This document shows, piece after piece, positions 1 to 63,735 of a stretch of DNA of 63,735 nt. Where the stretch lies: the IMG/VR virus record IMGVR_UViG_3300042319_001709, positions 1 to 63,735 of that record. The stretch is one strand, 5' to 3'. The notes below the pieces were generated by a model. That model was given only the letters and a program-made list of their open reading frames with translations, was not told where the DNA came from and did no database searches. The DNA is from a virus. How positions within the stretch are numbered: position 1 is the first letter of the stretch; each line of letters starts with the position of its first letter. The translations under genes were made by a program, and so were the position numbers.

Positions 1-2
1 GC

Positions 3-71
3 ACGGGTACTAGGGCTCGAACCTAGAATGACAGAGTCAAAGTCTGTAGTGTTACCATTACACTATACCCG
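3..71 (-). tRNA. tRNA-Gln (TTG)
   Basis: Cloverleaf on the minus strand: 7-bp acceptor CGGGTAT/GTACCCG, T-arm with TTCGAG loop, and a 7-nt anticodon loop CTTTGAC giving TTG (Gln, CAA). The 3' end lies at the window edge and reads TGC rather than CCA, so CCA would need to be added after transcription. It is the last of five tRNA genes in this cluster. Confidence 0.85.
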
Positions 72-79
72 AACAATCT

Positions 80-171
80 TGGCGGAAAGCAGAGGAGTCG
101 AACCCCATCCCATTTCTGAGAACCTGGTTTTCAAGGCCAGTCGCAGGACCATCCCCGCTGCATTACTTTCC
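80..171 (-). tRNA. tRNA-Ser (TGA)
   Basis: Class II tRNA with a long variable arm. Acceptor GGAAAGT/GCTTTCC, discriminator G and an encoded CCA. The anticodon loop CTTGAAA gives TGA, matching the usual bacterial Ser(UGA) arm. Only the innermost anticodon-stem pair is a C-A mismatch. Confidence 0.9.
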
Positions 172-180
172 ATTAACTAT

Positions 181-255
181 TGGTGCCCCAGGATGGAATC
201 GAACCACCACACCCTGCTTACAAAACAGGACCTCTACCACTAAGGATACAAGGGC
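181..255 (-). tRNA. tRNA-Thr (TGT)
   Basis: Acceptor GCCCTTG/CTGGGGC with one mismatch, encoded CCA, T-arm with TTCGATT loop, anticodon stem CCTGT/GCAGG around loop TTTGTAA, giving TGT (Thr, ACA). Confidence 0.88.
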
Positions 256-261
256 AAAAAT

Positions 262-335
262 TGGCGTACCCACTAGGACTCGAACCTAGACTGACGGTTT
301 TGGAGACCGCGATGCTGCCATTACACTATGGATAC
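262..335 (-). tRNA. tRNA-Trp (CCA)
   Basis: Acceptor GTATCCA/TGGGTAC, discriminator G, encoded CCA end. The anticodon loop CTCCAAA gives CCA (Trp, UGG). All arms are intact. Confidence 0.9.
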
Positions 336-344
336 ATTAACATA

Positions 345-419
345 TGGTGGACCGTAACGGGATCGAACCGTTCCTTAAGGCTTGCAAAGCCCTCGTGCCC
401 CCAACAACACTTACAGCCC
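345..419 (-). tRNA. tRNA-Ala (TGC)
   Basis: Acceptor GGGCTGT/ACGGTCC (with G-U pairs), encoded CCA, anticodon stem AGGGC/GCCTT and loop TTTGCAA giving TGC (Ala, GCA). Its 5' end abuts the long stem-loop at 421-485, which would be transcribed just before it. Confidence 0.85.
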
Positions 420-420
420 A

Positions 421-485
421 TACATTCTAAAACACACCATCTGCGGTATTGCAACCCAGATCAGCTTGGTGTATTTTAGAATGTA
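421..485 (-). ncRNA. Long stem-loop next to tRNA-Ala
   Basis: A 12-bp perfect inverted repeat (421-432 with 474-485) continues, after one mismatch, into 6 more pairs (434-439 with 467-472). The internal loop carries a small TCTG/CAGA stem. It is far longer than a terminator hairpin and has no T-run. Its position inside a tRNA array and its similarity in shape to 14354-14424 suggest a processed RNA element. Function unknown; the strand is inferred from the flanking tRNA genes. Confidence 0.5.
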
Positions 486-635
486 GTGTGTTTCCACACC
501 ACATGATAGGGTCAATACCCTACCCAGGAGTCTTACTGTCTGTGTTACCGCCACAGAGTTCATGTGTCCTGTCCGCCCGTTTGCTTGTTTTTTTGAGTGC
601 TTTAGCGGGACCTCGTTTCCCAATAGCACTAAGTG
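486..635 (-). ncRNA. Hairpin-rich noncoding stretch
   Basis: No convincing ORF. Read on the minus strand it holds a series of short perfect hairpins: AGTGCT/AGCACT enclosing GGGA/TCCC, TCTGTG/CACAGA, TAGGGT/ACCCTA and GTGT/ACAC. Their density suggests a structured RNA between the terminator at 636-664 and the tRNA genes. I cannot match it to a known RNA family. Confidence 0.4.
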
Positions 636-664
636 AAAAACCCTGGAGTTTTTAATTCCAGGGT
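636..664 (-). terminator. Rho-independent terminator after the 43-codon ORF
   Basis: 8-bp stem ACCCTGGA/TCCAGGGT (640-647 with 657-664) followed on the minus strand by TTTTT. It lies just downstream of the small ORF at 691-822. The same 8-bp stem is used in the terminator at 14814-14842. Confidence 0.75.
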
Positions 665-690
665 CTTTGAATTTGTAGATGTTAACTTAG

Positions 691-822
691 TTAATCATCC
701 CATCCTTCAATAGACCCCGGTACTCCTGGAATACTATTCACATGATCATAGCCGCGTGACCAGGCTGTTGTCGCCTGTGTCAACATGGGTTTGGATCTTG
801 TTAAAGTATTTGTTTTCATCAT
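691..822 (-). CDS. 43-residue protein, unknown
   Basis: Short ORF with two ATG codons at its start (820-822 and 817-819), ending in TAA. It has a strong sigma70 promoter directly upstream (829-857) and a terminator directly downstream, so it forms a self-contained transcription unit. The -10 box ends only 6 nt before the first ATG, which implies a leaderless or nearly leaderless mRNA. The protein is polar and ends in an acidic GWDD. No family recognised; early host-directed peptides in phages often look like this, but that is inference. Confidence 0.55.
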   Translation of the reverse strand: MMKTNTLTRSKPMLTQATTAWSRGYDHVNSIPGVPGSIEGWDD

Positions 823-828
823 GTACCT

Positions 829-857
829 ATTATAGTTTATTTATGATTGCCTGTCAA
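829..857 (-). promoter_or_regulatory. sigma70 promoter for 691-822
   Basis: TTGACA (852-857) and TATAAT (829-834), both perfect consensus, with a 17-nt spacer. The spacer contains CATAAATA, also seen in the spacer of the promoter at 15005-15033. Confidence 0.85.
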
Positions 858-993
858 CCACTAAATTTATGTTTTATTTAGTCCAGTTGATTGGTATTCA
901 TTCAAGTATTATACAACAAAAAGCTTTCTTGGTCAAGGGGGTATTTTGCCAGAATCATGTAAATACAACAACACAACATAGAAATGGAAACAC

Positions 994-1269
994 ATGGACT
1001 TTTTAAAAATTGTTGCCGAGCTTGGCTTTCCTATTGCGGCTGCATGCGGTGCAGGCTACTTTGTGTTCCTGACCTTGAAGTTTATTCTTGCAGGCGTGAC
1101 TAGCAGTGTGAATGGCATGGGCGGAATCATCAAGGGACTGGACAGCAGAGTTGATACCATGACCAACCAATTGCAACGTATCGACGTCAAGGTTAGTCAT
1201 GCACTGGGGCTACAGCCTGACTATGATCGCATAAGCAGAGCAGAGCAAATAGATCAAAGGAAAGATTAA
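994..1269 (+). CDS. One-TM protein, holin-like candidate
   Basis: 91 residues: a hydrophobic segment at about residues 9-35, then a short amphipathic stretch predicted to form a coiled coil. The topology (N-terminal TM, polar helical tail) resembles UviB/BhlA-type small phage proteins proposed to be holins, but no sequence motif proves this. It is clearly a paralogue of 1488-1844: both start with a GFPI-containing helix and share the LDxR...Q.V segment. First gene of the plus-strand island; its stop overlaps the next start (TAATG). A TGTAAATA element near 956-963 could be a late promoter. Confidence 0.75.
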   Translation: MDFLKIVAELGFPIAAACGAGYFVFLTLKFILAGVTSSVNGMGGIIKGLDSRVDTMTNQLQRIDVKVSHALGLQPDYDRISRAEQIDQRKD

Positions 1270-1451
1270 TGAAATACCACGACTACGACCTAGATCTTTC
1301 CAAAGAAAAAATTGTACTTGATCGAGAAATAACACTTAAAAAACTTGAGTGGCACAAGGGTGACTACTTTGAAGTCACGGAGCATGATGGTCAAATTGAA
1401 TTGGTCAGGGTTGATCCATTAGTAAAATTTATAAAAGGTTACGAATTGTGA
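1269..1451 (+). CDS. 60-residue protein, unknown
   Basis: Small charged protein whose ATG overlaps the stop of the preceding gene, indicating translational coupling. The middle region (KGDYFEVTEHDGQIELVRVD) looks like a single beta-rich domain. No family recognised. It lies between two paralogous one-TM proteins and may act with them. Confidence 0.65.
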   Translation: MKYHDYDLDLSKEKIVLDREITLKKLEWHKGDYFEVTEHDGQIELVRVDPLVKFIKGYEL

Positions 1452-1487
1452 ATTTCATGAGTGTTCAACCAGTAGGTAAATATTACT

Positions 1488-1844
1488 ATGAATTTAGCAG
1501 AATTAATTAACAAATATGGATTCCCTATTATCAGCGCAGCTGGCATGGGATATTTCATTTACTATGTGTGGACCTGGGTAACCACTGAGATCAAGCCAGT
1601 TATAGGACAAGCCAATGGAACTCTTATTGCTCTTATTGATCGTATTCGTATGCTGGACAACGACCTTATAAGGTTGAATCAAAAAGTAGAAACAGTTATG
1701 GAACTGCGCGGCAAAACCATTGAACAAGAGCGCATTGAAGCTGATAAAGAGATCAACACTCGGCGCAAAAAAGTAGTAGAAGAAGAGAATTCAGCCAACA
1801 AAAGAAAAATTGCACCCAAGGAAGCCACAGGTAATGACCAATGA
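1488..1844 (+). CDS. One-TM protein, paralogue of 994-1269
   Basis: 118 residues with a hydrophobic helix at about residues 10-36 and a long, highly charged C-terminal helix rich in E, K and R. It shares the GFPI...A.G.GYF pattern and the downstream LDxxxxRLxQKV segment with 994-1269. The start uses an AGTAGG ribosome binding site 11 nt upstream. Its stop overlaps the start of the desaturase gene (ATGA). Holin or membrane-scaffold roles are both possible. Confidence 0.75.
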   Translation: MNLAELINKYGFPIISAAGMGYFIYYVWTWVTTEIKPVIGQANGTLIALIDRIRMLDNDLIRLNQKVETVMELRGKTIEQERIEADKEINTRRKKVVEEENSANKRKIAPKEATGNDQ

Positions 1845-2548
1845 TCGAAGTCATATACACACTGATTACAACTCACATTACTATCTTAAGTGTTACTTTA
1901 TTTTTGCACAGAGGCCAAGCACACAGAGGGATTGTGTTTCACCCTGTACTAGAACATTTTATGCGAGCCTGGCTATGGCTCACCACAGGCATGGTCACCA
2001 AGCAATGGGTTGCCATTCATCGTAAACATCATAGATTTACCGAACAACCGGGTGATCCACATAGCCCGCATGTGTACGGCATTAGCCGGGTGTTTTTTCG
2101 AGGAGCAGGGTTGTACCACCAAGCCAGCAAAGACACAGACATGGTCAACACTTATGGGCCAGGCACCCCAGATGATTGGGTAGAACGAAATGTATATTCC
2201 AAGCACAGTCGCTTGGGAATTGCTTTGTTATTGGGTGTAAATTTACTTTGCTTTTCCTGGTGGGGATTATTGATCTGGGTGATACAGATGTTATGGATTC
2301 CTTTTTGGGCAGCTGGGTTTATCAATGGAATTGGCCACTGGGCCGGCTATCGGAATAGCAACACCAAGGACCGCAGTTATAACATTGTGCCCTGGGGAAT
2401 CATTGTTGGTGGTGAGGAATTGCACAATAATCACCACCATGCGCCAGCAAATCCAAAACTAAGTCAACGATGGTTTGAATTTGACCTAGGTTGGGCTTGG
2501 TTCAAGATATTTGAAAAATTGAAATTAGCAAACGTTAGAATTGCCTAG
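1841..2548 (+). CDS. Membrane fatty-acid desaturase
   Basis: 235 residues with the three histidine boxes of the acyl-lipid/acyl-CoA desaturase family in order: HRGQAH (HxxxxH, about residue 24), HRKHH (about residue 62) and HNNHH near residue 198. Hydrophobic segments between them match the family's membrane hairpins. The enzyme would introduce a double bond into host acyl chains using a di-iron site and an external electron donor, acting in the inner membrane. It is shorter than most bacterial desaturases. Its 3' end overlaps by 14 nt the end of the convergent DD-peptidase gene. Changing membrane fluidity during infection is a plausible role but is inferred. Confidence 0.88.
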   Translation: MIEVIYTLITTHITILSVTLFLHRGQAHRGIVFHPVLEHFMRAWLWLTTGMVTKQWVAIHRKHHRFTEQPGDPHSPHVYGISRVFFRGAGLYHQASKDTDMVNTYGPGTPDDWVERNVYSKHSRLGIALLLGVNLLCFSWWGLLIWVIQMLWIPFWAAGFINGIGHWAGYRNSNTKDRSYNIVPWGIIVGGEELHNNHHHAPANPKLSQRWFEFDLGWAWFKIFEKLKLANVRIA

Positions 2549-3236
2549 CAATAGATTCAGCTTCAGGAATGCGTGTATGTGTGTTCTTGCTGCCCAGTAA
2601 TACCACAATTCGTCGACCAACATTGGTATCCAGCATCATGACAATGCATCCGCCGCTGGCACGGATGTAACCAGTTTTACTCACTAAGAAATTGTATTTG
2701 TCAACAATTGGGTTGGTGTTATTGATCACTACCCACTTTGCACGAGTGTGAATTTTAGTTTGCCTGATGTTGCTAGCATTGATGATTTCTTGGTAGCGAG
2801 ATGATTCTATTACCATCTTTACCAGGTCAGATGCAGTGCTAATATTCATTATGTTAAGGCCAGTGGAGTCAATGAATCTAGTGCTGGTCATACCAAGTTG
2901 TTGAGCTTTGCGATTCATTTCCTTAACACAAGAATTGCGAAAACCATCATAGTTATCACACAGTACCTGCGTTGCTTGATTGTCACTTTTTATTAATGCC
3001 AGTTTGATCAGTGCTCGACGAGTGTATGTTCCCAGCAGTTCATCAAGATCTTGTTGCTTGTCCAAAATCACCATGACTGTCATCAGTTTGGTGATGCTAG
3101 CAATACTGCGAGATTCTTGACTGTTGTTGCTGTGAAGTACGTGGCCATCACTATCTGCTACCAACCAACTTTTGGCAGTCATTGCAAAGGCTGCGGGACA
3201 GGCCAGCATGGCAATAGTGAGTAAAAATTTAATCAT
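2535..3236 (-). CDS. D-alanyl-D-alanine endopeptidase/carboxypeptidase (PBP7-like)
   Basis: 233 residues from the chosen ATG; the longer frame begins before a clean signal peptide (residues 1-18, ending AFA). The serine-peptidase S11 motifs are complete: SITK (S47-K50), SDN (84-86) and KTG (187-189). It is short, lacking the C-terminal anchor domain of DacA-type enzymes, like PBP7/PbpG. It should cleave D-Ala peptide bonds in periplasmic peptidoglycan. It is the last gene of the exported-protein run that starts with csgF, so it might open the cell wall for surface fibres as well as help lysis. That link is inference. Confidence 0.85.
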   Translation of the reverse strand: MIKFLLTIAMLACPAAFAMTAKSWLVADSDGHVLHSNNSQESRSIASITKLMTVMVILDKQQDLDELLGTYTRRALIKLALIKSDNQATQVLCDNYDGFRNSCVKEMNRKAQQLGMTSTRFIDSTGLNIMNISTASDLVKMVIESSRYQEIINASNIRQTKIHTRAKWVVINNTNPIVDKYNFLVSKTGYIRASGGCIVMMLDTNVGRRIVVLLGSKNTHTRIPEAESIARQF

Positions 3237-3295
3237 CAAATTGATTATAACTGAACTGTTGCCAGCATACACTGATATTGAACAAACTCAGAGTC

Positions 3296-5350
3296 TTACT
3301 TGCTTGTGGCTCTAAACACACCGTCCCAATCGCCGGGCAAGTTGGCCACACGCATTTCTGCAATACGTTCAACCCATAATTCGTAGTAATGGGTCATTTT
3401 TCCGTCAAATTCATCCTTGATGGTTTCAATCAAGGCAAGAGTCTTGTCCCACTGCTGTTTACGATAGTATTCTAACATCAAGTCGTGAATCTCTTTGGCA
3501 TGATTCCATTTGGACATTTCCTCAGCGGTGGGATTGTAGAACACTGTGTATATGGTTACACCTTCTTTTTTGCCCTTGACTGCAATACAGTCTAGTTCAA
3601 TTGTGAAATAATCAGTGCCCAATCGTTCAGCAGTGGCTGGGCCTAACACAATTAAAACTCCGTAATTTTTACTTTGTCCTTCGAGCCTACTAGCCAAGTT
3701 AACAGCGTCTCCAAGGCAGGTGTAATCAAACCTTTGTTCGCCGCCCATGTTGCCAACCACAACAACCCCAGTATTACAACCGATCCCAAGACCAAAAGGA
3801 GGCACGCCTTCTTCAGCAATTTCATCATTAAATATTTTAACGGCATCCAACATCTCCAGTGCAGCCTTAACAGAATCTTTCGCATGTTTAGTATTATCTA
3901 ACGGTGCGTTCCAAAATGACATTGTAGCATCACCGATGTATTTGTCAAGTGTGCCTTCGTTTTCAAGAATGACTTTGGTTACCACAGTCATATAACGATT
4001 CATGATTTTGGTTAGACCTTGTACATCTTTACCATAGTGTTCACTAATACTAGTAAAGCCACGCACATCGCTAAACTGAATTGTCAAGTCTTGTTCTGTT
4101 CCGCCTAGAACCAGTAAACTAGGATCCTTGACCAACTTGGCCACAAGATCTGGACTCAAGTAACTACCGAACTGTTTCTTGATCTGTTGCTTTTGCAAAA
4201 ACTCACTCACAAACTTTACCATAAAGGCATGCAAAGCGACCAAGCCAATGCCAACTGCAAAGGCAGCACTATCGAATAAGAATAGGTAATGGCTATAAGC
4301 AAACATACTGCCAGCAATGACGCTGCCAATCGTAACCACAGTTGCCGCAATGCCCACATAAGTCCACCTCATTAAAAAGATTAATAAAATGCCAGCCAAT
4401 GCAATGCTGACTATTTCTAGCTCATCGGCGTATCCAGGACGTTGAATTGATGTGCCACTCAACATTGTGCCTAACAAACTAGCCTGTAGTTCTTGTGGCC
4501 AAATTTCACCTCGACTGGTTGCAATTGGGTTTACAAGTCCTGCCGCACTCAGACCAACAATGACAATTTCGCCATTGAAGTCCTTGGGCAAATCAGCCAG
4601 ACTATGTTGTGAGGGACGCTGGCTCCAATCAATCCAAACACGGCTTAGCGGGTCCACTGTGATTTTGTTTAGCTTGGGAACCCTAAGTGCCTCTACACCC
4701 ATGTCTGTGATTTTAACTTGTATCTTTGTGTCGCCTGCTGCCAGCCTCAAAGTTTCCAATGCCAAACTAGGATGTATAGTGTCTTGGCTCATGATCAACA
4801 AAGGCATACGTCGAACAACGCCGTCAATCTCTGGGAATGTATTAACGACTCCAACACCGGCTGCACGTTCTTCTAGCATGGGAACGTTGGCAATGATACC
4901 AGGATACTCTACCAACGTGCCGTGTGCATCTTGACCCACAACTTGAACAGCTGATCCAAATGTAGTGTTTTTACTTTTGGAACCAGCCACTTGAGGCAAC
5001 ACAGTGGCGTATTGTCCAAGAGCTTTGCTCAGTTGAACATCGCCACCAAATCTGTCAGACTCGGGCATGAGCACGTTAAACACAACCAATCCAGCATTGC
5101 GCTTGTAAAGATCTTCAATGATGGCAGCATAGGTTGTTCGCGGGAATGGAAATTGTCCATATTTGTCCAATGCCGCTTCGTCGATGTTTACTGTGTGTAC
5201 TGGTATTTCTTTGGCAGGTTGGCTGGTAACCAATTGGTCAAAGTAGCGTAGTCTCACGCTTTCAACAAATGTAGGATCCCAGGCACGTACCAGCATCACT
5301 ATTAACAAGGTGAGCAAGGCAGTCCATGGGTTTAGTAATACTTTTTTCAT
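3296..5350 (-). CDS. CHASE2-domain adenylate cyclase
   Basis: 684 residues. N-terminal TM (about 8-24), extracytoplasmic CHASE2 sensor domain (about 30-300), a cluster of TM helices (about 308-375) and a class III nucleotidyl cyclase domain (about 415-610). Catalytic positions are intact: metal-binding D428 (FSDVRGFT) and D474 (KYIGD), purine-contacting K470 and T544, and N551/R555 (NLASR). The K/T pair indicates ATP rather than GTP as substrate. It should make cAMP in the cytoplasm in response to a periplasmic signal. Gene order places it downstream of the FecR and curlin genes, and CHASE2 cyclases commonly neighbour FecR proteins in bacteria. Confidence 0.93.
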   Translation of the reverse strand: MKKVLLNPWTALLTLLIVMLVRAWDPTFVESVRLRYFDQLVTSQPAKEIPVHTVNIDEAALDKYGQFPFPRTTYAAIIEDLYKRNAGLVVFNVLMPESDRFGGDVQLSKALGQYATVLPQVAGSKSKNTTFGSAVQVVGQDAHGTLVEYPGIIANVPMLEERAAGVGVVNTFPEIDGVVRRMPLLIMSQDTIHPSLALETLRLAAGDTKIQVKITDMGVEALRVPKLNKITVDPLSRVWIDWSQRPSQHSLADLPKDFNGEIVIVGLSAAGLVNPIATSRGEIWPQELQASLLGTMLSGTSIQRPGYADELEIVSIALAGILLIFLMRWTYVGIAATVVTIGSVIAGSMFAYSHYLFLFDSAAFAVGIGLVALHAFMVKFVSEFLQKQQIKKQFGSYLSPDLVAKLVKDPSLLVLGGTEQDLTIQFSDVRGFTSISEHYGKDVQGLTKIMNRYMTVVTKVILENEGTLDKYIGDATMSFWNAPLDNTKHAKDSVKAALEMLDAVKIFNDEIAEEGVPPFGLGIGCNTGVVVVGNMGGEQRFDYTCLGDAVNLASRLEGQSKNYGVLIVLGPATAERLGTDYFTIELDCIAVKGKKEGVTIYTVFYNPTAEEMSKWNHAKEIHDLMLEYYRKQQWDKTLALIETIKDEFDGKMTHYYELWVERIAEMRVANLPGDWDGVFRATSK

Positions 5351-5378
5351 ATAATATTTACCTGGTATAAATTTGAAG

Positions 5379-5609
5379 TCACCCGGAAGTTTTAACTACT
5401 TCCAGTATGGTAATTTCTAATACTCTATGCTTGCGATAATGCATAAAATTTTTGAACTTGGCTTCTATGTCCCGTTGAATGTATTCGTCATGGTAGGGCA
5501 TGGTGGCCGTGTCTTCGTAAGGCTCGTCGTTTTCGTTTAACGCTATGAAGCTGAGCTTGACTGTGCCTTGTTCTGGCTCTTTAAACATTTTAACAAGTTT
5601 ACTGAGCAT
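5379..5609 (-). CDS. 76-residue protein, unknown
   Basis: The ATG at 5607-5609 is chosen because the longer frame would overlap the upstream curlin-repeat gene; this start sits 8 nt after that gene's stop. The protein is charged and apparently soluble, with no signal peptide, unlike its neighbours. It may be a cytoplasmic accessory of the curli-like locus. A second ATG seven codons on is also possible. Confidence 0.6.
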   Translation of the reverse strand: MLSKLVKMFKEPEQGTVKLSFIALNENDEPYEDTATMPYHDEYIQRDIEAKFKNFMHYRKHRVLEITILEVVKTSG

Positions 5610-5617
5610 AAGAATAG

Positions 5618-7009
5618 TTATTGTCCTTGTGTTACACTCACACTGCATCCCGAAAGTGTGGCACACTGTTGTGTAATGTTGATGTTTTGTGCTGTGGCAC
5701 CCTGCTGAACAAGTGTGACATTACTAGCACCACCTGCATTGGTCAAATTAATTGTGGCTTTGTGACTGCCAGCATCCTTTTGATTGGCACTGACATTATG
5801 TCCGTTACCTGTTAAACTTAGATCAAGGAAACTTCCTGTACCCTGTTGTGAGATATCAAATATGTTGGTACTGCCGTTAATAATACCAAAGAATGTTTTC
5901 TCGCCGTTGCCTGTTTGTTTTAGTGTTCCGTTGTTGTTATTTCCTGTAACATCAACATAGGCAAAGTGCCCACTAGTGGAGCCGCCATCGTTGGCTTGTT
6001 TTAGGCTCAATGTGTTGGTACTGCCGCTGATGTTTAGACCCATATAATGCCCGCCGCTCTCGCTAGCATCTTGTAGGCCTGTTGTAGGATTACGTGCTTG
6101 CCAGAGTGAGATATTGTTTGTATTGCCTGCGATGTTAAATTCAATCAAGTTCTTGCCCAATGTGTCGCCTTGCTTGATGTTGATAGTATTGCTGTCACCA
6201 TTGATAACAGCATAGTTGGTGCCACCTAGTCCTGCAATTTTGTTATAGTTACCAGTTTGTTCAACAGTTACAGAGTTACTACTGCTACCAATTTTTTGAT
6301 CAATGTAAACGCTGTTACCTATTGTAAGATTATTATCTCTTGTTTTGGCAGCATTTCGTTGTGTAATCTGTGATGCAGTTATGTCACTATTCTCTGGCCA
6401 GGTGGGTGCGGCAGTACCCCCACCTCCTCCAGAGGATGCTGTTTGTCCAGCAGCCAAAGGCGTTGAACTAGGTGGTGTATATGCTTGTAATTGTGCATTT
6501 GATGGATATTCTTGTGTTACAGCCCAACTACCACTGCTACCGTTGGTGTATCCTTGTCCGGTAGTGATAAGTGTTCCCCACATCCCATTTCCATTGTAGA
6601 ATATAGCGCCATTGGCTAATGCTCTGAACGATCCTGTATTGTTGATTATTTTATATTTTGTACCATCACTGTTAAACACAGCCATGCCATATGTCCCAGG
6701 ATTGGTTGTGCTAGCAAAGAATCCAATATATCTTCCGTTACTACCGGCATCAGCAGTTTGCGCCGCCGTCCATCTTGCCGCGCTGGCTGTTTGTGTGGAA
6801 TAATTTATAGATGCATAGATGTAGTTAAACCCGCTGGCATATAACGTACCTCCCGATACATACCACTGTACATCAAATATCTGTGCTGTACTAAGTTTTA
6901 AGTCTGTAATTGCGGCCTGCGAGCATTTGGAAATACTCATTAGAAATACTGCAACAATTAACCATGCCCAGTATTTTGGTCTTGCTGAATAAAAAATATT
7001 TTTAATCAT
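5618..7009 (-). CDS. Large secreted curlin-repeat protein
   Basis: 463 residues with an N-terminal hydrophobic segment (about 14-32) acting as a signal or anchor. Residues 35-190 form a separate Ser/Thr/Gly/Tyr-rich domain. The C-terminal half (about 225-463) is a run of imperfect N/Q/G repeats of about 20-25 residues with the pattern G.xN.x.I.Q.G, typical of CsgA/CsgB curlin strands. Its start overlaps the FecR gene by 4 nt. It could be a fibre subunit, nucleator or adhesive tip. Cysteines near the C terminus are unusual for curlins. Confidence 0.8.
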   Translation of the reverse strand: MIKNIFYSARPKYWAWLIVAVFLMSISKCSQAAITDLKLSTAQIFDVQWYVSGGTLYASGFNYIYASINYSTQTASAARWTAAQTADAGSNGRYIGFFASTTNPGTYGMAVFNSDGTKYKIINNTGSFRALANGAIFYNGNGMWGTLITTGQGYTNGSSGSWAVTQEYPSNAQLQAYTPPSSTPLAAGQTASSGGGGGTAAPTWPENSDITASQITQRNAAKTRDNNLTIGNSVYIDQKIGSSSNSVTVEQTGNYNKIAGLGGTNYAVINGDSNTINIKQGDTLGKNLIEFNIAGNTNNISLWQARNPTTGLQDASESGGHYMGLNISGSTNTLSLKQANDGGSTSGHFAYVDVTGNNNNGTLKQTGNGEKTFFGIINGSTNIFDISQQGTGSFLDLSLTGNGHNVSANQKDAGSHKATINLTNAGGASNVTLVQQGATAQNINITQQCATLSGCSVSVTQGQ

Positions 7010-8178
7010 CTGTAGTTCTGATTGATAACAATCTGTCCTATAGTTTTTCCTGTGCCAAAGTTGTAACTGGTAGTCTGCATATCTTGTGTGACAATAACTT
7101 GCACTTTGGTATCTAGTGGTATAATAACGTTGGTATAGTTTCGGCTATTAGGACTTAGACTCTCATACAACCATCCAACTTGTTGTGTTTCACTTTGATC
7201 TTTGAATAGTTTTTTAACATAGGGATTATCAGTGTCGCTCAAAGAAGCCACAGCATTGGCTAAAGCGTCTTTATTTCCGGGAGTATCAACGCCAACTTTG
7301 GTTCCTTTAGCAGTGTCTTCGTCATCTTCGTTGGCACTACGACCTTGTTTGTAAGATCTATTACCACCACCACCTTCTTGCTTGCCTGCTACTTGTTGCT
7401 TCTCTTGATCCTTGGCATCATCTTTTTCATCTCGCTTGTCTCTATTATCAGAGCGTTTAGCATCACCTGTAGCCACGGCAGCGGCACGAGCAGCGGCAAT
7501 GACATTTACTCCGGTAGTTGTTTGTGGAGGACTGACCATCAAGTTGTTGCCAATGGCCATGCCATTAAGGGCTACAATAACAGCAGGGCTTGGCATGCCG
7601 TTTAGTGTTTCAACTAGAGTGGCTTGATAAGGACGGTTTAGTTTAACTATGCCTGCTGGTGTTTCTACATCGATAGCACCGCTACCACAGCTAAGACCTT
7701 TCAAGTTGATGTTTTGTTCAATTTCGCAAGTGGGCATCAGCATGATCATACTGGCACCTGTTTCGCTTACTGCCATGACAAAGTCAGTACCGCGAACAGC
7801 AATGGCTGCTGTGGGTGTGTTGATTTTTACGTTTTTGGGATCTTTGGCAATGCTACCTGATACGTAGCGAACTGTGCCTGCGGCTGCCTTGAGTCCCAGC
7901 TTACCGGCACCGCTTTTGGGATCATAAACAAAATCATCAATAACAAGGCTACTCGACTCAGTAACAGTGACATTTGTATCGTCTTTAAAAACAATCTTGA
8001 CTCGACCGTTTTTAGTTTCAACTCGGTCATTGGTTTTGATTTCTGTGCCTTTTGCAATTTGAATTGTATCTTTACCGCGTTTGATGATAGCAGTGCCAGA
8101 GGCTTCTGTAACAGAGCCAATGTCCGCCCATGCTGAACTGGCTATTAGTAAGCCCGCGATAAGAGAGGCAACTCTCAT
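7006..8178 (-). CDS. Secreted FecR-domain protein
   Basis: 390 residues with a signal peptide (1-18, ending AWA). Residues 19-150 match the FecR periplasmic fold: SGTAIIKRG, GxEIKTNDRVET and the INTPTAAIAVRGTDF signature. The family binds or senses periplasmic or outer-membrane signals. A low-complexity, highly charged linker (about 235-300, rich in K, D, E, R) separates it from a small C-terminal domain. There is no TM helix or sigma-factor partner, unlike the FecR of iron uptake. It lies between the two curlin-repeat genes and is translationally coupled to one of them. Confidence 0.88.
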   Translation of the reverse strand: MRVASLIAGLLIASSAWADIGSVTEASGTAIIKRGKDTIQIAKGTEIKTNDRVETKNGRVKIVFKDDTNVTVTESSSLVIDDFVYDPKSGAGKLGLKAAAGTVRYVSGSIAKDPKNVKINTPTAAIAVRGTDFVMAVSETGASMIMLMPTCEIEQNINLKGLSCGSGAIDVETPAGIVKLNRPYQATLVETLNGMPSPAVIVALNGMAIGNNLMVSPPQTTTGVNVIAAARAAAVATGDAKRSDNRDKRDEKDDAKDQEKQQVAGKQEGGGGNRSYKQGRSANEDDEDTAKGTKVGVDTPGNKDALANAVASLSDTDNPYVKKLFKDQSETQQVGWLYESLSPNSRNYTNVIIPLDTKVQVIVTQDMQTTSYNFGTGKTIGQIVINQNYR

Positions 8179-8187
8179 TGTTGCCCC

Positions 8188-8976
8188 TTAGTTCTTCTGC
8201 GTTATATTAAACATGCCTGAATTAGACACGCTCTTGATATTGATAACATTGTCAATAGTACCAGTCTGGCTCATTGTAAATGTGTTGCTATTACCTGCAA
8301 CATCAACCCAGATGCTAGAACCAGTAGCACCTGTTGAACGTTGATTGATATCAAATGTGTTAGTATCACCAACTACTTTGATAGTTTGACTGTGCTTGTC
8401 ACCGATTGCATCAATTCGAAAAAGGTTGCTGTTACCAGTTACATCAACTGCACTTTTTAGATCAGCACCTGTACCACGGAATTGTAGATCATTGCTGTTA
8501 CCGGTGAACTTCCAGTTTAGGTCAGCAGCATTACAGCCTGTTAGGGCTGTTCCACCTGTTGAAGCTGTGCCGTATCCACAGGCTGCATCAACTCGATTGC
8601 TATCACCAATCTGTTGAATGGTGACATTAACTCCTTTACCAGAGCCTGTTGTATCATTGACTGCTTCTAGACTGATGTCATTGTTAACACCAATTTGGCG
8701 AGTAACGATTTTTTGATCAATGCCGCGTAGGTACACAGGTCTGCCGCCAGATCCAGCTTTGTTACCTGTACCATCTTGTGTCATGTTGACGTTGGGATTG
8801 TCACCGCTTTGGTCAATAAAGATACGGTTAGTTGTGGCAATGGCCAGTGCGGCTGTTGCGTTAGGACTAACTGTAGCCATGTTTGGAATCACCGGCGCAC
8901 TTGGTGCTGTGACCGCAGTCTGTGCCATTGCAGGTAATGATACTGCTAGTAAAATTGCTAATATTGTTTTTTTCAT
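8188..8976 (-). CDS. Curlin-repeat protein (CsgA/CsgB-like)
   Basis: 262 residues, signal peptide (1-18, ending AMA). The mature chain is almost entirely N/Q/G/S/T-rich strands of the form I.Q.G..N and GNSN.F.I, repeated about ten times, as in amyloid curlin subunits. It is longer than CsgA (about 150) and its repeats are less regular. It sits 30 nt downstream of csgG, as expected for an exported substrate of the channel. Whether it is the major subunit or the nucleator cannot be told from sequence. Confidence 0.82.
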   Translation of the reverse strand: MKKTILAILLAVSLPAMAQTAVTAPSAPVIPNMATVSPNATAALAIATTNRIFIDQSGDNPNVNMTQDGTGNKAGSGGRPVYLRGIDQKIVTRQIGVNNDISLEAVNDTTGSGKGVNVTIQQIGDSNRVDAACGYGTASTGGTALTGCNAADLNWKFTGNSNDLQFRGTGADLKSAVDVTGNSNLFRIDAIGDKHSQTIKVVGDTNTFDINQRSTGATGSSIWVDVAGNSNTFTMSQTGTIDNVINIKSVSNSGMFNITQKN

Positions 8977-9006
8977 TTTTGTTCTCCCGGTTTTTTACCG
9001 ATGTTA

Positions 9007-9945
9007 TTATTTCCAGAACTGTAGTCTGGACCAGACACTTTTTTCTTTGCTTCCTTCATCACGCTTTGCGATATCGGACTGTAGTGGAGTGGATGGAGCT
9101 TTGGCAGCTCCTTCACGTGGGGTTTCCTTTTGAACCAACTCATTAGATTTCTCCTTGAATTTCCATAGGCCCGTGCGTTCACCTTTGTTAATCAATTCAA
9201 TTACTGCTGTTTCAATTGCTGAACGTAGAGCGTAGTTGCCTGGCTCGTTGAATGTTTGACTTGAGTCAAACTCAAATGCTCGTGTTGCCTGGTTGAAAAA
9301 TTTCAACGCAGTAGTGCCATCAGCAGTACTGAGCAAGTTCTTTTCCACTGTAACAGTGGTTAATACTTCCCCAGTTTGTACACTTACCAAACGTAGGCTG
9401 ATAACAACCACGTCTTGAGTGTAGGCAGTTTGTGCGCCGATACCCAACCAACGTGCTCCAGTGCCACCTGTTAGGGTATTGCTGTTGTAATCAATAATGC
9501 CACCTTCTAGAATAACACCTGCCATTTGTAGTGGAGGTAACATCTTGGCATTTGCGCCTTCGTAGATCTCACGTGTCTGTTTGATCATCTGACGTTCTTT
9601 TAACAAGTTGTCTAGGCCAACACGTTCAACAACTGTGAACCATTGACGATTGCCGACTTCTTGAAGACTCTTCATCAAGTATGCTTCAGCACCTTGTGTA
9701 ACTGCTGTTGAGAACAAGCTCAACGTTGAACTTGGTTTACGTTGTCCCGTCAGATCTTTGAAACCATATACAGCCACTGTTACTGCTGGACCTGCCGGTG
9801 CTGGTATGTTGGCAAAACTTTTGTTGATTGTTTCGCTGACACGAGCTTCTTCTTTGATCTTCGTATCTCCCCAAGGACGTACTGTTGAGCAACCTGCCAA
9901 GGCTACAACTGCTAGAGCGATCAAGGATAATTTAATTGTTTTCAT
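9007..9945 (-). CDS. csgG: CsgG curli secretion channel lipoprotein
   Basis: 312 residues with a lipoprotein signal ending LAGC (C19 the acylated residue). Full-length match to the CsgG fold: VAVYGFKDLTGQ near residue 57, FSTAVTQGAE, a DNLLKERQ helix, GGIIDYNSN, and paired strands around VVVISLRLVSVQTGEVLTTV forming the outer-membrane beta barrel. Nine copies should assemble into the pore that exports curlins. The constriction loop differs from E. coli: F before STAV is kept, but the Tyr and Asn positions are Ser and Leu and there is one extra residue. The C-terminal tail (about 265-312) is charged and longer than usual. Confidence 0.93.
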   Translation of the reverse strand: MKTIKLSLIALAVVALAGCSTVRPWGDTKIKEEARVSETINKSFANIPAPAGPAVTVAVYGFKDLTGQRKPSSTLSLFSTAVTQGAEAYLMKSLQEVGNRQWFTVVERVGLDNLLKERQMIKQTREIYEGANAKMLPPLQMAGVILEGGIIDYNSNTLTGGTGARWLGIGAQTAYTQDVVVISLRLVSVQTGEVLTTVTVEKNLLSTADGTTALKFFNQATRAFEFDSSQTFNEPGNYALRSAIETAVIELINKGERTGLWKFKEKSNELVQKETPREGAAKAPSTPLQSDIAKRDEGSKEKSVWSRLQFWK

Positions 9946-9954
9946 TTTTTCTCC

Positions 9955-10428
9955 TTAAAAACCAAAACTAGCAATTGGAACTGTAACAGTGGTCACAGTG
10001 CCCTTGGCATCTACCACTGTTAATGTAACTCGGTCATTGGCTTTGACCCAGGTTACTGTATTGTTGTCTAATTTAAACGTTCCTGTAGTGGGATTTACAC
10101 AACCGGGAATTGCTGAACCATCTGCGGCTGCACAACGATTTTGAAATAAGTTGTTGCTTAACTGTGTAGCCAGTTGGGCATATACTTGGCTTTGGAATAG
10201 ACTCATGAATCTATTCAACGGTGTGTTTAGTAAGTCGGCTTCGGCTTTGGCGATGGCGGCTTTTTTGTCTGCTTCGATAGCATCACGTCGTGACTTTTCT
10301 ATTGAATCAATGGTCAATACGTGACTGCTAAATCCAATTCCGCTAAAGGCCGGATTTTTAAACTGATGAACAAGCTCGGAGTGAGCAACAATCGGGCACA
10401 GTAACAAAACCATTAGGATTTTTTTCAT
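9955..10428 (-). CDS. csgF: CsgF curli assembly factor
   Basis: 157 residues with a signal peptide (1-17). The mature N terminus carries QFKNPAF (22-28), equivalent to the FxNPxFGG segment that inserts into the CsgG channel. Residues 40-110 are helical and the end is a beta-rich domain with TVTWVKANDRVTLTVVDAKG, as in CsgF. Known role: it caps CsgG at the cell surface and couples secretion to nucleation by CsgB. It lies 9 nt upstream of csgG. The ribosome binding site AGGAG is clear. Confidence 0.88.
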   Translation of the reverse strand: MKKILMVLLLCPIVAHSELVHQFKNPAFSGIGFSSHVLTIDSIEKSRRDAIEADKKAAIAKAEADLLNTPLNRFMSLFQSQVYAQLATQLSNNLFQNRCAAADGSAIPGCVNPTTGTFKLDNNTVTWVKANDRVTLTVVDAKGTVTTVTVPIASFGF

Positions 10429-10496
10429 TATTAGTATACTCCTAGTATTACTAATATTTACTTAAACTAATGTAAAACTTCTGTGCAGAGTTTAAT

Positions 10497-10865
10497 CTAG
10501 AACAAGATCCAAGCCGCCAGGCCAAGATATGTAAGTTGGTGCGCTAGTTGATCTAGGCCGAATTGATTCCAAAATAAAGGTTTGGTTTGATCCTTGATAC
10601 CAAAATGAACCTTGGCCCAATCAATATGATAATGTATCACACCCTCAATCACAGTGACCAACAAGATGGTTCCAGCGGGTACAGGATGCACCAGGCTGAA
10701 TATCAGTAGCACAACCAAGCTGGTCCATACATGGTCTAGACTGTGGCTAATCCCACAAAGATCACGATAGATTCCCTTGCGCACAGTTTGGGCATAAGTT
10801 TGTATCACAAAGTCAGCATAGTAGTGCTTGACTTGCAACAGGCATAATAGTATTAGGATTTCCAT
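10497..10865 (-). CDS. DUF3307-like membrane protein
   Basis: 122 residues, about four hydrophobic segments. The conserved histidine/aspartate pattern of DUF3307 is visible: KHYYADF near the N terminus, HSLDHVW, HYHIDWAK in the middle and LDQLAHQLTY near the end. The family is found in bacteria and many large phages; its function is unknown. It precedes csgF by 68 nt and may share its transcript. Confidence 0.75.
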   Translation of the reverse strand: MEILILLCLLQVKHYYADFVIQTYAQTVRKGIYRDLCGISHSLDHVWTSLVVLLIFSLVHPVPAGTILLVTVIEGVIHYHIDWAKVHFGIKDQTKPLFWNQFGLDQLAHQLTYLGLAAWILF

Positions 10866-10908
10866 GCAGTAATTTATTTAACCATATAGAATAATACTTA
10901 TAGATTTT

Positions 10909-11079
10909 TCACAAGGTATTCTGAGCAAGATTGCGCAGTTTTTCAAGCTCATCGGCAGCTTCCTCCAGCAGATCGGCAATTCTGTCGGGTTTGCCCTCAA
11001 CAACAGATTTTCTGCCAGGAATTTGTCTGCGTATTTCAGCTCGTTTACGAAGACGATATACTAGATCTTGGTTCTCCAT
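10909..11079 (-). CDS. 56-residue helical protein, unknown
   Basis: ORF with ATG at 11077-11079 and TGA at 10909-10911. The protein is mostly charged helix, ending in a leucine-rich ADLLEEAADELEKLR segment that could dimerise. The start lies 1 nt from the stop of the gene at 11080-11199, as in the surrounding compact operon. No family recognised. Confidence 0.6.
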   Translation of the reverse strand: MENQDLVYRLRKRAEIRRQIPGRKSVVEGKPDRIADLLEEAADELEKLRNLAQNTL

Positions 11080-11199
11080 TTATTCTTCCTTGATCTCAAC
11101 CACATGATATTCTGACTTGGGATAATTGCCCCATAACCATTCCAACAAGTCTTGACTATACGGTAACTTGATAGATTTAAATTTGTTGGTAATATACAT
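11080..11199 (-). CDS. 39-residue protein, unknown
   Basis: Small ORF whose ATG (11197-11199) overlaps the stop of 11199-11381 and whose stop abuts the start of 10909-11079. The packing supports its being real. It contains a WLWGNYPKSEYHVVEI segment. No family recognised. Confidence 0.55.
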   Translation of the reverse strand: MYITNKFKSIKLPYSQDLLEWLWGNYPKSEYHVVEIKEE

Positions 11200-11381
11200 T
11201 ATTTCTCTCTGTCCAGCTGAATTAACACATCACGTTCTTGTTGGTCAATGTCACTAAGTGACTGCTCTAGAGTTTTACCAACAATGCCCACATATTGCAC
11301 ATTGTCATGCCAGTGTGAGTACAATGCAACTGCATCTCGCATGCCTTGATGATAGGCCTTGCACAGCAAAGCTTTGTCCAT
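11199..11381 (-). CDS. 60-residue protein, unknown
   Basis: The internal ATG at 11379-11381 is chosen because the longer frame overlaps the metallophosphoesterase. Residues include a YHQGMRDAVALYSHWHDN segment and an acidic helical C terminus. It follows the phosphoesterase by 1 nt, suggesting coupled translation. Function unknown. Confidence 0.6.
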   Translation of the reverse strand: MDKALLCKAYHQGMRDAVALYSHWHDNVQYVGIVGKTLEQSLSDIDQQERDVLIQLDREK

Positions 11382-11382
11382 C

Positions 11383-11928
11383 TTAGTGATGACCTTTGAC
11401 TTTGCCTTTGATCGCATCGGCAATGGCATCCTCCATGGTAATAGCAATCATTCCAGTTGCATCCATGCCCATGTCGCGACATCGAAATTGTTCCATTCCA
11501 CTCTCGCCACCATGCAAGTGACCGTGCAAGTGAACAGCACCCCTGTGCATTTGGTCCCACTCAGCAATGGGGTAGTGGAACATCACAACCTTTGTTCCAT
11601 TATAGTTGATGTCTAGGTACTTGTGTACTTCTAGGAAACATCTTCGGAAAGTGGGATCATTGAGTATCTTGCGATCATGGTTGCCTTCGATCAATATTTT
11701 TGTGCCATTGCAACGATTCATGTACTCTGCTGCTTTTTGTGCAGGCAAGAAAGCCACATCGCCGAGTATGTAAACTTTATCTTCAGGTGCAATCAAGTCG
11801 TTCCATTCCTTGATCATTGCCTCGTTCATGTAGTTTACATCATTGCGAAACCGAGCACGTGACACTGAACAAAAACTCATGATGTTGGTATGTCCAAAAT
11901 GCAAATCGCTGGTTACGAATGTTTTCAT
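11383..11928 (-). CDS. Calcineurin-like metallophosphoesterase
   Basis: 181 residues with all motif blocks of the family: SDLHFGH near residue 6, GDVAF around 55, EGNHDRK around 82, HYP around 125 and HGHLHGG around 141. These ligate two metals for phosphomonoester, phosphodiester or nucleotide hydrolysis. The size and the DLHFGHTNI variant match small phage and bacterial phosphoesterases. Substrate unknown. The ATG at 11926-11928 begins 6 nt after the -10 box of a consensus promoter, so the mRNA is probably leaderless. Confidence 0.88.
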   Translation of the reverse strand: MKTFVTSDLHFGHTNIMSFCSVSRARFRNDVNYMNEAMIKEWNDLIAPEDKVYILGDVAFLPAQKAAEYMNRCNGTKILIEGNHDRKILNDPTFRRCFLEVHKYLDINYNGTKVVMFHYPIAEWDQMHRGAVHLHGHLHGGESGMEQFRCRDMGMDATGMIAITMEDAIADAIKGKVKGHH

Positions 11929-11934
11929 AGTTGT

Positions 11935-11963
11935 ATTATACACTTAACTGAATACTTTGTCAA
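11935..11963 (-). promoter_or_regulatory. Consensus sigma70 promoter
   Basis: TTGACA (11958-11963) and TATAAT (11935-11940) are both perfect, with 17-nt spacing. The expected transcription start coincides with the A of the phosphoesterase ATG. Confidence 0.87.
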
Positions 11964-11969
11964 CAGTAT

Positions 11970-12434
11970 TCAAACATGCCAAATCTCATGAAATCCTTCT
12001 TCCAGAGTTGGCATTTCAAAATTCCATACCATGTCATGTAACACATGTTCTGGAATGACTTTTCCAGGGCGTGTTTTTAGTCTGCGCTGGTGTTCTTGCT
12101 CATCCGGTGTTTGGAACACTATAGCAATTGCGTAATAGTCAGGCAACATGCGGAACTTGCGAGTACGACTTGCAAGAGTAGTGCTGGTCTGATCCCAGAT
12201 AATATCCTTGCCTGCATCACGTGCACCATTTACGGCACCTGCCATTCTTGCAACAGCCACAGGCATGTATTCCTCAAACACTTCAGAATAGGTTTTACCA
12301 ACATTCTCGGCCCACTCTTCAACATACTTATCGGTTGAAATGTACGCACAGTCTCTAAACCAGTCTTGATTTTTTGCCCAGGTGGTTTTACCCGATCCGG
12401 GTACACCAATCAACATGTATAGTTTATTTTTCAT
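11970..12434 (-). CDS. P-loop kinase (polynucleotide-kinase-like)
   Basis: 154 residues. Walker A GVPGSGKTTWAK at about 9-20 begins a small AAA-33/T4 PseT N-terminal-type kinase domain; a lid region with RRLKTRPGK follows near residue 120. Such proteins phosphorylate 5'-OH ends of nucleic acid or small metabolites. The phosphatase domain found in T4 Pnk is absent. The ATG at 12432-12434 is used because the longer frame would start at TTG inside the tRNA-adjacent spacer. Its start is only 15 nt from the tRNA-Ile gene; tRNA repair would fit, but this is inference. Confidence 0.8.
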   Translation of the reverse strand: MKNKLYMLIGVPGSGKTTWAKNQDWFRDCAYISTDKYVEEWAENVGKTYSEVFEEYMPVAVARMAGAVNGARDAGKDIIWDQTSTTLASRTRKFRMLPDYYAIAIVFQTPDEQEHQRRLKTRPGKVIPEHVLHDMVWNFEMPTLEEGFHEIWHV

Positions 12435-12449
12435 TTTTTTTACCAACGC

Positions 12450-12541
12450 TGGTACCTCCGCCGGGACTCGAACCCAGATGAACCAATTATCTGTTGCTTA
12501 CGGGATATAAATCCGCCGTTTTACCATTAAACTACAGAGGC
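12450..12541 (-). tRNA. tRNA-Ile (TAT), atypical variable arm
   Basis: Acceptor GCCTCTG/CGGAGGT, D-stem GTTT/AAAC, T-arm with TTCGAGT loop and an encoded CCA. The anticodon loop TTTATAT gives TAT (Ile, AUA); the innermost stem pair is an A-C mismatch. About 22 nt lie between the anticodon and T stems, a class II-sized variable region not expected in an Ile tRNA. Identity therefore needs checking. Confidence 0.65.
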
Positions 12542-12546
12542 ATTAT

Positions 12547-12622
12547 TGGTTGCGGGGCTTGGATTTGAACCAAGGATGGCAAAGGCTTATGAGACCTCGC
12601 TGGTGACCGGACCCTCCCCGCG
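12547..12622 (-). tRNA. Initiator-like tRNA-fMet (CAT)
   Basis: Acceptor CGCGGGG/CCCCGCA has the C1-A72 mismatch that marks bacterial initiator tRNAs, with an encoded ACCA end. Anticodon loop CTCATAA gives CAT. The T-arm carries GGTTCAAATCC as in E. coli fMet. The three G-C pairs normally found at the base of the initiator anticodon stem are not intact here (GAGGT/GCCTT). Confidence 0.82.
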
Positions 12623-12633
12623 ATAACTTTATA

Positions 12634-12751
12634 GGTGCTCTCTGTTGGAATCGAACCAAACTGTTTAACTCCGTATCTTCCTGGCACTTTCGGTAGTTAG
12701 TCGACTTAGTACCTAACTCGTGTTATCCAGTGTAGTTAAACTTCAAAGAGC
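12634..12751 (-). ncRNA. tRNA-like RNA with expanded core
   Basis: A 7-bp acceptor GCTCTTT/AGAGAGC and a T-arm with GGTTCGATTCC are present, followed by ACCT rather than CCA. The rest is not a cloverleaf: an 8-bp helix (734-741 with 663-670 of this 12-kb block) joins the two sides, and a further stem AGTTAG/CTAACT encloses a 12-nt loop. The arrangement recalls the tRNA-like domain of tmRNA, but no tag ORF is seen. A decayed or intron-bearing tRNA is the alternative. Confidence 0.45.
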
Positions 12752-12965
12752 ATTTATAAAGTGTCCGGCTACTCTCACCACAAGAGCCCCGGACTGGGCT
12801 GTCTACTCCGTCTACGTATTTGTTCTTATGGTAAAGGTTAGCGTTCCTCACCCTAGGCAGTTTTCAGTATCTCCGAACAGGAGACTGTAAGGTCAGGTCC
12901 TAGTGTACCCCCTGGTCTATCGTTACAGGGACGCTATTTCGTTAACGTAGAAATAGTAAGACGGG
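12752..12965 (-). ncRNA. Structured noncoding island upstream of the tRNA-like RNA
   Basis: No ORF. On the minus strand there are strong hairpins in series: CTATTTC/GAAATAG, CCCTG/CAGGG, AGTCTCC/GGAGAxACT and GTCCGG/CCGGAC enclosing CTCT/AGAG. A structured transcript linking the gene at 12971-13543 to the tRNA cluster is likely. No known RNA family recognised. Confidence 0.4.
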
Positions 12966-12970
12966 GTCTG

Positions 12971-13543
12971 TTAGATCAGGCCTTCTGCTTGTAGCACACG
13001 TTCAGATTCGGTGCTCAACTCAATTGTGGTACGCACATTGAGTTCCAGTAACTCGTCTTGTAGACGTTGCTTGGCTTTCTTGGCCAAAGTTACCACAGTT
13101 TTAAACCCATCAATGTCACTGTTAGTCAACACAGATGTCTCAACACTCTCGCCCATGCCATACAAACTTGCACGACTGTCTTCTTTGCGATTGCGAATCT
13201 TGTCCAATTTACCAGACAACACTTCTGTGGCCAGTCTCTCAGACTTTGACACAAACACTGTGTAGAAGTTTACTTCTTTCTCAAGTCGAGCAATTTCGGC
13301 CAACTTGCGATCAACTCCGGCAGCACTGTTGGCTTGTCCAACTGCCTGGCGAATTTGATACAATACAGTGGTCAACGCATCGCGCCGTCCAATGTTTGTT
13401 TTCAACTTGGTCACAGCTTTGAGAACTTCTTGTTCAGCATCCTGAAATTCGTTGATGCTGATCTCGGTAGTCACATCAATATTCTTCACAGCATCATTGA
13501 TGGCATTTTGCAATGTATTGGCTTTACGTAGTGTAATATTCAT
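12971..13543 (-). CDS. Coiled-coil protein, unknown
   Basis: 190 residues, almost all alpha helix with heptad-like spacing (about 35-70, 85-125 and 150-185). No signal peptide, TM segment or catalytic motif. The ribosome binding site AAAGGAAA precedes the ATG. It is flanked on both sides by hairpin-rich noncoding stretches and tRNA genes. It could be a structural or nucleic-acid-organising protein; function cannot be assigned. Confidence 0.7.
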   Translation of the reverse strand: MNITLRKANTLQNAINDAVKNIDVTTEISINEFQDAEQEVLKAVTKLKTNIGRRDALTTVLYQIRQAVGQANSAAGVDRKLAEIARLEKEVNFYTVFVSKSERLATEVLSGKLDKIRNRKEDSRASLYGMGESVETSVLTNSDIDGFKTVVTLAKKAKQRLQDELLELNVRTTIELSTESERVLQAEGLI

Positions 13544-13837
13544 TTGATTTCCTTTTCAACAACTTCACAACAAAATAAAAACAGAGTCAAGAAGGCAAGT
13601 GACAGACTGGACAAAAAACATGGTAATTAGTTACCAAGCAAGTCACAATGCACAAAGCACAGAGACCTGCATATTCCCAGGGGCAAGACACAAAATTGTC
13701 ACATCTGGAGCATGCAAGCACGTTCAGTTGTTTAGACTGAATGCCAGAGTTGATTTCATTAACTTTGAAGGTTAATGGATGTCCGCTCTCTTCTCCCTCT
13801 CTTCTCCGGGTAGTTCGCTTGCGCTACTACCAAAACT
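13544..13837 (-). ncRNA. Hairpin-rich spacer between tRNA-Leu and 12971-13543
   Basis: About 290 nt without a supported gene. On the minus strand it holds GGTAGT/ACTACC enclosing CGC/GCG, CATTAAC/GTTAATG, TTCAGT/ACTGAA and GGTAA/TTACC hairpins, then a T-rich stretch. It would be part of the tRNA-Leu transcript. The long 5' leader of the downstream gene may carry regulatory structure. Confidence 0.4.
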
Positions 13838-13921
13838 TGGTGCCCCAGGGGAGACTCGAACTCCCACGCCTCTCGACACTGGCTTCTAAGACCAGCGTGT
13901 CTACCATTCCACCACCAGGGC
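13838..13921 (-). tRNA. tRNA-Leu (TAG)
   Basis: Class II tRNA with acceptor GCCCTGG/CTGGGGC, encoded CCA, a long variable arm and anticodon loop CTTAGAA giving TAG (Leu, CUA). A consensus promoter lies just upstream at 13943-13971. Confidence 0.9.
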
Positions 13922-13942
13922 AATATCTCTTACTAAGCATGT

Positions 13943-13971
13943 ATTATAACAACAATTCTGTTATAGGTCAA
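13943..13971 (-). promoter_or_regulatory. sigma70 promoter for tRNA-Leu
   Basis: TTGACC (13966-13971) and TATAAT (13943-13948), 17-nt spacer. It points into tRNA-Leu and is divergent from the plus-strand ORF at 14000. Confidence 0.83.
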
Positions 13972-13999
13972 TTATTCTGAGCATCAATGTAAATAATAC

Positions 14000-14191
14000 A
14001 TGTTGCCAGAAGCCGACCTAGTAGAAAAACTCTTAGCATTGCAGATGAAGCAAATGCATAAATTTGATTCAGTCAAGGATCTCATGATCTACCAACGCGG
14101 TTTTTTGACCGGATTGCTAAGCCAGTTGGCCCATGATGACACTTATGTTAAACAAGTAATCATTCATCGAATCAAATGTCTTGAAAAATAA
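14000..14191 (+). CDS. 63-residue protein, unknown
   Basis: Plus-strand ORF between two minus-strand tRNA genes. The sequence reads like a real helical protein (charged and hydrophobic residues alternate; segment YQRGFLTGLLSQL). A TGTAAATA element about 8 nt before the ATG may be a late-type promoter or simply A/T-rich leader. It ends 2 nt before the 3' end of tRNA-Phe. No family recognised. Confidence 0.55.
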   Translation: MLPEADLVEKLLALQMKQMHKFDSVKDLMIYQRGFLTGLLSQLAHDDTYVKQVIIHRIKCLEK

Positions 14192-14192
14192 T

Positions 14193-14268
14193 TGGTGCAA
14201 CCTCCAGGGATCGAACCTGGTTCAATGGCTCTTCAGACCACCGCTATGACCACATCAGCTAAAGTTGC
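14193..14268 (-). tRNA. tRNA-Phe (GAA)
   Basis: Acceptor GCAACTT/AGGTTGC, encoded CCA, anticodon loop CTGAAGA giving GAA (Phe, UUC). Intact T-arm with TTCGATC loop. Confidence 0.88.
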
Positions 14269-14273
14269 ATGTT

Positions 14274-14348
14274 TGGAGTCGCATACGGGTTACGATCCCG
14301 TCTGGTCACCTTGAAAGGGTGATGACCTCACCAGAAGTCTAATGCGAC
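14274..14348 (-). tRNA. tRNA-Glu (TTC)
   Basis: Perfect acceptor GTCGCAT/ATGCGAC, discriminator T, encoded CCA, anticodon stem TCACC/GGTGA around CTTTCAA giving TTC (Glu, GAA). Confidence 0.9.
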
Positions 14349-14353
14349 ATATC

Positions 14354-14424
14354 CATATAGAAACACACTAGCATAGTACCTAATGCTAACGGGCCCCGGT
14401 GGGGGTCTAGTATGTTTTTATATG
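14354..14424 (-). ncRNA. Long stem-loop between tRNA-Tyr and tRNA-Glu
   Basis: An 18-nt arm (354-371) pairs with 407-424 with only two non-Watson-Crick positions. The apical region contains a GCAT/ATGC mini-hairpin followed by a G/C-rich run. Shape and placement match the element at 421-485; the stem includes part of the tRNA-Tyr CCA end, so folding and tRNA maturation may compete. Strand inferred from the flanking tRNA genes. Confidence 0.5.
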
Positions 14425-14512
14425 GTGGGACAGGAGGGATTCGAACCCCCAACGGTTCCTAAGTAACGGATTTACAGTCCGCCGCGACACTAACCATATT
14501 CGCCTCTGGCCC
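14423..14512 (-). tRNA. tRNA-Tyr (GTA)
   Basis: Class II tRNA: acceptor GGGCCAG/CTGTCCC with one mismatch, variable arm, encoded CCA, anticodon loop CTGTAAA giving GTA (Tyr). Confidence 0.9.
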
Positions 14513-14532
14513 ATATATGTTGAGACCTTCTC

Positions 14533-14796
14533 TCAACTGCCAATTTTACTGCCTACGTTTTCGCCGTAAGTGTCATCCTGGACTCCGCCCATTTGGAACT
14601 TTTTATTGTGGGTTCCAAGCTCGCGTTGCTTTTTGATACCACTGTGCTGATCGTCAAACTTTTTGTGAGCTATGTAAAAATTTTGTGCCCTTTGAAACTT
14701 ATTGGCAAGCAATTCTTTAAATGTTGTCGGGCATAATGTATTGCCCTGCTCTTCAATCCTCTGACGGAGTTTTTGCTCTCGTATGTCTAAATCCAT
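14533..14796 (-). CDS. 87-residue protein, unknown
   Basis: Charged, mainly helical protein starting 17 nt after the terminator hairpin at 14814-14842, with AAAGGGA as ribosome binding site. C-terminal third is Gly/Asp-rich and probably flexible. It is the gene immediately upstream of tRNA-Tyr. No family recognised. Confidence 0.6.
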   Translation of the reverse strand: MDLDIREQKLRQRIEEQGNTLCPTTFKELLANKFQRAQNFYIAHKKFDDQHSGIKKQRELGTHNKKFQMGGVQDDTYGENVGSKIGS

Positions 14797-14813
14797 TTTT
14801 CCCTTTATAAAAC

Positions 14814-14842
14814 AAAAAACCCTGGATGTTTAAGTCCAGGGT
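14814..14842 (-). terminator. Rho-independent terminator after the 40-codon ORF
   Basis: 8-bp stem ACCCTGGA/TCCAGGGT (819-826 with 835-842) followed on the minus strand by TTTTTT. The stem is identical to that of the terminator at 636-664. Confidence 0.82.
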
Positions 14843-14871
14843 TCTAAAAATGTGTAGTACACAGATATTAT

Positions 14872-14994
14872 TTAGAAATCCCTGAAATCATGATACTCAA
14901 ATGCAAACTCATAGAGTGAGCTCAACAGATGTGCGCATGGCACGCCTGATGTGCGTTCTAGTTTTGCAGGTATCAATGATGTTGTTCTTTGCAT
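14872..14994 (-). CDS. 40-residue protein, unknown
   Basis: ATG at 14992-14994, TAA at 14872-14874. It has its own consensus promoter 10 nt upstream and a terminator 30 nt downstream, the same arrangement as the ORF at 691-822. The C terminus is aromatic and acidic (EYHDFRDF). The two peptides share no clear sequence identity. A host-directed early peptide is possible but unproven. Confidence 0.55.
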   Translation of the reverse strand: MQRTTSLIPAKLERTSGVPCAHLLSSLYEFAFEYHDFRDF

Positions 14995-15004
14995 GATAGT
15001 ATCT

Positions 15005-15033
15005 ATTATATACGTTTATTTATACCTTGTCAA
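15005..15033 (-). promoter_or_regulatory. Consensus sigma70 promoter for 14872-14994
   Basis: TTGACA (15028-15033) and TATAAT (15005-15010), perfect at both boxes, 17-nt spacer. The spacer contains TATAAATAAAC, nearly the same as in the promoter at 829-857. Confidence 0.86.
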
Positions 15034-15090
15034 CCTTAATTTCTTAAGAAAGACAAGATTTTTTGCCAGAAAGTTTTTAACACTTCCTGT

Positions 15091-17006
<1,916 letters not shown>

Positions 17007-17043
17007 TTTTGCTCTCTCCTTTAAGTTTAAAATAAGCAAGAAA

Positions 17044-17077
17044 GTTTGCGTAATCCCGGTATGGGCCTTACGCAAAC
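17044..17077 (-). promoter_or_regulatory. 5' leader hairpin of groES
   Basis: Perfect 10-bp stem GTTTGCGTAA/TTACGCAAAC (17044-17053 with 17068-17077) with a 14-nt loop. It begins 2 nt downstream of the TATAAATA box, so it would sit at the extreme 5' end of the late groES-groEL mRNA, where it may protect the transcript. No T-run follows, so it is not a simple terminator. Confidence 0.65.
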
Positions 17078-17079
17078 AA

Positions 17080-17087
17080 TATTTATA
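17080..17087 (-). promoter_or_regulatory. T4-type late promoter upstream of groES
   Basis: Exact TATAAATA, the T4 late -10 consensus, read by sigma gp55 with the sliding clamp. A sliding clamp is encoded in this window (60429-61160). Placement is correct for driving groES-groEL late in infection. Confidence 0.65.
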
Positions 17088-17104
17088 GTGCCGATATCAT
17101 GTGC

Positions 17105-17458
17105 TCAAGATTTTTTGGCAGTTGAATCGTTTTCTAGACACAGCAATCTCATGACCTCAAACTTTTCCCATGCGTCTTTGAGACCCGGGTGCGTTTCCAT
17201 CAAAGTTCTGATCCTTGAGTCTTCGTTACGCTTTTCTCGTGCCCAGTCTAGCAGTGCTTCGGCTTCGCTAGTAAGTCCAACTGATGTATGGCTAGAAGTT
17301 TCTTTCCAGCAGGCACCATCATACACTTCCATGTTATTGGTGTTGGTATTCCATCTGATCATGCCAGCTCCTACAGCACCGGGACTGAAGTAAACTCCCA
17401 CGCCATGACCGCCGGATACCGATATGTATCTTCCTGTTGGAGTTATTTGCTTGATCAT
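17105..17458 (-). CDS. 117-residue protein, unknown
   Basis: N-terminal half is Gly-rich and beta-like (SVSGGHGVGVYFSPG, NNMEVYDGACW), resembling small domains seen in phage virion proteins. The C-terminal half is helical and charged. Its start overlaps the stop of 17455-17751 by 4 nt. The late promoter for groES follows directly. Possible structural protein; not assigned. Confidence 0.65.
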   Translation of the reverse strand: MIKQITPTGRYISVSGGHGVGVYFSPGAVGAGMIRWNTNTNNMEVYDGACWKETSSHTSVGLTSEAEALLDWAREKRNEDSRIRTLMETHPGLKDAWEKFEVMRLLCLENDSTAKKS

Positions 17459-17751
17459 CCTCGCATGCTCTCCAGCGTGATCATTTTACCCAGTTCACGT
17501 TCAAAATCCAATTCTTCGGGAATTATATACAACTTGTGTGTGCTTCGATCAGTGCGAGAATCGTAGTGCCTAAAAGTAATAATCTTGCCACCAACGGCAG
17601 TGCGAACTGTTATGTTCAATCCGTTTTCAGTATCAACGTCTGAGGTGTGGATCAGTCGCGAAATTTTTCTATTAGAAACAGAAGGAGAAGCTAGTTCGTT
17701 GTAGTTTGAGTCGTCAAGCCTGTTTTTTAGCCATCTATAAAACCAATTCAT
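17455..17751 (-). CDS. 98-residue protein, unknown
   Basis: Starts with a basic-aromatic segment (WFYRWLKNRL) and contains a beta-rich centre (GLNITVRTAVGGKIITFRHYD). No signal peptide or catalytic motif. It is the first gene after the sigma70 promoter at 17780-17808 and is coupled to 17105-17458. Confidence 0.65.
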   Translation of the reverse strand: MNWFYRWLKNRLDDSNYNELASPSVSNRKISRLIHTSDVDTENGLNITVRTAVGGKIITFRHYDSRTDRSTHKLYIIPEELDFERELGKMITLESMRG

Positions 17752-17779
17752 AATATTCCATCTAGTTCAGTTATACTTG

Positions 17780-17808
17780 ATTATAGACAACTGTGCATAC
17801 CTAGTCAA
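17780..17808 (-). promoter_or_regulatory. sigma70 promoter upstream of 17455-17751
   Basis: TTGACT (17803-17808) and TATAAT (17780-17785), 17-nt spacer. It lies between the genes at 17823 and 17751 and points towards the groES side. Confidence 0.8.
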
Positions 17809-17822
17809 GTGATTTGGTAAGT

Positions 17823-18389
17823 TCAGTTGTCTTCCCACTCAACGGGAGTCCAACCTAATTTTTTTAAATCTTCTCGTATTTCGTCTGTGACCACACCTTC
17901 GCCCACAAAGTTTTTTTTGTACCAGTGATGCCGTTCCTGTTGTTCCACAGACATTTTTGCCAGTTCCTCTTCAGAAATTTCCCCTTGTATGCCTGAGCAG
18001 TACCAGTCCATGTAGTCGCCCTTGCCGCACATGTCTGCCACAATGCCGCCGGCATAACGCCAACTGGCACTCCAGCGTTCATTCTTTAAAATAGGCCAAA
18101 CATCAATCTTTTGAAACTGCATGTTGCACATGGCTGCATACAAGTTCTGAGCATAAGAGTCGCTGGTACGAACTTTTTCCAGGATCCAGTCAGTACTACG
18201 AAGATCATATTCCATATTGTCCTTTTGCCAGGCAGAATCCAAGATTTGTTCTGCTGCTTGTTCTTGCCAAGAGTCATACATTTTAACATAGTCAGGATTG
18301 GGCTCTTCGCCATACTCCTTGCAACGTTTAATGTAACTTTCTTTTTGAAAGGTGTGCCGATCAGGGCTTGAGCTTATTTTGTTTGACAT
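17823..18389 (-). CDS. 188-residue protein, unknown
   Basis: The internal ATG (18387-18389) is chosen; it overlaps the end of the metallo-beta-lactamase-fold gene by 16 nt, whereas the longer frame would overlap by 79. Tryptophan- and acid-rich soluble protein with GGIVADMCGKGDYMDWY in the middle. No family recognised. Its coupling to the upstream gene suggests a shared task. Confidence 0.65.
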   Translation of the reverse strand: MSNKISSSPDRHTFQKESYIKRCKEYGEEPNPDYVKMYDSWQEQAAEQILDSAWQKDNMEYDLRSTDWILEKVRTSDSYAQNLYAAMCNMQFQKIDVWPILKNERWSASWRYAGGIVADMCGKGDYMDWYCSGIQGEISEEELAKMSVEQQERHHWYKKNFVGEGVVTDEIREDLKKLGWTPVEWEDN

Positions 18390-19714
18390 ACTTGTTGAAC
18401 GTATTTGGTTGCTAGATGCTTTTGCCAAACATACCCAAACATACTGAGCCATCTAACAGCATGCCCGTTATTTTTCAATGCAGGGTTTGATGAAAAAGTT
18501 CCAAGCCCACCAATATAAGAAGCTTCAAAATTGATCACTCCGCCAAGGATCAAGTCGGCAATGCGTGGCTCCCAGATCACTGCAAGATCAACTCTGTTAG
18601 GTTCGGCAAAATTGTCAAAGCTAACGGATCTCTGGTAAGAATCAATCGCAAATTCAAAATTTGATTCTAATATTTCCATACGAAACTGTTTGGCTTCTGC
18701 GGCCTGGGGCACGTATGCCAAGAACTTATCTATAAAAATATCCATGAGTTGGTTACGTTGTGCAACAGTAAACTCTAACTCAAGATCTCGGTATCGCAAC
18801 TCGCCGTACTCATTCCAAAAGTTCACAGATGCTTGCTTGATGCCATCTTCAGTGTAGTGCTTTCTACCAATACCTTGCACAACTTGACCGTGCTCAAAGT
18901 AATCGCCTGGCAACATATCAAGTAAATTAACAGACAACTGTTCTTGTGCCAATGTTTGATTTACAAACTCTCGACTGACAAAGCCTGACATTTCGTTGGC
19001 CCGAACATTGGTTGAAAATGTTTTTAGATGTGCCGCATAATGTAAAAAATATGTTGCATCTAAGTTGATAAAGTTTTTTGCACCCGACACAATCTGTGTT
19101 CTAGTTCGAGCACTCTGTAACTGTGTTTTTTCTTCATCTGTAAAGCAATTGTATCCACCGGGAAAACTATCAGCAACACCAATTTGACTGGCCAATAACG
19201 ATGTTGGGCGTAACCTCTCTTTAAGAGTAGCCAAGTGATTATCTGGTAGTGGCCACCAACAATCGTTGGCGTGTATCACGCTCAAATCTGGAGCATTGAT
19301 CAACTGCAACGAATCATCTAACGAGTAGCTAGAATTAATAAACCCACTGAGTTCAAATACTCCGCATTGTGTGGGTGTGGTGTCAATCTCAATGACGTCA
19401 ACAAAGCCGGCTCGCTTGAGTCGATTGACCACACTGGGTGATTGAAACTTTGTGGTCACAATCTTGCAATGTGCAAACAATTTCAACAGTCGATCATCAA
19501 TATGGTCGTCATGCCCGTGGCTGATCAGTATGTAAAAATCAGCAGAAGATTTTGACAGTGCCAAAAGATAAGCTGGGTGCACTGACATGGGAGGTGATGA
19601 CAGCATGGTTTCAAATGCTGTTGACGAAAACAATGGGTCGGTCCAGATGTAACTATCTCCGTGATTGATCAACAATGACGAATGATTTATAAAATGAACC
19701 TTGGTCACAGTCAT
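18374..19714 (-). CDS. Metallo-beta-lactamase-fold hydrolase
   Basis: 446 residues. The metal-binding motif HGHDDH (66-71) is complete and follows the expected N-terminal strands (FINHSSLLI, then WTDPLF). This resembles UlaG-type or CMP-NeuAc-hydroxylase-type members, which act on sugar or phosphate esters, rather than true lactamases. The C-terminal half (about 230-446) is unrelated to the core and unidentified. It is 1 nt from the upstream 83-residue gene and near a radical SAM gene. Substrate unknown. Confidence 0.8.
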   Translation of the reverse strand: MTVTKVHFINHSSLLINHGDSYIWTDPLFSSTAFETMLSSPPMSVHPAYLLALSKSSADFYILISHGHDDHIDDRLLKLFAHCKIVTTKFQSPSVVNRLKRAGFVDVIEIDTTPTQCGVFELSGFINSSYSLDDSLQLINAPDLSVIHANDCWWPLPDNHLATLKERLRPTSLLASQIGVADSFPGGYNCFTDEEKTQLQSARTRTQIVSGAKNFINLDATYFLHYAAHLKTFSTNVRANEMSGFVSREFVNQTLAQEQLSVNLLDMLPGDYFEHGQVVQGIGRKHYTEDGIKQASVNFWNEYGELRYRDLELEFTVAQRNQLMDIFIDKFLAYVPQAAEAKQFRMEILESNFEFAIDSYQRSVSFDNFAEPNRVDLAVIWEPRIADLILGGVINFEASYIGGLGTFSSNPALKNNGHAVRWLSMFGYVWQKHLATKYVQQVCQTK

Positions 19715-19715
19715 G

Positions 19716-19967
19716 TCAGTTTAGATTTTTTTTGGTAGATCCTTCAGACACATGCTCAAGAGCACTGGAGATGATTTCTCTTTCCTCGTCTGATAACTGT
19801 TCCCAGGCATCGTCATCAACTGGCGTTGAATTTTCCTCCAGCTGACCGCTCTGTGCCAACTGTGTGATTTCAGCTACCAGTGCGTCAAGTTCTTCTTGTG
19901 TGCCATCGAAGTTGTCAAAACATCCAGGGGCAAATTCAACTTTAATTGTCTTGGGGGTATCAGTCAT
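19716..19967 (-). CDS. 83-residue acidic protein, unknown
   Basis: Strongly acidic protein with one cysteine in FAPGCFDNFDGTQEELD near residue 12-28, then predicted helix. It precedes the metallo-beta-lactamase-fold gene by 1 nt. Small acidic partner proteins of this kind occur next to radical SAM/MBL enzymes, but I have no direct evidence that it is a modified peptide. Confidence 0.65.
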   Translation of the reverse strand: MTDTPKTIKVEFAPGCFDNFDGTQEELDALVAEITQLAQSGQLEENSTPVDDDAWEQLSDEEREIISSALEHVSEGSTKKNLN

Positions 19968-19986
19968 TGTTGTCTTTCAAAATAAA

Positions 19987-20064
19987 TGGTGGGCCGTCTG
20001 TGAGTCGAACACAGCACCAATGGATTATGAGTCCACTGCTCTAACCAGCATGAGCTAACGGCCC
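19987..20064 (-). tRNA. tRNA with CAT anticodon (elongator Met or Ile2)
   Basis: Acceptor GGGCCGT/ACGGCCC, encoded CCA, anticodon stem-loop GGACTCATAATCC with CAT. The C1-A72 mismatch of initiators is absent. It is either elongator Met or an AUA-reading Ile tRNA whose C34 would be converted to lysidine; sequence alone does not decide. Confidence 0.88.
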
Positions 20065-20073
20065 GTTGTTTGT

Positions 20074-20102
20074 ATTTTACACTAGAATTATTGTTTTGTC
20101 AA
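20074..20102 (-). promoter_or_regulatory. sigma70 promoter for the CAT tRNA
   Basis: TTGACA (20097-20102), TAAAAT (20074-20079), 17-nt spacer, 9 nt upstream of the tRNA 5' end. Confidence 0.82.
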
Positions 20103-20537
20103 TTGGCACACAAGGTGAAACTGCTCCCAGGCTTGCCGAACTGCAGGATTGGATAGTAGTTTGTCGGCTTCTTCTTGCATGGCACTGACGCCGGCTTCGG
20201 CACAGTCACGGATGCTGAGTCCCTGTAGGGTGCAAAGCTCGTCTCCAAATGCTTCTGCCAATGCATTCCATGCTTTCTTTTGTTTTGCAGTAATTGGGGT
20301 TCTTGGTGGTCGAAGTTCTGCAGCCTTGCCGATGGCTTTGCACATGGCATCTTCTGCCACACGACCGGCGGCAATCATGGGACCATACGCTGGATCAATA
20401 TTGTATCGTCGACTCTGCCCACCAGGGTAGCTCATGACAATGTGTGTGCCTTTGTGGAAACTATCCAACAGATCACTGTCATATTCTGCCACCGGAACAT
20501 ATTTTCTGCCTTCTTTAACATAGTATATTTTCTTCAT
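20088..20537 (-). CDS. 149-residue protein, unknown
   Basis: Basic N-terminal half with YYVKEGRKYVPVAEYDSD, a motif seen in several phage hypothetical proteins, then a helical region with KQKKAWNALAEAFGDEL. Two of its helices contain conserved-looking cysteines (CTLQGLSIRDC). It is 3 nt from the radical SAM gene and its 3' end contains the -35 box of the tRNA promoter. Confidence 0.65.
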   Translation of the reverse strand: MKKIYYVKEGRKYVPVAEYDSDLLDSFHKGTHIVMSYPGGQSRRYNIDPAYGPMIAAGRVAEDAMCKAIGKAAELRPPRTPITAKQKKAWNALAEAFGDELCTLQGLSIRDCAEAGVSAMQEEADKLLSNPAVRQAWEQFHLVCQLTKQ

Positions 20538-20540
20538 GTC

Positions 20541-21659
20541 TTACTCGTACTTGATAAATTTTCGATGATCGTTTCCGCGGATTGAATCACGCTGGCTGAT
20601 ATAGGCAACAAACTCAGACCACAACACTTTGTCATGCTCGGACACTGCCAGTGTCACAATACAATTCTGTACCAACTCGTCAACATGACTTGGGTATCCT
20701 TGATTGACTAATTCGCCCAGTTTTGAAATTGTTTCAAATCTAGTTAGATCCGGCAAATTGGTAATTTGCAAATAACTGGGCTGGTGCAACATATCACACA
20801 TGTGATAAATGTTTTGTTCAACACACCACTTGATAATATCACCAAGATGTGCAACATTCAAATTCTGAACAACTGTGTAAACCAGTGGTTTGACATTTTT
20901 CATTTTAGAGATTTCTAAAATATTTTGTTTTGTCTGCTCCCACACGCCCGGAAATCGAATGTACTCGTACAAATCGCTCACTCCATCAACACTGAACATC
21001 ATGCGAACCAGTTTGAATCTTTCCAATGCCGCTTGCCACTTGACATTCCATATAGTGGCATTGGTGCTGATGTGCAATACCATGTTTTGTGCCTGGTGGT
21101 CAGAAATAGAATTAATCAGTTCCAACAACTGTTTGTTGTAAAAAGGTTCGCCGCCGCGTATGTTCAATACCTTGGGTCCTTGCTTGACCAAATTGGTTAA
21201 ATTTGCAAAAGCTTGATCGTTCCATTTCAATTCCAGCTGTGATATTGTATTGATGCCCAACTGAATATTCTCAGACAAAATGGCACTGCTGTTGAATTCA
21301 TTGCACATCAAGCATTTTAGATTGCACAGATTTCCAAGGTTGACCTCAACATTGGTTGTGACTGGTTGCTGTGTGTCAATGCCCAACAACTGATACTCGC
21401 TGGCAGTGCGAGTTCGCATACTTTCAAAGCCTTGATCTTCTTGTGCCCAGCAGTTTTCACATCCAGCATGTCGTTGATCTTGTTCAAATGCGGATCGAAC
21501 CTGTGCAACATAGGCACTGCCCTGCCATTCGTCTACTGTGGAACTTTTAATATTACAGTGTTGATCCGCAGGTGCTTGGTGCTGACAACAGATATTATAT
21601 CTGCCGTTGGGCTCGATCATGACATGATGAAACGGTAGTGCGCAAAAATTACTGGACAT
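20541..21659 (-). CDS. Radical SAM protein with N-terminal cysteine-rich segment
   Basis: 372 residues. The [4Fe-4S] motif is CNLKCLMC (C112, C116, C119), followed by the GGEPF strand near residue 168. The N-terminal 70 residues have Cys at about 6, 24, 25, 35, 67 and 70 (EPNGRYNICC, GCENCW), resembling a SPASM/twitch cluster-binding region placed before the core. Such proteins modify peptides or nucleosides. Neighbouring small ORFs on both sides could be substrates or partners. Substrate unknown. Confidence 0.85.
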   Translation of the reverse strand: MSSNFCALPFHHVMIEPNGRYNICCQHQAPADQHCNIKSSTVDEWQGSAYVAQVRSAFEQDQRHAGCENCWAQEDQGFESMRTRTASEYQLLGIDTQQPVTTNVEVNLGNLCNLKCLMCNEFNSSAILSENIQLGINTISQLELKWNDQAFANLTNLVKQGPKVLNIRGGEPFYNKQLLELINSISDHQAQNMVLHISTNATIWNVKWQAALERFKLVRMMFSVDGVSDLYEYIRFPGVWEQTKQNILEISKMKNVKPLVYTVVQNLNVAHLGDIIKWCVEQNIYHMCDMLHQPSYLQITNLPDLTRFETISKLGELVNQGYPSHVDELVQNCIVTLAVSEHDKVLWSEFVAYISQRDSIRGNDHRKFIKYE

Positions 21660-21886
21660 TAGAGTTGTTTGATACGATTGATCACTGCATTGGCAAGCGA
21701 CAAGTCTTCAACTTCCGCATTGTCAATTACCTCTGCAATGATCATCTGCATCATCACAGTGGCCTCGATACGCAAAGGCTTGGGCAGGCTCGACAACCAC
21801 TCAATCACGTCTTCTTGAGTGTTCAAGCTCCAGATATGATTGCACAGTTCAACTTGAAGAGGGGTAAGTCCAGAAAGCTTAATCAT
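21659..21886 (-). CDS. 75-residue helical protein, unknown
   Basis: The internal ATG (21884-21886) is chosen so that the gene begins at the end of 21879-22028. The protein is short and helical with LSGLTPLQVELCNHIW at the N terminus. Its stop abuts the radical SAM start. No family recognised. Confidence 0.6.
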   Translation of the reverse strand: MIKLSGLTPLQVELCNHIWSLNTQEDVIEWLSSLPKPLRIEATVMMQMIIAEVIDNAEVEDLSLANAVINRIKQL

Positions 21887-22028
21887 TGTATATGCCCTTG
21901 GTGGGATGTTTGTCTTTGCGTTGATACTGTGTCTTGAGTTCAACACGTTTGGGTTTAAAAGGCGTGCCTGCACAAAACAACACAAAATGTTGTCGAGTCT
22001 TGCGTGTGACCTTGATAGCCGTCTTCAT
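21879..22028 (-). CDS. 49-residue basic protein, unknown
   Basis: ATG at 22026-22028, preceded by AGGAGG, an excellent ribosome binding site; TAA at 21879-21881, overlapping the next gene by 8 nt. The protein is very basic (about 12 K/R) and could bind nucleic acid. No family recognised. Confidence 0.6.
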   Translation of the reverse strand: MKTAIKVTRKTRQHFVLFCAGTPFKPKRVELKTQYQRKDKHPTKGIYND

Positions 22029-22054
22029 GATTGACCTCCTGGATACTATTTACT

Positions 22055-22228
22055 CTAATAAGTTTCTTTTACAAACTGGTATTGGTCATTGGGATACTTT
22101 TCCCGTAGTGTTTCGTCTTTAAGAAATTCATTCAAGCTTTTGGCTTCAAAAAATTGCTTGTGCAATACAGTCTTGTGAGTTTTGCGATCCACAATACTCA
22201 AATACAACGATTTTGCTTTGCCTGCCAT
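22055..22228 (-). CDS. 57-residue basic protein, unknown
   Basis: ATG at 22226-22228 with AAGGA upstream, TAG at 22055-22057. Sequence shows a beta hairpin (SLYLSIVDRKTHKTVLHKQFF) then charged helix. Placed between a hairpin at 22251-22271 and the 49-residue gene. No family recognised. Confidence 0.6.
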   Translation of the reverse strand: MAGKAKSLYLSIVDRKTHKTVLHKQFFEAKSLNEFLKDETLREKYPNDQYQFVKETY

Positions 22229-22250
22229 GATATGTCCTTAAAAAGTTTCA

Positions 22251-22271
22251 ATTGACTCAAATTGAGTCAAT
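22251..22271. terminator. 10-bp palindrome, terminator or operator
   Basis: ATTGACTCAA and its complement are separated by a single base. On the minus strand it follows the stop of 22279-22704 and is followed by CTTTTT, so weak termination is possible; a dimeric regulator site is the alternative. Confidence 0.45.
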
Positions 22272-22278
22272 CGATTTG

Positions 22279-22704
22279 TTAATATGCTTCTTCGTCTTCT
22301 ACGTCTTCTTCTTCATCATAGTCAGCATCTGTGTTGATATCCACATGTCCAAACCTCAGCAGGCCTAGACTTACTTTTCTGACTTCAAATGGTTGTTCAA
22401 ATTCTACAATAGCACCCAATTGCTCAAGGTTATTGTATGTAGTATCGCAAATATCTTCAACACGGATACAGCCAATAGAGCCCGAGTCTACCATGTGTTC
22501 GGTACCAATGTTGCTATTGTATGTGCCATCACCCCAGGCTGTTCCAAAGCTGGCAAAACGACGACCATCCTTTAATGTAAACTCACCTTCAACACCGCGC
22601 CCGGGTGCACCTGGTGGGAAGAAAAGTTCGCAAACTTCTTGCCATTCAGGGTGCGTGACATAGCACAAATCACCAATGTAATAACGTCCAGCAGGCATGG
22701 TCAT
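22279..22704 (-). CDS. 141-residue acidic protein, unknown
   Basis: Begins with AGRYYIGDLCYV and has a GxGTEHMVDSGSIGCI centre, beta-rich, with an extremely acidic C-terminal tail (about 20 residues, mostly D/E). This looks like a compact single domain seen in various phages and bacteria, with no assigned activity. A start two codons downstream is equally possible. Confidence 0.65.
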   Translation of the reverse strand: MTMPAGRYYIGDLCYVTHPEWQEVCELFFPPGAPGRGVEGEFTLKDGRRFASFGTAWGDGTYNSNIGTEHMVDSGSIGCIRVEDICDTTYNNLEQLGAIVEFEQPFEVRKVSLGLLRFGHVDINTDADYDEEEDVEDEEAY

Positions 22705-22713
22705 AGCAATTCC

Positions 22714-22887
22714 TTAACTGTTGATGGTTTCAAAAGGACTGAGTTCTTCACTGTCTGTATCCACAGTGTCTGAAGTTTCGTATACCCAGCTCACCGGGAT
22801 TTCCAAATTTCTAGCAATAGTCACCGGCAAGTAACCAGCTTCCAGCATGTCGGCAATTTCAAAAGATAGTTCGCTCATCTTGCTCAT
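22714..22887 (-). CDS. 57-residue protein with HTH-like segment
   Basis: The internal ATG is used because the longer frame lies entirely within 22889-23122. Residues 10-35 (ADMLEAGYLPVTIARNLEIPVSWVYE) have the spacing of a helix-turn-helix such as those that bind DNA in small phage regulators. The C-terminal tail is acidic. It starts 2 nt after the upstream gene's stop. Confidence 0.55.
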   Translation of the reverse strand: MSKMSELSFEIADMLEAGYLPVTIARNLEIPVSWVYETSDTVDTDSEELSPFETINS

Positions 22888-22888
22888 A

Positions 22889-23122
22889 TCAATTCCAATC
22901 TTTTTTGTCGCCACGAGCTTCGTTGTCACGATAGCCTGCGGTGTATGCCACGATTTCTTCAGCTGACATATCAGCCAATTCAATGCGAGGACTATTGTAA
23001 CTGTCACTCTCAAAATAATGAGGGCTGTACTCACGACCGTAGTAGCTGTCTGCTTGACCACGATCATACGGACTGCCGTGTCTTTCATTGTAGTAACTGG
23101 ATTGTGTGTGTTCTTTTAACAT
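22889..23122 (-). CDS. 77-residue Tyr/Asp-rich protein, unknown
   Basis: First gene of a small operon behind the promoter at 23152-23180. Composition is unusual: N-terminal 45 residues rich in S, Y, H, D and G (likely disordered), then a short helix (MSAEEIVAYTAGYRDNEARG). No family recognised. Confidence 0.6.
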   Translation of the reverse strand: MLKEHTQSSYYNERHGSPYDRGQADSYYGREYSPHYFESDSYNSPRIELADMSAEEIVAYTAGYRDNEARGDKKDWN

Positions 23123-23151
23123 AAATGATCCTTGTTTCTTACTATGCTTCT

Positions 23152-23180
23152 ATTATAGCAAAATACCAATTTCTGGTCAA
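23152..23180 (-). promoter_or_regulatory. Early-type sigma70 promoter
   Basis: TTGACC (23175-23180) and TATAAT (23152-23157), 17-nt spacer, extended -10 (TGC). The flanking sequence is nearly the same as in the promoter at 24015-24043. Confidence 0.83.
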
Positions 23181-23181
23181 G

Positions 23182-23598
23182 TCATTTGGTCAATGCGTAG
23201 GGACGATCCCAGCGACCAATGTTCAACTCGTAGTAGTATGCGGTGTTAAAGTAATCAGTCATTGCGTCTGATTCATCGTAGTAGTCAGCGGCCTTGAGCG
23301 CCACAAATGCTTCAGTTAAGAAAGCCTTGGCATCACCATCATAATGGTCTTGAAACCAGTAAGGGTTTACTTGATCGTAACTAGTATCGTTAGGACGAAA
23401 TCCACGAGCCACCTGATAGTGATCGTTACCACAGACACGATTGCTGTTGGCAATAAAATCAATAGGTCCTGATTTTAGAGTCAGGGAAATTGTCATGTGA
23501 TTGCGAACTGACAAAGTTCCTTTGATACCATACTTGGCAAGCACAGGCTTGAGTGCAGTTGCGATTTTTGCTTTGCGTTCTTGATTCATGTATGCCAT
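23182..23598 (-). CDS. 138-residue protein, unknown
   Basis: The ATG at 23596-23598 has GGAGA upstream; the longer frame overlaps 23609-23983. Compact alpha/beta protein with KPVLAKYGIKGTLSVRNHMTI at the N terminus and aromatic-rich C terminus (YFNTAYYYELNIGRWDRPY). It resembles a family found in many large phages, function unknown. Confidence 0.7.
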   Translation of the reverse strand: MAYMNQERKAKIATALKPVLAKYGIKGTLSVRNHMTISLTLKSGPIDFIANSNRVCGNDHYQVARGFRPNDTSYDQVNPYWFQDHYDGDAKAFLTEAFVALKAADYYDESDAMTDYFNTAYYYELNIGRWDRPYALTK

Positions 23599-23608
23599 TG
23601 TGGTCTCC

Positions 23609-23983
23609 TTAGGCTGCTTTGCGAAAATATTGATAGGGCAAGCCCAGAGTCCAAGCAAGGTAATCATTGTCACCATTTGTCTCTTCGGCTTCGTGAATCC
23701 AGCGCATGGCCATTTCGTAGTCTTTGGCGCCAGTGTTAATTAATTCAGCAACACGGCGCTCAAATGCTTCCACAGCCGATACTTCTGCGGCTTTGCGAGC
23801 AATTTCTTCACGCTCAATGACTTGACCAAGAACTCTGAACTCTGCTTCAAAGTCCTCAAGAGTCCAGGTGCTAGTATCAATGCCACGGGGACGAACGCCA
23901 TATGCATCTTTGTACATATCCCAGAACATGCATTGGGCTTGTTCCAGAGCACTCATGTCTTCCCAAGTTGTCATTGTTTCCAT
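23609..23983 (-). CDS. 124-residue protein, unknown
   Basis: Acidic, helical and tryptophan-containing protein, start with AAAGGAGC ribosome binding site and its own promoter at 24015-24043. The EEIARKAAEVSAVEAFERR region is probably a coiled coil. No family recognised. Confidence 0.65.
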   Translation of the reverse strand: METMTTWEDMSALEQAQCMFWDMYKDAYGVRPRGIDTSTWTLEDFEAEFRVLGQVIEREEIARKAAEVSAVEAFERRVAELINTGAKDYEMAMRWIHEAEETNGDNDYLAWTLGLPYQYFRKAA

Positions 23984-24014
23984 TTCTAGCTCCTTTGTTG
24001 CTTACTATACTTCT

Positions 24015-24043
24015 ATTATACGAAATTACCCAATTCTGGTCAA
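24015..24043 (-). promoter_or_regulatory. Early-type sigma70 promoter
   Basis: TTGACC (24038-24043) and TATAAT (24015-24020) with a 17-nt spacer; the bases after the -10 (AGAAGTATAGTAAG) almost repeat those at 23152. Confidence 0.84.
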
Positions 24044-24062
24044 CCAGAATCTAGTGTTGTTT

Positions 24063-24401
24063 TTAAGCAACACCACGCACATCAGTGTTCAAATTGGGCT
24101 TGAGCTCACGAATCAAAGCACGTTCTGCGGTGTGTGCTTCTGTTTTACCACGCACCACTGCAACAATACGAAACTGAAAAGCACCTGTGCCACGCTCACG
24201 AATTGCTTCGTACAGAGCCCAGCTCTTGTCTTCGCTACGTGAGCGATAGATGTGCTTGTTGATACGTGTTTTCACACTCTTTAGAACAGTGCTTTCTGTC
24301 TTGGCTGTGACACCAATGTAGAAGTCTGTACCGCTCTCAATGCGGTAAATGATGTGAGTGCGATCTGCACGTTTTTTTCGGGTTGCTTTTTTAATTTCCA
24401 T
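24063..24401 (-). CDS. GIY-YIG-like nuclease domain protein
   Basis: 112 residues from the internal ATG. Strand IIYRI and DFYIGVT correspond to the GIY and YIG strands, the former altered (IIY). A conserved Arg in the helix (TRINKHIYR), a Glu in AERALIRE and a following Asn in NLNTDVRG match the usual active-site positions. Possible homing or repair endonuclease fragment, or a single-domain nuclease. The -10 box of its promoter ends 6 nt before the ATG, implying a leaderless mRNA. Confidence 0.65.
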   Translation of the reverse strand: MEIKKATRKKRADRTHIIYRIESGTDFYIGVTAKTESTVLKSVKTRINKHIYRSRSEDKSWALYEAIRERGTGAFQFRIVAVVRGKTEAHTAERALIRELKPNLNTDVRGVA

Positions 24402-24407
24402 ACTAGT

Positions 24408-24436
24408 ATTATAACCGATCTTGCAATTCTGGTCAA
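24408..24436 (-). promoter_or_regulatory. Early-type sigma70 promoter, leaderless
   Basis: TTGACC (24431-24436), TATAAT (24408-24413), 17-nt spacer. Only ACTAGT separates the -10 from the ATG of the GIY-YIG-like gene. Confidence 0.83.
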
Positions 24437-24446
24437 CCAGAATCAA

Positions 24447-24474
24447 CAAAAACCCCAGATTTCTGGGGTTTTTT
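24447..24474. terminator. Bidirectional rho-independent terminator
   Basis: Stem ACCCCAGA/TCTGGGGT (452-459 with 462-469), TTTTTT after it on the plus strand and TTTTT-complement before it, so it can end transcripts from either side. It separates the GIY-YIG-like gene from 24530-24796. Confidence 0.85.
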
Positions 24475-24505
24475 GATGTTGTATTTCTGCAACATTGTCG
24501 GGATA

Positions 24506-24523
24506 ATCGATAATATTATCGAT
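24506..24523. promoter_or_regulatory. 18-bp perfect palindrome, candidate operator
   Basis: ATCGATAATATTATCGAT is a perfect palindrome, extended imperfectly for 3 nt on each side. It lies 7 nt past the stop of 24530-24796 and beyond a terminator. It could bind a dimeric regulator; a hairpin is also possible but lacks a T-run. Confidence 0.35.
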
Positions 24524-24529
24524 AATCAA

Positions 24530-24796
24530 TTATACAAACTCAATATTATCGGTGCGCAAACGTTGTTTAGCTTGTCCAATAATGCGTAGTTTATCATTTT
24601 CGATAGTATCATATGAAATATCTCCCGAAACAAAATCGCATTTTGCTTGTGTGGGAAACGGATATACTATATCTCCGCGATCATTTTCTCGGGGATACAC
24701 ATTAAATGCAACAATGATTTTGTAGGTTTCTTTGTTTTTATTGTAGATAATCTTTGCTCGTGCAATATTAGCAACAAGAATTTGTGCGTTTGACAT
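24530..24796 (-). CDS. 88-residue protein, unknown
   Basis: Beta-rich protein with NIARAKIIYNKNKETYKIIVAF at the start and a basic-polar remainder. AGGAGC ribosome binding site and a sigma70 promoter upstream. No family recognised. Confidence 0.62.
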   Translation of the reverse strand: MSNAQILVANIARAKIIYNKNKETYKIIVAFNVYPRENDRGDIVYPFPTQAKCDFVSGDISYDTIENDKLRIIGQAKQRLRTDNIEFV

Positions 24797-24822
24797 GCTG
24801 GCTCCTTTGTTGTTGAACTACC

Positions 24823-24851
24823 ATTATAACACAGGTCTCAATAACAGTCAC
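24823..24851 (-). promoter_or_regulatory. sigma70 promoter for 24530-24796
   Basis: Perfect TATAAT (24823-24828) with extended TG, weaker GTGACT at 24846-24851, 17-nt spacer. Confidence 0.65.
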
Positions 24852-24875
24852 AAAAACCCCTACGTGTTGTAGGGT
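24852..24875 (-). terminator. Rho-independent terminator after 24883-25074
   Basis: Stem ACCCTAC/GTAGGGG on the minus strand followed by TTTTTG, 7 nt past the stop codon. Confidence 0.78.
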
Positions 24876-24882
24876 CAAAGTG

Positions 24883-25074
24883 TTAGCTTACTTTTTGAAT
24901 TTCTGCTCTCCAGTAGCACTCACGACTACCACCTGTTTCCCAGTGTGCCTTGTAGGCCTTGGCTTCTTCCAGTGTGGTATAAAAGCAAGTGTCATTGGGG
25001 TCAACTCGTTGTACACCACATTCATATTCGGTCACTGTGACTTTGTACAGTCCGGAAAGTTTGACTTCTGCCAT
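24883..25074 (-). CDS. 63-residue protein, unknown
   Basis: Single small domain: strand GLYKVTVTEYECG, then an ATP-cone-free helix (TTLEEAKAYKAHWETG) and a final strand RECYWRAEI. It has its own promoter and terminator. No family recognised. Confidence 0.68.
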   Translation of the reverse strand: MAEVKLSGLYKVTVTEYECGVQRVDPNDTCFYTTLEEAKAYKAHWETGGSRECYWRAEIQKVS

Positions 25075-25112
25075 TTTGGGCTCCTTTCTTGATTGCTTTT
25101 TACTGTAATTAC

Positions 25113-25141
25113 AGTATAAGCGATCTGGATTTTTAAGTCAA
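25113..25141 (-). promoter_or_regulatory. sigma70 promoter for 24883-25074
   Basis: TTGACT (25136-25141) and TATACT (25113-25118), 17-nt spacer. Confidence 0.78.
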
Positions 25142-25148
25142 CCAAAAA

Positions 25149-25208
25149 TCAGTAGAAACCATGAGTCGTGTTGCAGTGCAACATAAATACTCAGTAGAAA
25201 CCATGAGT
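25149..25208 (+). repeat. Two 18-nt direct repeats around a late promoter
   Basis: TCAGTAGAAACCATGAGT occurs at 25149-25166 and exactly again at 25191-25208. Between them are a TTGCA/TGCAA hairpin and CATAAATA. The second copy immediately follows CATAAATA and folds as ACTCA/TGAGT. Confidence 0.85.
25182..25189 (+). promoter_or_regulatory. T4-type late promoter for 25236-25510
   Basis: CATAAATA, one base from the T4 late consensus, 46 nt upstream of the ATG at 25236 on the plus strand. Confidence 0.55.
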
Positions 25209-25235
25209 GTCTACATCAAAAAGGAAAAACACACA

Positions 25236-25412
25236 ATGAAAACTTTATCTGATTTTATGTTGGGAATTTTGGAACGCTTGTCCGAGATGTTTTCCGGTAG
25301 CAGTTACCAAAGCCGTTTAGATGCGTATCTAAGCACCAAAGGCATTACCGATGCCGCACAATTGGAAAACTATGTTCGACAATTCAATTCTCGCAAGGAA
25401 CAGTATCTATGA
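25236..25412 (+). CDS. DUF3563-like small protein
   Basis: 58 residues from the internal ATG, which has AAAGGAAAAA upstream. The DAYLSTKGITDAAQLENYVR stretch resembles the short DUF3563 family of proteobacteria, where a helical segment ending in LERR is typical. The N terminus is amphipathic (LSDFMLGILERLSEMF). Function unknown. Its TGA overlaps the start of the next gene. Confidence 0.6.
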   Translation: MKTLSDFMLGILERLSEMFSGSSYQSRLDAYLSTKGITDAAQLENYVRQFNSRKEQYL

Positions 25413-25510
25413 TCAAGAAATTAGCAAAATCCGTATGGGACCTATTGATTGAGGTTGGCAAAGCCAAGCAAGCTAGATACGACCGCACCGGGTATAGCAT
25501 GTGGTATTAA
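25409..25510 (+). CDS. 33-residue amphipathic peptide, unknown
   Basis: ATG overlaps the stop of the preceding gene (ATGA), TAA at 25508-25510. N-terminal half is amphipathic (KKLAKSVWDLLIEVGKAK); the C-terminus is aromatic. It overlaps by 4 nt the end of the convergent gene 25507-25887. A membrane-active peptide is one possibility. Confidence 0.5.
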   Translation: MIKKLAKSVWDLLIEVGKAKQARYDRTGYSMWY

Positions 25511-25887
25511 CCCACTGCCAACCAAGCTTTTAAATCGCCGTACAAGGAAGCCATCATAGCTTCCTTGCTTGAAAAGAAAACAACTTTTTTCTTGCCAACT
25601 GCAATGTAGTATGGCCAGTCAAGTTTCTTGTCCATGGCCAGAATCACTTTCTTTGAAAGTGTATTTTTGGGAGTTGATATGTCTACACTCCAGGATTCTA
25701 TATCAAGAACATTGTGCATGATTTTGTATCCGTGGTCGGTCAATCTCAAGCCGCCTGTGTCACGCAGATTCATCCACCATGTTATCATGGCCTGATCTAC
25801 TGTTTCTCGAATGGCTTCGGGCACAGTAGGCAATAGCCCAGTTACAATATTAAGTTTTCGTGTGGACACCGGGATAAACAGTTTCAC
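25507..25887 (-). CDS. 126-residue protein, unknown
   Basis: Soluble alpha/beta protein. No signal peptide. Contains TDHGYKIMHNVLDIESW and a C-terminal VFFSSKEAMMASLYGDLKAWL helix. Its upstream end overlaps 25850-26155 by 38 nt, so the true start may be slightly downstream. Confidence 0.65.
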   Translation of the reverse strand: MKLFIPVSTRKLNIVTGLLPTVPEAIRETVDQAMITWWMNLRDTGGLRLTDHGYKIMHNVLDIESWSVDISTPKNTLSKKVILAMDKKLDWPYYIAVGKKKVVFFSSKEAMMASLYGDLKAWLAVG

Positions 25888-26155
25888 CTTTGTTGAGCAA
25901 AACCACGGTGAATTTATCAGATTTAAACTGTGTGTTGAGTTTACGTGCTAGATTGATTGCATGTCCGGAATTGCTAAAACTCACCTTGCGATACTTGGGC
26001 CCTGGATAGTTAACCAACATGTTTGTGGTTTTTAAATTGATAGGTGCACCATCAAAGAAAACCGCCCATATGCCATCGGCGGCCAGCACCTGTTGACTAC
26101 AATAGGTAGTGCGATCAGTTACTTCTACTATAACGTGTGGTTTAGGTCTGCTCAT
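25850..26155 (-). CDS. 101-residue protein, unknown
   Basis: Start moved to the internal ATG at 26153-26155 next to a GAGAAGAGAAC ribosome binding site. Beta-rich, with VIVEVTDRTTYCSQQVLAADG and a DKFTVVLLNKGE strand near the end. Precedes 25507-25887. No family recognised. Confidence 0.62.
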   Translation of the reverse strand: MSRPKPHVIVEVTDRTTYCSQQVLAADGIWAVFFDGAPINLKTTNMLVNYPGPKYRKVSFSNSGHAINLARKLNTQFKSDKFTVVLLNKGETVYPGVHTKT

Positions 26156-26200
26156 TCTGTTCTCTTCTCCAAGTTTATTTATCAATAAACTGAGTAGTTT

Positions 26201-26413
26201 TTAGAATGATCCACCGTGTAATTCAACAGTTACTGCGGTGTCTGCACTACTAGTCTTAGCTGAGTTTTCTTGCAAGGCAGATACCAACACCAGCAGTTTT
26301 GTGATATCTGCATGCAAGTCTCTGGCTTCGGTAATGCTCAACATCAAGTCGCGTTGATTACGACTTTCAGCTGCCTTGATGCGATCAACAAATTTAGTGA
26401 TATGCAAGCTCAT
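26201..26413 (-). CDS. 70-residue coiled-coil protein, unknown
   Basis: The internal ATG (26411-26413) overlaps the stop of 26410-26859 (ATGA). Almost entirely helical (FVDRIKAAESRNQRDLMLSI), with a polar end. No family recognised. Confidence 0.62.
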   Translation of the reverse strand: MSLHITKFVDRIKAAESRNQRDLMLSITEARDLHADITKLLVLVSALQENSAKTSSADTAVTVELHGGSF

Positions 26414-26859
26414 TTGACCACTGCCTCTGCTTTGCTGGTAAACGGACCTTTGTAGTCGTGCCGGTCCAACATGATTAACTTGGGGCAAAACATCACTTTC
26501 CATCCTCGGTGTTGCCTGACTTGATACCATCCTGCGGCAAACCAAGACTTGGATCTTTCTTCTTGAGTGTACAATGGTAGATGGCGTTGCACATTCCACA
26601 CACCGTTAAATGCCACACAATCTGTAGGATAACCGTGTACCAAGTGCGTGGGTTGCTCTGTTGGCAACTCTTGAGCCTGTTGAAAGTTCACGTGTGCACG
26701 TTGCTGGATCATGTCAAGGGTTTTAAACCTTGTGACATTGTCATTGATACGCACAGAGTATCCTTGATCGTCGGCCTGGATGTTTCCGATTTTTTCATCA
26801 TGTACCGGATCTCTCAAGATCCAATACTGGTCAGGTACTACTGGTTTTGCAATTAACAT
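26410..26859 (-). CDS. 149-residue protein, unknown
   Basis: Aromatic and histidine-rich soluble protein; the pattern WILRDPVHDEKIGNIQ and a C-terminal GPFTSKAEA look like a compact domain. Its start overlaps the 3' end of the RNase H gene by 29 nt, an arrangement suggesting co-translation. Function unknown. Confidence 0.68.
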   Translation of the reverse strand: MLIAKPVVPDQYWILRDPVHDEKIGNIQADDQGYSVRINDNVTRFKTLDMIQQRAHVNFQQAQELPTEQPTHLVHGYPTDCVAFNGVWNVQRHLPLYTQEERSKSWFAAGWYQVRQHRGWKVMFCPKLIMLDRHDYKGPFTSKAEAVVK

Positions 26860-27853
26860 CTAATACTCCTTCGTACGTTTTATTCAACCACCGAGCAGTT
26901 TGCTCAGCAGATTCTGACAGACGTGTCAAATCAAACTTGGCACAAAATCTCATGAATTTTACACCAACTTGCCCAACGTCCTTGTGGCTGATCATTTCTT
27001 TTATAGCAGTGTCCACTAGATTTTTAATCTCTTCTGGTTGCGCAGTTAAATCAACCAAAGTGACATTGCGTGTGTAATCGTCAAGCACACGATGTTCTTC
27101 GCCATTATGGTCGGACCAACGTTGCAACATGAGATTGTTCCAATTGAATCCTTTTTTCTCTCGATCTTCGTAGGCCTCTAACAAGCCAACTTTGTTTTTT
27201 GTACCCTTGGTTCTCACCCCCGGATATGCACTAAACACATTGTCACTGGGATCGCCACGCATGCACTTTTCAAATAGTAACCATTTGGGATCGGGCACAG
27301 TCTTGGGCAACTTTGTTTTCTTGTCAATAATCACTGTGCCTTTGTCGTTGAATATGCCCTTGATGGTGTGCAACTCGTCAGTGATGCCATTGTACTGATC
27401 TACATTTTCTGCCAACAATTGTATAAAATCTGTATCACTTGAAATGATTGTGTGTTGGTCTTGGGGGTGCAATGCAATCCAGCGGGCAATGACATCATCC
27501 GCTTCTGCACGTTCATGTCGGATAACTGAACAGTTTGATTGCTCGCTGAGATATTTGGTCAACTCGTCATACGTTTCCCAAAACATTTTATCTTCTTCAG
27601 CTTCGGATTCTGTCAAGGCAGCTCGGGCAACTGCTCGATTTGCTTTGTATGGTTTGTAAAAATCTTTACGCCAGCTACGCCCCTCTAGTGCGAACACCAC
27701 ATGGTCTGCATTGAATTTGCGCACCACTTTGTTAATTGAGCTCAGGGTAATGTGCAGTGCATACCCAACCTTTTCCCAAGGATCAGACGCACGAAAAGCC
27801 ACGTGCCGTGCTCGAAAAAACATATTTGAAGTATCAATCAGTAGATATCGCAT
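26831..27853 (-). CDS. rnh: T4 RNase H-type 5'-3' exonuclease (FEN family)
   Basis: 340 residues from the internal ATG; the longer frame has an unlikely 5' extension. Flap-endonuclease acidic motifs are in order: LLIDTSNMFFRAR at 4-16, AEADDVIARW near 117, SSDTDFIQLL near 141 and GDPSDN near 198. These bind two metals to remove RNA primers and 5' flaps on the lagging strand, as T4 Rnh does. It acts with the sliding clamp and polymerase at the other end of the window. It is longer than T4 Rnh (305). Confidence 0.88.
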   Translation of the reverse strand: MRYLLIDTSNMFFRARHVAFRASDPWEKVGYALHITLSSINKVVRKFNADHVVFALEGRSWRKDFYKPYKANRAVARAALTESEAEEDKMFWETYDELTKYLSEQSNCSVIRHERAEADDVIARWIALHPQDQHTIISSDTDFIQLLAENVDQYNGITDELHTIKGIFNDKGTVIIDKKTKLPKTVPDPKWLLFEKCMRGDPSDNVFSAYPGVRTKGTKNKVGLLEAYEDREKKGFNWNNLMLQRWSDHNGEEHRVLDDYTRNVTLVDLTAQPEEIKNLVDTAIKEMISHKDVGQVGVKFMRFCAKFDLTRLSESAEQTARWLNKTYEGVLDVNCKTSST

Positions 27854-27854
27854 G

Positions 27855-28556
27855 TTATACCAGGTTGTGTTTGTTAATGTATTGTAACAGATATTCCGAC
27901 CAAAAGCAATGGGCATTGGCATCAAAATGCCAAGATTCTGGCGCAACTGGTTGAAAACCGTTGTTTCTCAGCACACTATTGTATGTGCCTTGCTCAGAAT
28001 ACGGATCCATGTAGTTTGCACCCCAGTTGTATTCTGGTAGTCCAGCAAAGTGATTGTTACCATTAAACATGACATACCGGACACCCGATTGTTTTAGTTC
28101 GGTATGAAATTCCCAGATATCGTTGTGTGCTTGTTCTTTGCATTGATTCCAGTCTATGTTGGCAACAAACTGTTTGTATTGATCTTGTAGCTCAACAGGC
28201 ACATGATCAATGCCACTAGCATTGACTTGGAAGTCGTGACCGTTGTGCCACCATTCCTCTCGTTCCCAAGTGCTCCATTGAATTACCATGAATGTGTCTT
28301 TGAGTTGACTTTGATTGCGATCAATCCACTCGCGAGTGGTACGCATAATTCGAGTATTCGAGCACCCAGCTTGCGCATCGCACCATAACACAGCATGATA
28401 ATGATTGGCCAATTCACACCCAAAGCTGGCACGTTCGTTGTCGGGGTGTGGCCGCTTGCCCATGCCCCAAAACAATCCGTCATCTTGTGCCCATGAAAAT
28501 GAATTTACCGCTTCAGCAGCAGCGGCATGGCTGTCCCCGTTTACATAGATTATCAT
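27855..28556 (-). CDS. SGNH-like protein
   Basis: 233 residues. Block I GDSHA (7-11), a Gly-containing block (AGCSN, about 66) and a late HFDANAHCFW block are arranged like SGNH hydrolases, with Ser9 and His the likely catalytic pair. The family includes esterases, acyltransferases and sugar-modifying enzymes. It is 1 nt from the RNase H gene. At least four other proteins in this window have the same plan. Confidence 0.68.
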   Translation of the reverse strand: MIIYVNGDSHAAAAEAVNSFSWAQDDGLFWGMGKRPHPDNERASFGCELANHYHAVLWCDAQAGCSNTRIMRTTREWIDRNQSQLKDTFMVIQWSTWEREEWWHNGHDFQVNASGIDHVPVELQDQYKQFVANIDWNQCKEQAHNDIWEFHTELKQSGVRYVMFNGNNHFAGLPEYNWGANYMDPYSEQGTYNSVLRNNGFQPVAPESWHFDANAHCFWSEYLLQYINKHNLV

Positions 28557-28747
28557 TTTAGTTTTAATAAAAAGTAAGTTAGCATTTTTGCATCACGAAG
28601 CTTGACAGTTGTACCATTGTTTGACTTTACCACTTCCCAATCATCGCCGCCCACGCGATTGTGTAGCCAGTAACGACGAGCACCGACAGTTTGTTCCAAA
28701 ATGCTGACTGCTCGATCCAGTCCAAAATTAACTTTGATTTCTGTCAT
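28553..28747 (-). CDS. 64-residue protein, unknown
   Basis: Short basic protein overlapping its neighbours by 4 nt on both sides. WLHNRVGGDDWEVVKS is the only notable motif. No family recognised. Confidence 0.6.
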   Translation of the reverse strand: MTEIKVNFGLDRAVSILEQTVGARRYWLHNRVGGDDWEVVKSNNGTTVKLRDAKMLTYFLLKLK

Positions 28748-28986
28748 TCGTGATAGGCTGGATTGGGAACTTCAAGTTCAAACACAAGATAGTTGGACTT
28801 TGGAGTAGCAGTGTCCTTGAGAAATTCCAGCGTTCTGCTGTGTTCAGCTTCGTCTCTTGTGGCATAAAAACCTGGGCCATATTGCACATGGCCAGTGCCG
28901 GCTACGTACACATAGTTCATCAACAGTCCAGTCTGCTTGATCAGTGAATAGACCTTGAAGGTCTTAGGAGGCTTGAGTGGTTCCAT
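28744..28986 (-). CDS. 80-residue protein, unknown
   Basis: Single beta-rich domain with KVYSLIKQTGLLMNYVYVAGTG; the middle residues GFYATRDEAEHSRT recall the tail of other short phage genes in this window that convert amino-acid inputs. Overlaps the cytidylyltransferase-like gene by 23 nt. Not assigned. Confidence 0.6.
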   Translation of the reverse strand: MEPLKPPKTFKVYSLIKQTGLLMNYVYVAGTGHVQYGPGFYATRDEAEHSRTLEFLKDTATPKSNYLVFELEVPNPAYHE

Positions 28987-29455
28987 CTTTCAACACCTTG
29001 AATGTTTCTGCAGCCACCACACGTTTGCGTAGACTACTAGAACTAAAACTATGGTCACGTCCATTGAACACAATCTCAATACCCCGTTCTCCACCTTCCC
29101 ATCGTCCAGAGAACTCTTTGTCGGCATATTCCACACCCAAGATACGCACATCCAAGGGAAGGATTAACAACAAGTCCACCAAATCCTGTTCAGTTTGGTA
29201 AACCACAACTTCATCAACGTAGCGACAGGCCGACAATTGAATCTGGCGTTCAACAATACTTTGAACGGGCTTGTTCTTGGTGTCTGGTCGATCAATTGTG
29301 GGATCAGTTTGCAATCCACAAATCAAGTAATCGCAATGATTCTTGGCTTCGCTTAACATGGCAATGTGCCCTGCATGTAGCATGTCGAACGTGCTGAATG
29401 TGATGCCAATTTTCTTGCCATCGGCTTTGAGTTGTTTGATGTGATTGAATATCAT
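28964..29455 (-). CDS. Cytidylyltransferase-like protein
   Basis: 163 residues from the internal ATG. The nucleotidyltransferase signature HAGH is at about residue 26-29 after TFDMLHAG, and the second motif SSSSLRKR lies near 145. This is the fold of glycerol-3-phosphate and related CMP transferases (TagD type), which activate alcohol phosphates with CTP. It could feed envelope or virion-decoration chemistry. Substrate not determined. Confidence 0.82.
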   Translation of the reverse strand: MIFNHIKQLKADGKKIGITFSTFDMLHAGHIAMLSEAKNHCDYLICGLQTDPTIDRPDTKNKPVQSIVERQIQLSACRYVDEVVVYQTEQDLVDLLLILPLDVRILGVEYADKEFSGRWEGGERGIEIVFNGRDHSFSSSSLRKRVVAAETFKVLKDGTTQAS

Positions 29456-29727
29456 GTGTTTTTTAATGTCCAAAAAGTTGCGGCACTTTCGGCCAGCCAA
29501 ACATAGCGTCTGCTACGTTCAACCCACCACATGCCTTGATACTGAGGCATACCATATGCCTCAGTTAGTGTTGTGCAATCTCGCTCAACCTCGGATTGAG
29601 TATTTCTGTAATATCGTATAAAACGTTTGGTCACAAATTCTTGTCTGGCATCATCCCATATTTGCTTTTTTACATTGACTACTGCGCCTGGTTGGTATTC
29701 AACTTCTTCAATAATATTGTACATCAT
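29452..29727 (-). CDS. 91-residue protein, unknown
   Basis: The longer frame would start at GTG; the ATG at 29725-29727 has AGGTGG. N-terminal beta strands (YQPGAVVNVKKQIWD) and a central RYYRNTQSEVERDCTT. Overlaps both neighbours by 4 nt. Sequence pattern resembles the next gene, 29724-29975 (both end in a W..x.FW segment). Confidence 0.6.
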   Translation of the reverse strand: MMYNIIEEVEYQPGAVVNVKKQIWDDARQEFVTKRFIRYYRNTQSEVERDCTTLTEAYGMPQYQGMWWVERSRRYVWLAESAATFWTLKNT

Positions 29728-29975
29728 GCCCACCTCAATACAAACATTGTGAGATCTTTCTCGTTGCGAAACCAGAACTTTGCATTATTAACATACCACC
29801 GTGAGTTCGGAGTCCATACACCGTCATCAGGTGTAGGGCCATACACTTCAACACACCATTCTACCATAGCATCCCACTCCTTGCGAAACCATGTTTGTGT
29901 ATCTGCTACGAAGTCGGGCTTTACTGTATGGTATCGTGCACCGTATACATGTCCTTGAGAAAAAACTAGATTCAT
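29724..29975 (-). CDS. 83-residue protein, unknown
   Basis: Internal ATG (29973-29975) selected, overlapping the stop of 29972-30190. Pattern TQTWFRKEWDAMVEWCVEVYG then WYVNNAKFWFRNEKD resembles the neighbouring 91-residue protein, suggesting tandem duplication. Function unknown. Confidence 0.6.
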   Translation of the reverse strand: MNLVFSQGHVYGARYHTVKPDFVADTQTWFRKEWDAMVEWCVEVYGPTPDDGVWTPNSRWYVNNAKFWFRNEKDLTMFVLRWA

Positions 29976-30190
29976 GATGGATGATATTTTAAAGAAAACC
30001 AACTGGCATGAGTCGGGTTGTTAAACTCAAATTCAACACGTTTAGGAATTTCACCAATCATTTCATCCCACCGACTCTGGTGCCAAGCAAAATCAAAATC
30101 TGTTCCTTGCACCAATCCCTGTGCACGTAAATCATACACAATATCCAGCGCCTGAACCGGGGTTAGATCATTGATGGTTACCAGAGTCAT
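29972..30190 (-). CDS. 72-residue protein, unknown
   Basis: Short protein with ALDIVYDLRAQGLVQGTDFDFAW and a C-terminal EFNNPTHASWFSLKY. The SWFSLKY end resembles the FW.L.. ends of the next two genes. Overlaps both neighbours by 4 nt. Confidence 0.6.
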   Translation of the reverse strand: MTLVTINDLTPVQALDIVYDLRAQGLVQGTDFDFAWHQSRWDEMIGEIPKRVEFEFNNPTHASWFSLKYHPS

Positions 30191-30861
30191 TGAAATAACT
30201 GGCTGAGTGGTTCACCTGGCGCAACAAACTTGTCAAGGCTCATTCGAAGTATGCCGGGTTCCAAGTTGTCGTTGATGTACCTTGCAAGCACAGCATGATT
30301 TGCCGCAGTGATATGACCCTGTCTTAAATCCCGATATTGTTCCCAGACCTTTGATAATGATTGATTGGGAAAATAGCACTGAGATTCCATCTCACTAACA
30401 GACATCAATGAAAACTCGGTATGCAACGGATTAGGGAAGCAAGGCAGTATTAAAATATTTTGATGTGTAGTCATCATGCTGTTTACTATACATTGAGCCC
30501 CAAAGTCAGCATCTTTCCTGCTGAACAAATATTTCATGTAATCCTGATACACAGCATGAAACTTACCAATTGGTAATTCATCGCTGACCTTGAGCAAAAT
30601 ACTTGGTGCCGACGAACCCGGCAACAACGGAATAATTCTTGAACCAACTTGCAGTGTGTGCCGATCTGATTCAGTCAGTGCCCATATAACCAAGTCAAAC
30701 TGGCTGGCATAGATATCAACTAGCTTGGCACTGTACATAATGCTAGTACCACCCAGCCCAAAGGATTTTACAGTATGCCCGTGGTCACTGGCCAGCAAAT
30801 TAAACCAACAATCAGTAAGTTTTGCATCAGCAAAGCTGTCCCCAAACACACCAATCTTCAT
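30187..30861 (-). CDS. SGNH-like protein
   Basis: 224 residues from the internal ATG. GDSFAD (7-12) gives the nucleophile Ser, GGTS near 40 is the Gly block, and HITAANH near 195 supplies a late His. Same plan as 27855, 35974, 55539 and 57512. Likely an esterase or acyl/sugar-modifying enzyme acting in the cytoplasm; substrate unknown. Confidence 0.68.
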   Translation of the reverse strand: MKIGVFGDSFADAKLTDCWFNLLASDHGHTVKSFGLGGTSIMYSAKLVDIYASQFDLVIWALTESDRHTLQVGSRIIPLLPGSSAPSILLKVSDELPIGKFHAVYQDYMKYLFSRKDADFGAQCIVNSMMTTHQNILILPCFPNPLHTEFSLMSVSEMESQCYFPNQSLSKVWEQYRDLRQGHITAANHAVLARYINDNLEPGILRMSLDKFVAPGEPLSQLFQ

Positions 30862-30862
30862 G

Positions 30863-31279
30863 TCAGCTGACTTCTCTACGCCCGTTACCAATATCCTTGC
30901 TACGAGTATATCGTTGAGGACTTGGATTCATTGCTTGTTCCTGTTCCCATGTTTCCATGACCACATGTCTGCAAACATTCTGGAACCACAAATCTACAAT
31001 GTCAGCATCGGTCTTGCCTTGATAACCGGCTCTTACCAAGTTGGCAACAAACTTGTCGTTCCAGTCAAGATCAAACGCACCCTGATGCAGATTGTCTGGA
31101 TCAACCTCCATGCTGAGAATAGCCACGTATGGTTCTCCTGATTCGTCAGCCAGTTCCTTGGCTGTCTTTTCGGGTGCTTTTTTCTTAGGCGGAGCAGGCG
31201 GTGTCTCGGGCTTGGATTGTGTGGGTTCAGGATTCACGTTGTGTCCTGTGCCAAACCAACCTTTGAGTTTATCAAACAT
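30863..31279 (-). CDS. 138-residue protein, unknown
   Basis: N-terminal 40 residues are Pro/Lys-rich and disordered (TPPAPPKKKAPEKTAKE), followed by an acidic globular domain with LDWNDKFVANLVRAGYQG and a C-terminal basic tail. A similar disordered N terminus followed by a small domain is common in T4-like phage proteins. It is 10 nt from the metK gene. Confidence 0.68.
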   Translation of the reverse strand: MFDKLKGWFGTGHNVNPEPTQSKPETPPAPPKKKAPEKTAKELADESGEPYVAILSMEVDPDNLHQGAFDLDWNDKFVANLVRAGYQGKTDADIVDLWFQNVCRHVVMETWEQEQAMNPSPQRYTRSKDIGNGRREVS

Positions 31280-31288
31280 AATCAGTCC

Positions 31289-32389
31289 TTAAAATAAGTC
31301 TACAGTTTCCCAAGGCAAGTGATCCTTACCAAAGTGTCCGTAGTTTGTTGTAGTGCCATAAATTGGGCGATATAGGTCAAATCGCTCAATGATACCTCGA
31401 GGTGTCAAATCAACATTGTCTTGTATCCATTTAGTCAATTCACGACTTTGTGGCTTATGGTCAGTCTCAACATAAAAACTCATGGGTTGCGCCAACCCAA
31501 TGGCATAACTGATCTGCACAGTGGCCCAATCAGCTCGACCGCTGGCCACAATGTTCTTGGCAAGGTATCGCATCATGTAAGCGGCACTGCGATCCACTTT
31601 AGTAGGATCTTTGCCTGAGAAGGCTCCACCACCATGAGGAGCATAGCCACCGTAAGTATCAACAATAATCTTACGGCCAGTAAGCCCAGTATCGCCATCA
31701 GGACCACCGATAACAAATCTACCAGTAGGGTTAATAAAGAATTCAGTTTCATTATCAATGTATTTCTCCGGCAACACTCCGCGAATAATATTTTCTACCA
31801 CCATTCGAACTTGGTCAATGCCTATGTTTTCTGCGTGTTGTGTACTACAAACAACTTTGGCAATACGCCGGGGTGTGCCGTCATCGTTGTATTCAAATGT
31901 GACTTGACTCTTGGCATCTGGTTCTAGCCAAGTCACTGTGCCTGCTTTGCGGATTTTGGCCAACTCTTCAACAATGCGATGGCTCCAGTAAATTGCACTG
32001 GGCATGTGCGCTGTGGTTTCGTTGCAGGCATACCCAAACATCAAGCCCTGATCGCCAGCCCCAAATGTGTCTGTTCCCAGGGCAATGTCGGCACTCTGAC
32101 CGTGTAACAAATTGGTAATTTCCACTGTGCGCCAGTCAAATCCTGATTGTTCGTAGCCAACATCACGTATGACCCTGCGAACAGCACTGTCGATGGCTTC
32201 GTCGGAGATCAGTCCCTTGAATTCCCCGGCAATGACCACACGATTGGTTGTGACCAGTGTTTCGCATGCACAACGTAGTGCAGGGTTCTTCTGTGCCATA
32301 AACAAATCTAGCACAGCATCGCTGATGGCATCTGCAATTTTATCTGGGTGTCCTTCTGACACACTCTCACTTGTAAACAAATAACTCAT
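31289..32389 (-). CDS. metK: S-adenosylmethionine synthetase
   Basis: 366 residues, slightly shorter than E. coli MetK (384). Hallmark motifs are intact: GHPDKIADAISDAVLD (14-29), GAGDQGLMFGYA (about 111), and the GGGAFSGKDPTKVDRSAAY loop (about 253). It makes S-adenosylmethionine from methionine and ATP. The phage encodes several S-adenosylmethionine users in this window (three radical SAM proteins and methyltransferase-like proteins), so extra supply would make sense, and it could also replace S-adenosylmethionine lost to host or phage degradation. Confidence 0.95.
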   Translation of the reverse strand: MSYLFTSESVSEGHPDKIADAISDAVLDLFMAQKNPALRCACETLVTTNRVVIAGEFKGLISDEAIDSAVRRVIRDVGYEQSGFDWRTVEITNLLHGQSADIALGTDTFGAGDQGLMFGYACNETTAHMPSAIYWSHRIVEELAKIRKAGTVTWLEPDAKSQVTFEYNDDGTPRRIAKVVCSTQHAENIGIDQVRMVVENIIRGVLPEKYIDNETEFFINPTGRFVIGGPDGDTGLTGRKIIVDTYGGYAPHGGGAFSGKDPTKVDRSAAYMMRYLAKNIVASGRADWATVQISYAIGLAQPMSFYVETDHKPQSRELTKWIQDNVDLTPRGIIERFDLYRPIYGTTTNYGHFGKDHLPWETVDLF

Positions 32390-32619
32390 ACTGTTCCCTT
32401 TATTCTTTCAATTAAGAAATCTTGTTTGTTGTACCATCGATACTCAAATATTGGCTCACCTGGTCCTAATATCATTGATGTTTGTTTGTAAGCTGTCACA
32501 AACCACAATATTTTGCCGGTGAAATAACATTCTCTTGGCATTATTGTAAATTTAAGCTCGGTGCCAATACACCTGCGCTTAAACCAGTAGTCTTTCTGAG
32601 AACCTGGATCAAATGCCAT
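32386..32619 (-). CDS. 77-residue protein, unknown
   Basis: The longer frame starts at TTG; the ATG at 32617-32619 overlaps the previous stop (TAATG). Basic beta-rich protein with DYWFKRRCIGTELKF and a C-terminal YRWYNKQDF. Precedes metK by 3 nt. Confidence 0.6.
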   Translation of the reverse strand: MAFDPGSQKDYWFKRRCIGTELKFTIMPRECYFTGKILWFVTAYKQTSMILGPGEPIFEYRWYNKQDFLIERIKGTV

Positions 32620-32810
32620 TACCAACTAGACACATCGGTGATGTCAAGTTTGACTGTACTCTTGGGATCAAACTCGATAGTCGTCACTGCACCGATGCCA
32701 GCACCTTTACTTGCATCTTCAGTAAGGATTATGCGATCCATACTGTCGTACATTTCAAACACTTCTCTTATTTTTTCATACTGGGCACGAGTAATTACAA
32801 CTCTAATCAT
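32619..32810 (-). CDS. 63-residue protein, unknown
   Basis: N-terminal helix (TRAQYEKIREVFEMYDS) then a beta-rich Thr/Asp end. Overlaps its neighbours. No family recognised. Confidence 0.6.
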   Translation of the reverse strand: MIRVVITRAQYEKIREVFEMYDSMDRIILTEDASKGAGIGAVTTIEFDPKSTVKLDITDVSSW

Positions 32811-33001
32811 TCTCCAACTCCGAAACGCTTCAAAATCTTGTCTCCAATCAAGTGACCGTATTCAAGTTCCTCTGTATCAGGAGTATGATACCACGCAACC
32901 TTGGCACATTCACGCACAATTAACTCGGCGAACTTTTCGTGATCAAAGTTGCTGTAAGGATTGTAGCACTCTAAGGCTAGTTCTTTAATTCGCTGGTTCA
33001 T
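32807..33001 (-). CDS. 64-residue acidic protein, unknown
   Basis: Starts at the ATG (32999-33001) that overlaps the QueE stop. Helical with a conserved-looking LAL.C...SNFDH.KFAELIVREC pattern, also found near the ends of some phage RNA-binding proteins, but unassigned. Confidence 0.6.
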   Translation of the reverse strand: MNQRIKELALECYNPYSNFDHEKFAELIVRECAKVAWYHTPDTEELEYGHLIGDKILKRFGVGE

Positions 33002-33885
33002 CAAGTGCCCCAGGCATTGCGCCAAATGTCCACCTGCAGTCTTGGGCTGTATCGGTATCCACGATCCATGGCCAGCTTGGCAACTTGTTGTGTGTTTAAG
33101 TTGTATACCTGCGGCACGCCACCTGCTGGCATCAAATAGATTGGTCCACCAAAGCCAGCCTTGCGATACAGTTCAACAGCGGCATCAGCGTCGGCAACGT
33201 CTTGTTCAGTGGCCACAACAAACTTCAAATACGTGTGGCCAATGTCTTGATAACTTACCACATGCTCGGGCTTGATGGCAGTGTCCCAAGGCTCGCCACT
33301 GCATGGCAATTTAGGACTCACACTAAATGTCAGCTTGTCGTAATCTCGCCCATGTCGTGTAAACTCTTCAAACAAGTATTCGCGCACTTCGGGATACAAT
33401 GCTTGAGTTCCATTGGTTTCAAAAGTAAGGTCTCTCAAGCCCTGTGCTCGACATGCCTCAAGTAGCTCAGGATACAACTTTTGATATCCCAACAATGGTT
33501 CGCCACCAGTGATCACCAAGTGTGCTTCATTGTTGCGTCCAGCAGTGTCCCAGCGATTGCCGGGAATCATGGCATGTATTTTATCAGCAATGACCCCAAC
33601 TTCATCTTGTTCGTTGAAACGTTTGAATTCAGGGTAGATACTAGCATACGTATCGCAACCAGAACTCACCAAAGGCAAATCTTTGAACTCTCGATACTGA
33701 TCAATGTCTTTGATGATCTGGATCACTTCTGGGTTGTGCCCGTCAATGACTTCATCTCGATCACGCCCAAACTTGCGACAACGGAAGTTGCACCCGTATG
33801 TACGAAAGAAAACACTAGGCACACCGGCCCAGCGTCCTTCACCTTGTACACTATAAAATATCTCTGTGTAAGTAATTTTTTCCAT
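33001..33885 (-). CDS. queE: 7-carboxy-7-deazaguanine synthase QueE
   Basis: 294 residues. N-terminal [28 protein letters not shown] is the QueE start. Fe-S cysteines are C32, C36 and C77; the third sits after a 40-residue insertion instead of two residues later, in SSGCDTY, equivalent to the WCDT motif of bacterial QueE. The GGEPLL block binds S-adenosylmethionine. It converts 6-carboxytetrahydropterin into 7-carboxy-7-deazaguanine. FolE and QueD for the preceding steps are at 42033 and 39040, and a DpdA-type transferase at 58906. Confidence 0.87.
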
Positions 33886-33890
33886 GTTTT

Positions 33891-33919
33891 ATTGTAACAG
33901 TTTATATCTAGATATGCAA
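33891..33919 (-). promoter_or_regulatory. sigma70 promoter for queE
   Basis: TTGCAT (33914-33919) and TACAAT (33891-33896), 17-nt spacer, just upstream of the ATG of queE. Confidence 0.65.
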
Positions 33920-33942
33920 GTGTTTCTTGCTCAATTTTGAAT

Positions 33943-34428
33943 TTAGGTGGTTGGAAATGGCCAAGTACTACCTGGGTCGTGGCGAGATTTTAGTTTTATG
34001 TTTTCTTCAATAACCGTGCCATCTTCCTCACACAGGTCAATTTGATACGGTGCAATAATATGAACAGCAGTATCTTCTTCAGACCAACTGTGATCGCCAT
34101 CAAACAGCCATGCAGCACCACCTTGGTAATATGATTTTTTGATTTGTTGTTGTTCTACTGCTGTGATGTCATCACTGAATTCCCATTCAATGCTAACACT
34201 GTCATCGAACTCACAGCCCCACCCTGCATCTGCTCTAGCATAGGCAACAGGATCACCTTTCCAGGGAAGATTGCAGTCAAGATCTTCTTCGATGAAACCT
34301 TGACCCCAGCGATAAGTTTCGTCGATATTGAACCAACCAACACTGCCGTCTGGATTATTACGATACATTTCTACATGATAGACGATGCTTTTCTTTTCCA
34401 GAGGTTTGATAAGATAAACTTTACTCAT
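33943..34428 (-). CDS. 161-residue acidic protein, paralogue of 34421-34840
   Basis: Both this protein and its neighbour show a YRWG..F.E.D segment, WEFSDD/WTFPED followed by a QQ/EQ helix, and a final P...L.EEDG.V strand. They are therefore a tandem duplication. The protein is very acidic, soluble and lacks catalytic motifs. The internal ATG at 34426-34428 matches the neighbour's stop. Confidence 0.65.
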   Translation of the reverse strand: MSKVYLIKPLEKKSIVYHVEMYRNNPDGSVGWFNIDETYRWGQGFIEEDLDCNLPWKGDPVAYARADAGWGCEFDDSVSIEWEFSDDITAVEQQQIKKSYYQGGAAWLFDGDHSWSEEDTAVHIIAPYQIDLCEEDGTVIEENIKLKSRHDPGSTWPFPTT

Positions 34429-34840
34429 TATTGCCACCTTGTGCTACTACAATACCATCTTCATCTGACAATTCTAATGGGCCTTGTAGAATATATTCTG
34501 TGTCGTCATTGCGCCAACCCAGTTCTTCCATGCCTTCAAAGTACTCTTCTTCCCAAGCTGCTTCAATCTCTGCCTGTTCTTCCTCGGACATATCTTCGGG
34601 GAAGGTCCAGTCAGCCCAACAGCCGTCATCAAGACTGGTCAGTTCCCAATCGTAGTCGCTTTCGCTTAGATTATAGCCGTTGGCATTGTCTAGATCAATC
34701 TCTGGTTGTTCGTCACTTTCGCAATAGAACTCACCCCAGCGATAGCCTTCCTCGCGAATAACAACTTTGCCGTCTTTGTACCAGAACTGTTGTTCAACGG
34801 CAGACTTTTTATGTAATGTTTTTAATGTCCATATTGTCAT
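34421..34840 (-). CDS. 139-residue acidic protein, paralogue of 33943-34428
   Basis: Very acidic (a run of EEEQAEIEAAWEEEYFEGMEE). Same order of motifs as its downstream neighbour: GYRWGEFYCESDEQPE, WADWTFPEDMS, ILQGPLELSDEDG. Acidic DNA-mimic proteins in phages can block host nucleases or repressors, which is one possible role; not shown here. Confidence 0.65.
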   Translation of the reverse strand: MTIWTLKTLHKKSAVEQQFWYKDGKVVIREEGYRWGEFYCESDEQPEIDLDNANGYNLSESDYDWELTSLDDGCWADWTFPEDMSEEEQAEIEAAWEEEYFEGMEELGWRNDDTEYILQGPLELSDEDGIVVAQGGNNE

Positions 34841-35043
34841 GATTTGGCTCCTTTACTTAGCGATGTGAGCGCCCAGGCAATGTAGCCACCATTGGTTTCG
34901 CTCCAGGGGCAATGTTGTTCCCATAGTGTTTTTGCTTCTGCAACATCAGTATGAGACTTCATCAACTGATCCAGTTGCGGTCTTGTTGCATAACCATCTA
35001 AACTCCAGTCATGCGACTCTAACACTGTTACTAGATCAGTCAC
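34837..35043 (-). CDS. 68-residue protein, unknown
   Basis: Short protein with a GYATRPQLDQLMKSH helix and an EQHCPWSETNGGYIAWA segment. Overlaps the start of 34421-34840 by 4 nt. No family recognised. Confidence 0.6.
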   Translation of the reverse strand: MTDLVTVLESHDWSLDGYATRPQLDQLMKSHTDVAEAKTLWEQHCPWSETNGGYIAWALTSLSKGAKS

Positions 35044-35045
35044 AA

Positions 35046-35732
35046 TTACTTCCTATCACCAAAAATTTGTAACAAGTTGATAAACAAGTTGATAAAGTCC
35101 ATGTACAGAGTTAGTGCACCACGCACTTCTGCGCTATCACTAGTTTCCATACTGAGCTCCTCACGGATCTTTTGTGTGTCGTAGGCAGTTAATCCAAGGA
35201 AGATAATAATAGCCAATGCTGAAATCACCATCTGCATCACGGTGCTGCCAATAAAGATATTGACAATACTGGCAATAACAATAGCAACCAAGCCCACAAA
35301 CATAAACTTGCCCATGCTATCCAGGCTCTGCTTGGTAAAGTAGCCATAACCACTCATGACACCAAACAGGATGGCCGCACCCATGAAAGCACTAACAATT
35401 GACCCCATGGTGAACACAGCAAAGATAGTGGCAAAACTCAAACCCATCAGGGCCGCAAAACTATGTAAAAATATCTGAAGTCCTGTTTTGCTAAACTTGT
35501 CACTGGCCACACTAAAAGCTAAAATCAGTATGAGGGGTGCAAAAATTACAACCCATTTCAATACCCCAGTAAAAAAGAATGCCAGCAGCTCGGGACTAGT
35601 ACCCACAAAGTAACTCACCAGCATTGATACAATCACTGCTAGACTCATGTGTCCGTACACACGACTCATTGCTGAGTTAATTTCGCTGGCAGAACGATAT
35701 GCAATTCCGCTTGTGTAAGTTGTTTCAACCAT
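35046..35732 (-). CDS. BAX inhibitor-1 (BI-1/YccA) family membrane protein
   Basis: 228 residues from the internal ATG, the codon after a good ribosome binding site AAGGAG. Seven hydrophobic segments, with the family's LTAYDTQKIR near residue 178 and a final FINLFINLLQIFG helix. Bacterial YccA/YbhL are inner-membrane proteins; YccA inhibits the FtsH protease that degrades membrane proteins and phage regulators. A phage copy could protect its own products from FtsH. That is inference. Confidence 0.88.
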   Translation of the reverse strand: MVETTYTSGIAYRSASEINSAMSRVYGHMSLAVIVSMLVSYFVGTSPELLAFFFTGVLKWVVIFAPLILILAFSVASDKFSKTGLQIFLHSFAALMGLSFATIFAVFTMGSIVSAFMGAAILFGVMSGYGYFTKQSLDSMGKFMFVGLVAIVIASIVNIFIGSTVMQMVISALAIIIFLGLTAYDTQKIREELSMETSDSAEVRGALTLYMDFINLFINLLQIFGDRK

Positions 35733-35742
35733 GATTTTCTCC

Positions 35743-35955
35743 TTAATTATCCAATTCCATTTCGCCAGCTTCCTTGACCAGAGCCAGCACCTCGTCCAAG
35801 GTGTTGCACAAGATCTTGGCAGTGACGTAGTCACCTTTCTTGTTGCGCCCACCGGCTTCTACCATGAAGCCATTGTCATACCGATTAATGGTATACGACT
35901 CGTTGATTTTTGTCAGCTTGTCGCCAAACGATTTTACTGATTTTGCTGTTGCCAT
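35743..35955 (-). CDS. 70-residue protein, unknown
   Basis: Single beta-rich domain with TINRYDNGFMVEAGGRNKKG and a final VKEAGEMELDN helix. AAAGGTAAC near the start. No family recognised. Confidence 0.65.
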   Translation of the reverse strand: MATAKSVKSFGDKLTKINESYTINRYDNGFMVEAGGRNKKGDYVTAKILCNTLDEVLALVKEAGEMELDN

Positions 35956-35973
35956 AATGTTACCTTTCAGTTG

Positions 35974-36669
35974 TTAAATGTTAAGAGCCTGTTTATAATC
36001 TTCATACCAAAAGTCTGACGCCGCCTCATGGGCAGACTCTAGTGGGTGCATACCCGGCGCTGGGGTAACTGCATGATTATTTAAGTGACACCATTCAAGA
36101 AAAGTATTTCCTTCCCAAGTTTGAATTTCACGTGATACTAATTTTTGCAAGGTTTGAACATAATCTGGTGCATGGTATTCAGTTTCAAACAGCATGTTAT
36201 CCATGTGTGTTTGTATGTTCACCACGCCCATGTCATGCATGTAGCTTTGCACAGCATAAATGGCTTGCAAACTACGATACCTATTCCATAAAATACTATG
36301 CCCAGCAAACTGCTGATACACCCAAATCAATTCACTAGCCTGATCAATCGGCAGTTGATTTTTTAGCTTGTCCGGTACACATGTTGGTCCCAGTGTAATC
36401 CAAGATTCGCTACTGGTTAGATAAAAATCCCAACGGCCACCCCAGGTCCAATTGATAACTGCTAGAGTATCCTGAACTGGGTTGTTTGAAAAATATGAGT
36501 ACACTTGTCTAGCAATGTGTTCATTACCACAACCGGGAACAGACATGGTTTGATAATCAACACCTAGTTTTTTGGCTGCTAGGCCTGCCCAACTCTTGGA
36601 ACCATCGTGATTGTTGCCAAGCTCGCTGCCAAAAACAAAACTATCACCAAATGATACAATTTTTTTCAT
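35974..36669 (-). CDS. SGNH-like protein
   Basis: 231 residues. GDSF (8-11) preceded by SF, the Gly block VPGCGNEH near 43, a late HPLESAHEA near 210. The same architecture as the other four SGNH-like proteins here; the aromatic segment NWTWGGRWDF is shared in style with 27855 and 57512 (QWS/QWAG). Substrate unknown. Confidence 0.68.
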   Translation of the reverse strand: MKKIVSFGDSFVFGSELGNNHDGSKSWAGLAAKKLGVDYQTMSVPGCGNEHIARQVYSYFSNNPVQDTLAVINWTWGGRWDFYLTSSESWITLGPTCVPDKLKNQLPIDQASELIWVYQQFAGHSILWNRYRSLQAIYAVQSYMHDMGVVNIQTHMDNMLFETEYHAPDYVQTLQKLVSREIQTWEGNTFLEWCHLNNHAVTPAPGMHPLESAHEAASDFWYEDYKQALNI

Positions 36670-36687
36670 AACTTATCAATTTTTATC

Positions 36688-37062
36688 TTATGCACGACTC
36701 TTGACAAACTGAGATAATTCAGGTGCTGTCCAGCCCAGTGGCTTTAGTACTTTGCCATCTTCACGCTTGCGAACCTTGCCTGTTTCGTGATCAATCTTGG
36801 CAAAGTTAGTTCGCATAACTTCCTTCCAGCCGCCTTCGGCATCCATACCTGCTGAGTGAATAGCGCCGATTGTTACAACAAGAATGTCTAGCAATGCATC
36901 TAAGATTTCTTCATCATCGTTGTCTGCTAGTGCTTGTTTGAGTTCTTTGTGCTCTTCTTCGATCAACGCACAATACATGTCGAACTGTGTGCCATTGAAC
37001 TTGTCAACCGTTTGGTCGCAAGCCCGCATAAACTTTTCTTGGTCTCTAAATGGATTTGTCAT
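36688..37062 (-). CDS. MazG-like nucleotide pyrophosphohydrolase
   Basis: 124 residues. The central helices contain EEEHKELKQALADND and EILDALLDILVVTIGA, the acidic E/ExxD arrangement that binds Mg2+ in MazG-type enzymes. These hydrolyse NTPs or the (p)ppGpp-linked pool and are common in T4-like phages, where they may adjust nucleotide levels or the starvation response. The C terminus KVLKPLGWTAPEL is typical of the phage-type family. Confidence 0.72.
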   Translation of the reverse strand: MTNPFRDQEKFMRACDQTVDKFNGTQFDMYCALIEEEHKELKQALADNDDEEILDALLDILVVTIGAIHSAGMDAEGGWKEVMRTNFAKIDHETGKVRKREDGKVLKPLGWTAPELSQFVKSRA

Positions 37063-37076
37063 ATTTTGTCCTTGCA

Positions 37077-37880
37077 TTAAAATCTCATCATGTGCTTGTT
37101 GACATCAGATTTTATCATGATAGCCCAGGGGTCACGCTTGCCGGATTTAACTTCTTCCCACACGCTCATATCATATCCTTGACTCTTCAAGTATGTTGAT
37201 ATTTTTTCTGCATCTTCATATCTAGCCCGGCGTTGTGTGATGTAATTAAAATCCAATGGATTGTTTGGATTGCCTTCGTGAATCTTGCGCTCTTGAAACG
37301 TGGCATCTAAATTTTTCCCAGTCAAGTCAAATCTGTTGTGAGAAACATTAACAGGGATTCGAACCATGATATCCAACATCCAGGCAATCTGACTAATGTA
37401 TGCATCATTCAGTTGATGCTGGCTCAAGTATCCCAATTGATCATACCACTCCCTTGGCACAATTGGAAAAATACTGTATGGATGCTTGTTGTGTGTTTCA
37501 AATGCTTGAATGCAAAACTTATTGCCATGGGATAAAATCACAGTGTCCCATCCCGAGTCCTCCATTACTGCATCATCATTCCAAAACACCCACCAAGGTG
37601 CCTTGGCATGTGCGGCTAGTTTGTTCACATACTGATGCAGATTTTCGTAGCCCATGCGCTGGAACTCCAGCACTGAAAAAGTTGCACCCGCTGCCTCCAA
37701 CGATGGAACAATATCTGAAATAAAATAAGATGACGACTTGATGTCGTCGTTGTCAAAGCCCAATAAAAATTCAATTGTATCTGGGCGATCAGCTTTGGCA
37801 ATCAAACTTTCGATACTGCTTTTTAGCATATCAGTTCTAGCCCTACTGGGTAGCAATATTGAAATATTGGGAGTGGTCAT
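37077..37880 (-). CDS. GT-A-type glycosyltransferase
   Basis: 267 residues from the internal ATG. N-terminal ISILLPSRARTDML strand, FLLGFDNDD near 45 and FWNDDAVMED near 98 fit a GT2-like nucleotide-sugar binding fold with a DXD-type metal site. A second domain follows. Overlaps DadA by 4 nt. Possible virion or receptor glycosylation; substrate not determined. Confidence 0.65.
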   Translation of the reverse strand: MTTPNISILLPSRARTDMLKSSIESLIAKADRPDTIEFLLGFDNDDIKSSSYFISDIVPSLEAAGATFSVLEFQRMGYENLHQYVNKLAAHAKAPWWVFWNDDAVMEDSGWDTVILSHGNKFCIQAFETHNKHPYSIFPIVPREWYDQLGYLSQHQLNDAYISQIAWMLDIMVRIPVNVSHNRFDLTGKNLDATFQERKIHEGNPNNPLDFNYITQRRARYEDAEKISTYLKSQGYDMSVWEEVKSGKRDPWAIMIKSDVNKHMMRF

Positions 37881-39043
37881 ATTTTTTCTGCGATTAATTT
37901 TGCTGTGTACGGAGCCAATGTCCAACCAAGGTGCCCGTGTCCTGTATTATAGTACACTTTTTTATTCTTGTCACTTTGTTTGGTAATAGGCATCATGTTG
38001 GGAGTCATTGGTCTTAGACATGCCCAACTACTATAGTCACTGGTGTCCATATCGGGGAAGTTTGTTCTTACCCAATCAAGCAACGGCTTTACTCTATCGT
38101 ATCTGATATCATAGTTTTCGCCTGTGAGTTCAGCAGTGCCCGCAACTCGAAACCGATTACCCAAACTACTTGTAACAATCTTGGCCTGGTCATCTAGTAA
38201 ACTAACAACAGGCAAGTGTTTCCGATCTACGTTGTTGATAGTGATGCTATAACCTTTAACTGGATAAACATCAATAGTGTCGCCCACGGTCTTTGCCAAT
38301 GCTGGACTGCCCACCCCATTAGAAATAATCACAGCGTCATAGAATGAAACATCCTCAATGTGTTTGATTTCCCAATTGTAATTGAATGTAACACCATACT
38401 TGGTTTTTAGGATTTTTTCAAGTTCAATACAGAATTTATGAATGTCACCAGTCCAGTCACTTGATGTCCATGCACCACCAACAATGCCCTTGACATGTTC
38501 TAATTTGCTTTCTAGTTCCTTGACTTGCTGTGAGTTAACTATGTCCCACTCACAACCGTTCCTACGATAGATACCTTGTGCTTGTTTTGCAGCCTTGAAG
38601 TATGTTTCATCTTTGTAGAAGTGAAGAATACCCGATGGAGATTGATCAAATGATAAGTGTTCGGTATACATAATTTCTTTGTATAACTTACTAGCTTCTA
38701 GTCCCATCTTGATTGTTTCACCAGTGTTCTTCTTGTACTGTGTTGTTGCAGTAGCATACAAGAACTTGGCAATCCATCTCCACTGCTTAAAGTCCAATCG
38801 AGGTCGAATCAGTAGCGGAGCATCCTTCTTGAACATCCACCGGATGCCCTTCTTGACATTGCCCCATGTGGTCCAGACTTCACTGTTGCTAACACTGACT
38901 TGCCCGCCATTGGCAAAACTAGTTCGCATTGCAGGACAAGGTTCTTGTTCGTAAACCGTTACCTTGTGTCCTGCTTTTGCCAAGTAGTATGCTGTTGTGA
39001 TACCGGTAATACCGGCACCAATAACTGCTACATTTTTACTCAT
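37877..39043 (-). CDS. FAD-dependent D-amino-acid dehydrogenase-like protein
   Basis: 388 residues. N-terminal GAGITGITTAYYLAKAGHKVTVYE binds FAD; the NGGQVSVSNSEVW and C-terminal PNMMPI....HGHLGWTLA segments match DadA, which oxidises D-amino acids to keto acids and passes electrons to quinone. The length is close to DadA (about 430) but slightly shorter. It is followed by an unrelated glycosyltransferase gene. D-amino acids released from peptidoglycan could be its substrates. Confidence 0.85.
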   Translation of the reverse strand: MSKNVAVIGAGITGITTAYYLAKAGHKVTVYEQEPCPAMRTSFANGGQVSVSNSEVWTTWGNVKKGIRWMFKKDAPLLIRPRLDFKQWRWIAKFLYATATTQYKKNTGETIKMGLEASKLYKEIMYTEHLSFDQSPSGILHFYKDETYFKAAKQAQGIYRRNGCEWDIVNSQQVKELESKLEHVKGIVGGAWTSSDWTGDIHKFCIELEKILKTKYGVTFNYNWEIKHIEDVSFYDAVIISNGVGSPALAKTVGDTIDVYPVKGYSITINNVDRKHLPVVSLLDDQAKIVTSSLGNRFRVAGTAELTGENYDIRYDRVKPLLDWVRTNFPDMDTSDYSSWACLRPMTPNMMPITKQSDKNKKVYYNTGHGHLGWTLAPYTAKLIAEKI

Positions 39044-39546
39044 TCAAATAGGTTCTCATTCCATTCGCGATGACCTTCACGGAAAGCCATATTGCTTTGT
39101 GTCTCACGCACTTCCACACGATAGCACCAAAGGCGCTCTGCTTCGCCTGGCCCCCACATTTCGGGAATGTAAACACCATTCACATACTTGTACAGCATGT
39201 CACTGAGTCCTTCGCAACCTAGCTTAGGCAACACTACAATTTTTGCCATGTTCCGCTCTTGCAACATTTTAAATGTTTCCATTTCGGGATCATCTGCGGC
39301 AACAATAAGTGTATGATCAAACTGGTCTTCTAGTGTTTTCTTTAGTTCTTTAAGTCCACCATAATCGGCTGCCCAATTGCGAACGTCTAGATTGTTGGTG
39401 CCAAAGTAAAATTTCATACTAAATGAATAGCCATGAATCAAGTTGCAATGGCTATCGGCTCTCCACTGTCTGTACGCACACGGAAATGCGTCGTGGTACT
39501 CTTTGGTGCTGGTGTACTTGTATACTACGGGATTTAATGTTGACAT
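39040..39546 (-). CDS. queD: 6-carboxytetrahydropterin synthase QueD
   Basis: 168 residues of the 6-pyruvoyl-tetrahydropterin synthase fold: CNLIHGYSF near residue 34-42 carries the catalytic Cys and a zinc His. The usual second His of HGH is Tyr here. QFDHTLIV near 93 is the conserved second motif, and the late EVRETQ supplies the substrate-binding Glu. It makes 6-carboxytetrahydropterin from the FolE product and supplies QueE. A strong promoter lies directly upstream. Confidence 0.87.
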   Translation of the reverse strand: MSTLNPVVYKYTSTKEYHDAFPCAYRQWRADSHCNLIHGYSFSMKFYFGTNNLDVRNWAADYGGLKELKKTLEDQFDHTLIVAADDPEMETFKMLQERNMAKIVVLPKLGCEGLSDMLYKYVNGVYIPEMWGPGEAERLWCYRVEVRETQSNMAFREGHREWNENLFE

Positions 39547-39563
39547 GCTTTTTCTCCTATGTT

Positions 39564-39593
39564 AATTATAGCATAGGCTTGCAGAGTTTGTAA
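39564..39593 (-). promoter_or_regulatory. sigma70 promoter for queD
   Basis: TTTACA (39588-39593), TATAAT (39564-39569), 18-nt spacer and an extended -10 (TGC). Followed by AGGAGAAA ribosome binding site and the queD ATG. Confidence 0.82.
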
Positions 39594-39636
39594 AGCGGGA
39601 TGAATGCCAGAAAGACCGCTGTAGGATCATTATTTA

Positions 39637-41652
39637 TTAGAGCAAGTTTATACGCTCACTAAGTCTGCTCACATACATTCGTGTGACCGACTGGTAATAG
39701 TATTGCTTTTTCTGTTGTAATGAATCTTTTGGGTAAGTGTGCCAATTTGGTAGCTCACTGGTATTTTTATGTGGGTTGATGATCAAGGTAGTATCGCTTG
39801 TTTGATACGTGTAGTCTCCAGCTGTTAATTTGGAGGCATTGACAAAGTAGTCATGCCAATTATATTTGGTTTTGAACACACGACCATGATCAAAATTATA
39901 CGCCACATCCATCAATCGATGACTAATGTAGTGTCCTAAATCAATCACACGATCATCACCAAACTGATCTGCAATGGCTGTGCAAATTTCTTGATAAAAT
40001 TCCTGCGCATTTAGTCCAATCACAAAAGGTATGTACGTGTGCGGTGGCATCAAGAGTGGAAAGTCTGGATGGTAATCAATTGCACTTTGTTGGAAATTGG
40101 GCTCGTGCACAAATCTTTTCAGTGTGGTAACTGCATTGCCAAAGTTGGCAGCAAGATCTTTGGTTTTGAAATTCTCATAATTGAGAACAAACCGCTTGTA
40201 GATAAAGTCAACCAACACAGATGCTTTGATGTTGTGCTCACGTGAAAAATAACTCCACAGTTGATCAAGACCAGTTGCAGTACCAGCACTGGCCAGTGCA
40301 TTAACAATGAACATGTCAACAAAATCATCAACGCTGTAGCTGTAAGTGCCAACCACATACTCAACTCGATTGCTGTTGGTTTCTTGGAAGTAATTGACTC
40401 CGGGATCCGGCAATGCATTGTTTTTCAAAATTAGCGGCGTAGACAAAAACAATTTTTTAACAGTTTTTAGCTGAAATTTCTCTCGCATCTCAGGACTGTA
40501 CGCCGGAGCTTCTGGTAGCAATGCCCACACTTCAGATTTGCACACAGGAATATTGTTGTCTGCATGTCGATCAATCTGATCAAGAGTCAGCTGGTAACTA
40601 TCGCCCGGCATGCCTATGATGGTTTCAATCTTGACCGAAATATCTTTATACTTGTTTCTTAGATAATTCAAGGACTTGATTTGCTCATCAAACGGGATGT
40701 CAATGCGTTCAATGTTGTTCTTGATATTTTCATCAACTGCTTGCACTGCAATTTTATAAAAATATGCAAGTTTGTTTTCTAAAAATTTCTCATAAATTTT
40801 CACTGTACGGTCTAGATGATTCTTGGCAGACTCTGTGGTAACACCTTCCGGATAACCGTACTTGCGCTTCATGTCCACAATGTGGTCGGTGATTGCCAAG
40901 TCAATCTCCATAATTCCAAAATTGGCATCGGCTATACTGATATTCTTGATCTTGTGAGAAGCCATCCACTCCCACTCGTCTAGCACAGTGGTAAAAGGCT
41001 TCTTGGAAATTTTACTGTATGTTCCACCACCCCAGTCACAGTAGATACATTTGTAAGGGCACCCACGAGTGGTCTCGTAGATGGCAACATCTATTGGGTG
41101 TTGCTCAAGTGTGGATTCTTGTGCTTTAAATATATTGTTAGGCCAGACAAATGATCGTTTTTCAATTTCGGTTGTGCTGAACAACTTTTCGCGTTGTTGG
41201 TTGGTGTAATACACATACGGGATATTATTAAAGTTCTCCACTGGATGTTGGTCCAGTAGTGCTGTGATAATGATTTCACCGTACCCATCACTGGGGCAAA
41301 CAACATCAACCCAGGGATTGTTAACAAAGTAATCATCTGAGTACTTGATATCAACTTGTGGACCACCAAACACCACCAGACAATTGGGGTATTGTTGTTT
41401 GACTCGTTGAGCAAGTTCTTCCATGAAGTCAACGTTCCACACATACACACTACAGCCCAATATGTCGGGTGGTGCATCTGCGCAGACTTCTAGAATTTCA
41501 TCAACAGTGCAATCGTTAGCCAACCAAGGATCCGACCAAGTCCACTCGTTGACCCGTTTGCCGTGTTCTTCGTAGTAAGTTTTAGCCGAGCACCAAAGTA
41601 CCGGCATCATTCTGTTCTTCAAAGAATCCTTGGTGACCAAGTAAAAGTTCAT
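39637..41652 (-). CDS. B12-binding-type radical SAM protein
   Basis: 671 residues. Residues about 1-140 resemble the cobalamin-binding Rossmann domain (DILGCSVYVWN, VVFGGPQVD), followed by the radical SAM core with CPYKCIYC (C198, C202, C205) and a long C-terminal part. The canonical DxHxxG cobalamin motif is not clear, so B12 binding is uncertain. B12-radical SAM enzymes methylate or rearrange unreactive carbons. Its stop codon region leads into a promoter; its start overlaps the HIT gene. Substrate unknown. Confidence 0.82.
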   Translation of the reverse strand: MNFYLVTKDSLKNRMMPVLWCSAKTYYEEHGKRVNEWTWSDPWLANDCTVDEILEVCADAPPDILGCSVYVWNVDFMEELAQRVKQQYPNCLVVFGGPQVDIKYSDDYFVNNPWVDVVCPSDGYGEIIITALLDQHPVENFNNIPYVYYTNQQREKLFSTTEIEKRSFVWPNNIFKAQESTLEQHPIDVAIYETTRGCPYKCIYCDWGGGTYSKISKKPFTTVLDEWEWMASHKIKNISIADANFGIMEIDLAITDHIVDMKRKYGYPEGVTTESAKNHLDRTVKIYEKFLENKLAYFYKIAVQAVDENIKNNIERIDIPFDEQIKSLNYLRNKYKDISVKIETIIGMPGDSYQLTLDQIDRHADNNIPVCKSEVWALLPEAPAYSPEMREKFQLKTVKKLFLSTPLILKNNALPDPGVNYFQETNSNRVEYVVGTYSYSVDDFVDMFIVNALASAGTATGLDQLWSYFSREHNIKASVLVDFIYKRFVLNYENFKTKDLAANFGNAVTTLKRFVHEPNFQQSAIDYHPDFPLLMPPHTYIPFVIGLNAQEFYQEICTAIADQFGDDRVIDLGHYISHRLMDVAYNFDHGRVFKTKYNWHDYFVNASKLTAGDYTYQTSDTTLIINPHKNTSELPNWHTYPKDSLQQKKQYYYQSVTRMYVSRLSERINLL

Positions 41653-42023
41653 TTTTTATAATTGCCCTTGCCCGGTATGGTATTCCGAACGCCGCCCACA
41701 GGATCTTCAACATCGCCTTTGCGTCTAGGCATCAGGTGTATGTGCGGATACATAACTGTTTGTCCAGCTTCAACACCACAGTTAAATCCAATGTTGAATG
41801 CGTCACATTCGTTGTTGGCTACCATTGTGCAACCATGGCGATAAGCAGAATCAAATGCATCAAGCACAACGCTGGGTGTGTTGTATCTTGGAACGAACAA
41901 CAAGTGCCCAGATGTTACAGGATAACGATCACGAAACACAGCCACATGAAAGTCACTATGCTCAACAACATAATCATCCCATGGTGCAATCTTGTTTGCT
42001 TGCGCCTGTTCTAGATCAGTCAT
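41649..42023 (-). CDS. HIT-family nucleotide hydrolase/transferase
   Basis: 124 residues. HIT signature HIHLMPR (about 94-100) after a GHLLFVPR segment (about 40). The strict HxHxHxx motif has only two of three histidines, so hydrolytic activity is probable but not certain. HIT proteins act on dinucleoside polyphosphates or adenylylated intermediates. Overlap with the B12-radical SAM gene suggests a joint pathway. Confidence 0.78.
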   Translation of the reverse strand: MTDLEQAQANKIAPWDDYVVEHSDFHVAVFRDRYPVTSGHLLFVPRYNTPSVVLDAFDSAYRHGCTMVANNECDAFNIGFNCGVEAGQTVMYPHIHLMPRRKGDVEDPVGGVRNTIPGKGNYKK

Positions 42024-42032
42024 GCTTACTCC

Positions 42033-42710
42033 TTAGCGGCAGCTATTGACAATGTTCATGAATTCGCTACGAACACTGTGATCAGTTTTGAATACGCCGC
42101 CTAATTTGCTTGTGACTGTGCTTGAGCCTGTGTCTTCTACACCACGCGATTTTACACAATAGTGTTGTGCATCAATCACAACGCCGATATTGTCTGTCTC
42201 AAGAATGTATTGCAAGGCATGATACACTTGCTCGGTCAAGCGTTCCTGAATTTGTGGACGCTTGCTGAAATATTCAACTATGCGATTGATTTTGCTTAGT
42301 CCAAGAACTTTTTGTTTGGGAATATACCCCACAGTTGCCAAGCCGTCGATCACAACAAAGTGGTGTTCGCAATTGCTTTGCACGTTGACATTGCGTTCAA
42401 CTACCATTTCGTCGTACTTCATTTTGTTGTCTACCGTGGTGCATTTGGGAAACGCTTCGTAGTCAAGTCCCCAGAAGATTTCATTCACATACATCTTGGC
42501 CACACGCTTGGGTGTATCCATTAGACTATCGTCGTTCAAGTCCAATCCCAAGACTTCCATGATGTGCTTGAAGTCTTTTTCAATCAAGTCGATCTTGTCT
42601 TTGCGATCAACACTGTGCTGAAATGTTGGAGTTTCAACACCACACTTGACCAAGTGTTCGTGTACACGTTGACCCAAATCAGGGTCGCATTTTGTTTTGT
42701 TGTATGACAT
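42033..42710 (-). CDS. folE: GTP cyclohydrolase I
   Basis: 225 residues, full length. The zinc site is SNCEHH (about 113-118) with a second Cys in AQHYCVKSRG (about 184). RIVEYFSKRPQIQERLT near 145 is typical. It forms 7,8-dihydroneopterin triphosphate from GTP, the first step for 7-deazaguanine and folate synthesis. It has a hairpin leader and a CATAAATA late promoter, and AAGGAAGG for translation. It precedes the HIT gene by 9 nt. Confidence 0.95.
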   Translation of the reverse strand: MSYNKTKCDPDLGQRVHEHLVKCGVETPTFQHSVDRKDKIDLIEKDFKHIMEVLGLDLNDDSLMDTPKRVAKMYVNEIFWGLDYEAFPKCTTVDNKMKYDEMVVERNVNVQSNCEHHFVVIDGLATVGYIPKQKVLGLSKINRIVEYFSKRPQIQERLTEQVYHALQYILETDNIGVVIDAQHYCVKSRGVEDTGSSTVTSKLGGVFKTDHSVRSEFMNIVNSCR

Positions 42711-42750
42711 TTTTGATATCCTTCCTTAAGCGGATGTTAGTTTTGAAAAG

Positions 42751-42781
42751 TTGTCACCTTTGTGTGACAAATGTATTTATG
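42751..42781 (-). promoter_or_regulatory. Late promoter and leader hairpin of folE
   Basis: CATAAATA (42774-42781) is one base from TATAAATA, and 3 nt downstream starts a perfect 7-bp stem TTGTCAC/GTGACAA (42751-42757 with 42764-42770). Same box-then-hairpin arrangement as in groES. A riboswitch was considered; the hairpin alone does not resemble a preQ1 aptamer. Confidence 0.55.
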
Positions 42782-43607
42782 CTACTAGATCACCTAGATT
42801 GCTTTTGGCTATCCAGAAACTGTGCATTTTTCTCAGCAGATCCTTGTCAATTGGCTGTCCAAAGTAATTGCTTAATTTTTCCATACCAGCCACATAGGAA
42901 TCAGTCTTGACAAGATCAGCAAACGTGATGCTTAGTATACAACTTGGATCTGGTTCAACATTTAAAAACGGTGCCACCCAATGTTGTTTTAGAAAATAGT
43001 TGTAGAAAAAATCATCATAGTCTTTAAACTCGTTGAACTCATACTGATTATTAAATTTCAATGCATTGTTTTGTGTTCTTGTATCCCATGCATACACAGG
43101 GTGATCCAATGTTGATATTATAGCATTGTTTTCTGGATTATGCAAATACAATTTGCTCTTAACACAGTGCTTGTATGGTTCCAGACTTGGTTTGTCTAAC
43201 AAGATTTCTATCCACTTGGCATTGCTAAAAAATGCTGGAACAAATCGTTTGTGCCAGTGATCTGCAATCAACAGGCCTTGATTCCAGCACTGATGAAAGT
43301 ATTCGCTGCCTTCAAGTTTGGTTCTCAAATTAAATTCATCAACCGGCAGGTCATTGTTTCGCATCATGCGACGACTGTAAAATCCTATGCCCCAGGGATG
43401 ATTGGGCTCTTCAGATGCCCACTGTCTAATGTCAATGGGCCATGCATGGTTAAAAAACCAATCATCCCGTGTTTGTTTTTTGTTTTGAACATCTGGACAC
43501 CAGTGTGCAACTTGATCAAACTGAAATAAACTAGTGATTAAAAATTTTCCACCTGCGCCGTTTGGATACCGAACTTGTAAAAATTGACTGGTATTATAAT
43601 TTTCCAT
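42777..43607 (-). CDS. Sulfotransferase-like protein
   Basis: 276 residues. The YPNGAGGKF segment (about 14-22) resembles the 5' phosphosulfate-binding loop of sulfotransferases and of phage proteins related to them. The central and C-terminal parts are rich in aromatic residues. Similar opening motif in 58248-58943 (YPHYAAGGLV), suggesting distant homology. Donor, acceptor and activity are not established. Confidence 0.5.
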   Translation of the reverse strand: MENYNTSQFLQVRYPNGAGGKFLITSLFQFDQVAHWCPDVQNKKQTRDDWFFNHAWPIDIRQWASEEPNHPWGIGFYSRRMMRNNDLPVDEFNLRTKLEGSEYFHQCWNQGLLIADHWHKRFVPAFFSNAKWIEILLDKPSLEPYKHCVKSKLYLHNPENNAIISTLDHPVYAWDTRTQNNALKFNNQYEFNEFKDYDDFFYNYFLKQHWVAPFLNVEPDPSCILSITFADLVKTDSYVAGMEKLSNYFGQPIDKDLLRKMHSFWIAKSNLGDLVA

Positions 43608-44332
43608 TATTTGTTTTCTTTTTGATCGTGCGGTCCAGCATCGTCGAACCAGTACAGGCTTCGATGTGGTGGGCTCAGTGGTGAGGCGTTGCTAGTAAAG
43701 TAAAACAGTCTTAATCCGTCACGGCTAGCATCAGGTGGGCATGTGATTGGATTAGGATGTCCATGGACCAGTCGTTCGTCATAGTTCCACAGCAACAATC
43801 GATTGGGGCGCGGCTCAATGCGGTGCAGGCATTTTGTACGATCAAAATCCCAAAATTCAAGATTACCTCCCCAGGTTGGATCCCAGTCTTTGCCAAGGTA
43901 CAGAATCGCACTCAATGAACGATTTAGGTGCAACTGTTCATTCCAGTTAAAGTCGGTGTGCAGTTTCAAGCTATCGCCGTTGTAGCATCGCATTAGTCCA
44001 GCGCCAATCAGCAAAGGATCAGGTATCAATTTTTTAATGCCAGTGATGTTTTCAAGCCACCCCAGGAATTCTCCACTATTTAGATTCAGCACTAGATCTC
44101 GGATCAATGGAGAATAACGCATGTTGTTACACTCCTTCATGTTGCTGCCGTTTCTAGTAAAATTGCTCCAAAGATGTTTGGGAATATTTTCTATGTCTTG
44201 TTGCACAGCTTCCAGCAGTTCCCTGGGCAAGAAGTCATCAAAGTACAGCCAGGGCACTGGCACACCATGACTGTAATCAATGGCGTAGTCTTTGGGATCG
44301 TACTTGTTGGTAATTAAGTCAATGTCAATCAT
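43607..44332 (-). CDS. 2-oxoglutarate/Fe(II) oxygenase, prolyl-hydroxylase type
   Basis: 241 residues. The iron-binding facial triad is visible: HxD in LKLHTDFNW (about 122-130) and a distal His in LVHGHPNPI (about 196), followed by Arg in SRDGLRLFYFT, the 2-oxoglutarate-binding residue. The N-terminal half is helical. It hydroxylates a peptide or small molecule using O2 and 2-oxoglutarate. Overlaps its upstream neighbour, placing it in the sugar/amino-acid cluster. Confidence 0.87.
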   Translation of the reverse strand: MIDIDLITNKYDPKDYAIDYSHGVPVPWLYFDDFLPRELLEAVQQDIENIPKHLWSNFTRNGSNMKECNNMRYSPLIRDLVLNLNSGEFLGWLENITGIKKLIPDPLLIGAGLMRCYNGDSLKLHTDFNWNEQLHLNRSLSAILYLGKDWDPTWGGNLEFWDFDRTKCLHRIEPRPNRLLLWNYDERLVHGHPNPITCPPDASRDGLRLFYFTSNASPLSPPHRSLYWFDDAGPHDQKENK

Positions 44333-45236
44333 TTGGTAAAGTTCCATTAGCCAAATATCTAGCCAAGCACAACCGACTTGTGGTGCCCCCTCGATTGTAT
44401 TGGGAGTATTTTCCAGTTGTGTCTATGCCAAATAACACACTGGGGCTGGGCGTAATGCCCAACTGTGTGCACAACAACTCTTGTGTTTTGCGCCATGTTT
44501 TGTAGTTATGATCAGGTCCCCAGCGCCGAATCAATTCTAGACCTAATCCGCACCCAAGTCGATTTATATACTTGGTTTTGTGATGCACAAGCAAACTATC
44601 GTCATCGTCTTCTCGAGTCAGCCGCATGCCCACACGCACATGGCTAACTGGGAATGTTTTGCTCAGACTGAAAGTGATGTCAGTTATGCAATCATGATCA
44701 AAATCAAATGTCACACCCCCGCATGTGCCGTAAAATGCAGCATCTGCAAGAACCGGCACACCAAGACGTGTGCATTCGATTAGCACTTCTGTCATGCGAG
44801 AGTGAATATCGCCAGTGTCGCTAAACGGCACACTGATTACTACAGCATCGTTTTCAGCAATTGGCTCATCCTCAATCCAGCGCCAATCTGGAAAGTAGTT
44901 TCTCCAGCTTGCTGCATGGTACATGTACTCTCCGCGAAAACATCTAAATCGACGTGTGCGATTCTTTAGATAAAATTTGTCAAACGATTCTGTGGTGCCC
45001 AAACTTGCAGCCATGACTGGAAACAAATCAAGACCTTTCAAGTTGTTTAACTTACTGCTGGTTATCCAGGAACGATATTGATCAACAAACCTATTGTGAA
45101 TATCAACATCAGTTAACCAAGTGTCAACTGGTGCAGTTTTTAACATGGTTGCAACGTCAATCAACATTGCAGGATCTTCAACTGCACTGGCACCACCATA
45201 GGGTAGAGTTTTTAAATTTGGCAATGTTGCCTTCAT
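44325..45236 (-). CDS. Truncated fold-type I PLP-enzyme homologue
   Basis: 303 residues. VPVLADAAFYG (about 160-170) supplies the Asp that pairs with the pyridine nitrogen, and SLSKTFPVSHVRVGM (about 190-204) supplies the PLP lysine K193 and the phosphate-binding pattern of aminotransferases. It is shorter than a class I aminotransferase (about 390), with little of the usual N-terminal domain. It lies between two oxygenase-like genes. Aminotransferase, decarboxylase or lyase chemistry is possible. Confidence 0.75.
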   Translation of the reverse strand: MKATLPNLKTLPYGGASAVEDPAMLIDVATMLKTAPVDTWLTDVDIHNRFVDQYRSWITSSKLNNLKGLDLFPVMAASLGTTESFDKFYLKNRTRRFRCFRGEYMYHAASWRNYFPDWRWIEDEPIAENDAVVISVPFSDTGDIHSRMTEVLIECTRLGVPVLADAAFYGTCGGVTFDFDHDCITDITFSLSKTFPVSHVRVGMRLTREDDDDSLLVHHKTKYINRLGCGLGLELIRRWGPDHNYKTWRKTQELLCTQLGITPSPSVLFGIDTTGKYSQYNRGGTTSRLCLARYLANGTLPND

Positions 45237-45760
45237 GATATAATTCCTGTGATTTGCAATGTGTATCTTGGCACACGACTTAAATTACCAGCCATGTGCA
45301 ATGTACCAGCACGCCAACAAACAAATGTTCCAGCTTGGTAATGACTAAAGCTTTTGCCGCCGGCTTCAAACAAGAATCCTGGCTGCCAATCTTGTAAAAA
45401 AACAATGATACGAGAAACGTCCTGTTGCTCTAGCCCGTGAAATTTGCAGTATTGTGTGTATGAGTCTGAGTGCTCGGGAATGATGTCACCGGGCAACATT
45501 CTAAACCAGGCACAACCTTCGTGTTGTATGCTGTACCCCTGCTGACGTAATACATCGAGTATCTGCGATTGACAATCTGGTTGCCGGCGTTTGTGGTCAA
45601 CTTTCATGCCAACTTTAAATTCACGACCAAAAGTATTTCGCCAATCTTCAACCACAACAGGATCTTGAAATTCACCAGACCCGTCAAAATAATAATCTAA
45701 TTTGGATATTTCTTCAAGATCCCAGATTGGATCTATATGCCCGGTGTACAGCTGAGTCAT
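45233..45760 (-). CDS. Cupin-fold Fe(II)/2-oxoglutarate oxygenase-like protein
   Basis: 175 residues. The jelly-roll strands hold an HSD (PEHSD, about 96-98) motif, and a later His in TLHMAGN (about 154) and Arg near RVPRYTLQI. These resemble the metal site of aspartyl/asparaginyl hydroxylase-like enzymes. It is a second oxygenase in this cluster. The protein overlaps 45757-46716 by 4 nt at its start. Confidence 0.72.
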   Translation of the reverse strand: MTQLYTGHIDPIWDLEEISKLDYYFDGSGEFQDPVVVEDWRNTFGREFKVGMKVDHKRRQPDCQSQILDVLRQQGYSIQHEGCAWFRMLPGDIIPEHSDSYTQYCKFHGLEQQDVSRIIVFLQDWQPGFLFEAGGKSFSHYQAGTFVCWRAGTLHMAGNLSRVPRYTLQITGIIS

Positions 45761-46716
45761 TTATTATACCAAGCCCAGGCATGCGTAATCATGTCACGCA
45801 AACTGTGTTGACGCCAGTCCTGGGCCAATAAACTAAATTTGGCTGCACTTGCAGTAAGCTCAGCTGGATCTCCTGACCTTGGCTGATCTTCAATTACCTG
45901 TATGTCCTTGTTGGTAATCTCACGTGCCAGTGCAATGATATCTCTGTTGCTTGATCCATTGTTGCTACCAAGGTTATAGGCATCAATTGGAATGGATCGA
46001 TCAATTGCCAAGATGTGTGCTCTAGCAATATCTTCAACGTGCACATAGTCCCTTATACAAGTGCCATCGGGTGTGGGATATGATGTGCCATACAGCACAA
46101 AGGGTTCATTGTTGCGAGCACTTTCTAGCACCCTTGCAATGATATGTGTGGCATTTGGCCTCTGTCCATGTCTGCCTAGGCGGTCTGCGCCGCATGCATT
46201 AAAATATCTAAAAGTTACAAAATCTAGACCATATGCTTGATGATAGCTCTTCAACATCATCTCAACCATGAGTTTACTGTCACCGTAAGGGCTAAGTGGC
46301 ATGGGAGGATCTTCTTCTTGGCAGGGAGTCATGATTGGCTCGCCATACACTGACGCAGAACTACTAAATATCACTCGAATTTTGTTTTGTAATTTGTTTG
46401 CTATAATATAATCAAGCAAGATTTTTGTTCTAACAAAGTTGTTTTGATAATACAGTTCAGGGTCACGCATGCTGGGACCAACCAAGCTAGTGCCGGCACA
46501 ATGAATTATTGCACTGGTGTCATAATTGGAAATTACATTCAATGCAACATCGCTTGAAAAATTACCTTGATAAAATTCATCAAATGCAGATGCTAGTTCT
46601 GGCGTGGCTGGTTGAAGGTCAATACCCACCACATGATATCCTGCAGATTTCAACTGCAATGCAGTCTGTCCACCAATAAATCCAGAAGCCCCGGTTACAA
46701 TAATTGTTTTTGTCAT
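45757..46716 (-). CDS. galE: UDP-glucose/galactose 4-epimerase (GalE-type)
   Basis: 319 residues with GASGFIGG (9-16) binding NAD, SSASVYG near 117 and the YxxxK pair YGDSKLMVE (about 143). The NACGADRLGRHG block and the RDYVHVEDIA region match GalE. It interconverts UDP-glucose and UDP-galactose (or N-acetyl versions). It starts the left half of the sugar cluster, with its own consensus promoter at 46742-46770. Confidence 0.9.
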   Translation of the reverse strand: MTKTIIVTGASGFIGGQTALQLKSAGYHVVGIDLQPATPELASAFDEFYQGNFSSDVALNVISNYDTSAIIHCAGTSLVGPSMRDPELYYQNNFVRTKILLDYIIANKLQNKIRVIFSSSASVYGEPIMTPCQEEDPPMPLSPYGDSKLMVEMMLKSYHQAYGLDFVTFRYFNACGADRLGRHGQRPNATHIIARVLESARNNEPFVLYGTSYPTPDGTCIRDYVHVEDIARAHILAIDRSIPIDAYNLGSNNGSSNRDIIALAREITNKDIQVIEDQPRSGDPAELTASAAKFSLLAQDWRQHSLRDMITHAWAWYNK

Positions 46717-46741
46717 AATTTCCTTAGATGTGTATTTTTAA

Positions 46742-46770
46742 ATTATACAATATAATTTTAAAAAAGTCAA
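46742..46770 (-). promoter_or_regulatory. sigma70 promoter for galE
   Basis: TTGACT (46765-46770) and TATAAT (46742-46747), 17-nt spacer; the -35 box lies in the last codons of the epimerase gene upstream. Confidence 0.82.
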
Positions 46771-47699
46771 ACCCAATTGGGGTTTTCTAAATACCAGTTG
46801 ACAGTCTGCAACAATCGTTGCTCAAACGACATTGTCTCTGTCCAACCTAGATCATACAGTTTACTGGGATCTACAGAAAAACATAAATCATGACCAGGTC
46901 GGTCAATCGGCACCAGGCGATACTTCAACTCTTTGCCCATGGCTTGTGCAATCAACTGTGCAAAGTCTAGATTGTTTATAAACTTCCGGCCGGCACTGTT
47001 CCATTTTTCACACCGAGCAGTCTGTGTGTTCAAAATAAATCTTGTATGGCTGGCTACATCTCCAGCATAGAACCAACGCCTACCACCAACTAATTTGCCA
47101 GGGCCCACATGTATATCTAAAGTTTCGTTGTTGAGTAATTTGCGTATAATGATCACGGGTAACCGATTACTCTGGCAACGTGGACCAAAGGTATTGTTGA
47201 TGTGTATGATACTTGCAGGAACATTGAATGAATTGGCATAGGCCATGCACAGTTCTTCACCGGCTGCTTTGCCAGCCGCATAGGGACTATTACTGTTGTA
47301 GGCATCGTTGGGCTGACTGTCTTGACCAATGGGTATAGGTCCAAATACTTCGGCACTGCTGTAATACACAAATCTTTCAACTCCGGTGTGGCGGGCATGT
47401 TCCAACAAGTTCAGTGTGCCCAACACATTGTCCATGACAGATGCAGTGGGGTCACTCAAGCTGTCGGCTGAACTGGGATTAGCGCCAGCGTGTAATATAA
47501 TATCTGCCGCTGGCAAGTGTTTACAAGGATTTTTAATGTCGTGCTCGATTACCGTGACACGATCAAGCATGTGATTGATACGTTCCATATTGGTTGAACC
47601 AGGTCGTACCACACAGATCACACGGTGATCTTTTAAAAATTCTTCTACTAAGTAGTGACCAATGAATCCATTGGCTCCGGTAATCAGTGCTGTTTTCAT
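46767..47699 (-). CDS. NAD-dependent sugar epimerase/dehydratase
   Basis: 310 residues, extended short-chain dehydrogenase. TGANGFIGHYLVEE (7-20) is the NAD site, YYSSAEVFG near 117 and YAAGKAAGEE (about 144-153) is the Tyr-Lys catalytic motif. FNVPASIIHINNTFGP replaces the usual RPFNVYGP. Product unknown; the neighbours make activated deoxysugars. Overlaps the FkbM gene by 4 nt. Confidence 0.87.
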   Translation of the reverse strand: MKTALITGANGFIGHYLVEEFLKDHRVICVVRPGSTNMERINHMLDRVTVIEHDIKNPCKHLPAADIILHAGANPSSADSLSDPTASVMDNVLGTLNLLEHARHTGVERFVYYSSAEVFGPIPIGQDSQPNDAYNSNSPYAAGKAAGEELCMAYANSFNVPASIIHINNTFGPRCQSNRLPVIIIRKLLNNETLDIHVGPGKLVGGRRWFYAGDVASHTRFILNTQTARCEKWNSAGRKFINNLDFAQLIAQAMGKELKYRLVPIDRPGHDLCFSVDPSKLYDLGWTETMSFEQRLLQTVNWYLENPNWV

Positions 47700-48379
47700 G
47701 GTTGATATTTGTAAACGATATCAGATTTGTGACTTAAAATTTTACTGTATCCTACATTGTTTAAAAAATTGTCAAGCATGGTTTTATTTGTGCCGTATCT
47801 TTGAGCCCAGGGCTCGTACCATTCTATCATAAGTAGAGGATAATATTTTTCAATAGTACGTTGTGCGCCTTGCAACGCAAAAAGTTCATAGCCTTCAATG
47901 TCTAATTGTATCAAATCACAGGCTGGCAAATTTAGGTCATCAATGATCACTGTGGGTATATTACCCGTACCGCTTACATGAATAGCGCCAGAATCATGCC
48001 TTCTGTCTAGATTTACAAATTTTCTTTCATTGCCTACACAGGCCTGTGTTTTTATTACATTGGCACCGCAATTCAAAGTCAAACATAAAAAATTTATTGG
48101 ATCTGGCTCAAATGTGTACACAGTATCAAATCGTTGACTGAACTGTCTTACATACTGTCCACAGTTGCCGCCGGCTTGCACTACAATAGCATTGCCAGTG
48201 ACATGTGTCATTAGTTGATCAAAAAATTCTGGGAGTATTCGAAACTGATGCATGTAATTCCACATGCCTTGATCGTACCGAGGCCACCACAGATTTTTTA
48301 ATTCGTCGTAGGGCGAATTGTCTCTGAATTCAATTGAGTTTTCTAGCCCTGGAATCTTTTGGTATAAGGAATTTGGCAT
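47696..48379 (-). CDS. FkbM-family methyltransferase
   Basis: 227 residues. VVQAGGNCGQYVRQF (about 65-79) is the SAM-binding loop, YTFEPDP near 88 the acidic loop and LIQLDIEGYE (about 149) the FkbM signature. FkbM enzymes O-methylate sugars of surface polysaccharides. It overlaps the downstream epimerase gene by 4 nt, consistent with capping or decorating the sugar made by this cluster. Confidence 0.88.
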   Translation of the reverse strand: MPNSLYQKIPGLENSIEFRDNSPYDELKNLWWPRYDQGMWNYMHQFRILPEFFDQLMTHVTGNAIVVQAGGNCGQYVRQFSQRFDTVYTFEPDPINFLCLTLNCGANVIKTQACVGNERKFVNLDRRHDSGAIHVSGTGNIPTVIIDDLNLPACDLIQLDIEGYELFALQGAQRTIEKYYPLLMIEWYEPWAQRYGTNKTMLDNFLNNVGYSKILSHKSDIVYKYQP

Positions 48380-48385
48380 GATATT

Positions 48386-49129
48386 TTATATTCTAACAAT
48401 CATTTCCTGTGCTAGTACTTCATCTGGCAGGAATGGTGTTAGATCGTGTAAGCCTGCTTGCTTTCCATTTTTTAATGCTTGGGCTGGTAATATTTCTTGC
48501 TGGCCAAGACATTGGCAGTCTATAATGACTGGGCCTTTTTCCTTAAGGGCATTGGGAAAATGAAGACGCAGATCTTCTTTTGTTCTGATATCCACACAAG
48601 GCATGCCAAATGCTACCGCAATATTTTTAAAGCTAGGAAACCACAGGCCACTTTCAGCACTGGTTCCATGCACCCTTCCTTCAAAGTATTTTGTCTGTGT
48701 ATTTTTAATACTTAGGTAACCGTTGTTATTGAGAATAACAAACTTGATATTCAACTCGTGTTGTTTAACTGTTGCTAATTCTTGAATGTTACTCATAAAA
48801 CTACCATCGCCGATGATACTGATAACCTGTTGATTGCTAGCCATACTTACACCAATGGCTGCAGGTAACGCCCACCCCATATCTGCTTGTGCAGGACTAA
48901 AAATAAATCTTTGTCCGTGTTTGGCATTTAATGCAACAGGACCTGCATAGCTAATGCTGCCAGCATCGCCCATTAAAATGTCATCGGCTAAACTATGCTG
49001 ATTGATCGCATCAAGTATGGCATAGATGTTTAACTGAAAATCATTTTCAGCTGGACGATATTCTTCTTGCATTACCGGCCATTTGGACCTCCAGTGATTG
49101 CATTTTTCAATCCATTCTTGTCTTGTCAT
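48386..49129 (-). CDS. ThDP-binding (PP) half of acetolactate-synthase-like enzyme
   Basis: 247 residues. GDGSFMSN (107-114) to NNNGY (134-138) is the Mg-thiamine diphosphate motif, GDG-X26-NN. The N-terminal half (LMGDAGSIS, AQADMGWALPAAIG) is the standard PP-domain start. It ends where a large-subunit acetohydroxyacid synthase ends. The N-terminal domains are encoded by the adjacent gene 49126-50133, overlapping by 4 nt. The two should assemble into one active enzyme. Confidence 0.88.
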   Translation of the reverse strand: MTRQEWIEKCNHWRSKWPVMQEEYRPAENDFQLNIYAILDAINQHSLADDILMGDAGSISYAGPVALNAKHGQRFIFSPAQADMGWALPAAIGVSMASNQQVISIIGDGSFMSNIQELATVKQHELNIKFVILNNNGYLSIKNTQTKYFEGRVHGTSAESGLWFPSFKNIAVAFGMPCVDIRTKEDLRLHFPNALKEKGPVIIDCQCLGQQEILPAQALKNGKQAGLHDLTPFLPDEVLAQEMIVRI

Positions 49130-50133
49130 GCCAAACTCCTAAAAAACTTTTCTAAATCAACATTGTATTTTTCATCAACTTCAACAATGTCTTTCTTTAA
49201 CTCGTTGATATCAAAGTCGACAACAATCTTATAACTGTCTGGACTAAACTGTTTAGGGTCATAACCAATAACACTAGCGCCTAAACTACTGCCCAACACA
49301 ATAAGTAAATCGGCATTTTGCATGGCAAAGTTTCCGGCGCGACTTCCTTTGATGCCAACTGCTCCAATACTTAGAGGATGGTTGGCAGTAGTATAATCTC
49401 TTGCACCATAGGTGCTAACATATGGAATTTGATATTGTTCGATAAATTTAACAAACTGGTCAACAGTATTGCTTTGACGAATACCGTATCCTGCCAACAC
49501 AACGGGTCGTTCAGCCCGGGCAATGGCTTGTTTTACACCGTTGTAGTCTGACAGTGTATCGGCCAAGTCGGTGGCAACATATTCTCTGTAATTCTCAGGC
49601 ATCTGCGCTGTTTGAATGTCACCTGGAATATCAATCCATACAGGACCGGGACGTCCTGTTGTTGCCAAGTGTACTGCATATTGTATTGTGTATGCTACGT
49701 CTTGTACATTGTCAACAAAGCAACTCAATTTGGTCATGGTCTTGTAGGTGTCAACAACATGGTGTTCTTGAATGCCATACTTACGAACATTGATGTTGTT
49801 CTTTTTGTTAATGTATCCGCTACAGGTTGCCAATCTAACATTGCCTGACAGAAACAAAACAGGTACACTGTCTTGCCATGCATTTAAAACCGATGTTGCA
49901 CAGTTGGTACCTGCGCAACCTGTTGTAGGATTGACCACTGCAAGTTTACCTGTAAATTTACTTTCGCCAATTGCAGAATGCCCTGCGCCCTGTTCGTTAT
50001 GATAGCAGATATAGGACATACCTTGCTTAATAAATCCGTCATTAAGACCGCTGGCTCCCCCACCCATAATTCCGTGTACACGTTCAACGCCAATTGATTT
50101 TAAGTAATCGGCTATCCAGTCACATACTCTCAT
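49126..50133 (-). CDS. PYR/R half of acetolactate-synthase-like enzyme
   Basis: 335 residues. E47 in YHNEQGAG is the catalytic glutamate that activates thiamine diphosphate. The remaining PYR domain (about 1-175) and the regulatory-like R domain (about 185-330; VVLAGYGIRQSN, LLIVLGSSL) are intact. Together with 48386-49129 it makes a 582-residue equivalent of AHAS. Splitting the gene between the R and PP domains resembles sulfopyruvate or phosphonopyruvate decarboxylases, but the AHAS-like sequence and neighbours suggest a carboligase such as YerE, which transfers acetaldehyde to a keto sugar. Confidence 0.88.
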   Translation of the reverse strand: MRVCDWIADYLKSIGVERVHGIMGGGASGLNDGFIKQGMSYICYHNEQGAGHSAIGESKFTGKLAVVNPTTGCAGTNCATSVLNAWQDSVPVLFLSGNVRLATCSGYINKKNNINVRKYGIQEHHVVDTYKTMTKLSCFVDNVQDVAYTIQYAVHLATTGRPGPVWIDIPGDIQTAQMPENYREYVATDLADTLSDYNGVKQAIARAERPVVLAGYGIRQSNTVDQFVKFIEQYQIPYVSTYGARDYTTANHPLSIGAVGIKGSRAGNFAMQNADLLIVLGSSLGASVIGYDPKQFSPDSYKIVVDFDINELKKDIVEVDEKYNVDLEKFFRSLA

Positions 50134-51296
50134 TTTGTTCCTAACGCTTTGTAAATTCTATTCAGGCCTTCTTGAATGTTTTCACGACTGGTTGCATAAC
50201 ACAATCTAATATAGCCTTCGCCGTGTTCTCCAAAGCAATGCCCAGGCAAAGTCACTACTCCAGCATCCATTAACTTTTCAACAACTTGGTCACTTGATAA
50301 TCCTGTTGCCGTGATGTTAGGAAATACATAAAATGCACCGCCCGGCTTAAGGCACTTGAATCCTTTAACACGATTGAGCCCGTCAACTAGCAGATCTCTA
50401 CGTGCCCGATATTCTGCCATCATGTTTGTGACTGTTTCTTGACTGCCGCGAATGGCTTCAATGCCAGCACGTTGAACAAATGTACTGACACAACTTGCAG
50501 TGGTTTGTAGCAGGGCTGCTATGCGTTCAATAATATTGGCAGGTCCAATCAGTGTGCCCAATCTCCAACCAGTCATGGCAAATGCTTTACTAAAACCATT
50601 GCTAAGGATAACATGTTCCTTGCAATGATCGTAAATGCTAGGACTTGCAAAGCCAATTGGTTCGTAGTTCATACGTGCATAAATCTCATCACTGTAAATG
50701 TAGATATCATGCTTCTTGGCAATTTCATAAATGCGTTTGACTTCATCGGTGGTAAGCACACTGCCTGTGGGATTTTGCGGACTGTTGATAATAATTAGTC
50801 GTGTCTTGTCTGTGATAGCCGCTTCAATGTCGTCCGGACTCATACGGAATTCGTTTTCTTCTTTAAGTGGCACCCGTACAGGAACAGCACCACACATTTT
50901 GATGTTGCTGTAATATGTGCTGAAGCCGGGGTCTGGCACAATAACTTCGCATCCAGGATCAACCAAACAGAATACCGCATAGTAGATGGCAATGTTGGCA
51001 CCCGGAGTAATCAACACTTGATCTAGATCAGGACGAAATCCTCTGCTACGTTCTGTGGCAAACTGCACAGCCTCTCTAAATTCTTGTAACCCAAAACTAC
51101 TACCGTAGTGTGTTTCCCCGTTGGATAAAGATTGAACAGCAGCCCAAGTAACATTCTTAGGTGTGTCAAAGTCTGGCTCACCTATCTCCATGTGTATAAG
51201 ATGTCGGCCTTTGGCTTCTAAAACCTTGGCCATGTCTAGATATTTGAACATTGGCTGTCCATCAATCTTAGACGTTACCTGGCTTAGACTTTTCAT
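50130..51296 (-). CDS. Class I aminotransferase
   Basis: 388 residues. HYGSSFGLQEFREA near 77, the Asn/Asp/Tyr sites NSPQNPTGSV and YSDEIYARM (about 200), the PLP lysine in SNGFSKAFAMTGWRLG (about 235) and the C-terminal RLCYATS Arg are intact. This is an aspartate-type aminotransferase of the 2-oxoacid family. It may serve the sugar cluster by transaminating a keto intermediate, though the sugar aminotransferases are usually of the DegT type. Overlaps 51293-52612 by 4 nt. Confidence 0.9.
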   Translation of the reverse strand: MKSLSQVTSKIDGQPMFKYLDMAKVLEAKGRHLIHMEIGEPDFDTPKNVTWAAVQSLSNGETHYGSSFGLQEFREAVQFATERSRGFRPDLDQVLITPGANIAIYYAVFCLVDPGCEVIVPDPGFSTYYSNIKMCGAVPVRVPLKEENEFRMSPDDIEAAITDKTRLIIINSPQNPTGSVLTTDEVKRIYEIAKKHDIYIYSDEIYARMNYEPIGFASPSIYDHCKEHVILSNGFSKAFAMTGWRLGTLIGPANIIERIAALLQTTASCVSTFVQRAGIEAIRGSQETVTNMMAEYRARRDLLVDGLNRVKGFKCLKPGGAFYVFPNITATGLSSDQVVEKLMDAGVVTLPGHCFGEHGEGYIRLCYATSRENIQEGLNRIYKALGTK

Positions 51297-52612
51297 AGGT
51301 ACAAACTCATAAAGCCGTCAACCTTTTCTCCAATGTAGGCAATCTGCTCTGGAGTGATAACTGGACTGCATCCATGGAAGTAGGTATTTTTCATAGTAAA
51401 TGTGGCCACAGGATAGTTGTCACGTGCATCTGCAGGATTCATTAAATGACTGTATGCAGGTTGCAACATGATATTACCAGCAAAGTAGGGACGTGTTTGA
51501 ATTAAATTTTCTTCCAAATAATCAACAATGTCCATGCGGGTAAACGGGGCACCTTCACGGATAGTTAATGGAAACGCAAACCAACTAACATCGGCTTTAT
51601 CTCTAGCACGTGGCAAGTGAAAAAATTCTTCATACTTTTTATAGATAGCAAACAGTAGATCGTAGTTGCGTTGACGCAAGGAATGTATCTCTGGCAATTT
51701 TTTAAGTTGCTCTAGTCCCATTGCCGCTTGTAGTTCAATTGGCTTTAGATTGTAACCAATTTCGTCGTATACATACTTGTGATCAAAAATCTGATCAGGC
51801 ATTTCTGGAATCCATTCATTGAATCGCTTGCCACAAGTGCCACATTTTAACTTGTTGGCCTCGGGTCCTACACAATAGCAACCACGTCCCCATTCACGCA
51901 AACTGCGTACAATAATCTCTTGCTGTGGATCGTTCATGGCAACAAAACCGCCTTCGCCCATGGTCATGTGGTGTGCTGGATAAAAACTACAGCTGGCCAT
52001 TTCTCCAAAGCTACCCAACGGCTTGCCATCATAAGTTGTGCCAAGTCCATCACAACAATCTTCCAATAAGATTAGATTGTACTGGTTTACCAGTTCCATT
52101 ACTCGATCCATGTTAGGCGGATTGCCTAGTACATGAGCAAACGTAATAATTTTAATTTCTGGATCTGCCGCGAGCAAACGTTCTGCGTGATCTAGATCGA
52201 TGTTTAGTGTATCAATTTCAATATCACAAAACACAGGCGTGAAGCCGTTTTGAATAGTAGGATTAAGTGTTGTTGGGAATCCAGCAATAGGCATCAATAC
52301 CTTGGTGCCGGGTGGAAAGTTGTGTCCACGCTTGGACTTCATAGCTGTCATCATAAGCAAGTTAGCACTACTGCCCGAATTGGTCAACACTCCACGAGTT
52401 TTACCAAATTCTTTTGGAAATTTTTGTTCAAATCGTAGACTTTTATTGCCCATTACCAGCCAACCGTTTAACAATGCTTCCGCGGCTGCTACATATTCAT
52501 CTGAGTCAAAATGCGGACCTGCATAGTTTACAAAGTCCTTGCCGGCTACCCAAGTCTTGGCAGCGTGTTTAGCATCAATGTATTTTTTAATATCTTCTAA
52601 TATTTGTTTCAT
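51293..52612 (-). CDS. rfbH: CDP-4-keto-6-deoxyglucose 3-dehydrase-like protein (RfbH/E1)
   Basis: 439 residues, DegT/AHBA family. The PLP lysine is replaced by His in SFYPAHHMTMGEGG (209-222), the hallmark of E1/RfbH, which uses PMP. Cysteines in EDCCDGLG (186-187), CYC (245-247), and KCGTCGKRF (257-260) could bind the [2Fe-2S] cluster of this family. It removes the C-3 hydroxyl of a 4-keto-6-deoxy sugar, leading to 3,6-dideoxyhexoses. Its E3 reductase partner is not visible in this window. Confidence 0.88.
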   Translation of the reverse strand: MKQILEDIKKYIDAKHAAKTWVAGKDFVNYAGPHFDSDEYVAAAEALLNGWLVMGNKSLRFEQKFPKEFGKTRGVLTNSGSSANLLMMTAMKSKRGHNFPPGTKVLMPIAGFPTTLNPTIQNGFTPVFCDIEIDTLNIDLDHAERLLAADPEIKIITFAHVLGNPPNMDRVMELVNQYNLILLEDCCDGLGTTYDGKPLGSFGEMASCSFYPAHHMTMGEGGFVAMNDPQQEIIVRSLREWGRGCYCVGPEANKLKCGTCGKRFNEWIPEMPDQIFDHKYVYDEIGYNLKPIELQAAMGLEQLKKLPEIHSLRQRNYDLLFAIYKKYEEFFHLPRARDKADVSWFAFPLTIREGAPFTRMDIVDYLEENLIQTRPYFAGNIMLQPAYSHLMNPADARDNYPVATFTMKNTYFHGCSPVITPEQIAYIGEKVDGFMSLYL

Positions 52613-53334
52613 AATTTAATCCCAAGTTGATTAGAAATTTTTCTCATAATGTTTATTACTTCCTGACTACCGCGACTGCCGTGAAAATGCAATATGTGTG
52701 CCTGATTTATGGATATACGGTTCCATTCATTGTGCCAGGTTATTGCATTTTGATCCAAGGATCTTAAACGCATTGCTTGATAGGCCATCTCTGGATGTAA
52801 TCGATCAGACTCATCAATGTCTTGGTTCCAAAACATAGCATTATGCCTTAACTGATCAAATCCCCAATTACGGTCTGGGTGAGTTTCTCTTTGTTCCAAC
52901 CAGTCTTCTCCAAGTTTCCATACATGATCCAACATGGTATGTGGATAATATTGTATATCATCGTTGAAATGGTGTATACACTCATTATGACTTTTTGGAT
53001 CAGTATAATTAAACAATCGGTATTCGGGGAATCTGTCAGAAAACAATTCTGTAGGCCGTATCATAAGTGTGTCGGCACCTGCCCAAAATATATTGCAGGG
53101 TTCTCGGTGCCACAAATCTTTAATATCTAACCAATTTTGATATGCACAAGTATCGCCGTTGGTGGCAGGATCCGTCCACAGTATTGTTTCAAATGGTTCT
53201 TTTACAAAATGTTGAAAACTGGCTAGTCTTAAACGATACATTTCTTGATAGTCTAAATATAATTGTGAACTATCATTGCCCATCCAATTTTCTGATATAG
53301 GACGCACTGAACATACCAAATAATTTTTTACCAT
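52609..53334 (-). CDS. Putative glycosyltransferase (GT-A-like)
   Basis: 241 residues. The FWAGADTLMIRP region (about 83) has the G-x-D-x metal site style of GT-A enzymes, and the N-terminal SVRPISENWMG strand fits. C-terminal HFHGSRGSQEV resembles a conserved His region. Not convincing enough for a family. It follows the RfbB-like dehydratase in the sugar cluster. Confidence 0.6.
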   Translation of the reverse strand: MVKNYLVCSVRPISENWMGNDSSQLYLDYQEMYRLRLASFQHFVKEPFETILWTDPATNGDTCAYQNWLDIKDLWHREPCNIFWAGADTLMIRPTELFSDRFPEYRLFNYTDPKSHNECIHHFNDDIQYYPHTMLDHVWKLGEDWLEQRETHPDRNWGFDQLRHNAMFWNQDIDESDRLHPEMAYQAMRLRSLDQNAITWHNEWNRISINQAHILHFHGSRGSQEVINIMRKISNQLGIKL

Positions 53335-54275
53335 ACAAAATTATTCCTGTAGTGTTTAACTACTTGGGCTAATTCTTGATCAAAGTCAGCAGTTGCAGTC
53401 CAACCCAATTGTTTTAATTTGCTATCATTGATGGCATATCTTACGTCCTGACCTTGTCTAGAACTAGGAGTAACAAAAGATTCCCAGTCATGGTCATGAT
53501 CGACATCAAAATAGTAAGACAATATTTTTTTTATCACTTCTCGATTTGGCATTTCAGCATTGCCGCTTATGTTGTAGATCTCACCAGTGACACCTTGGTC
53601 AATGATGTGTATTACAGCACGGGCAGTGTCGCCGGCATGCAACCATACTCGACTTGGGTTTCCATTATCATGCAAATCAATTTTGCGATTCAACGACAAA
53701 AATTTAATTGATTTTGGAATTAGTTTTTCCACATATTGCCCAATACCATAATTGTTTGTGGGTCTAACAATTACATAGCGAATGTTGTGAGTACGTGCCC
53801 AGGCCAAAACCAACATGTCGGCTGCGGCCTTGCTGGCACTGTACGGATTGCTTGGTGTTAAGATATCCTGCTCGGTATGACTACCGTCAACAATATCTCC
53901 ATAAACTTCGTCTGTGCTAAAATGCAAAAAAATTGGTCTGCGCACAGGCGGCATTGCTCGAATCAACTCAAGTAGATGATGCACCCCATTGATATTGCTT
54001 CTCAAAAACACATCGCTACTCATGATGCTGTTGTCCACATGAGATTCGGCAGCTGTGTTAATCACATAATCGCAATCATAAAGTAATTCAAGATCATTGA
54101 TGTCTTGTTGTAAAAATTTAAAGTTTGGATTTGCACCAAACTCATCTAATAGATCTGAATTACTAGCATAAGTTTTTTTGTCCACGCCCATAACACGCCA
54201 GCCACGTTCAAGACATTGCCTTGTCACGTGACCACCAATAAATCCCAAACATCCAGTAACATAAACTATTTTCAA
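53328..54275 (-). CDS. dTDP-glucose 4,6-dehydratase-like protein
   Basis: 315 residues, extended SDR. TGCLGFIGGHV (7-17), AAESHVDNSI near 75 and HFSTDEVYGD (about 118) are RfbB motifs; YSASKAAADMLV (about 145) is the catalytic Tyr-Lys. It converts a nucleoside-diphosphate glucose to a 4-keto-6-deoxy sugar, the substrate of RfbH. The CDP-versus-dTDP choice is not clear from sequence. Confidence 0.87.
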   Translation of the reverse strand: MKIVYVTGCLGFIGGHVTRQCLERGWRVMGVDKKTYASNSDLLDEFGANPNFKFLQQDINDLELLYDCDYVINTAAESHVDNSIMSSDVFLRSNINGVHHLLELIRAMPPVRRPIFLHFSTDEVYGDIVDGSHTEQDILTPSNPYSASKAAADMLVLAWARTHNIRYVIVRPTNNYGIGQYVEKLIPKSIKFLSLNRKIDLHDNGNPSRVWLHAGDTARAVIHIIDQGVTGEIYNISGNAEMPNREVIKKILSYYFDVDHDHDWESFVTPSSRQGQDVRYAINDSKLKQLGWTATADFDQELAQVVKHYRNNFVW

Positions 54276-55510
54276 GTTTCAATCCTTTTCACATGATACT
54301 TAGCTTCACTAACGCTGTCGCGATATCTATTTCCACCACGATACCATTTAGTAGCCTTGCATCCAGGCCCAGCTTCGGCTATGGTGCCAGCAGTTTCCAT
54401 TATGTCGATTGTACGGTCAATTGTGCCGTTGTTCCAGTCACTAATAAGACCCATATTGTGATGAGGATCTGCTAGCAAGTTGTCAAGTTTGGTGCATGCA
54501 TCATCTATGCTCCAAGGAATGTAGAGTCGGTTGGGATCGTTTGCAAAAGTCTCGGGGAAACTACGATATGCAGGATACAGTACATTACATCCTAATGTAT
54601 CCGCTTCACTAACTGTGTTACTAACCCAATCTTGAAGGGCACAATTAAACAGCACACGAGTATCATTAAGCAGATTATAGTAATCATTTTTCTTTAGGTT
54701 TTCGTAGATTTTGAGTTTGCCCTGAGCTTCTAACTGCCTAGCACGTTTGACATACTTGGGATTATTACTACGTAGTGGTCCGCCCTGGAAGATAGCAAAC
54801 TCTATTTGTGTCTGATACCCTTGGGCAAGGTACATCTCAATCAAGTCCATGTAAAAATCAGGTTGTTTCTCTTGATCAAATCTTGCGGCAAATCCCACAC
54901 GCATTGTTCGTTGATCAAATGGTCGGATGTTTCCTGCACCACCAACACGCTCTAACACTTCTTCCTTGCCAAATGCTAGGCCACTAATATTATATATAGG
55001 AGCACGCCATCCAGCAATGCGCATATGAGCAACCATCTCTTCGTTTGTTGCGAGAACCCCATCCACGAACTCATTAACCATTTGTTCGTAAAGTCCCATC
55101 CATTTTGCCATACCCCATACATGTACGAAGTCATCAGGATCAATGGACTGAGCAAGACACCTAACAAAAACACGGGGACGCTGACTAGCAGGGATCTGAT
55201 CAAATATGTAAGGAAGGGATTCAATGCCGGGTTGAAACATGTCTTCAAAGTAGATAACATCTTCATTTGTAACTTCTCCATTCTTCATCAATTGAACCAA
55301 GTTCATAATTTGACTCATGCCAAAATAACTGCGGCCATGTGCGTCCAGCACTTGCCCCACACTGATTGCTTTTGTATTGTCTAGTGTAGTGCCTGGTACA
55401 TATACCACATCAAGGCCGCGCTGATCAAATACTCGGCGATTCCATTCAGTTAGTTGTAGTGTGTACCGGGCTTCGTAACTTTCAAGCCCCATGTAATATA
55501 GTTTTCTCAT
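54272..55510 (-). CDS. Glycosyltransferase-like protein
   Basis: 412 residues from the internal ATG, which has AAGG nearby; the longer frame contains a -10-like TATAAT. GFAARFDQEKQPDFYMDLIE (about 210) matches the GT4 C-terminal domain, and YENLKKNDYYNLLNDTRVLFNCALQDWVSNTVSEADTLG has the E-x7-E-like region. GT-B fold with two Rossmann lobes. It heads the sugar cluster, with no acceptor identified. Confidence 0.75.
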   Translation of the reverse strand: MRKLYYMGLESYEARYTLQLTEWNRRVFDQRGLDVVYVPGTTLDNTKAISVGQVLDAHGRSYFGMSQIMNLVQLMKNGEVTNEDVIYFEDMFQPGIESLPYIFDQIPASQRPRVFVRCLAQSIDPDDFVHVWGMAKWMGLYEQMVNEFVDGVLATNEEMVAHMRIAGWRAPIYNISGLAFGKEEVLERVGGAGNIRPFDQRTMRVGFAARFDQEKQPDFYMDLIEMYLAQGYQTQIEFAIFQGGPLRSNNPKYVKRARQLEAQGKLKIYENLKKNDYYNLLNDTRVLFNCALQDWVSNTVSEADTLGCNVLYPAYRSFPETFANDPNRLYIPWSIDDACTKLDNLLADPHHNMGLISDWNNGTIDRTIDIMETAGTIAEAGPGCKATKWYRGGNRYRDSVSEAKYHVKRIET

Positions 55511-55538
55511 TGTTGTACCTTGGTAGTTTATTTGTGTA

Positions 55539-56261
55539 TTATACACGATTGAGTATGTGATTAGCAAACACTTGATGTCCTAATCTACTGGGGTGAAAAT
55601 CACCGTGTGCGGGTCCAAACAGATTGGTCTCTAGCATTTCTTGCAATCCCAGAAAATGTTGATCGCTGTAGTCAGAAATTTGTCTGCAAAGATCATAACG
55701 GTTGTGTTGTTTGGCAGTGGAGAAAAAGTTTGGATCAATTCTCAAGGGAATGATGCTGGGCACGTGTCGTTGGTCTAACAACTGTATCCAACTTGTGCAA
55801 ACTGGAACTAGTTTGGTAAAACTTGGCAAAATTCCAGTATGTAAATCAGTAACACCGCCCGACAACCAAATGTCTGTGTCAAACTGCTGTGCAATACCAT
55901 CAAGCTTGATGTAAAACAGTTCAATCAGTTGTTCGTACAAATGAAACAAACTTGTTGACTGCGAGTAAACGCTGTCTAGATCAATATCGTATCGTTCATG
56001 CAGTAACGGACGAAATGCGTCGGTCTGCAAGACTAATATTTTAAGTTCAGAATCATCTACTCGTGTGTCCAAGTAGTTCCAAAGAGCATAGCAAGTCTGC
56101 CAGTGACTGCTATACCCCCTGCTTAGATTCACAACCTTGAAATGTTTGCCAAGGTACTCTTCCATGCCAGGATGATTGAGCACCAGTTGGTGGTCGCCGT
56201 TGTGGTCCCATTCACCGCAACCCCAACTGTCGCCTACAATTAGCAACGTTGGTTGTGTCAT
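55539..56261 (-). CDS. SGNH-like protein
   Basis: 240 residues. GDSWG (9-13) with the nucleophile Ser, SRGYSSHW near 47 (Gly block), a GGVTDLH near 130 and GDFHPSRLGHQ (about 222) with the His. This is the clearest SGNH hydrolase of the five here. It overlaps neither neighbour but lies between the glycosyltransferase and short genes. It may deacylate or acylate sugars. Confidence 0.75.
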   Translation of the reverse strand: MTQPTLLIVGDSWGCGEWDHNGDHQLVLNHPGMEEYLGKHFKVVNLSRGYSSHWQTCYALWNYLDTRVDDSELKILVLQTDAFRPLLHERYDIDLDSVYSQSTSLFHLYEQLIELFYIKLDGIAQQFDTDIWLSGGVTDLHTGILPSFTKLVPVCTSWIQLLDQRHVPSIIPLRIDPNFFSTAKQHNRYDLCRQISDYSDQHFLGLQEMLETNLFGPAHGDFHPSRLGHQVFANHILNRV

Positions 56262-56262
56262 T

Positions 56263-56469
56263 TCAACGACGTCTATCTACGATCCACATGTCTTTGGCAA
56301 ATTTGCCTTGTGCGAATTTGCTGTACTGCTGGTAAGCATAGCTTTTCCAGTTGTACAAATCGCTTTCGTTAAACCGATATCCAAAATCTTGACAGAACTC
56401 GCAGTAACGTTCGAGATCCTCAAAAATAGTGTGTACTTTTGGATTGGGGGTAAATGTCATCTTGGCCAT
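56263..56469 (-). CDS. 68-residue protein, unknown
   Basis: The ATG at 56467-56469 is chosen; the longer frame overlaps 56483-56926. Helical with aromatic and basic residues and two Cys (ERYCEFC), and a C-terminal VDRRR. Found next to the SGNH gene with a 1-nt gap. Confidence 0.62.
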   Translation of the reverse strand: MAKMTFTPNPKVHTIFEDLERYCEFCQDFGYRFNESDLYNWKSYAYQQYSKFAQGKFAKDMWIVDRRR

Positions 56470-56482
56470 TTGATTTGCCTTA

Positions 56483-56926
56483 TTAAATTTTAACTGAGAG
56501 GTTGGCTTGTTGGGTTTCATACTTGATTAAAGCTCCGTTCTCACCGTCTTCGGAAACTTCAATCCATATGGCACGGTCGGGATATCGACTTGCTATATGT
56601 ATATATAGGTCATCTGCCATCATCTCGCAACTTTTAAAGTCTAGAGTGAGCACAGCATCTTTGTAAAGATTTTCCAACCAGCGTTTGAACTGGATGAACT
56701 CGATATCTCGATCGTTGTGTAAAACATCAATCCAGACTTGGAAGTGAAAGATATGTCTATGTGGGTATCCAAGAAAACTTACATCATACTCATCTCCAGT
56801 GGCAAGGGTAGGGTCAGTTAATGCAGCCGGATATTTGTGAATCCCTTCTTTTCGAAAGGTAACCCAAATTTTACGTTCGGCCTTGAGTTTGATACGTTCT
56901 GCTTGTTCTCTGAGTGCTTGGTTCAT
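56483..56926 (-). CDS. T-fold-like protein, unknown
   Basis: 147 residues. GYPHRHIFHFQVWIDVLHNDRDIEFI and DFKSCEMMADDL resemble the strand-helix order of the 6-pyruvoyl-tetrahydropterin synthase/T-fold (His-rich first strand and a late helix), though zinc ligands are incomplete. It may be a divergent member. Near the 7-deazaguanine genes in spirit but 14 kb away. Alternatives remain open. Confidence 0.5.
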   Translation of the reverse strand: MNQALREQAERIKLKAERKIWVTFRKEGIHKYPAALTDPTLATGDEYDVSFLGYPHRHIFHFQVWIDVLHNDRDIEFIQFKRWLENLYKDAVLTLDFKSCEMMADDLYIHIASRYPDRAIWIEVSEDGENGALIKYETQQANLSVKI

Positions 56927-56966
56927 ATTTGATAGGTATTAAAAATTTGTAAATACATGATACTTA

Positions 56967-57503
56967 TTATGCAAGTGGGTCGTCCTTGGTATATTCATTC
57001 CACTTAGTAAACACTGATCGACGCATTAGTGCGTGTACGCTGTGACACCAGACACCAGGGTTGGTAGCATCAAAGTCTTTGTCGTCTAGCTTGATTGTAG
57101 CATTATATCCTAGCTGTTGTATATAGGGCAATTTGACCGAAATCATGGGAATGAAGTTGTTGTTCTCGCACAATCCAGATTCTAACAATCCCTCTACACA
57201 ACTAGAATCAATATCCAATGTGCATACATAACCTTTATCCAAGAATGACTTGATCATGTTCTCCCAGTCTAGCCAACCACGAGCATTGGTGTCGTATTTG
57301 GGAAAACTCATGTTGGCACCAAAATAAATGTGTTCAACGTGTTTGGATTTGTCTTCATATGAAGCAAAGTCGTCAAGCCAATCTTGTATTTCTTCAACAG
57401 GCTGAACTCCTACCACAAACAAAGTCTGTTTGTTAAATGCTGGAGTTTTCTCAATTTCGATCCCAGTAAAAAATCTCACACCGTCATGGTTTTCTCTAAT
57501 CAT
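56967..57503 (-). CDS. 178-residue protein, unknown
   Basis: Soluble alpha/beta protein. GIEIEKTPAFNKQTLFVVG near the start and CTLDIDSSCVEGLL in the middle, with a tail of TKDDPLA. The GIEIEKTPAF segment recalls a substrate-handling motif seen next to QueE-type genes in phages, but I cannot name the family. Confidence 0.62.
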   Translation of the reverse strand: MIRENHDGVRFFTGIEIEKTPAFNKQTLFVVGVQPVEEIQDWLDDFASYEDKSKHVEHIYFGANMSFPKYDTNARGWLDWENMIKSFLDKGYVCTLDIDSSCVEGLLESGLCENNNFIPMISVKLPYIQQLGYNATIKLDDKDFDATNPGVWCHSVHALMRRSVFTKWNEYTKDDPLA

Positions 57504-57511
57504 TCTGGTCC

Positions 57512-58261
57512 TTACGGGTTAATAATTTTTGCCCATATGCTAGATCGATCAATGTCATATGGTATCCAGTTTTGATTATACATTCTTTTTGTTAATACGT
57601 CAAGCCATTCTGGATCAACGTTGATTTGCAAGGTGGGCAAAAGCATTTGCTTTATCCATTCCAAGTGAACAATTGGATGCGGCTGCACTTCTTTGGTAAG
57701 GAATTTGGCCAATTCCGGTGACTGGGAGAACGAAGTCATGTCGGGGTGCAGTTGACAGAGAGCCTGTTGCGAATCAGTGAGAAACCGAAATCTATAACTG
57801 CTAAACATGTAATTTTGTGTGTGCTTGAGCAATTGATTTGCAGTCCAAATGTAGTTAAACGTTCTTAACTGAGCCTGCTCAACTTGCACGTACTCTGCGT
57901 GATATTTTTGTATTTGCGGCAGTTGACTTGCACTTGATAACCACCAGGTGTTACCATCTGTGGTTTGAAAATTCTTGGAATATGCTGGGTCCTGTTGAAT
58001 AACTGGATCCCAGGAAGAGTCTTGAATAAGTTTATCAAATCTGGTTGTGCCGGCCCATTGTGCAACATAAATGGCGGTTGGGTTTTGAATTAATTTATTT
58101 ACTAAATTACTGAATATAAATTCATTACCAGCACCAATGCCAGAACAATTTACAATTTGATAATCGGGCAACAGAGCCGCTAGTATTTGCGGCCATTCAG
58201 GCCAGATATGCCCATGGGCAAACCCATCACCAAAAGTGTAAATTGTATTACTGGAACTCAT
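57512..58261 (-). CDS. SGNH-like protein, degenerate nucleophile block
   Basis: 249 residues. The first block reads GDGFAHG (about 11-17), with Gly in place of the catalytic Ser; GAGNEF near 43 is the Gly block and HPIVHLEW (about 202) the late His. The Ser-to-Gly change suggests either a non-hydrolytic paralogue or a different chemistry. Overlaps 58248-58943 by 14 nt. Confidence 0.6.
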   Translation of the reverse strand: MSSSNTIYTFGDGFAHGHIWPEWPQILAALLPDYQIVNCSGIGAGNEFIFSNLVNKLIQNPTAIYVAQWAGTTRFDKLIQDSSWDPVIQQDPAYSKNFQTTDGNTWWLSSASQLPQIQKYHAEYVQVEQAQLRTFNYIWTANQLLKHTQNYMFSSYRFRFLTDSQQALCQLHPDMTSFSQSPELAKFLTKEVQPHPIVHLEWIKQMLLPTLQINVDPEWLDVLTKRMYNQNWIPYDIDRSSIWAKIINP

Positions 58262-58943
58262 ATGCCTGCTGGGTGCTGATCTCGTACTCGGCCTGCATAA
58301 AGAATTCGTATTCTTTGGTGCTGGTAAAATTGGTTAAAAAACTATTGTGTTCTAGCCACTGGTCAACTTTGGTCAAATCACAGTTGCCGGCTAGATGACG
58401 GCATAGTCTTGTGAACCTGGGAGTTTTTTCCACAATGTCGCTAAACTCTAGATTGAAAGCATTAGAATAATTGCACTGGTAAAATGGCAATAGATAACTT
58501 TTTGCTGTGGATCTCATTTTGTCATCATGCTGTGCCCGAGACAATTGCGCCCATCTCTGTGCAAAATATAAATTGTACACACGAATCCATCTATAGAGTT
58601 TGCTTTTTATAGAAGCAGTTGTGATAGATAATATTGACTCAAACATGGCTTGATCCAATAACTTGGGATGGCAGTGCGTGCCTTGCCAGGGCAGCAAACT
58701 ATCTCGGCCAAGCAATGCTTGGTATTTTTTATTGAACGCCTCCACAGAGTATTCATCAAACACATCATCGCTGTCACCAATGAATAGTTCGTGCTCGCCA
58801 TGACCCAACAACGTTGCGGATGTTATGTTGGTGTTGGGCTGATTGTTGAGTATATTACAAACCAGCCCGCCGGCAGCATAGTGTGGATAGCACACAAGAT
58901 TCACGTCAAACACTGCCTTCCAGTTGATCAAGCAATCCTTCAT
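58248..58943 (-). CDS. Sulfotransferase-like protein
   Basis: 231 residues from the internal ATG, overlapping the DpdA gene by 38 nt. YPHYAAGGLVCNIL (about 18-31) resembles the nucleotide-binding start of sulfotransferases and the corresponding segment of 42777-43607. Aromatic-rich body, no clear catalytic His. Function is open. Confidence 0.48.
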   Translation of the reverse strand: MKDCLINWKAVFDVNLVCYPHYAAGGLVCNILNNQPNTNITSATLLGHGEHELFIGDSDDVFDEYSVEAFNKKYQALLGRDSLLPWQGTHCHPKLLDQAMFESILSITTASIKSKLYRWIRVYNLYFAQRWAQLSRAQHDDKMRSTAKSYLLPFYQCNYSNAFNLEFSDIVEKTPRFTRLCRHLAGNCDLTKVDQWLEHNSFLTNFTSTKEYEFFMQAEYEISTQQAYEFQ

Positions 58944-60432
58944 CAAGTGATTCTTCTGCGTCAACCTCGGCAGTGGATCCAGTGTCAAACAAGTTGTTAA
59001 ACATACTGAGTGAGTTAAATGCTCGTTTGCCAGTGTACCCACGTGTGCCAATCACTCGTTCCCAAATGCTGGCATGATCATCAATAATCTGCAGACTCTT
59101 TTGTCTGTCGCGAGCAGCAAACACACGTTCAATCACACTTCTAAAGTCATACCATTTGTCATGTGGATGCATCAACATGCCAGGACCCTGACCTGAATCG
59201 TACACTCGATTGGCACGTTGCACAGCTTCAATGTGAGTCCACACGTTGTGACCCATAAGCAATGCATAACTGAAACTATCCCAACTGGTTTTGCCTTCTT
59301 TGCCAATCTTGTTCAAGTCACCTGGTTTGTAGACACAGATATCTGAAACTTTCAACCGACTGGAAATGGGACTGTCTTCAAAATTATTATGTATCTTGTC
59401 TTGTCTTACTGCATCACCGAACAATCGATTATCCAGCGAGTACTTTTTGTCATCCACAGTGGAACTCATGCGATAACTCCACTTGTCACGATTCTCGGTC
59501 ACAATACTGTGATACAATTGTCCATTGGCAGTGGCCAGGAAAGGACTAGCACAATCAAAGCTGATGGTAAAATTGGGATTATGATAATGTCTAACAGCAC
59601 GTTGGATGTCAGTTAGCAACACCGCCCATTCCAATTTACTAGTTCCCAAAAAGTGCATCCAGTCATGTTGACCTTTTTCCAACAAGCCATCGTGTATCAA
59701 TGACACCAGCCGACGAAGCACAAGATGAACATCGCACATGTTCTGACCACCCATGCCCCAACCGTCAAATGGTCGCTGATGTTTGTCAGCGTTGCAATAG
59801 TCTTTCATAACCTCGTACCAGTTGTCGGCATCGGCATGATTGGCTCCTTGCAATACATTTAGAATCTTAACATTGCCATGACGGTTTGCCATCCAGTATT
59901 CATTATTGTATTTGGTTGCCTTGACTGCATCATCATAACTGTAGATACCTGCCGCAGCCGCCCATTCTGGATTGGTACATGTCCATGTGGGTATATCCAT
60001 GGTCATTCCATATGTGGCAATACCACACTGCCACTCCAACACTGCTCTGCGCTTTTTCTCAGCTTCTTTGTCAGTGGGGTCAGCCCAACGGCCGGGCCAG
60101 ACACCTTTGGCAATTTGGAACCCACCCGAATCGGCAATCATAAAACTGTTGGGGTCACGATTGCGAATCATGTCCTCTTTGGGATTATGTTTTGTAAGAT
60201 CTAAGTTGGCATGTCCTGCACTGTACAAACTCCACTTGTAAGGAAACAGCCCTTTTTGTGGATTAAGCCAATTCAGTTGTTCCATGTCGGGAATGCCTTG
60301 TGGCATCCTGGTTGGAGGAATATATGGGTCAAATCTTTGTTTGCCTATATATGTGGAATAAAAGCTCGACACCGCAGGTAAAAACACTGCGTAGTCTTTT
60401 TGAGCTGCGGTTAGATCGTGTTGTTCAATCAC
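58906..60432 (-). CDS. DpdA-type tRNA-guanine transglycosylase homologue
   Basis: 508 residues. ADSGGFQIAKG (100-110), MDIP with D145, LQGAN (194-198), GWGMGGQN (224-231), HFLGTS (260-265) and SFDCASP (291-297) match the TGT/archaeosine transglycosylase fold. In DpdA proteins this fold swaps guanine in DNA for a 7-deazaguanine. The phage context and the presence of FolE, QueD and QueE favour DpdA over a tRNA enzyme. QueC, needed for preQ0, is not in the window, so 7-carboxy-7-deazaguanine could itself be inserted. Confidence 0.82.
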   Translation of the reverse strand: MIEQHDLTAAQKDYAVFLPAVSSFYSTYIGKQRFDPYIPPTRMPQGIPDMEQLNWLNPQKGLFPYKWSLYSAGHANLDLTKHNPKEDMIRNRDPNSFMIADSGGFQIAKGVWPGRWADPTDKEAEKKRRAVLEWQCGIATYGMTMDIPTWTCTNPEWAAAAGIYSYDDAVKATKYNNEYWMANRHGNVKILNVLQGANHADADNWYEVMKDYCNADKHQRPFDGWGMGGQNMCDVHLVLRRLVSLIHDGLLEKGQHDWMHFLGTSKLEWAVLLTDIQRAVRHYHNPNFTISFDCASPFLATANGQLYHSIVTENRDKWSYRMSSTVDDKKYSLDNRLFGDAVRQDKIHNNFEDSPISSRLKVSDICVYKPGDLNKIGKEGKTSWDSFSYALLMGHNVWTHIEAVQRANRVYDSGQGPGMLMHPHDKWYDFRSVIERVFAARDRQKSLQIIDDHASIWERVIGTRGYTGKRAFNSLSMFNNLFDTGSTAEVDAEESLDEGLLDQLEGSV

Positions 60433-61160
60433 TTGCTTTGTGCAGGTAAAGTGTATGTGTATTCGGCTAGTCCTGAATCCACTGTGATTTGCATAGCACC
60501 ATCTTCGGCAATGCGCATAACCTTGTCGCCAACTAGATCAAGTATGCTGATTACTTGCTTAACTGGCCAAGCCCACACATGCTTGAGCGTGCCAGAAACG
60601 CCTGGGTGAAACACAAACTCCCCAGCGTGTGTGCTGTGGTCTCCAAAGTTAAACTTTAGATTGCCAGATTCCACTCGAACTTTGAAATTGGGTTCTTCGG
60701 CATTGGCCTGCGCCTGCATCTTGAGTCGCTGAATACTGGCATTGGTCGGCTCAAATTCAATGTTCCAATTAACACCTCGCATCACAGCAGTTTTGAGTTT
60801 CTCTGCAACCACTTCCGATGTCATGAATCGGAAATCGTTTTTAAAGTCACCAACCTTGTTCTCAAATTGCAATCCCACCGGAACATCAACTCCGTTACGG
60901 CTCTGGCGAGTAACACTGATGTTGGCATTCTCTCGATACTCTTGAATGTTCAAAAGAATTTTTAATTTATCCAAGTTTGGCATACCAAACATACCAACAA
61001 AGTCACCAACTGGCACATGGTACTTGGCCTGAAGCACAACTGACCGGTCTTCGGCCATGCCATCTACTTCGGTAGTATCGGCTGTGCCAGTGACTTTGAT
61101 AAGTCCAATGCAACCCAGGTCGTGTGTGTGACCTACTAAATCTAACAAATGATCTCTCAT
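60429..61160 (-). CDS. Sliding clamp (T4 gp45-like)
   Basis: 243 residues from the internal ATG with AGGAGA upstream. Pattern of two or three repeated clamp lobes is consistent with the T4/RB69 trimeric clamp: QRLKMQAQANAEEPNFKVRV, WPVKQVISIL..DKVMRI and the C-terminal GLAEYTYTLP. It encircles DNA for the polymerase and activates late transcription. Adjacent to DNA polymerase across one methyltransferase-like gene; overlaps DpdA by 4 nt. Confidence 0.87.
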   Translation of the reverse strand: MRDHLLDLVGHTHDLGCIGLIKVTGTADTTEVDGMAEDRSVVLQAKYHVPVGDFVGMFGMPNLDKLKILLNIQEYRENANISVTRQSRNGVDVPVGLQFENKVGDFKNDFRFMTSEVVAEKLKTAVMRGVNWNIEFEPTNASIQRLKMQAQANAEEPNFKVRVESGNLKFNFGDHSTHAGEFVFHPGVSGTLKHVWAWPVKQVISILDLVGDKVMRIAEDGAMQITVDSGLAEYTYTLPAQSK

Positions 61161-61197
61161 ATTTTTCTCCTGTAATGAGTATAGTATATAGGCAATT

Positions 61198-62142
61198 TCA
61201 ATTACTAGCAACGATTTTGGCTAGAGCTTGACCACCTTTGATGCTGGTTAATTGACCTGGCTTGTGTAATTCAATCCAGGTAACTGCCGCATCAATATCG
61301 TATCTGTGGGCAACTACAAATCCCAGAGTATTAATTATGTTCATAACACGAGACTCGGGGGTATAACAAGCAAAACTTCGCTCGGCTAGATCTACCCCGG
61401 CTGCCCGGTCACAGTTGTTGAAGGTCATTGCCAGGCAGCCACCGGGCCGCAACTTGGTAAACAATGTGGACAGGTATTGCGCTATCAATTCAATGGGCTT
61501 GAAATTAAAATAGTTATATACCAGCATAAACCCAATTTGGTTATCAGGCAACTCATGCAACATGCTTTCTCGTTCGTTATACTCGTCCACTAGATATCGT
61601 CTTAGCCGTCTAGTGTATTCGTTTACAAATCTTGAAGTTGCTGGCGCCATTAGATCAAAATTTTGATCCACTAGGTACAATGGATCCAGTGCAACCAAGT
61701 GTGTTATCCAGTCGTCTAGGCCAGGCCTGATGATCAAGCCAGGGTAACGCCAATCAGTATACTTGAAAATCCTTGCCAATATGAAATCAGTTGCTTCTTG
61801 AGTCAGCACAAGTCGTCGATTCAAAATCCATTCCACACTGTCATTGCGCATTTCCCTGTCGTGCAAAAACGTACTATTTGTATAGTAGTCCCCTTCCTGT
61901 AGGTCAATACGTGCTTGAACAGCAGACCGTACTGATTCAACTGTGGATTTGAAACAATCAATCTCGTTTAGCACACTAGCAAAATTTCTACTCAACTGAT
62001 TTGTCAACTCAGGAAATTGCAATTCATGTGAGTTCACACTATGCATTATTGGCGCAAGTTGCTGAGTTTGAGCGATTGTTGCTGACTCGGAATCCCACGA
62101 GTCAAGATGATTCACATAGGATACCAACTGACTGAGTTTCAT
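61198..62142 (-). CDS. Methyltransferase-like protein
   Basis: 314 residues. The C-terminal half shows Rossmann-like class I methyltransferase blocks: FMLVYNYFNF near 205 and KLRPGGCLAMTFNN near 233 (the usual 'LkpGG' strand). The classic SAM-binding GxGxG is not evident, so substrate binding is uncertain. It sits between the clamp and polymerase and overlaps the polymerase stop by 4 nt, suggesting a role in DNA metabolism. Confidence 0.6.
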   Translation of the reverse strand: MKLSQLVSYVNHLDSWDSESATIAQTQQLAPIMHSVNSHELQFPELTNQLSRNFASVLNEIDCFKSTVESVRSAVQARIDLQEGDYYTNSTFLHDREMRNDSVEWILNRRLVLTQEATDFILARIFKYTDWRYPGLIIRPGLDDWITHLVALDPLYLVDQNFDLMAPATSRFVNEYTRRLRRYLVDEYNERESMLHELPDNQIGFMLVYNYFNFKPIELIAQYLSTLFTKLRPGGCLAMTFNNCDRAAGVDLAERSFACYTPESRVMNIINTLGFVVAHRYDIDAAVTWIELHKPGQLTSIKGGQALAKIVASN

Positions 62143-63735
62143 TTAAAACTAAACAATGATGTAAATGTGTTTTCTGTGTTGGTAGATGATGCTAGATCCC
62201 AGTCCAGCACACCCAACAAGTTGTCCACCTTTTGGTCCACAACAGTTGCCTCCATGGCTAGATCATCAAACGGCAATTCCTTAAACCATTGTGGCAAGTG
62301 CATCTCGTCAGTGGGATATCCAATTGACGACCAGCCCAGGGGATTGCTCTTGAGCTTGCACACAATGACTTTCATGCCATCAACTACTGACATAGAGTAA
62401 TTGTCAGAATTCATACGTCGAAGTGTGTTCCAGTTCATGCCTGCGCGAACATGCCCGGGCATGTTGGTCTTGCCCTGAGCAGACTCGGCGGCACTGTACT
62501 TGGTCAAGTTGTTAACCCTCTTGGGAGAACCTTTTTCCCAGGCCGGCCGTTCCATAAAGATATATTTGAAATCTCGAATTTTTTCAATAATACTTTTTCT
62601 TGTGGCACCAGTCAACACTTCATTCAGAATCTCACTTAGAAATTCTTGAATGACTTTTGGAGTATCACTACGCTTCAAGTCCAAGCCCATGGCCTTGACC
62701 TTGCCTGGTTTGCCATTGACATCAGTGCGCTTGCCTTCTTTGTCTATGATCATTACCGCATAACGCTTCTTGGTAATAAACAATCCTTTACTGGCAACCA
62801 CCTCACGACCACCCTTGATCACACTGCCCATTTCTCTTGGGCAGTGAAACGCCTGCTCCATGAACCCTGGAAAACTGTTGTTGACCTGGTCAGCAATTGA
62901 ATCATACAATGCAATACAAGTTTCATTGCTCCATTCCATGCGTCCAGCTTCAACTTCGGCTTTGAGTACAGGCCATGCACTGAAGTAGCAAGAGTCTGTG
63001 TCGCCATAAATGATACTTTCGCCAGTATGGTCATATTTGCCAGTAATGCATTCGTTTACGTGTGCATCCATGTGTTTGGCAATAGCTCGGCCTGTTAGTG
63101 TAGTTGACTGTCCAATACGTTTGTCATAGAAGCGACAATGTGGGTTAAGAATAGCACCATACAAACTGTTCAAGTTAATCTTCTTGACCAACTGACGCTT
63201 GTCCCAGTACTCTTCAGCAACCTTGTCCCCAGAGTTGATACACTCTTTGAGCTTGGCCTGCATCTCTTTGCGTTCTGCATACCAACGTTTGAGCAAGCCA
63301 GGAATCACTCCTTCTTTCTCATAGGTGAAAATTGTACCGTTGGCACTCAGCATCCAGGGTTGGTTGCTGTCAAATATCATTGGCCAGACTTCGGCTGCAC
63401 TGTGCACAGTTGATGATCCATCTTTCCAGTCAATGGTGATTTCAGTTCCTCGTTGACGCTCCAGTACTGATTCGTATTCTAATGATCCAAACAATCCTTC
63501 CCATGCACCAGCAAAACTTGATCCACCCTGCATCTTTTCTTTGATGTAGTGGTCAGTCATTACTGGTCGGAGTTGACCAATAATTGTTTCCGGTCCCATA
63601 TTGAGCGCACGAATAGCCGAGGGATAGAGCGAGTTGATGTCGATACTACCAATGTATTCGTGGATTCCTTTTTTGGGCGTAGCAACGTAGGCACCTGCGG
63701 CTTGAGTGTCTTCATCTGTGAATCTTTCTTTACGG
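62139..63735 (-). CDS. DNA polymerase, family B (T4 gp43-like), 3' part
   Basis: The frame runs past the right edge, so the N-terminal exonuclease domain is missing from this window; 531 residues are visible. Motif A DINSLYPSAIRALNMGPET (within the first 40), motif B KKINLNSLYGA, motif C YGDTDSCYFS and KKRYAVMI are intact. It replicates phage DNA with the clamp encoded at 60429. The ATG at 63597-63599 is internal, not a start. Confidence 0.95.
   Translation of the reverse strand, partial: RKERFTDEDTQAAGAYVATPKKGIHEYIGSIDINSLYPSAIRALNMGPETIIGQLRPVMTDHYIKEKMQGGSSFAGAWEGLFGSLEYESVLERQRGTEITIDWKDGSSTVHSAAEVWPMIFDSNQPWMLSANGTIFTYEKEGVIPGLLKRWYAERKEMQAKLKECINSGDKVAEEYWDKRQLVKKINLNSLYGAILNPHCRFYDKRIGQSTTLTGRAIAKHMDAHVNECITGKYDHTGESIIYGDTDSCYFSAWPVLKAEVEAGRMEWSNETCIALYDSIADQVNNSFPGFMEQAFHCPREMGSVIKGGREVVASKGLFITKKRYAVMIIDKEGKRTDVNGKPGKVKAMGLDLKRSDTPKVIQEFLSEILNEVLTGATRKSIIEKIRDFKYIFMERPAWEKGSPKRVNNLTKYSAAESAQGKTNMPGHVRAGMNWNTLRRMNSDNYSMSVVDGMKVIVCKLKSNPLGWSSIGYPTDEMHLPQWFKELPFDDLAMEATVVDQKVDNLLGVLDWDLASSTNTENTFTSLFSFK

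What the first reader, a model, noticed from the sequence alone, without database searches (positions are those of the whole stretch)
2535..10428. Curli secretion and assembly genes on a phage genome, linked to FecR and CHASE2 signalling
In one minus-strand run the window encodes CsgF, CsgG, two curlin-repeat proteins, a FecR-domain protein, a CHASE2-adenylate cyclase and a DD-peptidase, with gaps of 30 nt or less (or overlaps) between most genes. This is enough to build an export pore, a cap and two kinds of amyloid-like subunit. CsgE, CsgC and CsgD are absent. Isolated CsgG-like genes have been annotated in marine phages, as far as I recall, but a subunit-plus-secretion-plus-signalling set seems unusual. 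Infected cells might make extracellular fibres before or at lysis, changing aggregation, phage release or superinfection.
Basis: partly seen in the sequence, partly recalled or inferred. Interest (0 to 1): 0.92.

Follow-up and report, generated by a model that had tools for sequence, protein, structure and literature searches.

The report
Phage curli operon with swappable adhesin
A large virus of bacteria carries genes that should let an infected cell grow sticky amyloid (curli) fibres wired to a sensor enzyme; such phage curli operons were already known, but here the fibre protein shows an interchangeable head, the FecR protein ends like a fibre subunit, and a pair of small proteins travels with the set.

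Summary
One strand of the window encodes CsgF, CsgG, a curlin (Cur1), a FecR-domain protein, a second curlin (Cur2) and a CHASE2-adenylate cyclase. The set is not new: this gene order is published for SAR11 phages (PMC9599517) and lies in HTVC008M and Melnitz. The DD-peptidase is only an occasional neighbour (9 of 55 relatives; directly behind the cyclase in 2).

Found here, and not found in the papers I searched:
(1) The operon occurs on 15 contigs of 200-383 kb; the window's DNA polymerase is nearest 469-490 kb jumbo phages.
(2) Cur2 joins curlin repeats to an exchangeable N-terminal domain (ten types; PA14 and F5/8C in relatives).
(3) The FecR protein ends in a curlin-like repeat (moderate evidence).
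(4) A paralogous pair of small proteins (window 994-1269, 1488-1844) accompanies the operon almost always. It probably corresponds to the published "histidine kinase" but shows no kinase domain.
(5) Five cyclase active-site residues are kept in 117 of 117 copies; a sixth (Asn) is Ser in 52.

Best reading: infected cells display an adhesin-bearing curli fibre whose assembly or contact is reported to a cAMP-making sensor. No function was tested. New variant of a known kind.

The parts
994..1269 (+). Small paired protein A (phrog_18771), hydrophobic N-terminus and charged C-terminus
   Evidence: PHROG 5.4e-30; pair linked to the module in 76 of 80 loci
1488..1844 (+). Small paired protein B (phrog_18771)
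   Evidence: PHROG 1.7e-31; no 19-residue segment over hydropathy 1.6
2535..3272 (-). Peptidase_S11 (DD-peptidase); probably not a core member
   Evidence: Pfam 2.2e-35; in 9 of 55 loci, directly behind the cyclase in L004 and L032
3296..5350 (-). CHASE2-adenylate cyclase
   Evidence: Pfam; D428, K470, D474, D548, R555 kept in 117 of 117 copies
5379..5666 (-). Small ORF between Cur2 and the cyclase, overlapping Cur2; found again only in L004
5618..7009 (-). Cur2: N-terminal exchangeable head, C-terminal curlin-like repeats (about residues 230-463)
7006..8178 (-). FecR-domain protein with curlin-like C-terminal tail
   Evidence: Pfam 3.1e-10; tail tests
8188..8976 (-). Cur1: curlin-repeat protein
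   Evidence: Pfam Curlin_rpt 22.5 bits; conserved Q/G/N ladder; model pLDDT 80.9
9007..9945 (-). CsgG outer-membrane pore
   Evidence: Pfam 1.8e-50; Cys19 invariant in 11 copies
9955..10428 (-). CsgF
   Evidence: Pfam 1.1e-12
10497..10865 (-). DUF3307 membrane protein directly upstream of csgF; membership uncertain
   Evidence: Pfam 7.4e-8; directly before csgF in 51 of 55 window-lineage loci, 0 of 80 HTVC008M-like loci

Best explanation
This is a phage-encoded curli (type VIII secretion) module that lets the infected cell display adhesive amyloid fibres. Inferred steps: Sec exports the subunits; CsgG with CsgF secretes them; Cur1 builds the fibre; Cur2 joins it through its own curlin repeats and displays an exchangeable adhesin or carbohydrate-binding head; the FecR-domain protein, which ends in a curlin-like repeat, docks on fibre or subunits at the periplasmic side and reports assembly or contact to the periplasmic CHASE2 domain of the cyclase, which makes cAMP in the cytoplasm. 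The small paired proteins are a membrane partner of this circuit. The likely benefit is holding neighbouring cells or particles next to a cell about to release virions. Shown here: gene content, order, linkage, domain swapping, purifying selection, conserved cyclase residues. Inferred: fibre formation, FecR-cyclase coupling, the role of the pair, and the benefit.
For: Order kept in 50 of 55 and 58 of 80 relatives, the rest being truncated contigs. dN/dS 0.03-0.22 wherever it could be computed for module genes and the pair (many dS values saturated or not computable). Cur2: among relatives with CsgG 88-93% identical the repeats are mostly 78-86% identical (three of them 50-55%), while the heads are 85%, 43-47%, 27-29% or undetectable; L028 shows the reverse (CsgG 72%, repeats 28%, head 81%). 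Ten head types in 80 clustered Cur2 proteins; PA14 1.4e-13 and F5/8C 5e-11 in relatives. FecR tails: at least two h.h.Q motifs in 143 of 158, shuffled mean 31, maximum 49; CsgG 9/204, CsgF 1/197, AC 5/117; hhalign to Cur1 probability 53, E 1.3e-4, other controls 0.7 or less, column shuffles at most 0.4. Cyclase residues 117 of 117. The pair occurs with cyclase, csgF/G or FecR in 76 of 80 loci.
Against: No experiment was done. Foldseek found no significant match for the Cur2 or Cur1 models (best E 0.06 and 0.013). The window's own Cur2 head has no known family and its repeats miss Pfam's cut-off. No Pfam curlin hit in the 10 FecR proteins scanned, and the hhalign probability of 53 is moderate. 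Asn551 of the cyclase is Ser in 52 of 117. No cNMP-binding protein in 14 phage records, so the cAMP target would have to be a host protein. Melnitz infection showed no clumping (PMC9004378).
Confidence: 0.5

Rival explanations
1. Superinfection exclusion: the fibres coat the infected cell and mask receptors, so that other phages cannot adsorb. The parts are the same; only the benefit differs.
For: Same anatomy; proposed in PMC9599517 (passage). A variable Cur2 head could reflect variable receptors to be masked.
Against: Masking the own surface does not obviously need a cAMP sensor or PA14/F5/8C-type heads. Nothing in my calls separates it cleanly from adhesion.
Confidence: 0.17
2. Lysis control: CsgG-CsgF act as an outer-membrane pore that depolarises or weakens the envelope and times lysis (proposal for Melnitz); the small pair could be a holin/antiholin-like pair and the S11 enzyme a helper.
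For: Proposed in PMC9004378 (passages). One of six pair members hits a holin PHROG at 1.1e-4 over 23 residues. S11 is near the module in 9 of 55 and 8 of 80 loci.
Against: Does not explain two curlin-repeat proteins under purifying selection, the swapped heads or the FecR tail. In 50,697 named phage records the pair is found only in curli phages, odd for a general holin. No Pfam holin match.
Confidence: 0.15
3. Uptake pore: the ungated CsgG channel lets nutrients or cofactors into the infected cell.
For: CsgE gate absent in 10 of 10 records; suggested in PMC7029224 and PMC9599517 (passages).
Against: Needs neither CsgF, curlins, heads, FecR nor cyclase, all of which are retained.
Confidence: 0.07
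4. The small pair is a separate phage function that merely sits near the module.
For: On the opposite strand and several kilobases away in the window lineage; L182 has one member and no module gene; L173, L180 and L213 have the pair and cyclase but no CsgG in the record.
Against: Linkage to cyclase, csgF/G or FecR in 76 of 80 loci with different arrangements; absent from other named phages.
Confidence: 0.2

Closest known systems
Pelagiphage type VIII secretion module (HTVC008M and pelagimyophages, PMC7029224; HTVC023P-type podophages, PMC9599517)
   Same: Same genes in the same order, CsgF-CsgG-CsgA/B-FecR-CsgA/B-adenylate cyclase; no CsgE; CsgG 43% and cyclase 39% identical to HTVC008M.
   Different: Different, apparently jumbo, phage lineage; DUF3307 upstream of csgF; the small pair lies on the opposite strand beyond the cyclase instead of directly before csgF; a different Cur2 head.
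Melnitz (OM43 methylophage, PMC9004378)
   Same: Same order; the pair directly before csgF.
   Different: The passages read state that csgA and csgB are lacking, yet the GenBank record lists two curlin-repeat proteins, FecR and cyclase. Melnitz Cur2 is curlin-like from its mature start, without a separate head.
Bacterial csgFG-curlin loci (L140, L141, L143-L155; by record title 13 alphaproteobacterial, 2 labelled Acidobacteria)
   Same: CsgG with curlin-repeat genes, and CsgF in 14 of 15.
   Different: FecR, CHASE2-cyclase and the small pair in 0 of 15 within the fetched flanks, up to 9 kb.
FecR-domain protein beside a CHASE2-cyclase in Alphaproteobacteria (class of the Hyphomonas genome G001)
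   Same: 5 of 20 chosen CHASE2-cyclase loci have a FecR-domain protein in the fetched stretch.
   Different: csg genes in 0 of 20. Of the five FecR reading frames, the two that are complete show no h.h.Q tail; the other three are cut by the stretch.

Membership tests
Curli / type VIII secretion | CsgG channel with its conserved domain and a lipobox-type cysteine (cysteine role recalled) | tested here: met
   Pfam 171.6 bits, cut-off 20.8; Cys19 invariant in 11 copies
Curli / type VIII secretion | CsgF | tested here: met
   48.7 bits, cut-off 25.8
Curli / type VIII secretion | Curlin-repeat subunits | tested here: met
   Cur1 22.5 bits over cut-off 20.7; window Cur2 13.7 bits, below it; Cur2 relatives up to 55 bits
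Curli / type VIII secretion | CsgE periplasmic gate (in E. coli; called not essential in PMC7029224) | tested here: not met
   0 of 10 records, E. coli control positive
Curli / type VIII secretion | CsgC and CsgD | not tested
   not searched for one by one
Curli / type VIII secretion | Amyloid fibres on the cell surface | not testable with these tools
   needs expression and dye binding; Foldseek of the models inconclusive
FecR anti-sigma / ferric citrate regulator | FecR domain | tested here: met
   3.1e-10
FecR anti-sigma / ferric citrate regulator | Cytoplasmic sigma-binding N-terminus followed by a transmembrane segment (recalled definition) | tested here: not met
   one hydrophobic stretch, residues 3-21, then the FecR domain from residue 51; simple hydropathy only
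Class III adenylate cyclase | Two metal Asp, Lys/Asp base-recognising pair, transition-state Asn and Arg (roles recalled) | tested here: met
   D428, D474, K470, D548, R555 in 117 of 117; Asn551 in 65, Ser in 52; the window has Asn
Histidine kinase (published label for the genes before csgF) | HATPase_c domain | tested here: not met
   none in the pair members scanned; 0 of 10 phage records over cut-off, one match of 2.7e-4 below it in a 738-aa frame; 14 of 14 controls positive
Holin | Match to a holin family, or membrane lesion activity | tested here: inconclusive
   one of six pair members hits a holin PHROG at 1.1e-4 over 23 aa; no Pfam holin; activity not testable here

The most novel reading that the evidence does not exclude
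A phage-built contact organ: infected cells extend amyloid fibres bearing interchangeable, lectin-like heads (Cur2), and a fibre-docked FecR protein with a CHASE2 cyclase and a dedicated protein pair turns fibre assembly or contact with neighbouring cells into a cAMP signal that tunes host physiology or lysis timing. The module would be a mobile adhesion-and-sensing cassette shared by SAR11, OM43 and jumbo phages.
Probability: 0.25. Interest if true: 0.87.

Novelty: new variant of a known kind. Interest (0 to 1): 0.6.

Why it matters
Phage curli is published and common in marine viral data, but in the passages I read it has no demonstrated function. The swappable head on Cur2 gives a specific, testable clue (what does the head bind?). 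The curlin-like FecR tail suggests why FecR and a cyclase travel with curli: as a sensor of fibre assembly rather than an iron regulator. The near-constant small protein pair is a defined handle for genetics. Large contigs carrying the module suggest that it is not confined to phages of genome-streamlined marine bacteria.

Tried and rejected
Led nowhere or weak: Foldseek of the Cur2 and Cur1 models against the PDB, no match at E 0.001; CsgA fibril structures appear only at E 1-2, and phage tailspike beta-helices are among the weak Cur1 matches. T4-type late promoter TATAAATA: 2 in the window, chance 1.85. Sigma-70 and terminator scans near chance (29 against 22.9, 10 against 9.0). Rfam: tRNAs only. 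L099 as a podophage: one weak protein match. The bacterial host of the window's phage was not determined. MW574966 shows no curli annotation in the 50 kb of 59.8 kb that I viewed. No tool showed the habitat of the contigs; 'freshwater' in my notes is recall and is not claimed here.

Considered and rejected: misassembly (many contigs); DD-peptidase as a core member (9 of 55, directly behind the cyclase in 2); 'FecR = ferric citrate regulator' (no sigma-binding or transmembrane part seen by simple hydropathy).

Limits: loci are not independent; several contigs recur (e.g. L046/L053; L028/L158; L025/L166; L007/L161) or have near-identical twins (L029/L058; L008/L009). Without the pair's partners: 4 of 80, of which three end within 300 nt of the pair and one, L182, has a single member and no module gene. 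Of 14 pair/cyclase records without csg in the locus, 11 have CsgG elsewhere and 3 (L173, L180, L213) do not. Of 13 csg records without the pair in the locus, 7 have a match elsewhere (one of them partial, at the record's end) and 6 do not; those 6 show no cyclase, or one cut off, in the fetched locus. I chose these 14 and 13 records from longer lists. One search clustered 80 of 81 complete Cur2 proteins of 350 aa or more; the clustering is single-linkage, the set holds recurring contigs, and one 'type' (L124) is curlin-like from its start. FecR and tail counts leave out ORFs under 250 aa or touching contig ends. Small 'AC' profile hits of about 100-140 aa upstream of csgF in a few loci (e.g. 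L035, L054) are probably spurious. The 20 bacterial cyclase stretches were picked by hand from the top of the list, leaving out two genomes (G189, G027) and second hits; some are short.
Full report
WHAT IS THERE. The window is a 63,735-base virus record. Minus strand, in reading order: DUF3307 10497-10865, CsgF 9955-10428, CsgG 9007-9945, Cur1 8188-8976, FecR-domain protein 7006-8178, Cur2 5618-7009, a small ORF, CHASE2-adenylate cyclase 3296-5350, Peptidase_S11 2535-3272. Beyond it, on the plus strand, lie a fatty-acid desaturase 1841-2548 and two small paralogous proteins, 994-1269 and 1488-1844. The window also has 11 tRNA genes and a DNA polymerase whose best matches among named phages are Sinorhizobium phage Phosso and Agrobacterium phage Atu_ph07 (469-490 kb; 48 and 46% identity). 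So it is most likely a fragment of a jumbo phage.

IT IS REAL AND CONSERVED. A search with CsgG gave 55 IMG/VR relatives, and one with the HTVC008M CsgG gave 80 more, the best 80 of 194. CsgF-CsgG-Cur1-FecR in this order stands in 50 of 55 and 58 of 80; the other 27 loci end inside the module. Fifteen distinct contigs of 200-383 kb carry CsgG (lengths; CsgG and, for L194, 93). L004, from a different record of 72 kb, is identical to the window in all eight protein stretches compared. dN/dS is 0.03-0.22 wherever it could be computed for module genes and the small pair; dS is often saturated or not computable.

IT IS ALREADY IN PRINT. PMC7029224 (passages read) reported csgF, csgG and neighbours in pelagimyophages. 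PMC9599517 (passages and the methods section) reported CsgF, CsgG, CsgA/B, FecR, a second CsgA/B and adenylate cyclase in pelagiphages, preceded by one or two 'histidine kinases'. PMC9004378 (passages) discussed csgF/csgG of Melnitz. PMC9636769 and PMC7003362 (passages) mention csgG/csgF in sediment viruses and csgG in marine phages. GenBank records of Melnitz and HTVC008M show the same order as here. For my additions: no paper held curlin + 'PA14 domain' + phage. Searches on curli or CsgG with phage, jumbo or large phage, freshwater, pelagiphage and type VIII secretion listed no paper whose title or abstract start describes this module in jumbo phages; most listed papers were not opened. PMC12619734, on a new large aquatic phage lineage, does not mention curli. 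The library lacks most subscription papers.

CUR2 IS AN AMYLOID-TYPE SUBUNIT WITH AN EXCHANGEABLE HEAD. Its C-terminal half carries an invariant Q/G/N ladder in 21 aligned copies, and Pfam curlin repeats reach 7.6e-15 in relatives. The part before it changes independently. Among relatives with CsgG 88-93% identical, the repeats are mostly 78-86% identical (three relatives 50-55%), but the head is 85% (L018), 43-47%, 27-29% or undetectable; L028 shows the reverse, with CsgG 72%, repeats 28% and head 81%. All-against-all comparison of 80 Cur2 proteins gave ten head types, one of which is curlin-like from its start; one type unites HTVC008M with distant loci (L054, L167). Recognised domains are PA14 (L054 1.4e-13, L003 2.7e-6) and F5/8 type C (L006 5e-11, L007, L008); 4 of the 10 proteins scanned had neither a PA14 nor an F5/8C match nor a curlin match over cut-off (L027, L071, L034, L023). 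The window's own head type (38 members) has no Pfam name. That such heads bind glycans is inference from what PA14 and F5/8C domains do elsewhere (recalled).

FECR CARRIES A CURLIN-LIKE TAIL. The C-terminal 48 residues hold at least two h-x-h-x-Q motifs in 143 of 158 proteins, against a mean of 31 and a maximum of 49 in shuffled tails, 9 of 204 CsgG, 1 of 197 CsgF and 5 of 117 cyclases; Cur1 148 of 179, Cur2 116 of 120. The motif was chosen after seeing the tails. Profile comparison with full-length Cur1 aligns the tail to the last repeats (residues 196-242 of 260), probability 53, E 1.3e-4; with the Cur2 C-terminus probability 27; CsgG, CsgF and cyclase controls 0.7 or less; 30 column-shuffled tails each at most 0.4 against Cur1 and 0.6 against Cur2. 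Against it: no Pfam curlin hit in 10 FecR proteins. The protein has one hydrophobic start and no further segment over the threshold, unlike the recalled architecture of the FecR anti-sigma factor.

THE CYCLASE. D428, K470, D474, D548 and R555 are present in 117 of 117 complete copies; Asn551 in 65, Ser in 52. In the class of the Hyphomonas genome G001 (Alphaproteobacteria by its record title), 110 of 190 genomes hold a match to the cyclase profile at 1e-20, many covering only the cyclase half. Of 20 loci picked from the top of that list, 5 have a FecR-domain protein in the fetched stretch and none has csg genes, whereas 15 bacterial csg loci show neither FecR nor cyclase in their flanks. The phage module thus looks like a joining of two bacterial cassettes. 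No cNMP-binding protein was found in 14 phage records (controls positive in 10 of 14), so any such cAMP target would be a host protein.

THE SMALL PAIR. Two paralogues (phrog_18771) stand directly before csgF in HTVC008M, Melnitz and 63 of 80 HTVC008M-type loci; in a subgroup one member lies between csgF and csgG; 75 of 80 loci have two. In the window lineage they mostly lie on the opposite strand beyond the cyclase; 25 of 55 loci show both, most of the others being cut before that place. Searching with the pair itself gave 80 loci: 79 hold two members, 75 a cyclase match, 55 csgF/G, 76 any of these or FecR, in several different arrangements. Among 50,697 named phage records it occurs only in six, the Melnitz and HTVC008M records; these are six of the seven records with a CsgG match, the seventh being 1.5 kb long. 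It was found in 0 of 190 genomes of the class of G001 (control 6 of 6). Pair members show no kinase domain, and none of 10 phage records, HTVC008M and Melnitz included, has HATPase_c over the cut-off. L156, filed in a Pelagibacter MAG, shares a terminase (60%), a head-tail connector (56%) and two further genes with the podophage MW574966 of PMC9599517 (six matching frames, two of them antisense) and has pair-CsgF-CsgG-Cur1-FecR-cyclase, where that paper places its histidine kinases. That the published HK is this pair is my inference; the paper's supplement was not open to me. By simple hydropathy only member A has a segment over 1.6, so 'membrane protein' is likely but not shown for B.

MECHANISM AND RIVALS. 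I think adhesion is the most likely function: a fibre whose head is swapped this freely is built to bind something variable. Superinfection exclusion uses the same parts and is not separated by my evidence. A lysis pore or an uptake pore needs neither curlins nor heads nor a FecR tail. The coupling of FecR to the cyclase rests on co-inheritance, on neighbouring FecR and CHASE2-cyclase genes in some bacteria, and on the tail; it is inferred, not shown.

VERDICT. Observation confirmed; module already known; a new variant in what is probably a jumbo-phage lineage, with three additions that I did not find in the papers searched (Cur2 head swapping, FecR tail, the near-constant pair).

Noticed in passing
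window 10497-10865 (-): A DUF3307 membrane protein directly precedes csgF in 51 of 55 window-lineage loci but in 0 of 80 HTVC008M-type loci; role unknown.
   Followed up: partly
window 15091-16710 (-): A GroEL-like chaperonin gene (539 aa), recognised by eye from the translation; not searched.
   Followed up: no
window 45757-54275 (-): A run of genes with three nucleotide-sugar epimerase matches (phrog_540) and an aminotransferase, suggesting surface-sugar synthesis.
   Followed up: no
A4: L018, L031, L042 versus window, L041: The cyclase half looks exchanged between phages with similar CHASE2 halves, with Ser in place of the transition-state Asn in one type.
   Followed up: partly
L139, L142, L156: Contigs filed in bacterial MAGs (Rhodobacteraceae, Flavobacteriaceae, Pelagibacter) carry the phage module and are probably phage contigs in those bins; the genome holding L139 has ten pair-member matches on five contigs.
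   Followed up: partly
window 829-857 and 908-936 (-): Two strong sigma-70-like promoters in front of the tRNA cluster, one a perfect TTGACA-17-TATAAT.
   Followed up: no
L013:15105-15593 and similar places in L006, L008, L031: A conserved protein of about 160 aa with a hydrophobic C-terminus (by eye), between Cur2 and the cyclase in several relatives; no significant Pfam family.
   Followed up: no

Follow-up and report, generated by a model that had tools for sequence, protein, structure and literature searches.

An initiator-type tRNA with a rebuilt body encoded by large phages

The locus at 12547-12622 raises the question of what kind of tRNA a phage encodes there and what it may use it for. 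The window, that is, the whole 63,735-nucleotide stretch of DNA analyzed here (IMG/VR virus record IMGVR_UViG_3300042319_001709), carries the gene on the minus strand, with the tRNA sequence CGCGGGGAGGGTCCGGTCACCAGCGAGGTCTCATAAGCCTTTGCCATCCTTGGTTCAAATCCAAGCCCCGCAACCA; tRNA position i corresponds to window coordinate 12623 − i. The original prediction described a phage-encoded, initiator-like tRNA with C1·A72 and a CAT anticodon, in which the three G-C pairs at the base of the anticodon stem are partly lost (GAGGT/GCCTT). This description holds: C1·A72 is read directly from the sequence, ARAGORN labels the gene tRNA-Met(CAT), and pairs 29:41 and 30:40 are intact, with U·G at 31:39. The phage-encoded and initiator-like character is likewise borne out by a family of such genes in viral contigs, by the CAU anticodon, and by the unpaired 1:72. 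Larger anomalies were overlooked, namely, a rebuilt D-arm and a rebuilt anticodon arm (Table 1). With the Rfam tRNA model, 12547-12622 falls below the gathering score and nine other window tRNAs are detected, so that annotation may overlook such genes or call them plain tRNA-Met. The gene is also missing from the list of matches at E ≤ 5 covering the region, and the family covariance model CM R1 scores it at 102.3 bits.

Table 1. Features of the initiator-type tRNA locus in window coordinates
Feature	Coordinates	Strand	Basis or remark
Sole start of the leaderless type within the window (TTGACA-17 nt-TATAAT-6 nt-ATG)	11926..11963	-	Promoter/start spacing scan
Complete gene of the initiator-type tRNA (76 nt, with CCA encoded)	12547..12622	-	ARAGORN; CM R1; 42 sequences
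A73 and CCA	12547-12550	-	3' of acceptor strand
Acceptor 3' strand, positions 66-72	12551..12557	-	Pairs 2:71 to 7:66 in 33/33 aligned
Normal T-arm, loop TTCAAAT (part of the search pattern)	12558..12574	-	Pairs in 99.4% of T-stem cells
3' half of the anticodon stem (positions 37-44), one bulged nucleotide	12579..12586	-	RNAalifold
Anticodon loop CUCAUAA; anticodon CAU at 12589-12591	12587..12593	-	Invariant in family, CTCATAA being required by the search patterns themselves
5' half of the anticodon stem (positions 23-29), forming 7 bp with 37-44	12594..12600	-	Covariation 23:44, 24:43, 25:42, 26:41, 27:39
Reduced D-arm: G9-C21, G10-C20; G11 and A19 invariant; loop GG kept	12602..12614	-	Pair counts, consensus structure
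Connector A8, single nucleotide between acceptor and D-stem	12615..12615	-	Consensus structure
Acceptor 5' strand, positions 1-7; C1 faces A72 (unpaired)	12616..12622	-	Sequence
Conserved structured RNA, ~340 nt, abutting the tRNA 5' end; separate, possibly cotranscribed	12623..12970	-	Conservation, predicted pairs
190-aa protein of unknown function	12971..13543	-	Initiator-type tRNA downstream in many relatives

Pattern scans, which may overlook divergent members, retrieved 42 distinct family sequences in 87 IMG/VR loci, a count in which a contig may be represented by more than one locus. One scan fixed only CACC, CTCATAA, and GTTCAAATC, and another left the D-arm and the anticodon stem both unspecified; since two scans left that stem unspecified, the result for it was not built into the search. 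The window tRNA is not a product of chance, because the identical 76-mer occurs in about 10 other phage contigs in which the 150-nt flanks are merely 43 to 69% identical and because the 42 sequences share one common covarying structure. The carriers are large, mostly freshwater viruses of bacteria, and many hold 20 to 38 tRNAs; the nearest proteins are those of phages of Methylophilales, Pelagibacter, and Sinorhizobium/Agrobacterium. Members score 78 to 102 bits with the family model, versus about 49 to 53 bits for the bacterial initiators of three genomes. Exactly one match of 90 to 102 bits is found in 19 of 22 phage contigs, including the largest (356, 354, 340, 300, and 262 kb). In contigs G004 and G021, a canonical-shaped initiator accompanies the rebuilt one, which is thus not the sole initiator of every carrier, and in a further contig (G022, locus L030) there are two low-scoring matches, of which that at 5565-5636 resembles a further reduced relative.

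Outside viral records, the exact pattern had no match in 84,980 prokaryote genomes, and a looser pattern retrieved one true member (L293, CALMJT010000176.1) on an 11-kb contig that GTDB includes in an Alteromonadales MAG. As this contig carries a 16-tRNA array beside the phage 190-aa gene, we take it to be a phage contig that was placed in the MAG by binning. A BLAST search of cultured phages with the tRNA gave partial or canonical-shaped matches only and, at that sensitivity, no isolate with the rebuilt form. The rebuilt initiator thus appears to be restricted to phages.

The architecture was determined from an alignment of 33 family sequences, the rows of which are not independent. When these sequences were folded by RNAalifold without constraints, the connector came out at 1 nt, the D-stem at 2 bp, and the anticodon stem at 7 bp, the last with a bulge on its 3' side; canonical tRNAs have two connector nucleotides between acceptor and D-stem. 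In this alignment, standard pairs occupy 98.8% of cells, versus at most 51.4% for slid versions, and pair counting revealed double-sided changes in 12 pairs and 141 cells. The covariation signal is carried by the extra pairs of the anticodon stem, as 23:44 (G-C, C-G, or U-A) and 24:43 (C-G, U-A, or A-U) each occur in three pair types. With a canonical 5-bp anticodon stem, 26:40 would be unpaired in 16 of the 33 sequences. The bulge is position 40 (12583) or, in an alternative register, position 42 (12581), to which, as we read the sequences, it can move in some members, e.g., L300. In the U31·G39 wobble, canonical position 39 is occupied by G37 of the sequential numbering. The register of the D-stem is fixed by one member (L126) that exchanges G10-C20 for U10-A20: the register preferred by the energy model (10:21, 11:20, and 12:19) is broken by this member, whereas 9:21 and 10:20 hold. 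U8 and A14 are both absent from the window tRNA, as are the 2-nt connector, the 3- to 5-bp D-stem, and the 5-bp anticodon stem of the canonical cloverleaf. Covariation shows that the molecule has a 7-bp bulged anticodon stem, a 2-bp D-stem, and a 1-nt connector.

The determinants of initiation are in large part retained within this altered body. The 1:72 position is mismatched in 36 of the 42 sequences (C·A in 21, A·A in 10, U·U in 3, and C·U in 2) and is a weak pair in the other 6 (U-A in 4 and A-U in 2), G-C being found in none; retention of the end mismatch by several kinds of mismatch is as predicted by selection for an initiator. Acceptor pairs 2 to 7 are formed in 33/33 aligned sequences, with the formylation helpers G2-C71 and C3-G70 equally present in all 33, where GC at positions 2 and 3 belonged to some of the search patterns. 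A tRNA with an unpaired 1:72 and with G2-C71 and C3-G70 is thereby destined for formylation and initiation and barred from elongation. In the anticodon stem, 30:40 is G-C in 42/42 sequences and 29:41 is G-C in 35/42 and A-U in 7/42; U31·G39 is found in 42/42, so that the three G-C pairs of bacterial tRNAfMet are not present as such, and the CAU anticodon of that tRNA is. The formylation helper pair 11:24 is missing, the D-stem having only two pairs, and some members carry U73 instead of A73. As the three G-C pairs and the canonical cloverleaf are lacking, we class the molecule as initiator-like and not as a canonical tRNAfMet. To judge from these features, it most likely works like an initiator.

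That P-site selection would be lost with the altered stem is not supported, as the A-minor pairs 30:40 and 29:41 remain. In the ribosome, A1339 and G1338 of 16S rRNA grip the initiator by A-minor contacts with 30:40 and 29:41 (PMC11497404); the lost pair 31:39 lies outside this contact, and the orientation of the other two is unchanged. A 1:72 mismatch with 2:71 and 3:70 aids formylation (PMC7949028). An initiator function is therefore plausible, with the A-minor pairs in the same purine-pyrimidine orientation and the 1:72 mismatch, 2:71, and 3:70 supporting formylation, and we regard it as very probable.

In related phages, the 190-aa gene is followed by initiators of canonical shape, many of them with U31·G39 and A29-U41. 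U31·G39 also occurs in the canonical-shaped initiators of the cultured phages Klebsiella Seu621, Vibrio phi-ST2, and Vibrio PG07, and canonical-shaped phage initiators at L288, L291, L292, and many IMG/VR loci often have it; the 30 canonical-shaped “TG GC GC” sequences come mostly from a pattern requiring that stem and are biased as a measure of U31·G39 frequency. Such initiators (L012, L022, and L025 and Klebsiella phage Seu621) share with the rebuilt family an unpaired or weak 1:72 and often U31·G39, and several of them follow the 190-aa gene, but theirs is a body with a 4-bp D-stem, a 2-nt connector, and a 5-bp anticodon stem. Of 398 Pseudomonadota genomes, 261 matched the G31-C39 initiator pattern and 0 matched the exact U31·G39 one, so that the form is shared by none of the bacterial initiators tested. 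Given the canonical-shaped phage initiators with U31·G39 and its absence from these genomes, the change at 31:39 seems to be a trait of phages and to be older than the rebuilding of the body, an order that we infer.

The conservation of the tRNA contrasts with that of its surroundings. At L132, for example, the tRNA is identical to that of the window and the neighboring 190-aa protein is 43% identical. Identical tRNAs in diverged flanks can be explained by strong constraint, gene exchange, or both, and a recent spread might likewise account for conservation as strong as this. In a tree of the 190-aa protein, rebuilt and canonical tRNA forms are intermixed, and well-supported branches force at least three changes, which makes exchange between phages likely; the intermixing of carriers and noncarriers fits exchange as well as selection.

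Between this gene and the tRNA, the conserved RNA at 12623-12970 shows 80 to 90% identity across extended stretches in several relatives in which the adjacent protein is about 50% identical. Its predicted fold has 77 pairs, 30 of them with compensatory changes, and includes a hairpin resembling a T-arm and a long closing stem; the RNA had no Rfam match at E ≤ 0.5, with chance-level scores only. It is probably not a tmRNA, since ARAGORN makes a separate call of a permuted tmRNA (tmRNA*) in some carriers. These tmRNA* genes (L021, 9243-9688; L024, 11215-11600; L029, 1442-1886; L139, 10735-11151) encode tags that end in ANESRYALAA, ANESAYALAA, or ANDADFAMAA in related phages. Also in the window, the 92-nt tRNA-Ile(TAT) at 12450-12541 (minus strand) has a long variable arm and a type II shape, which is normally that of Leu, Ser, or Tyr tRNAs; the form recurs among many relatives (L011, L013, L019, L025, L113, L123, L132, and L139), and the amino acid with which this AUA-reading tRNA is charged is worth checking. 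A tRNA-Glu(TTC) at 14274-14348 (minus strand) has the odd T-loop ATCGTAA, versus TTCGAAA-like loops. The window further encodes a GroEL (15091-16710, minus strand, PHROG 5725), with up to 80% identical relatives in other viral contigs, and at 3296-5350 (minus strand) a full-length match to a protein annotated as adenylate/guanylate cyclase in Methylophilales phage Melnitz and Pelagibacter phage HTVC008M.

The best explanation overall, which we hold to be reasonably probable from the sequences compared, is that the phage encodes an initiator-type tRNA whose body has been rebuilt and which would start translation during infection. The tRNA would be formylated and enter the P site, the G39 change and the rebuilt arms would conceal it from host factors that disable tRNAfMet, and phage initiation would outlast an attack on the host initiator pool. 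Counted against this explanation are the loss of 11:24, U73 in some members, and the two contigs with both initiator shapes. Enteric VapC toxins cleave tRNAfMet between A38 and C39 (PMC4105405), and U31·G39 places G39 instead of C39 directly beside this scissile bond. Other VapCs likewise target tRNAfMet (PMC8522696), Met-tRNAfMet is acetylated by AtaT (PMC7180214), and phages have been proposed to carry tRNAs resistant to host tRNA nucleases (PMC10264068). Weighing against evasion, an eLife study reports that phages usually avoid tRNAfMet where VapC targets it. Evasion of toxins that target tRNAfMet, which G39 beside A38 and the rebuilt arms would suit, is a tentative proposal, conceivable but somewhat short of probable.

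A different use of the same tRNA would be to direct initiation, such that the tRNA together with a phage bS21 or altered host ribosomes favors phage starts and the body is a specificity device, not a shield. bS21 is above the Pfam cutoff in 7 of 20 carrier contigs and peptide deformylase is present in 3 of the 20, and phage bS21 has been tied to late replication in other huge phages (PMC9723584). On the other hand, bS21 was not seen in 13 of the 20 and IF3 in none, counts to be read with the caution that carrier contigs may be fragments and that a missing bS21, IF3, or second initiator is no proof. Moreover, phage genes retain Shine-Dalgarno sites, without a visible change in the pattern of start sites, and we consider this use unlikely. 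That the molecule is a nontranslational tRNA mimic, serving for instance as a host-enzyme decoy or as a primer for replication, would suit its unusual body and its position next to the conserved structured RNA, but the anticodon loop, 30:40, the encoded CCA, the T-arm, and the 1:72 mismatch are all retained and the gene sits within arrays of otherwise ordinary tRNAs, which makes such a role very improbable. Covariation contradicts the reading as a degenerate or pseudo-tRNA, an elongator, or an Ile2 (CAU) tRNA. The score under the Rfam threshold and the missing 11:24 pair, U8, and A14 would agree with that reading; the base-for-base conservation amid unrelated flanks, the maintained 1:72 mismatch, and a separate CAT tRNA with a paired 1:72 at 19987-20064 in the window leave it exceedingly doubtful.

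Least credible is the original suggestion that the tRNA is suited to leaderless mRNAs, several of which were thought to be present: one perfect TTGACA-17-TATAAT-6-ATG does occur in the window and a small class with exactly 6 nt recurs in relatives, but a promoter is placed for a leaderless start in 1 of 67 window genes and in roughly 2% or less of 679 genes of relatives, Shine-Dalgarno matches of at least 4 nt are strongly enriched (before 31/67 window genes [46%] versus 5/67 [7%] when shuffled), and the A-minor pairs of the tRNA are kept, so that the link is weak.

The preferred reading of a rebuilt initiator can be set against known tRNAs. Bacterial tRNAfMet (E. coli metY/metZWV type) shares the unpaired 1:72, CAU in CUCAUAA, G30-C40, and the T-loop TTCAAAT, and its acceptor stem in E. 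coli is identical to that of the window tRNA. The phage family differs from it in having U31·G39 for G31-C39, sometimes A-U at 29:41, a 7-bp bulged anticodon stem, a 2-bp D-stem, a 1-nt connector, and no 11:24 pair. Features of the body recur elsewhere: tRNAPyl shares the 0- or 1-nt connector between acceptor and D-stem and the small D-loop, and, especially in Methanomethylophilus alvus, a longer anticodon stem with one unpaired nucleotide on the 3' side (PMC7609411). It differs in its CUA anticodon, 6-bp anticodon stem, 3-nt variable loop, and paired G1-C72, a combination not found here, and it is not an initiator; well-studied tRNAPyl lacks the G18G19/TPsiC signatures, which the phage family keeps. 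Mammalian mitochondrial type I tRNASer(UCN) shares the 1-nt connector, a longer anticodon stem, a reduced D-loop, and the G18G19/TPsiC contacts (PMC7609411), but it is a serine elongator with a 3-nt variable loop, a 6-bp stem without a bulge, and UGA, as opposed to the 7 bp with a bulge and CAU found here. Initiators and phages are nowhere mentioned in that review. The nuclease-evading phage tRNAs (PMC10264068) share a change at a known cleavage site of host tRNA nucleases; theirs are changes in the anticodon loop, whereas in the rebuilt initiator the changes affect pair 31:39 of the stem and the body as a whole, and tRNAfMet enters that study only as a tRNA avoided by phages. In a targeted literature search, with subscription journals and preprints outside its coverage, no phage initiator tRNA of such a shape was described, and we found no earlier description of the rebuilt shape for a start tRNA.

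Initiator tRNA is among the most uniform of bacterial RNAs, and a natural family with a rebuilt body, conserved in diverged phages, allows one to ask directly what the ribosome, IF2, and methionyl-tRNA formyltransferase require of an initiator. In this family, 1:72, 30:40, and the anticodon stay, while 31:39, 11:24, and the D-stem are changed. The rebuilt shape could serve engineered initiators as a scaffold. More speculatively, a lineage of large phages might have swapped the standard initiator for a new structural class, with a lengthened, bulged anticodon arm and only a remnant of the D-stem, that would satisfy the ribosome, IF2, and the formylase, go unrecognized by host factors acting to destroy or modify tRNAfMet, and provide a private initiation pool. 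The family also makes translation initiation a possible front in the conflict between phages and their hosts.
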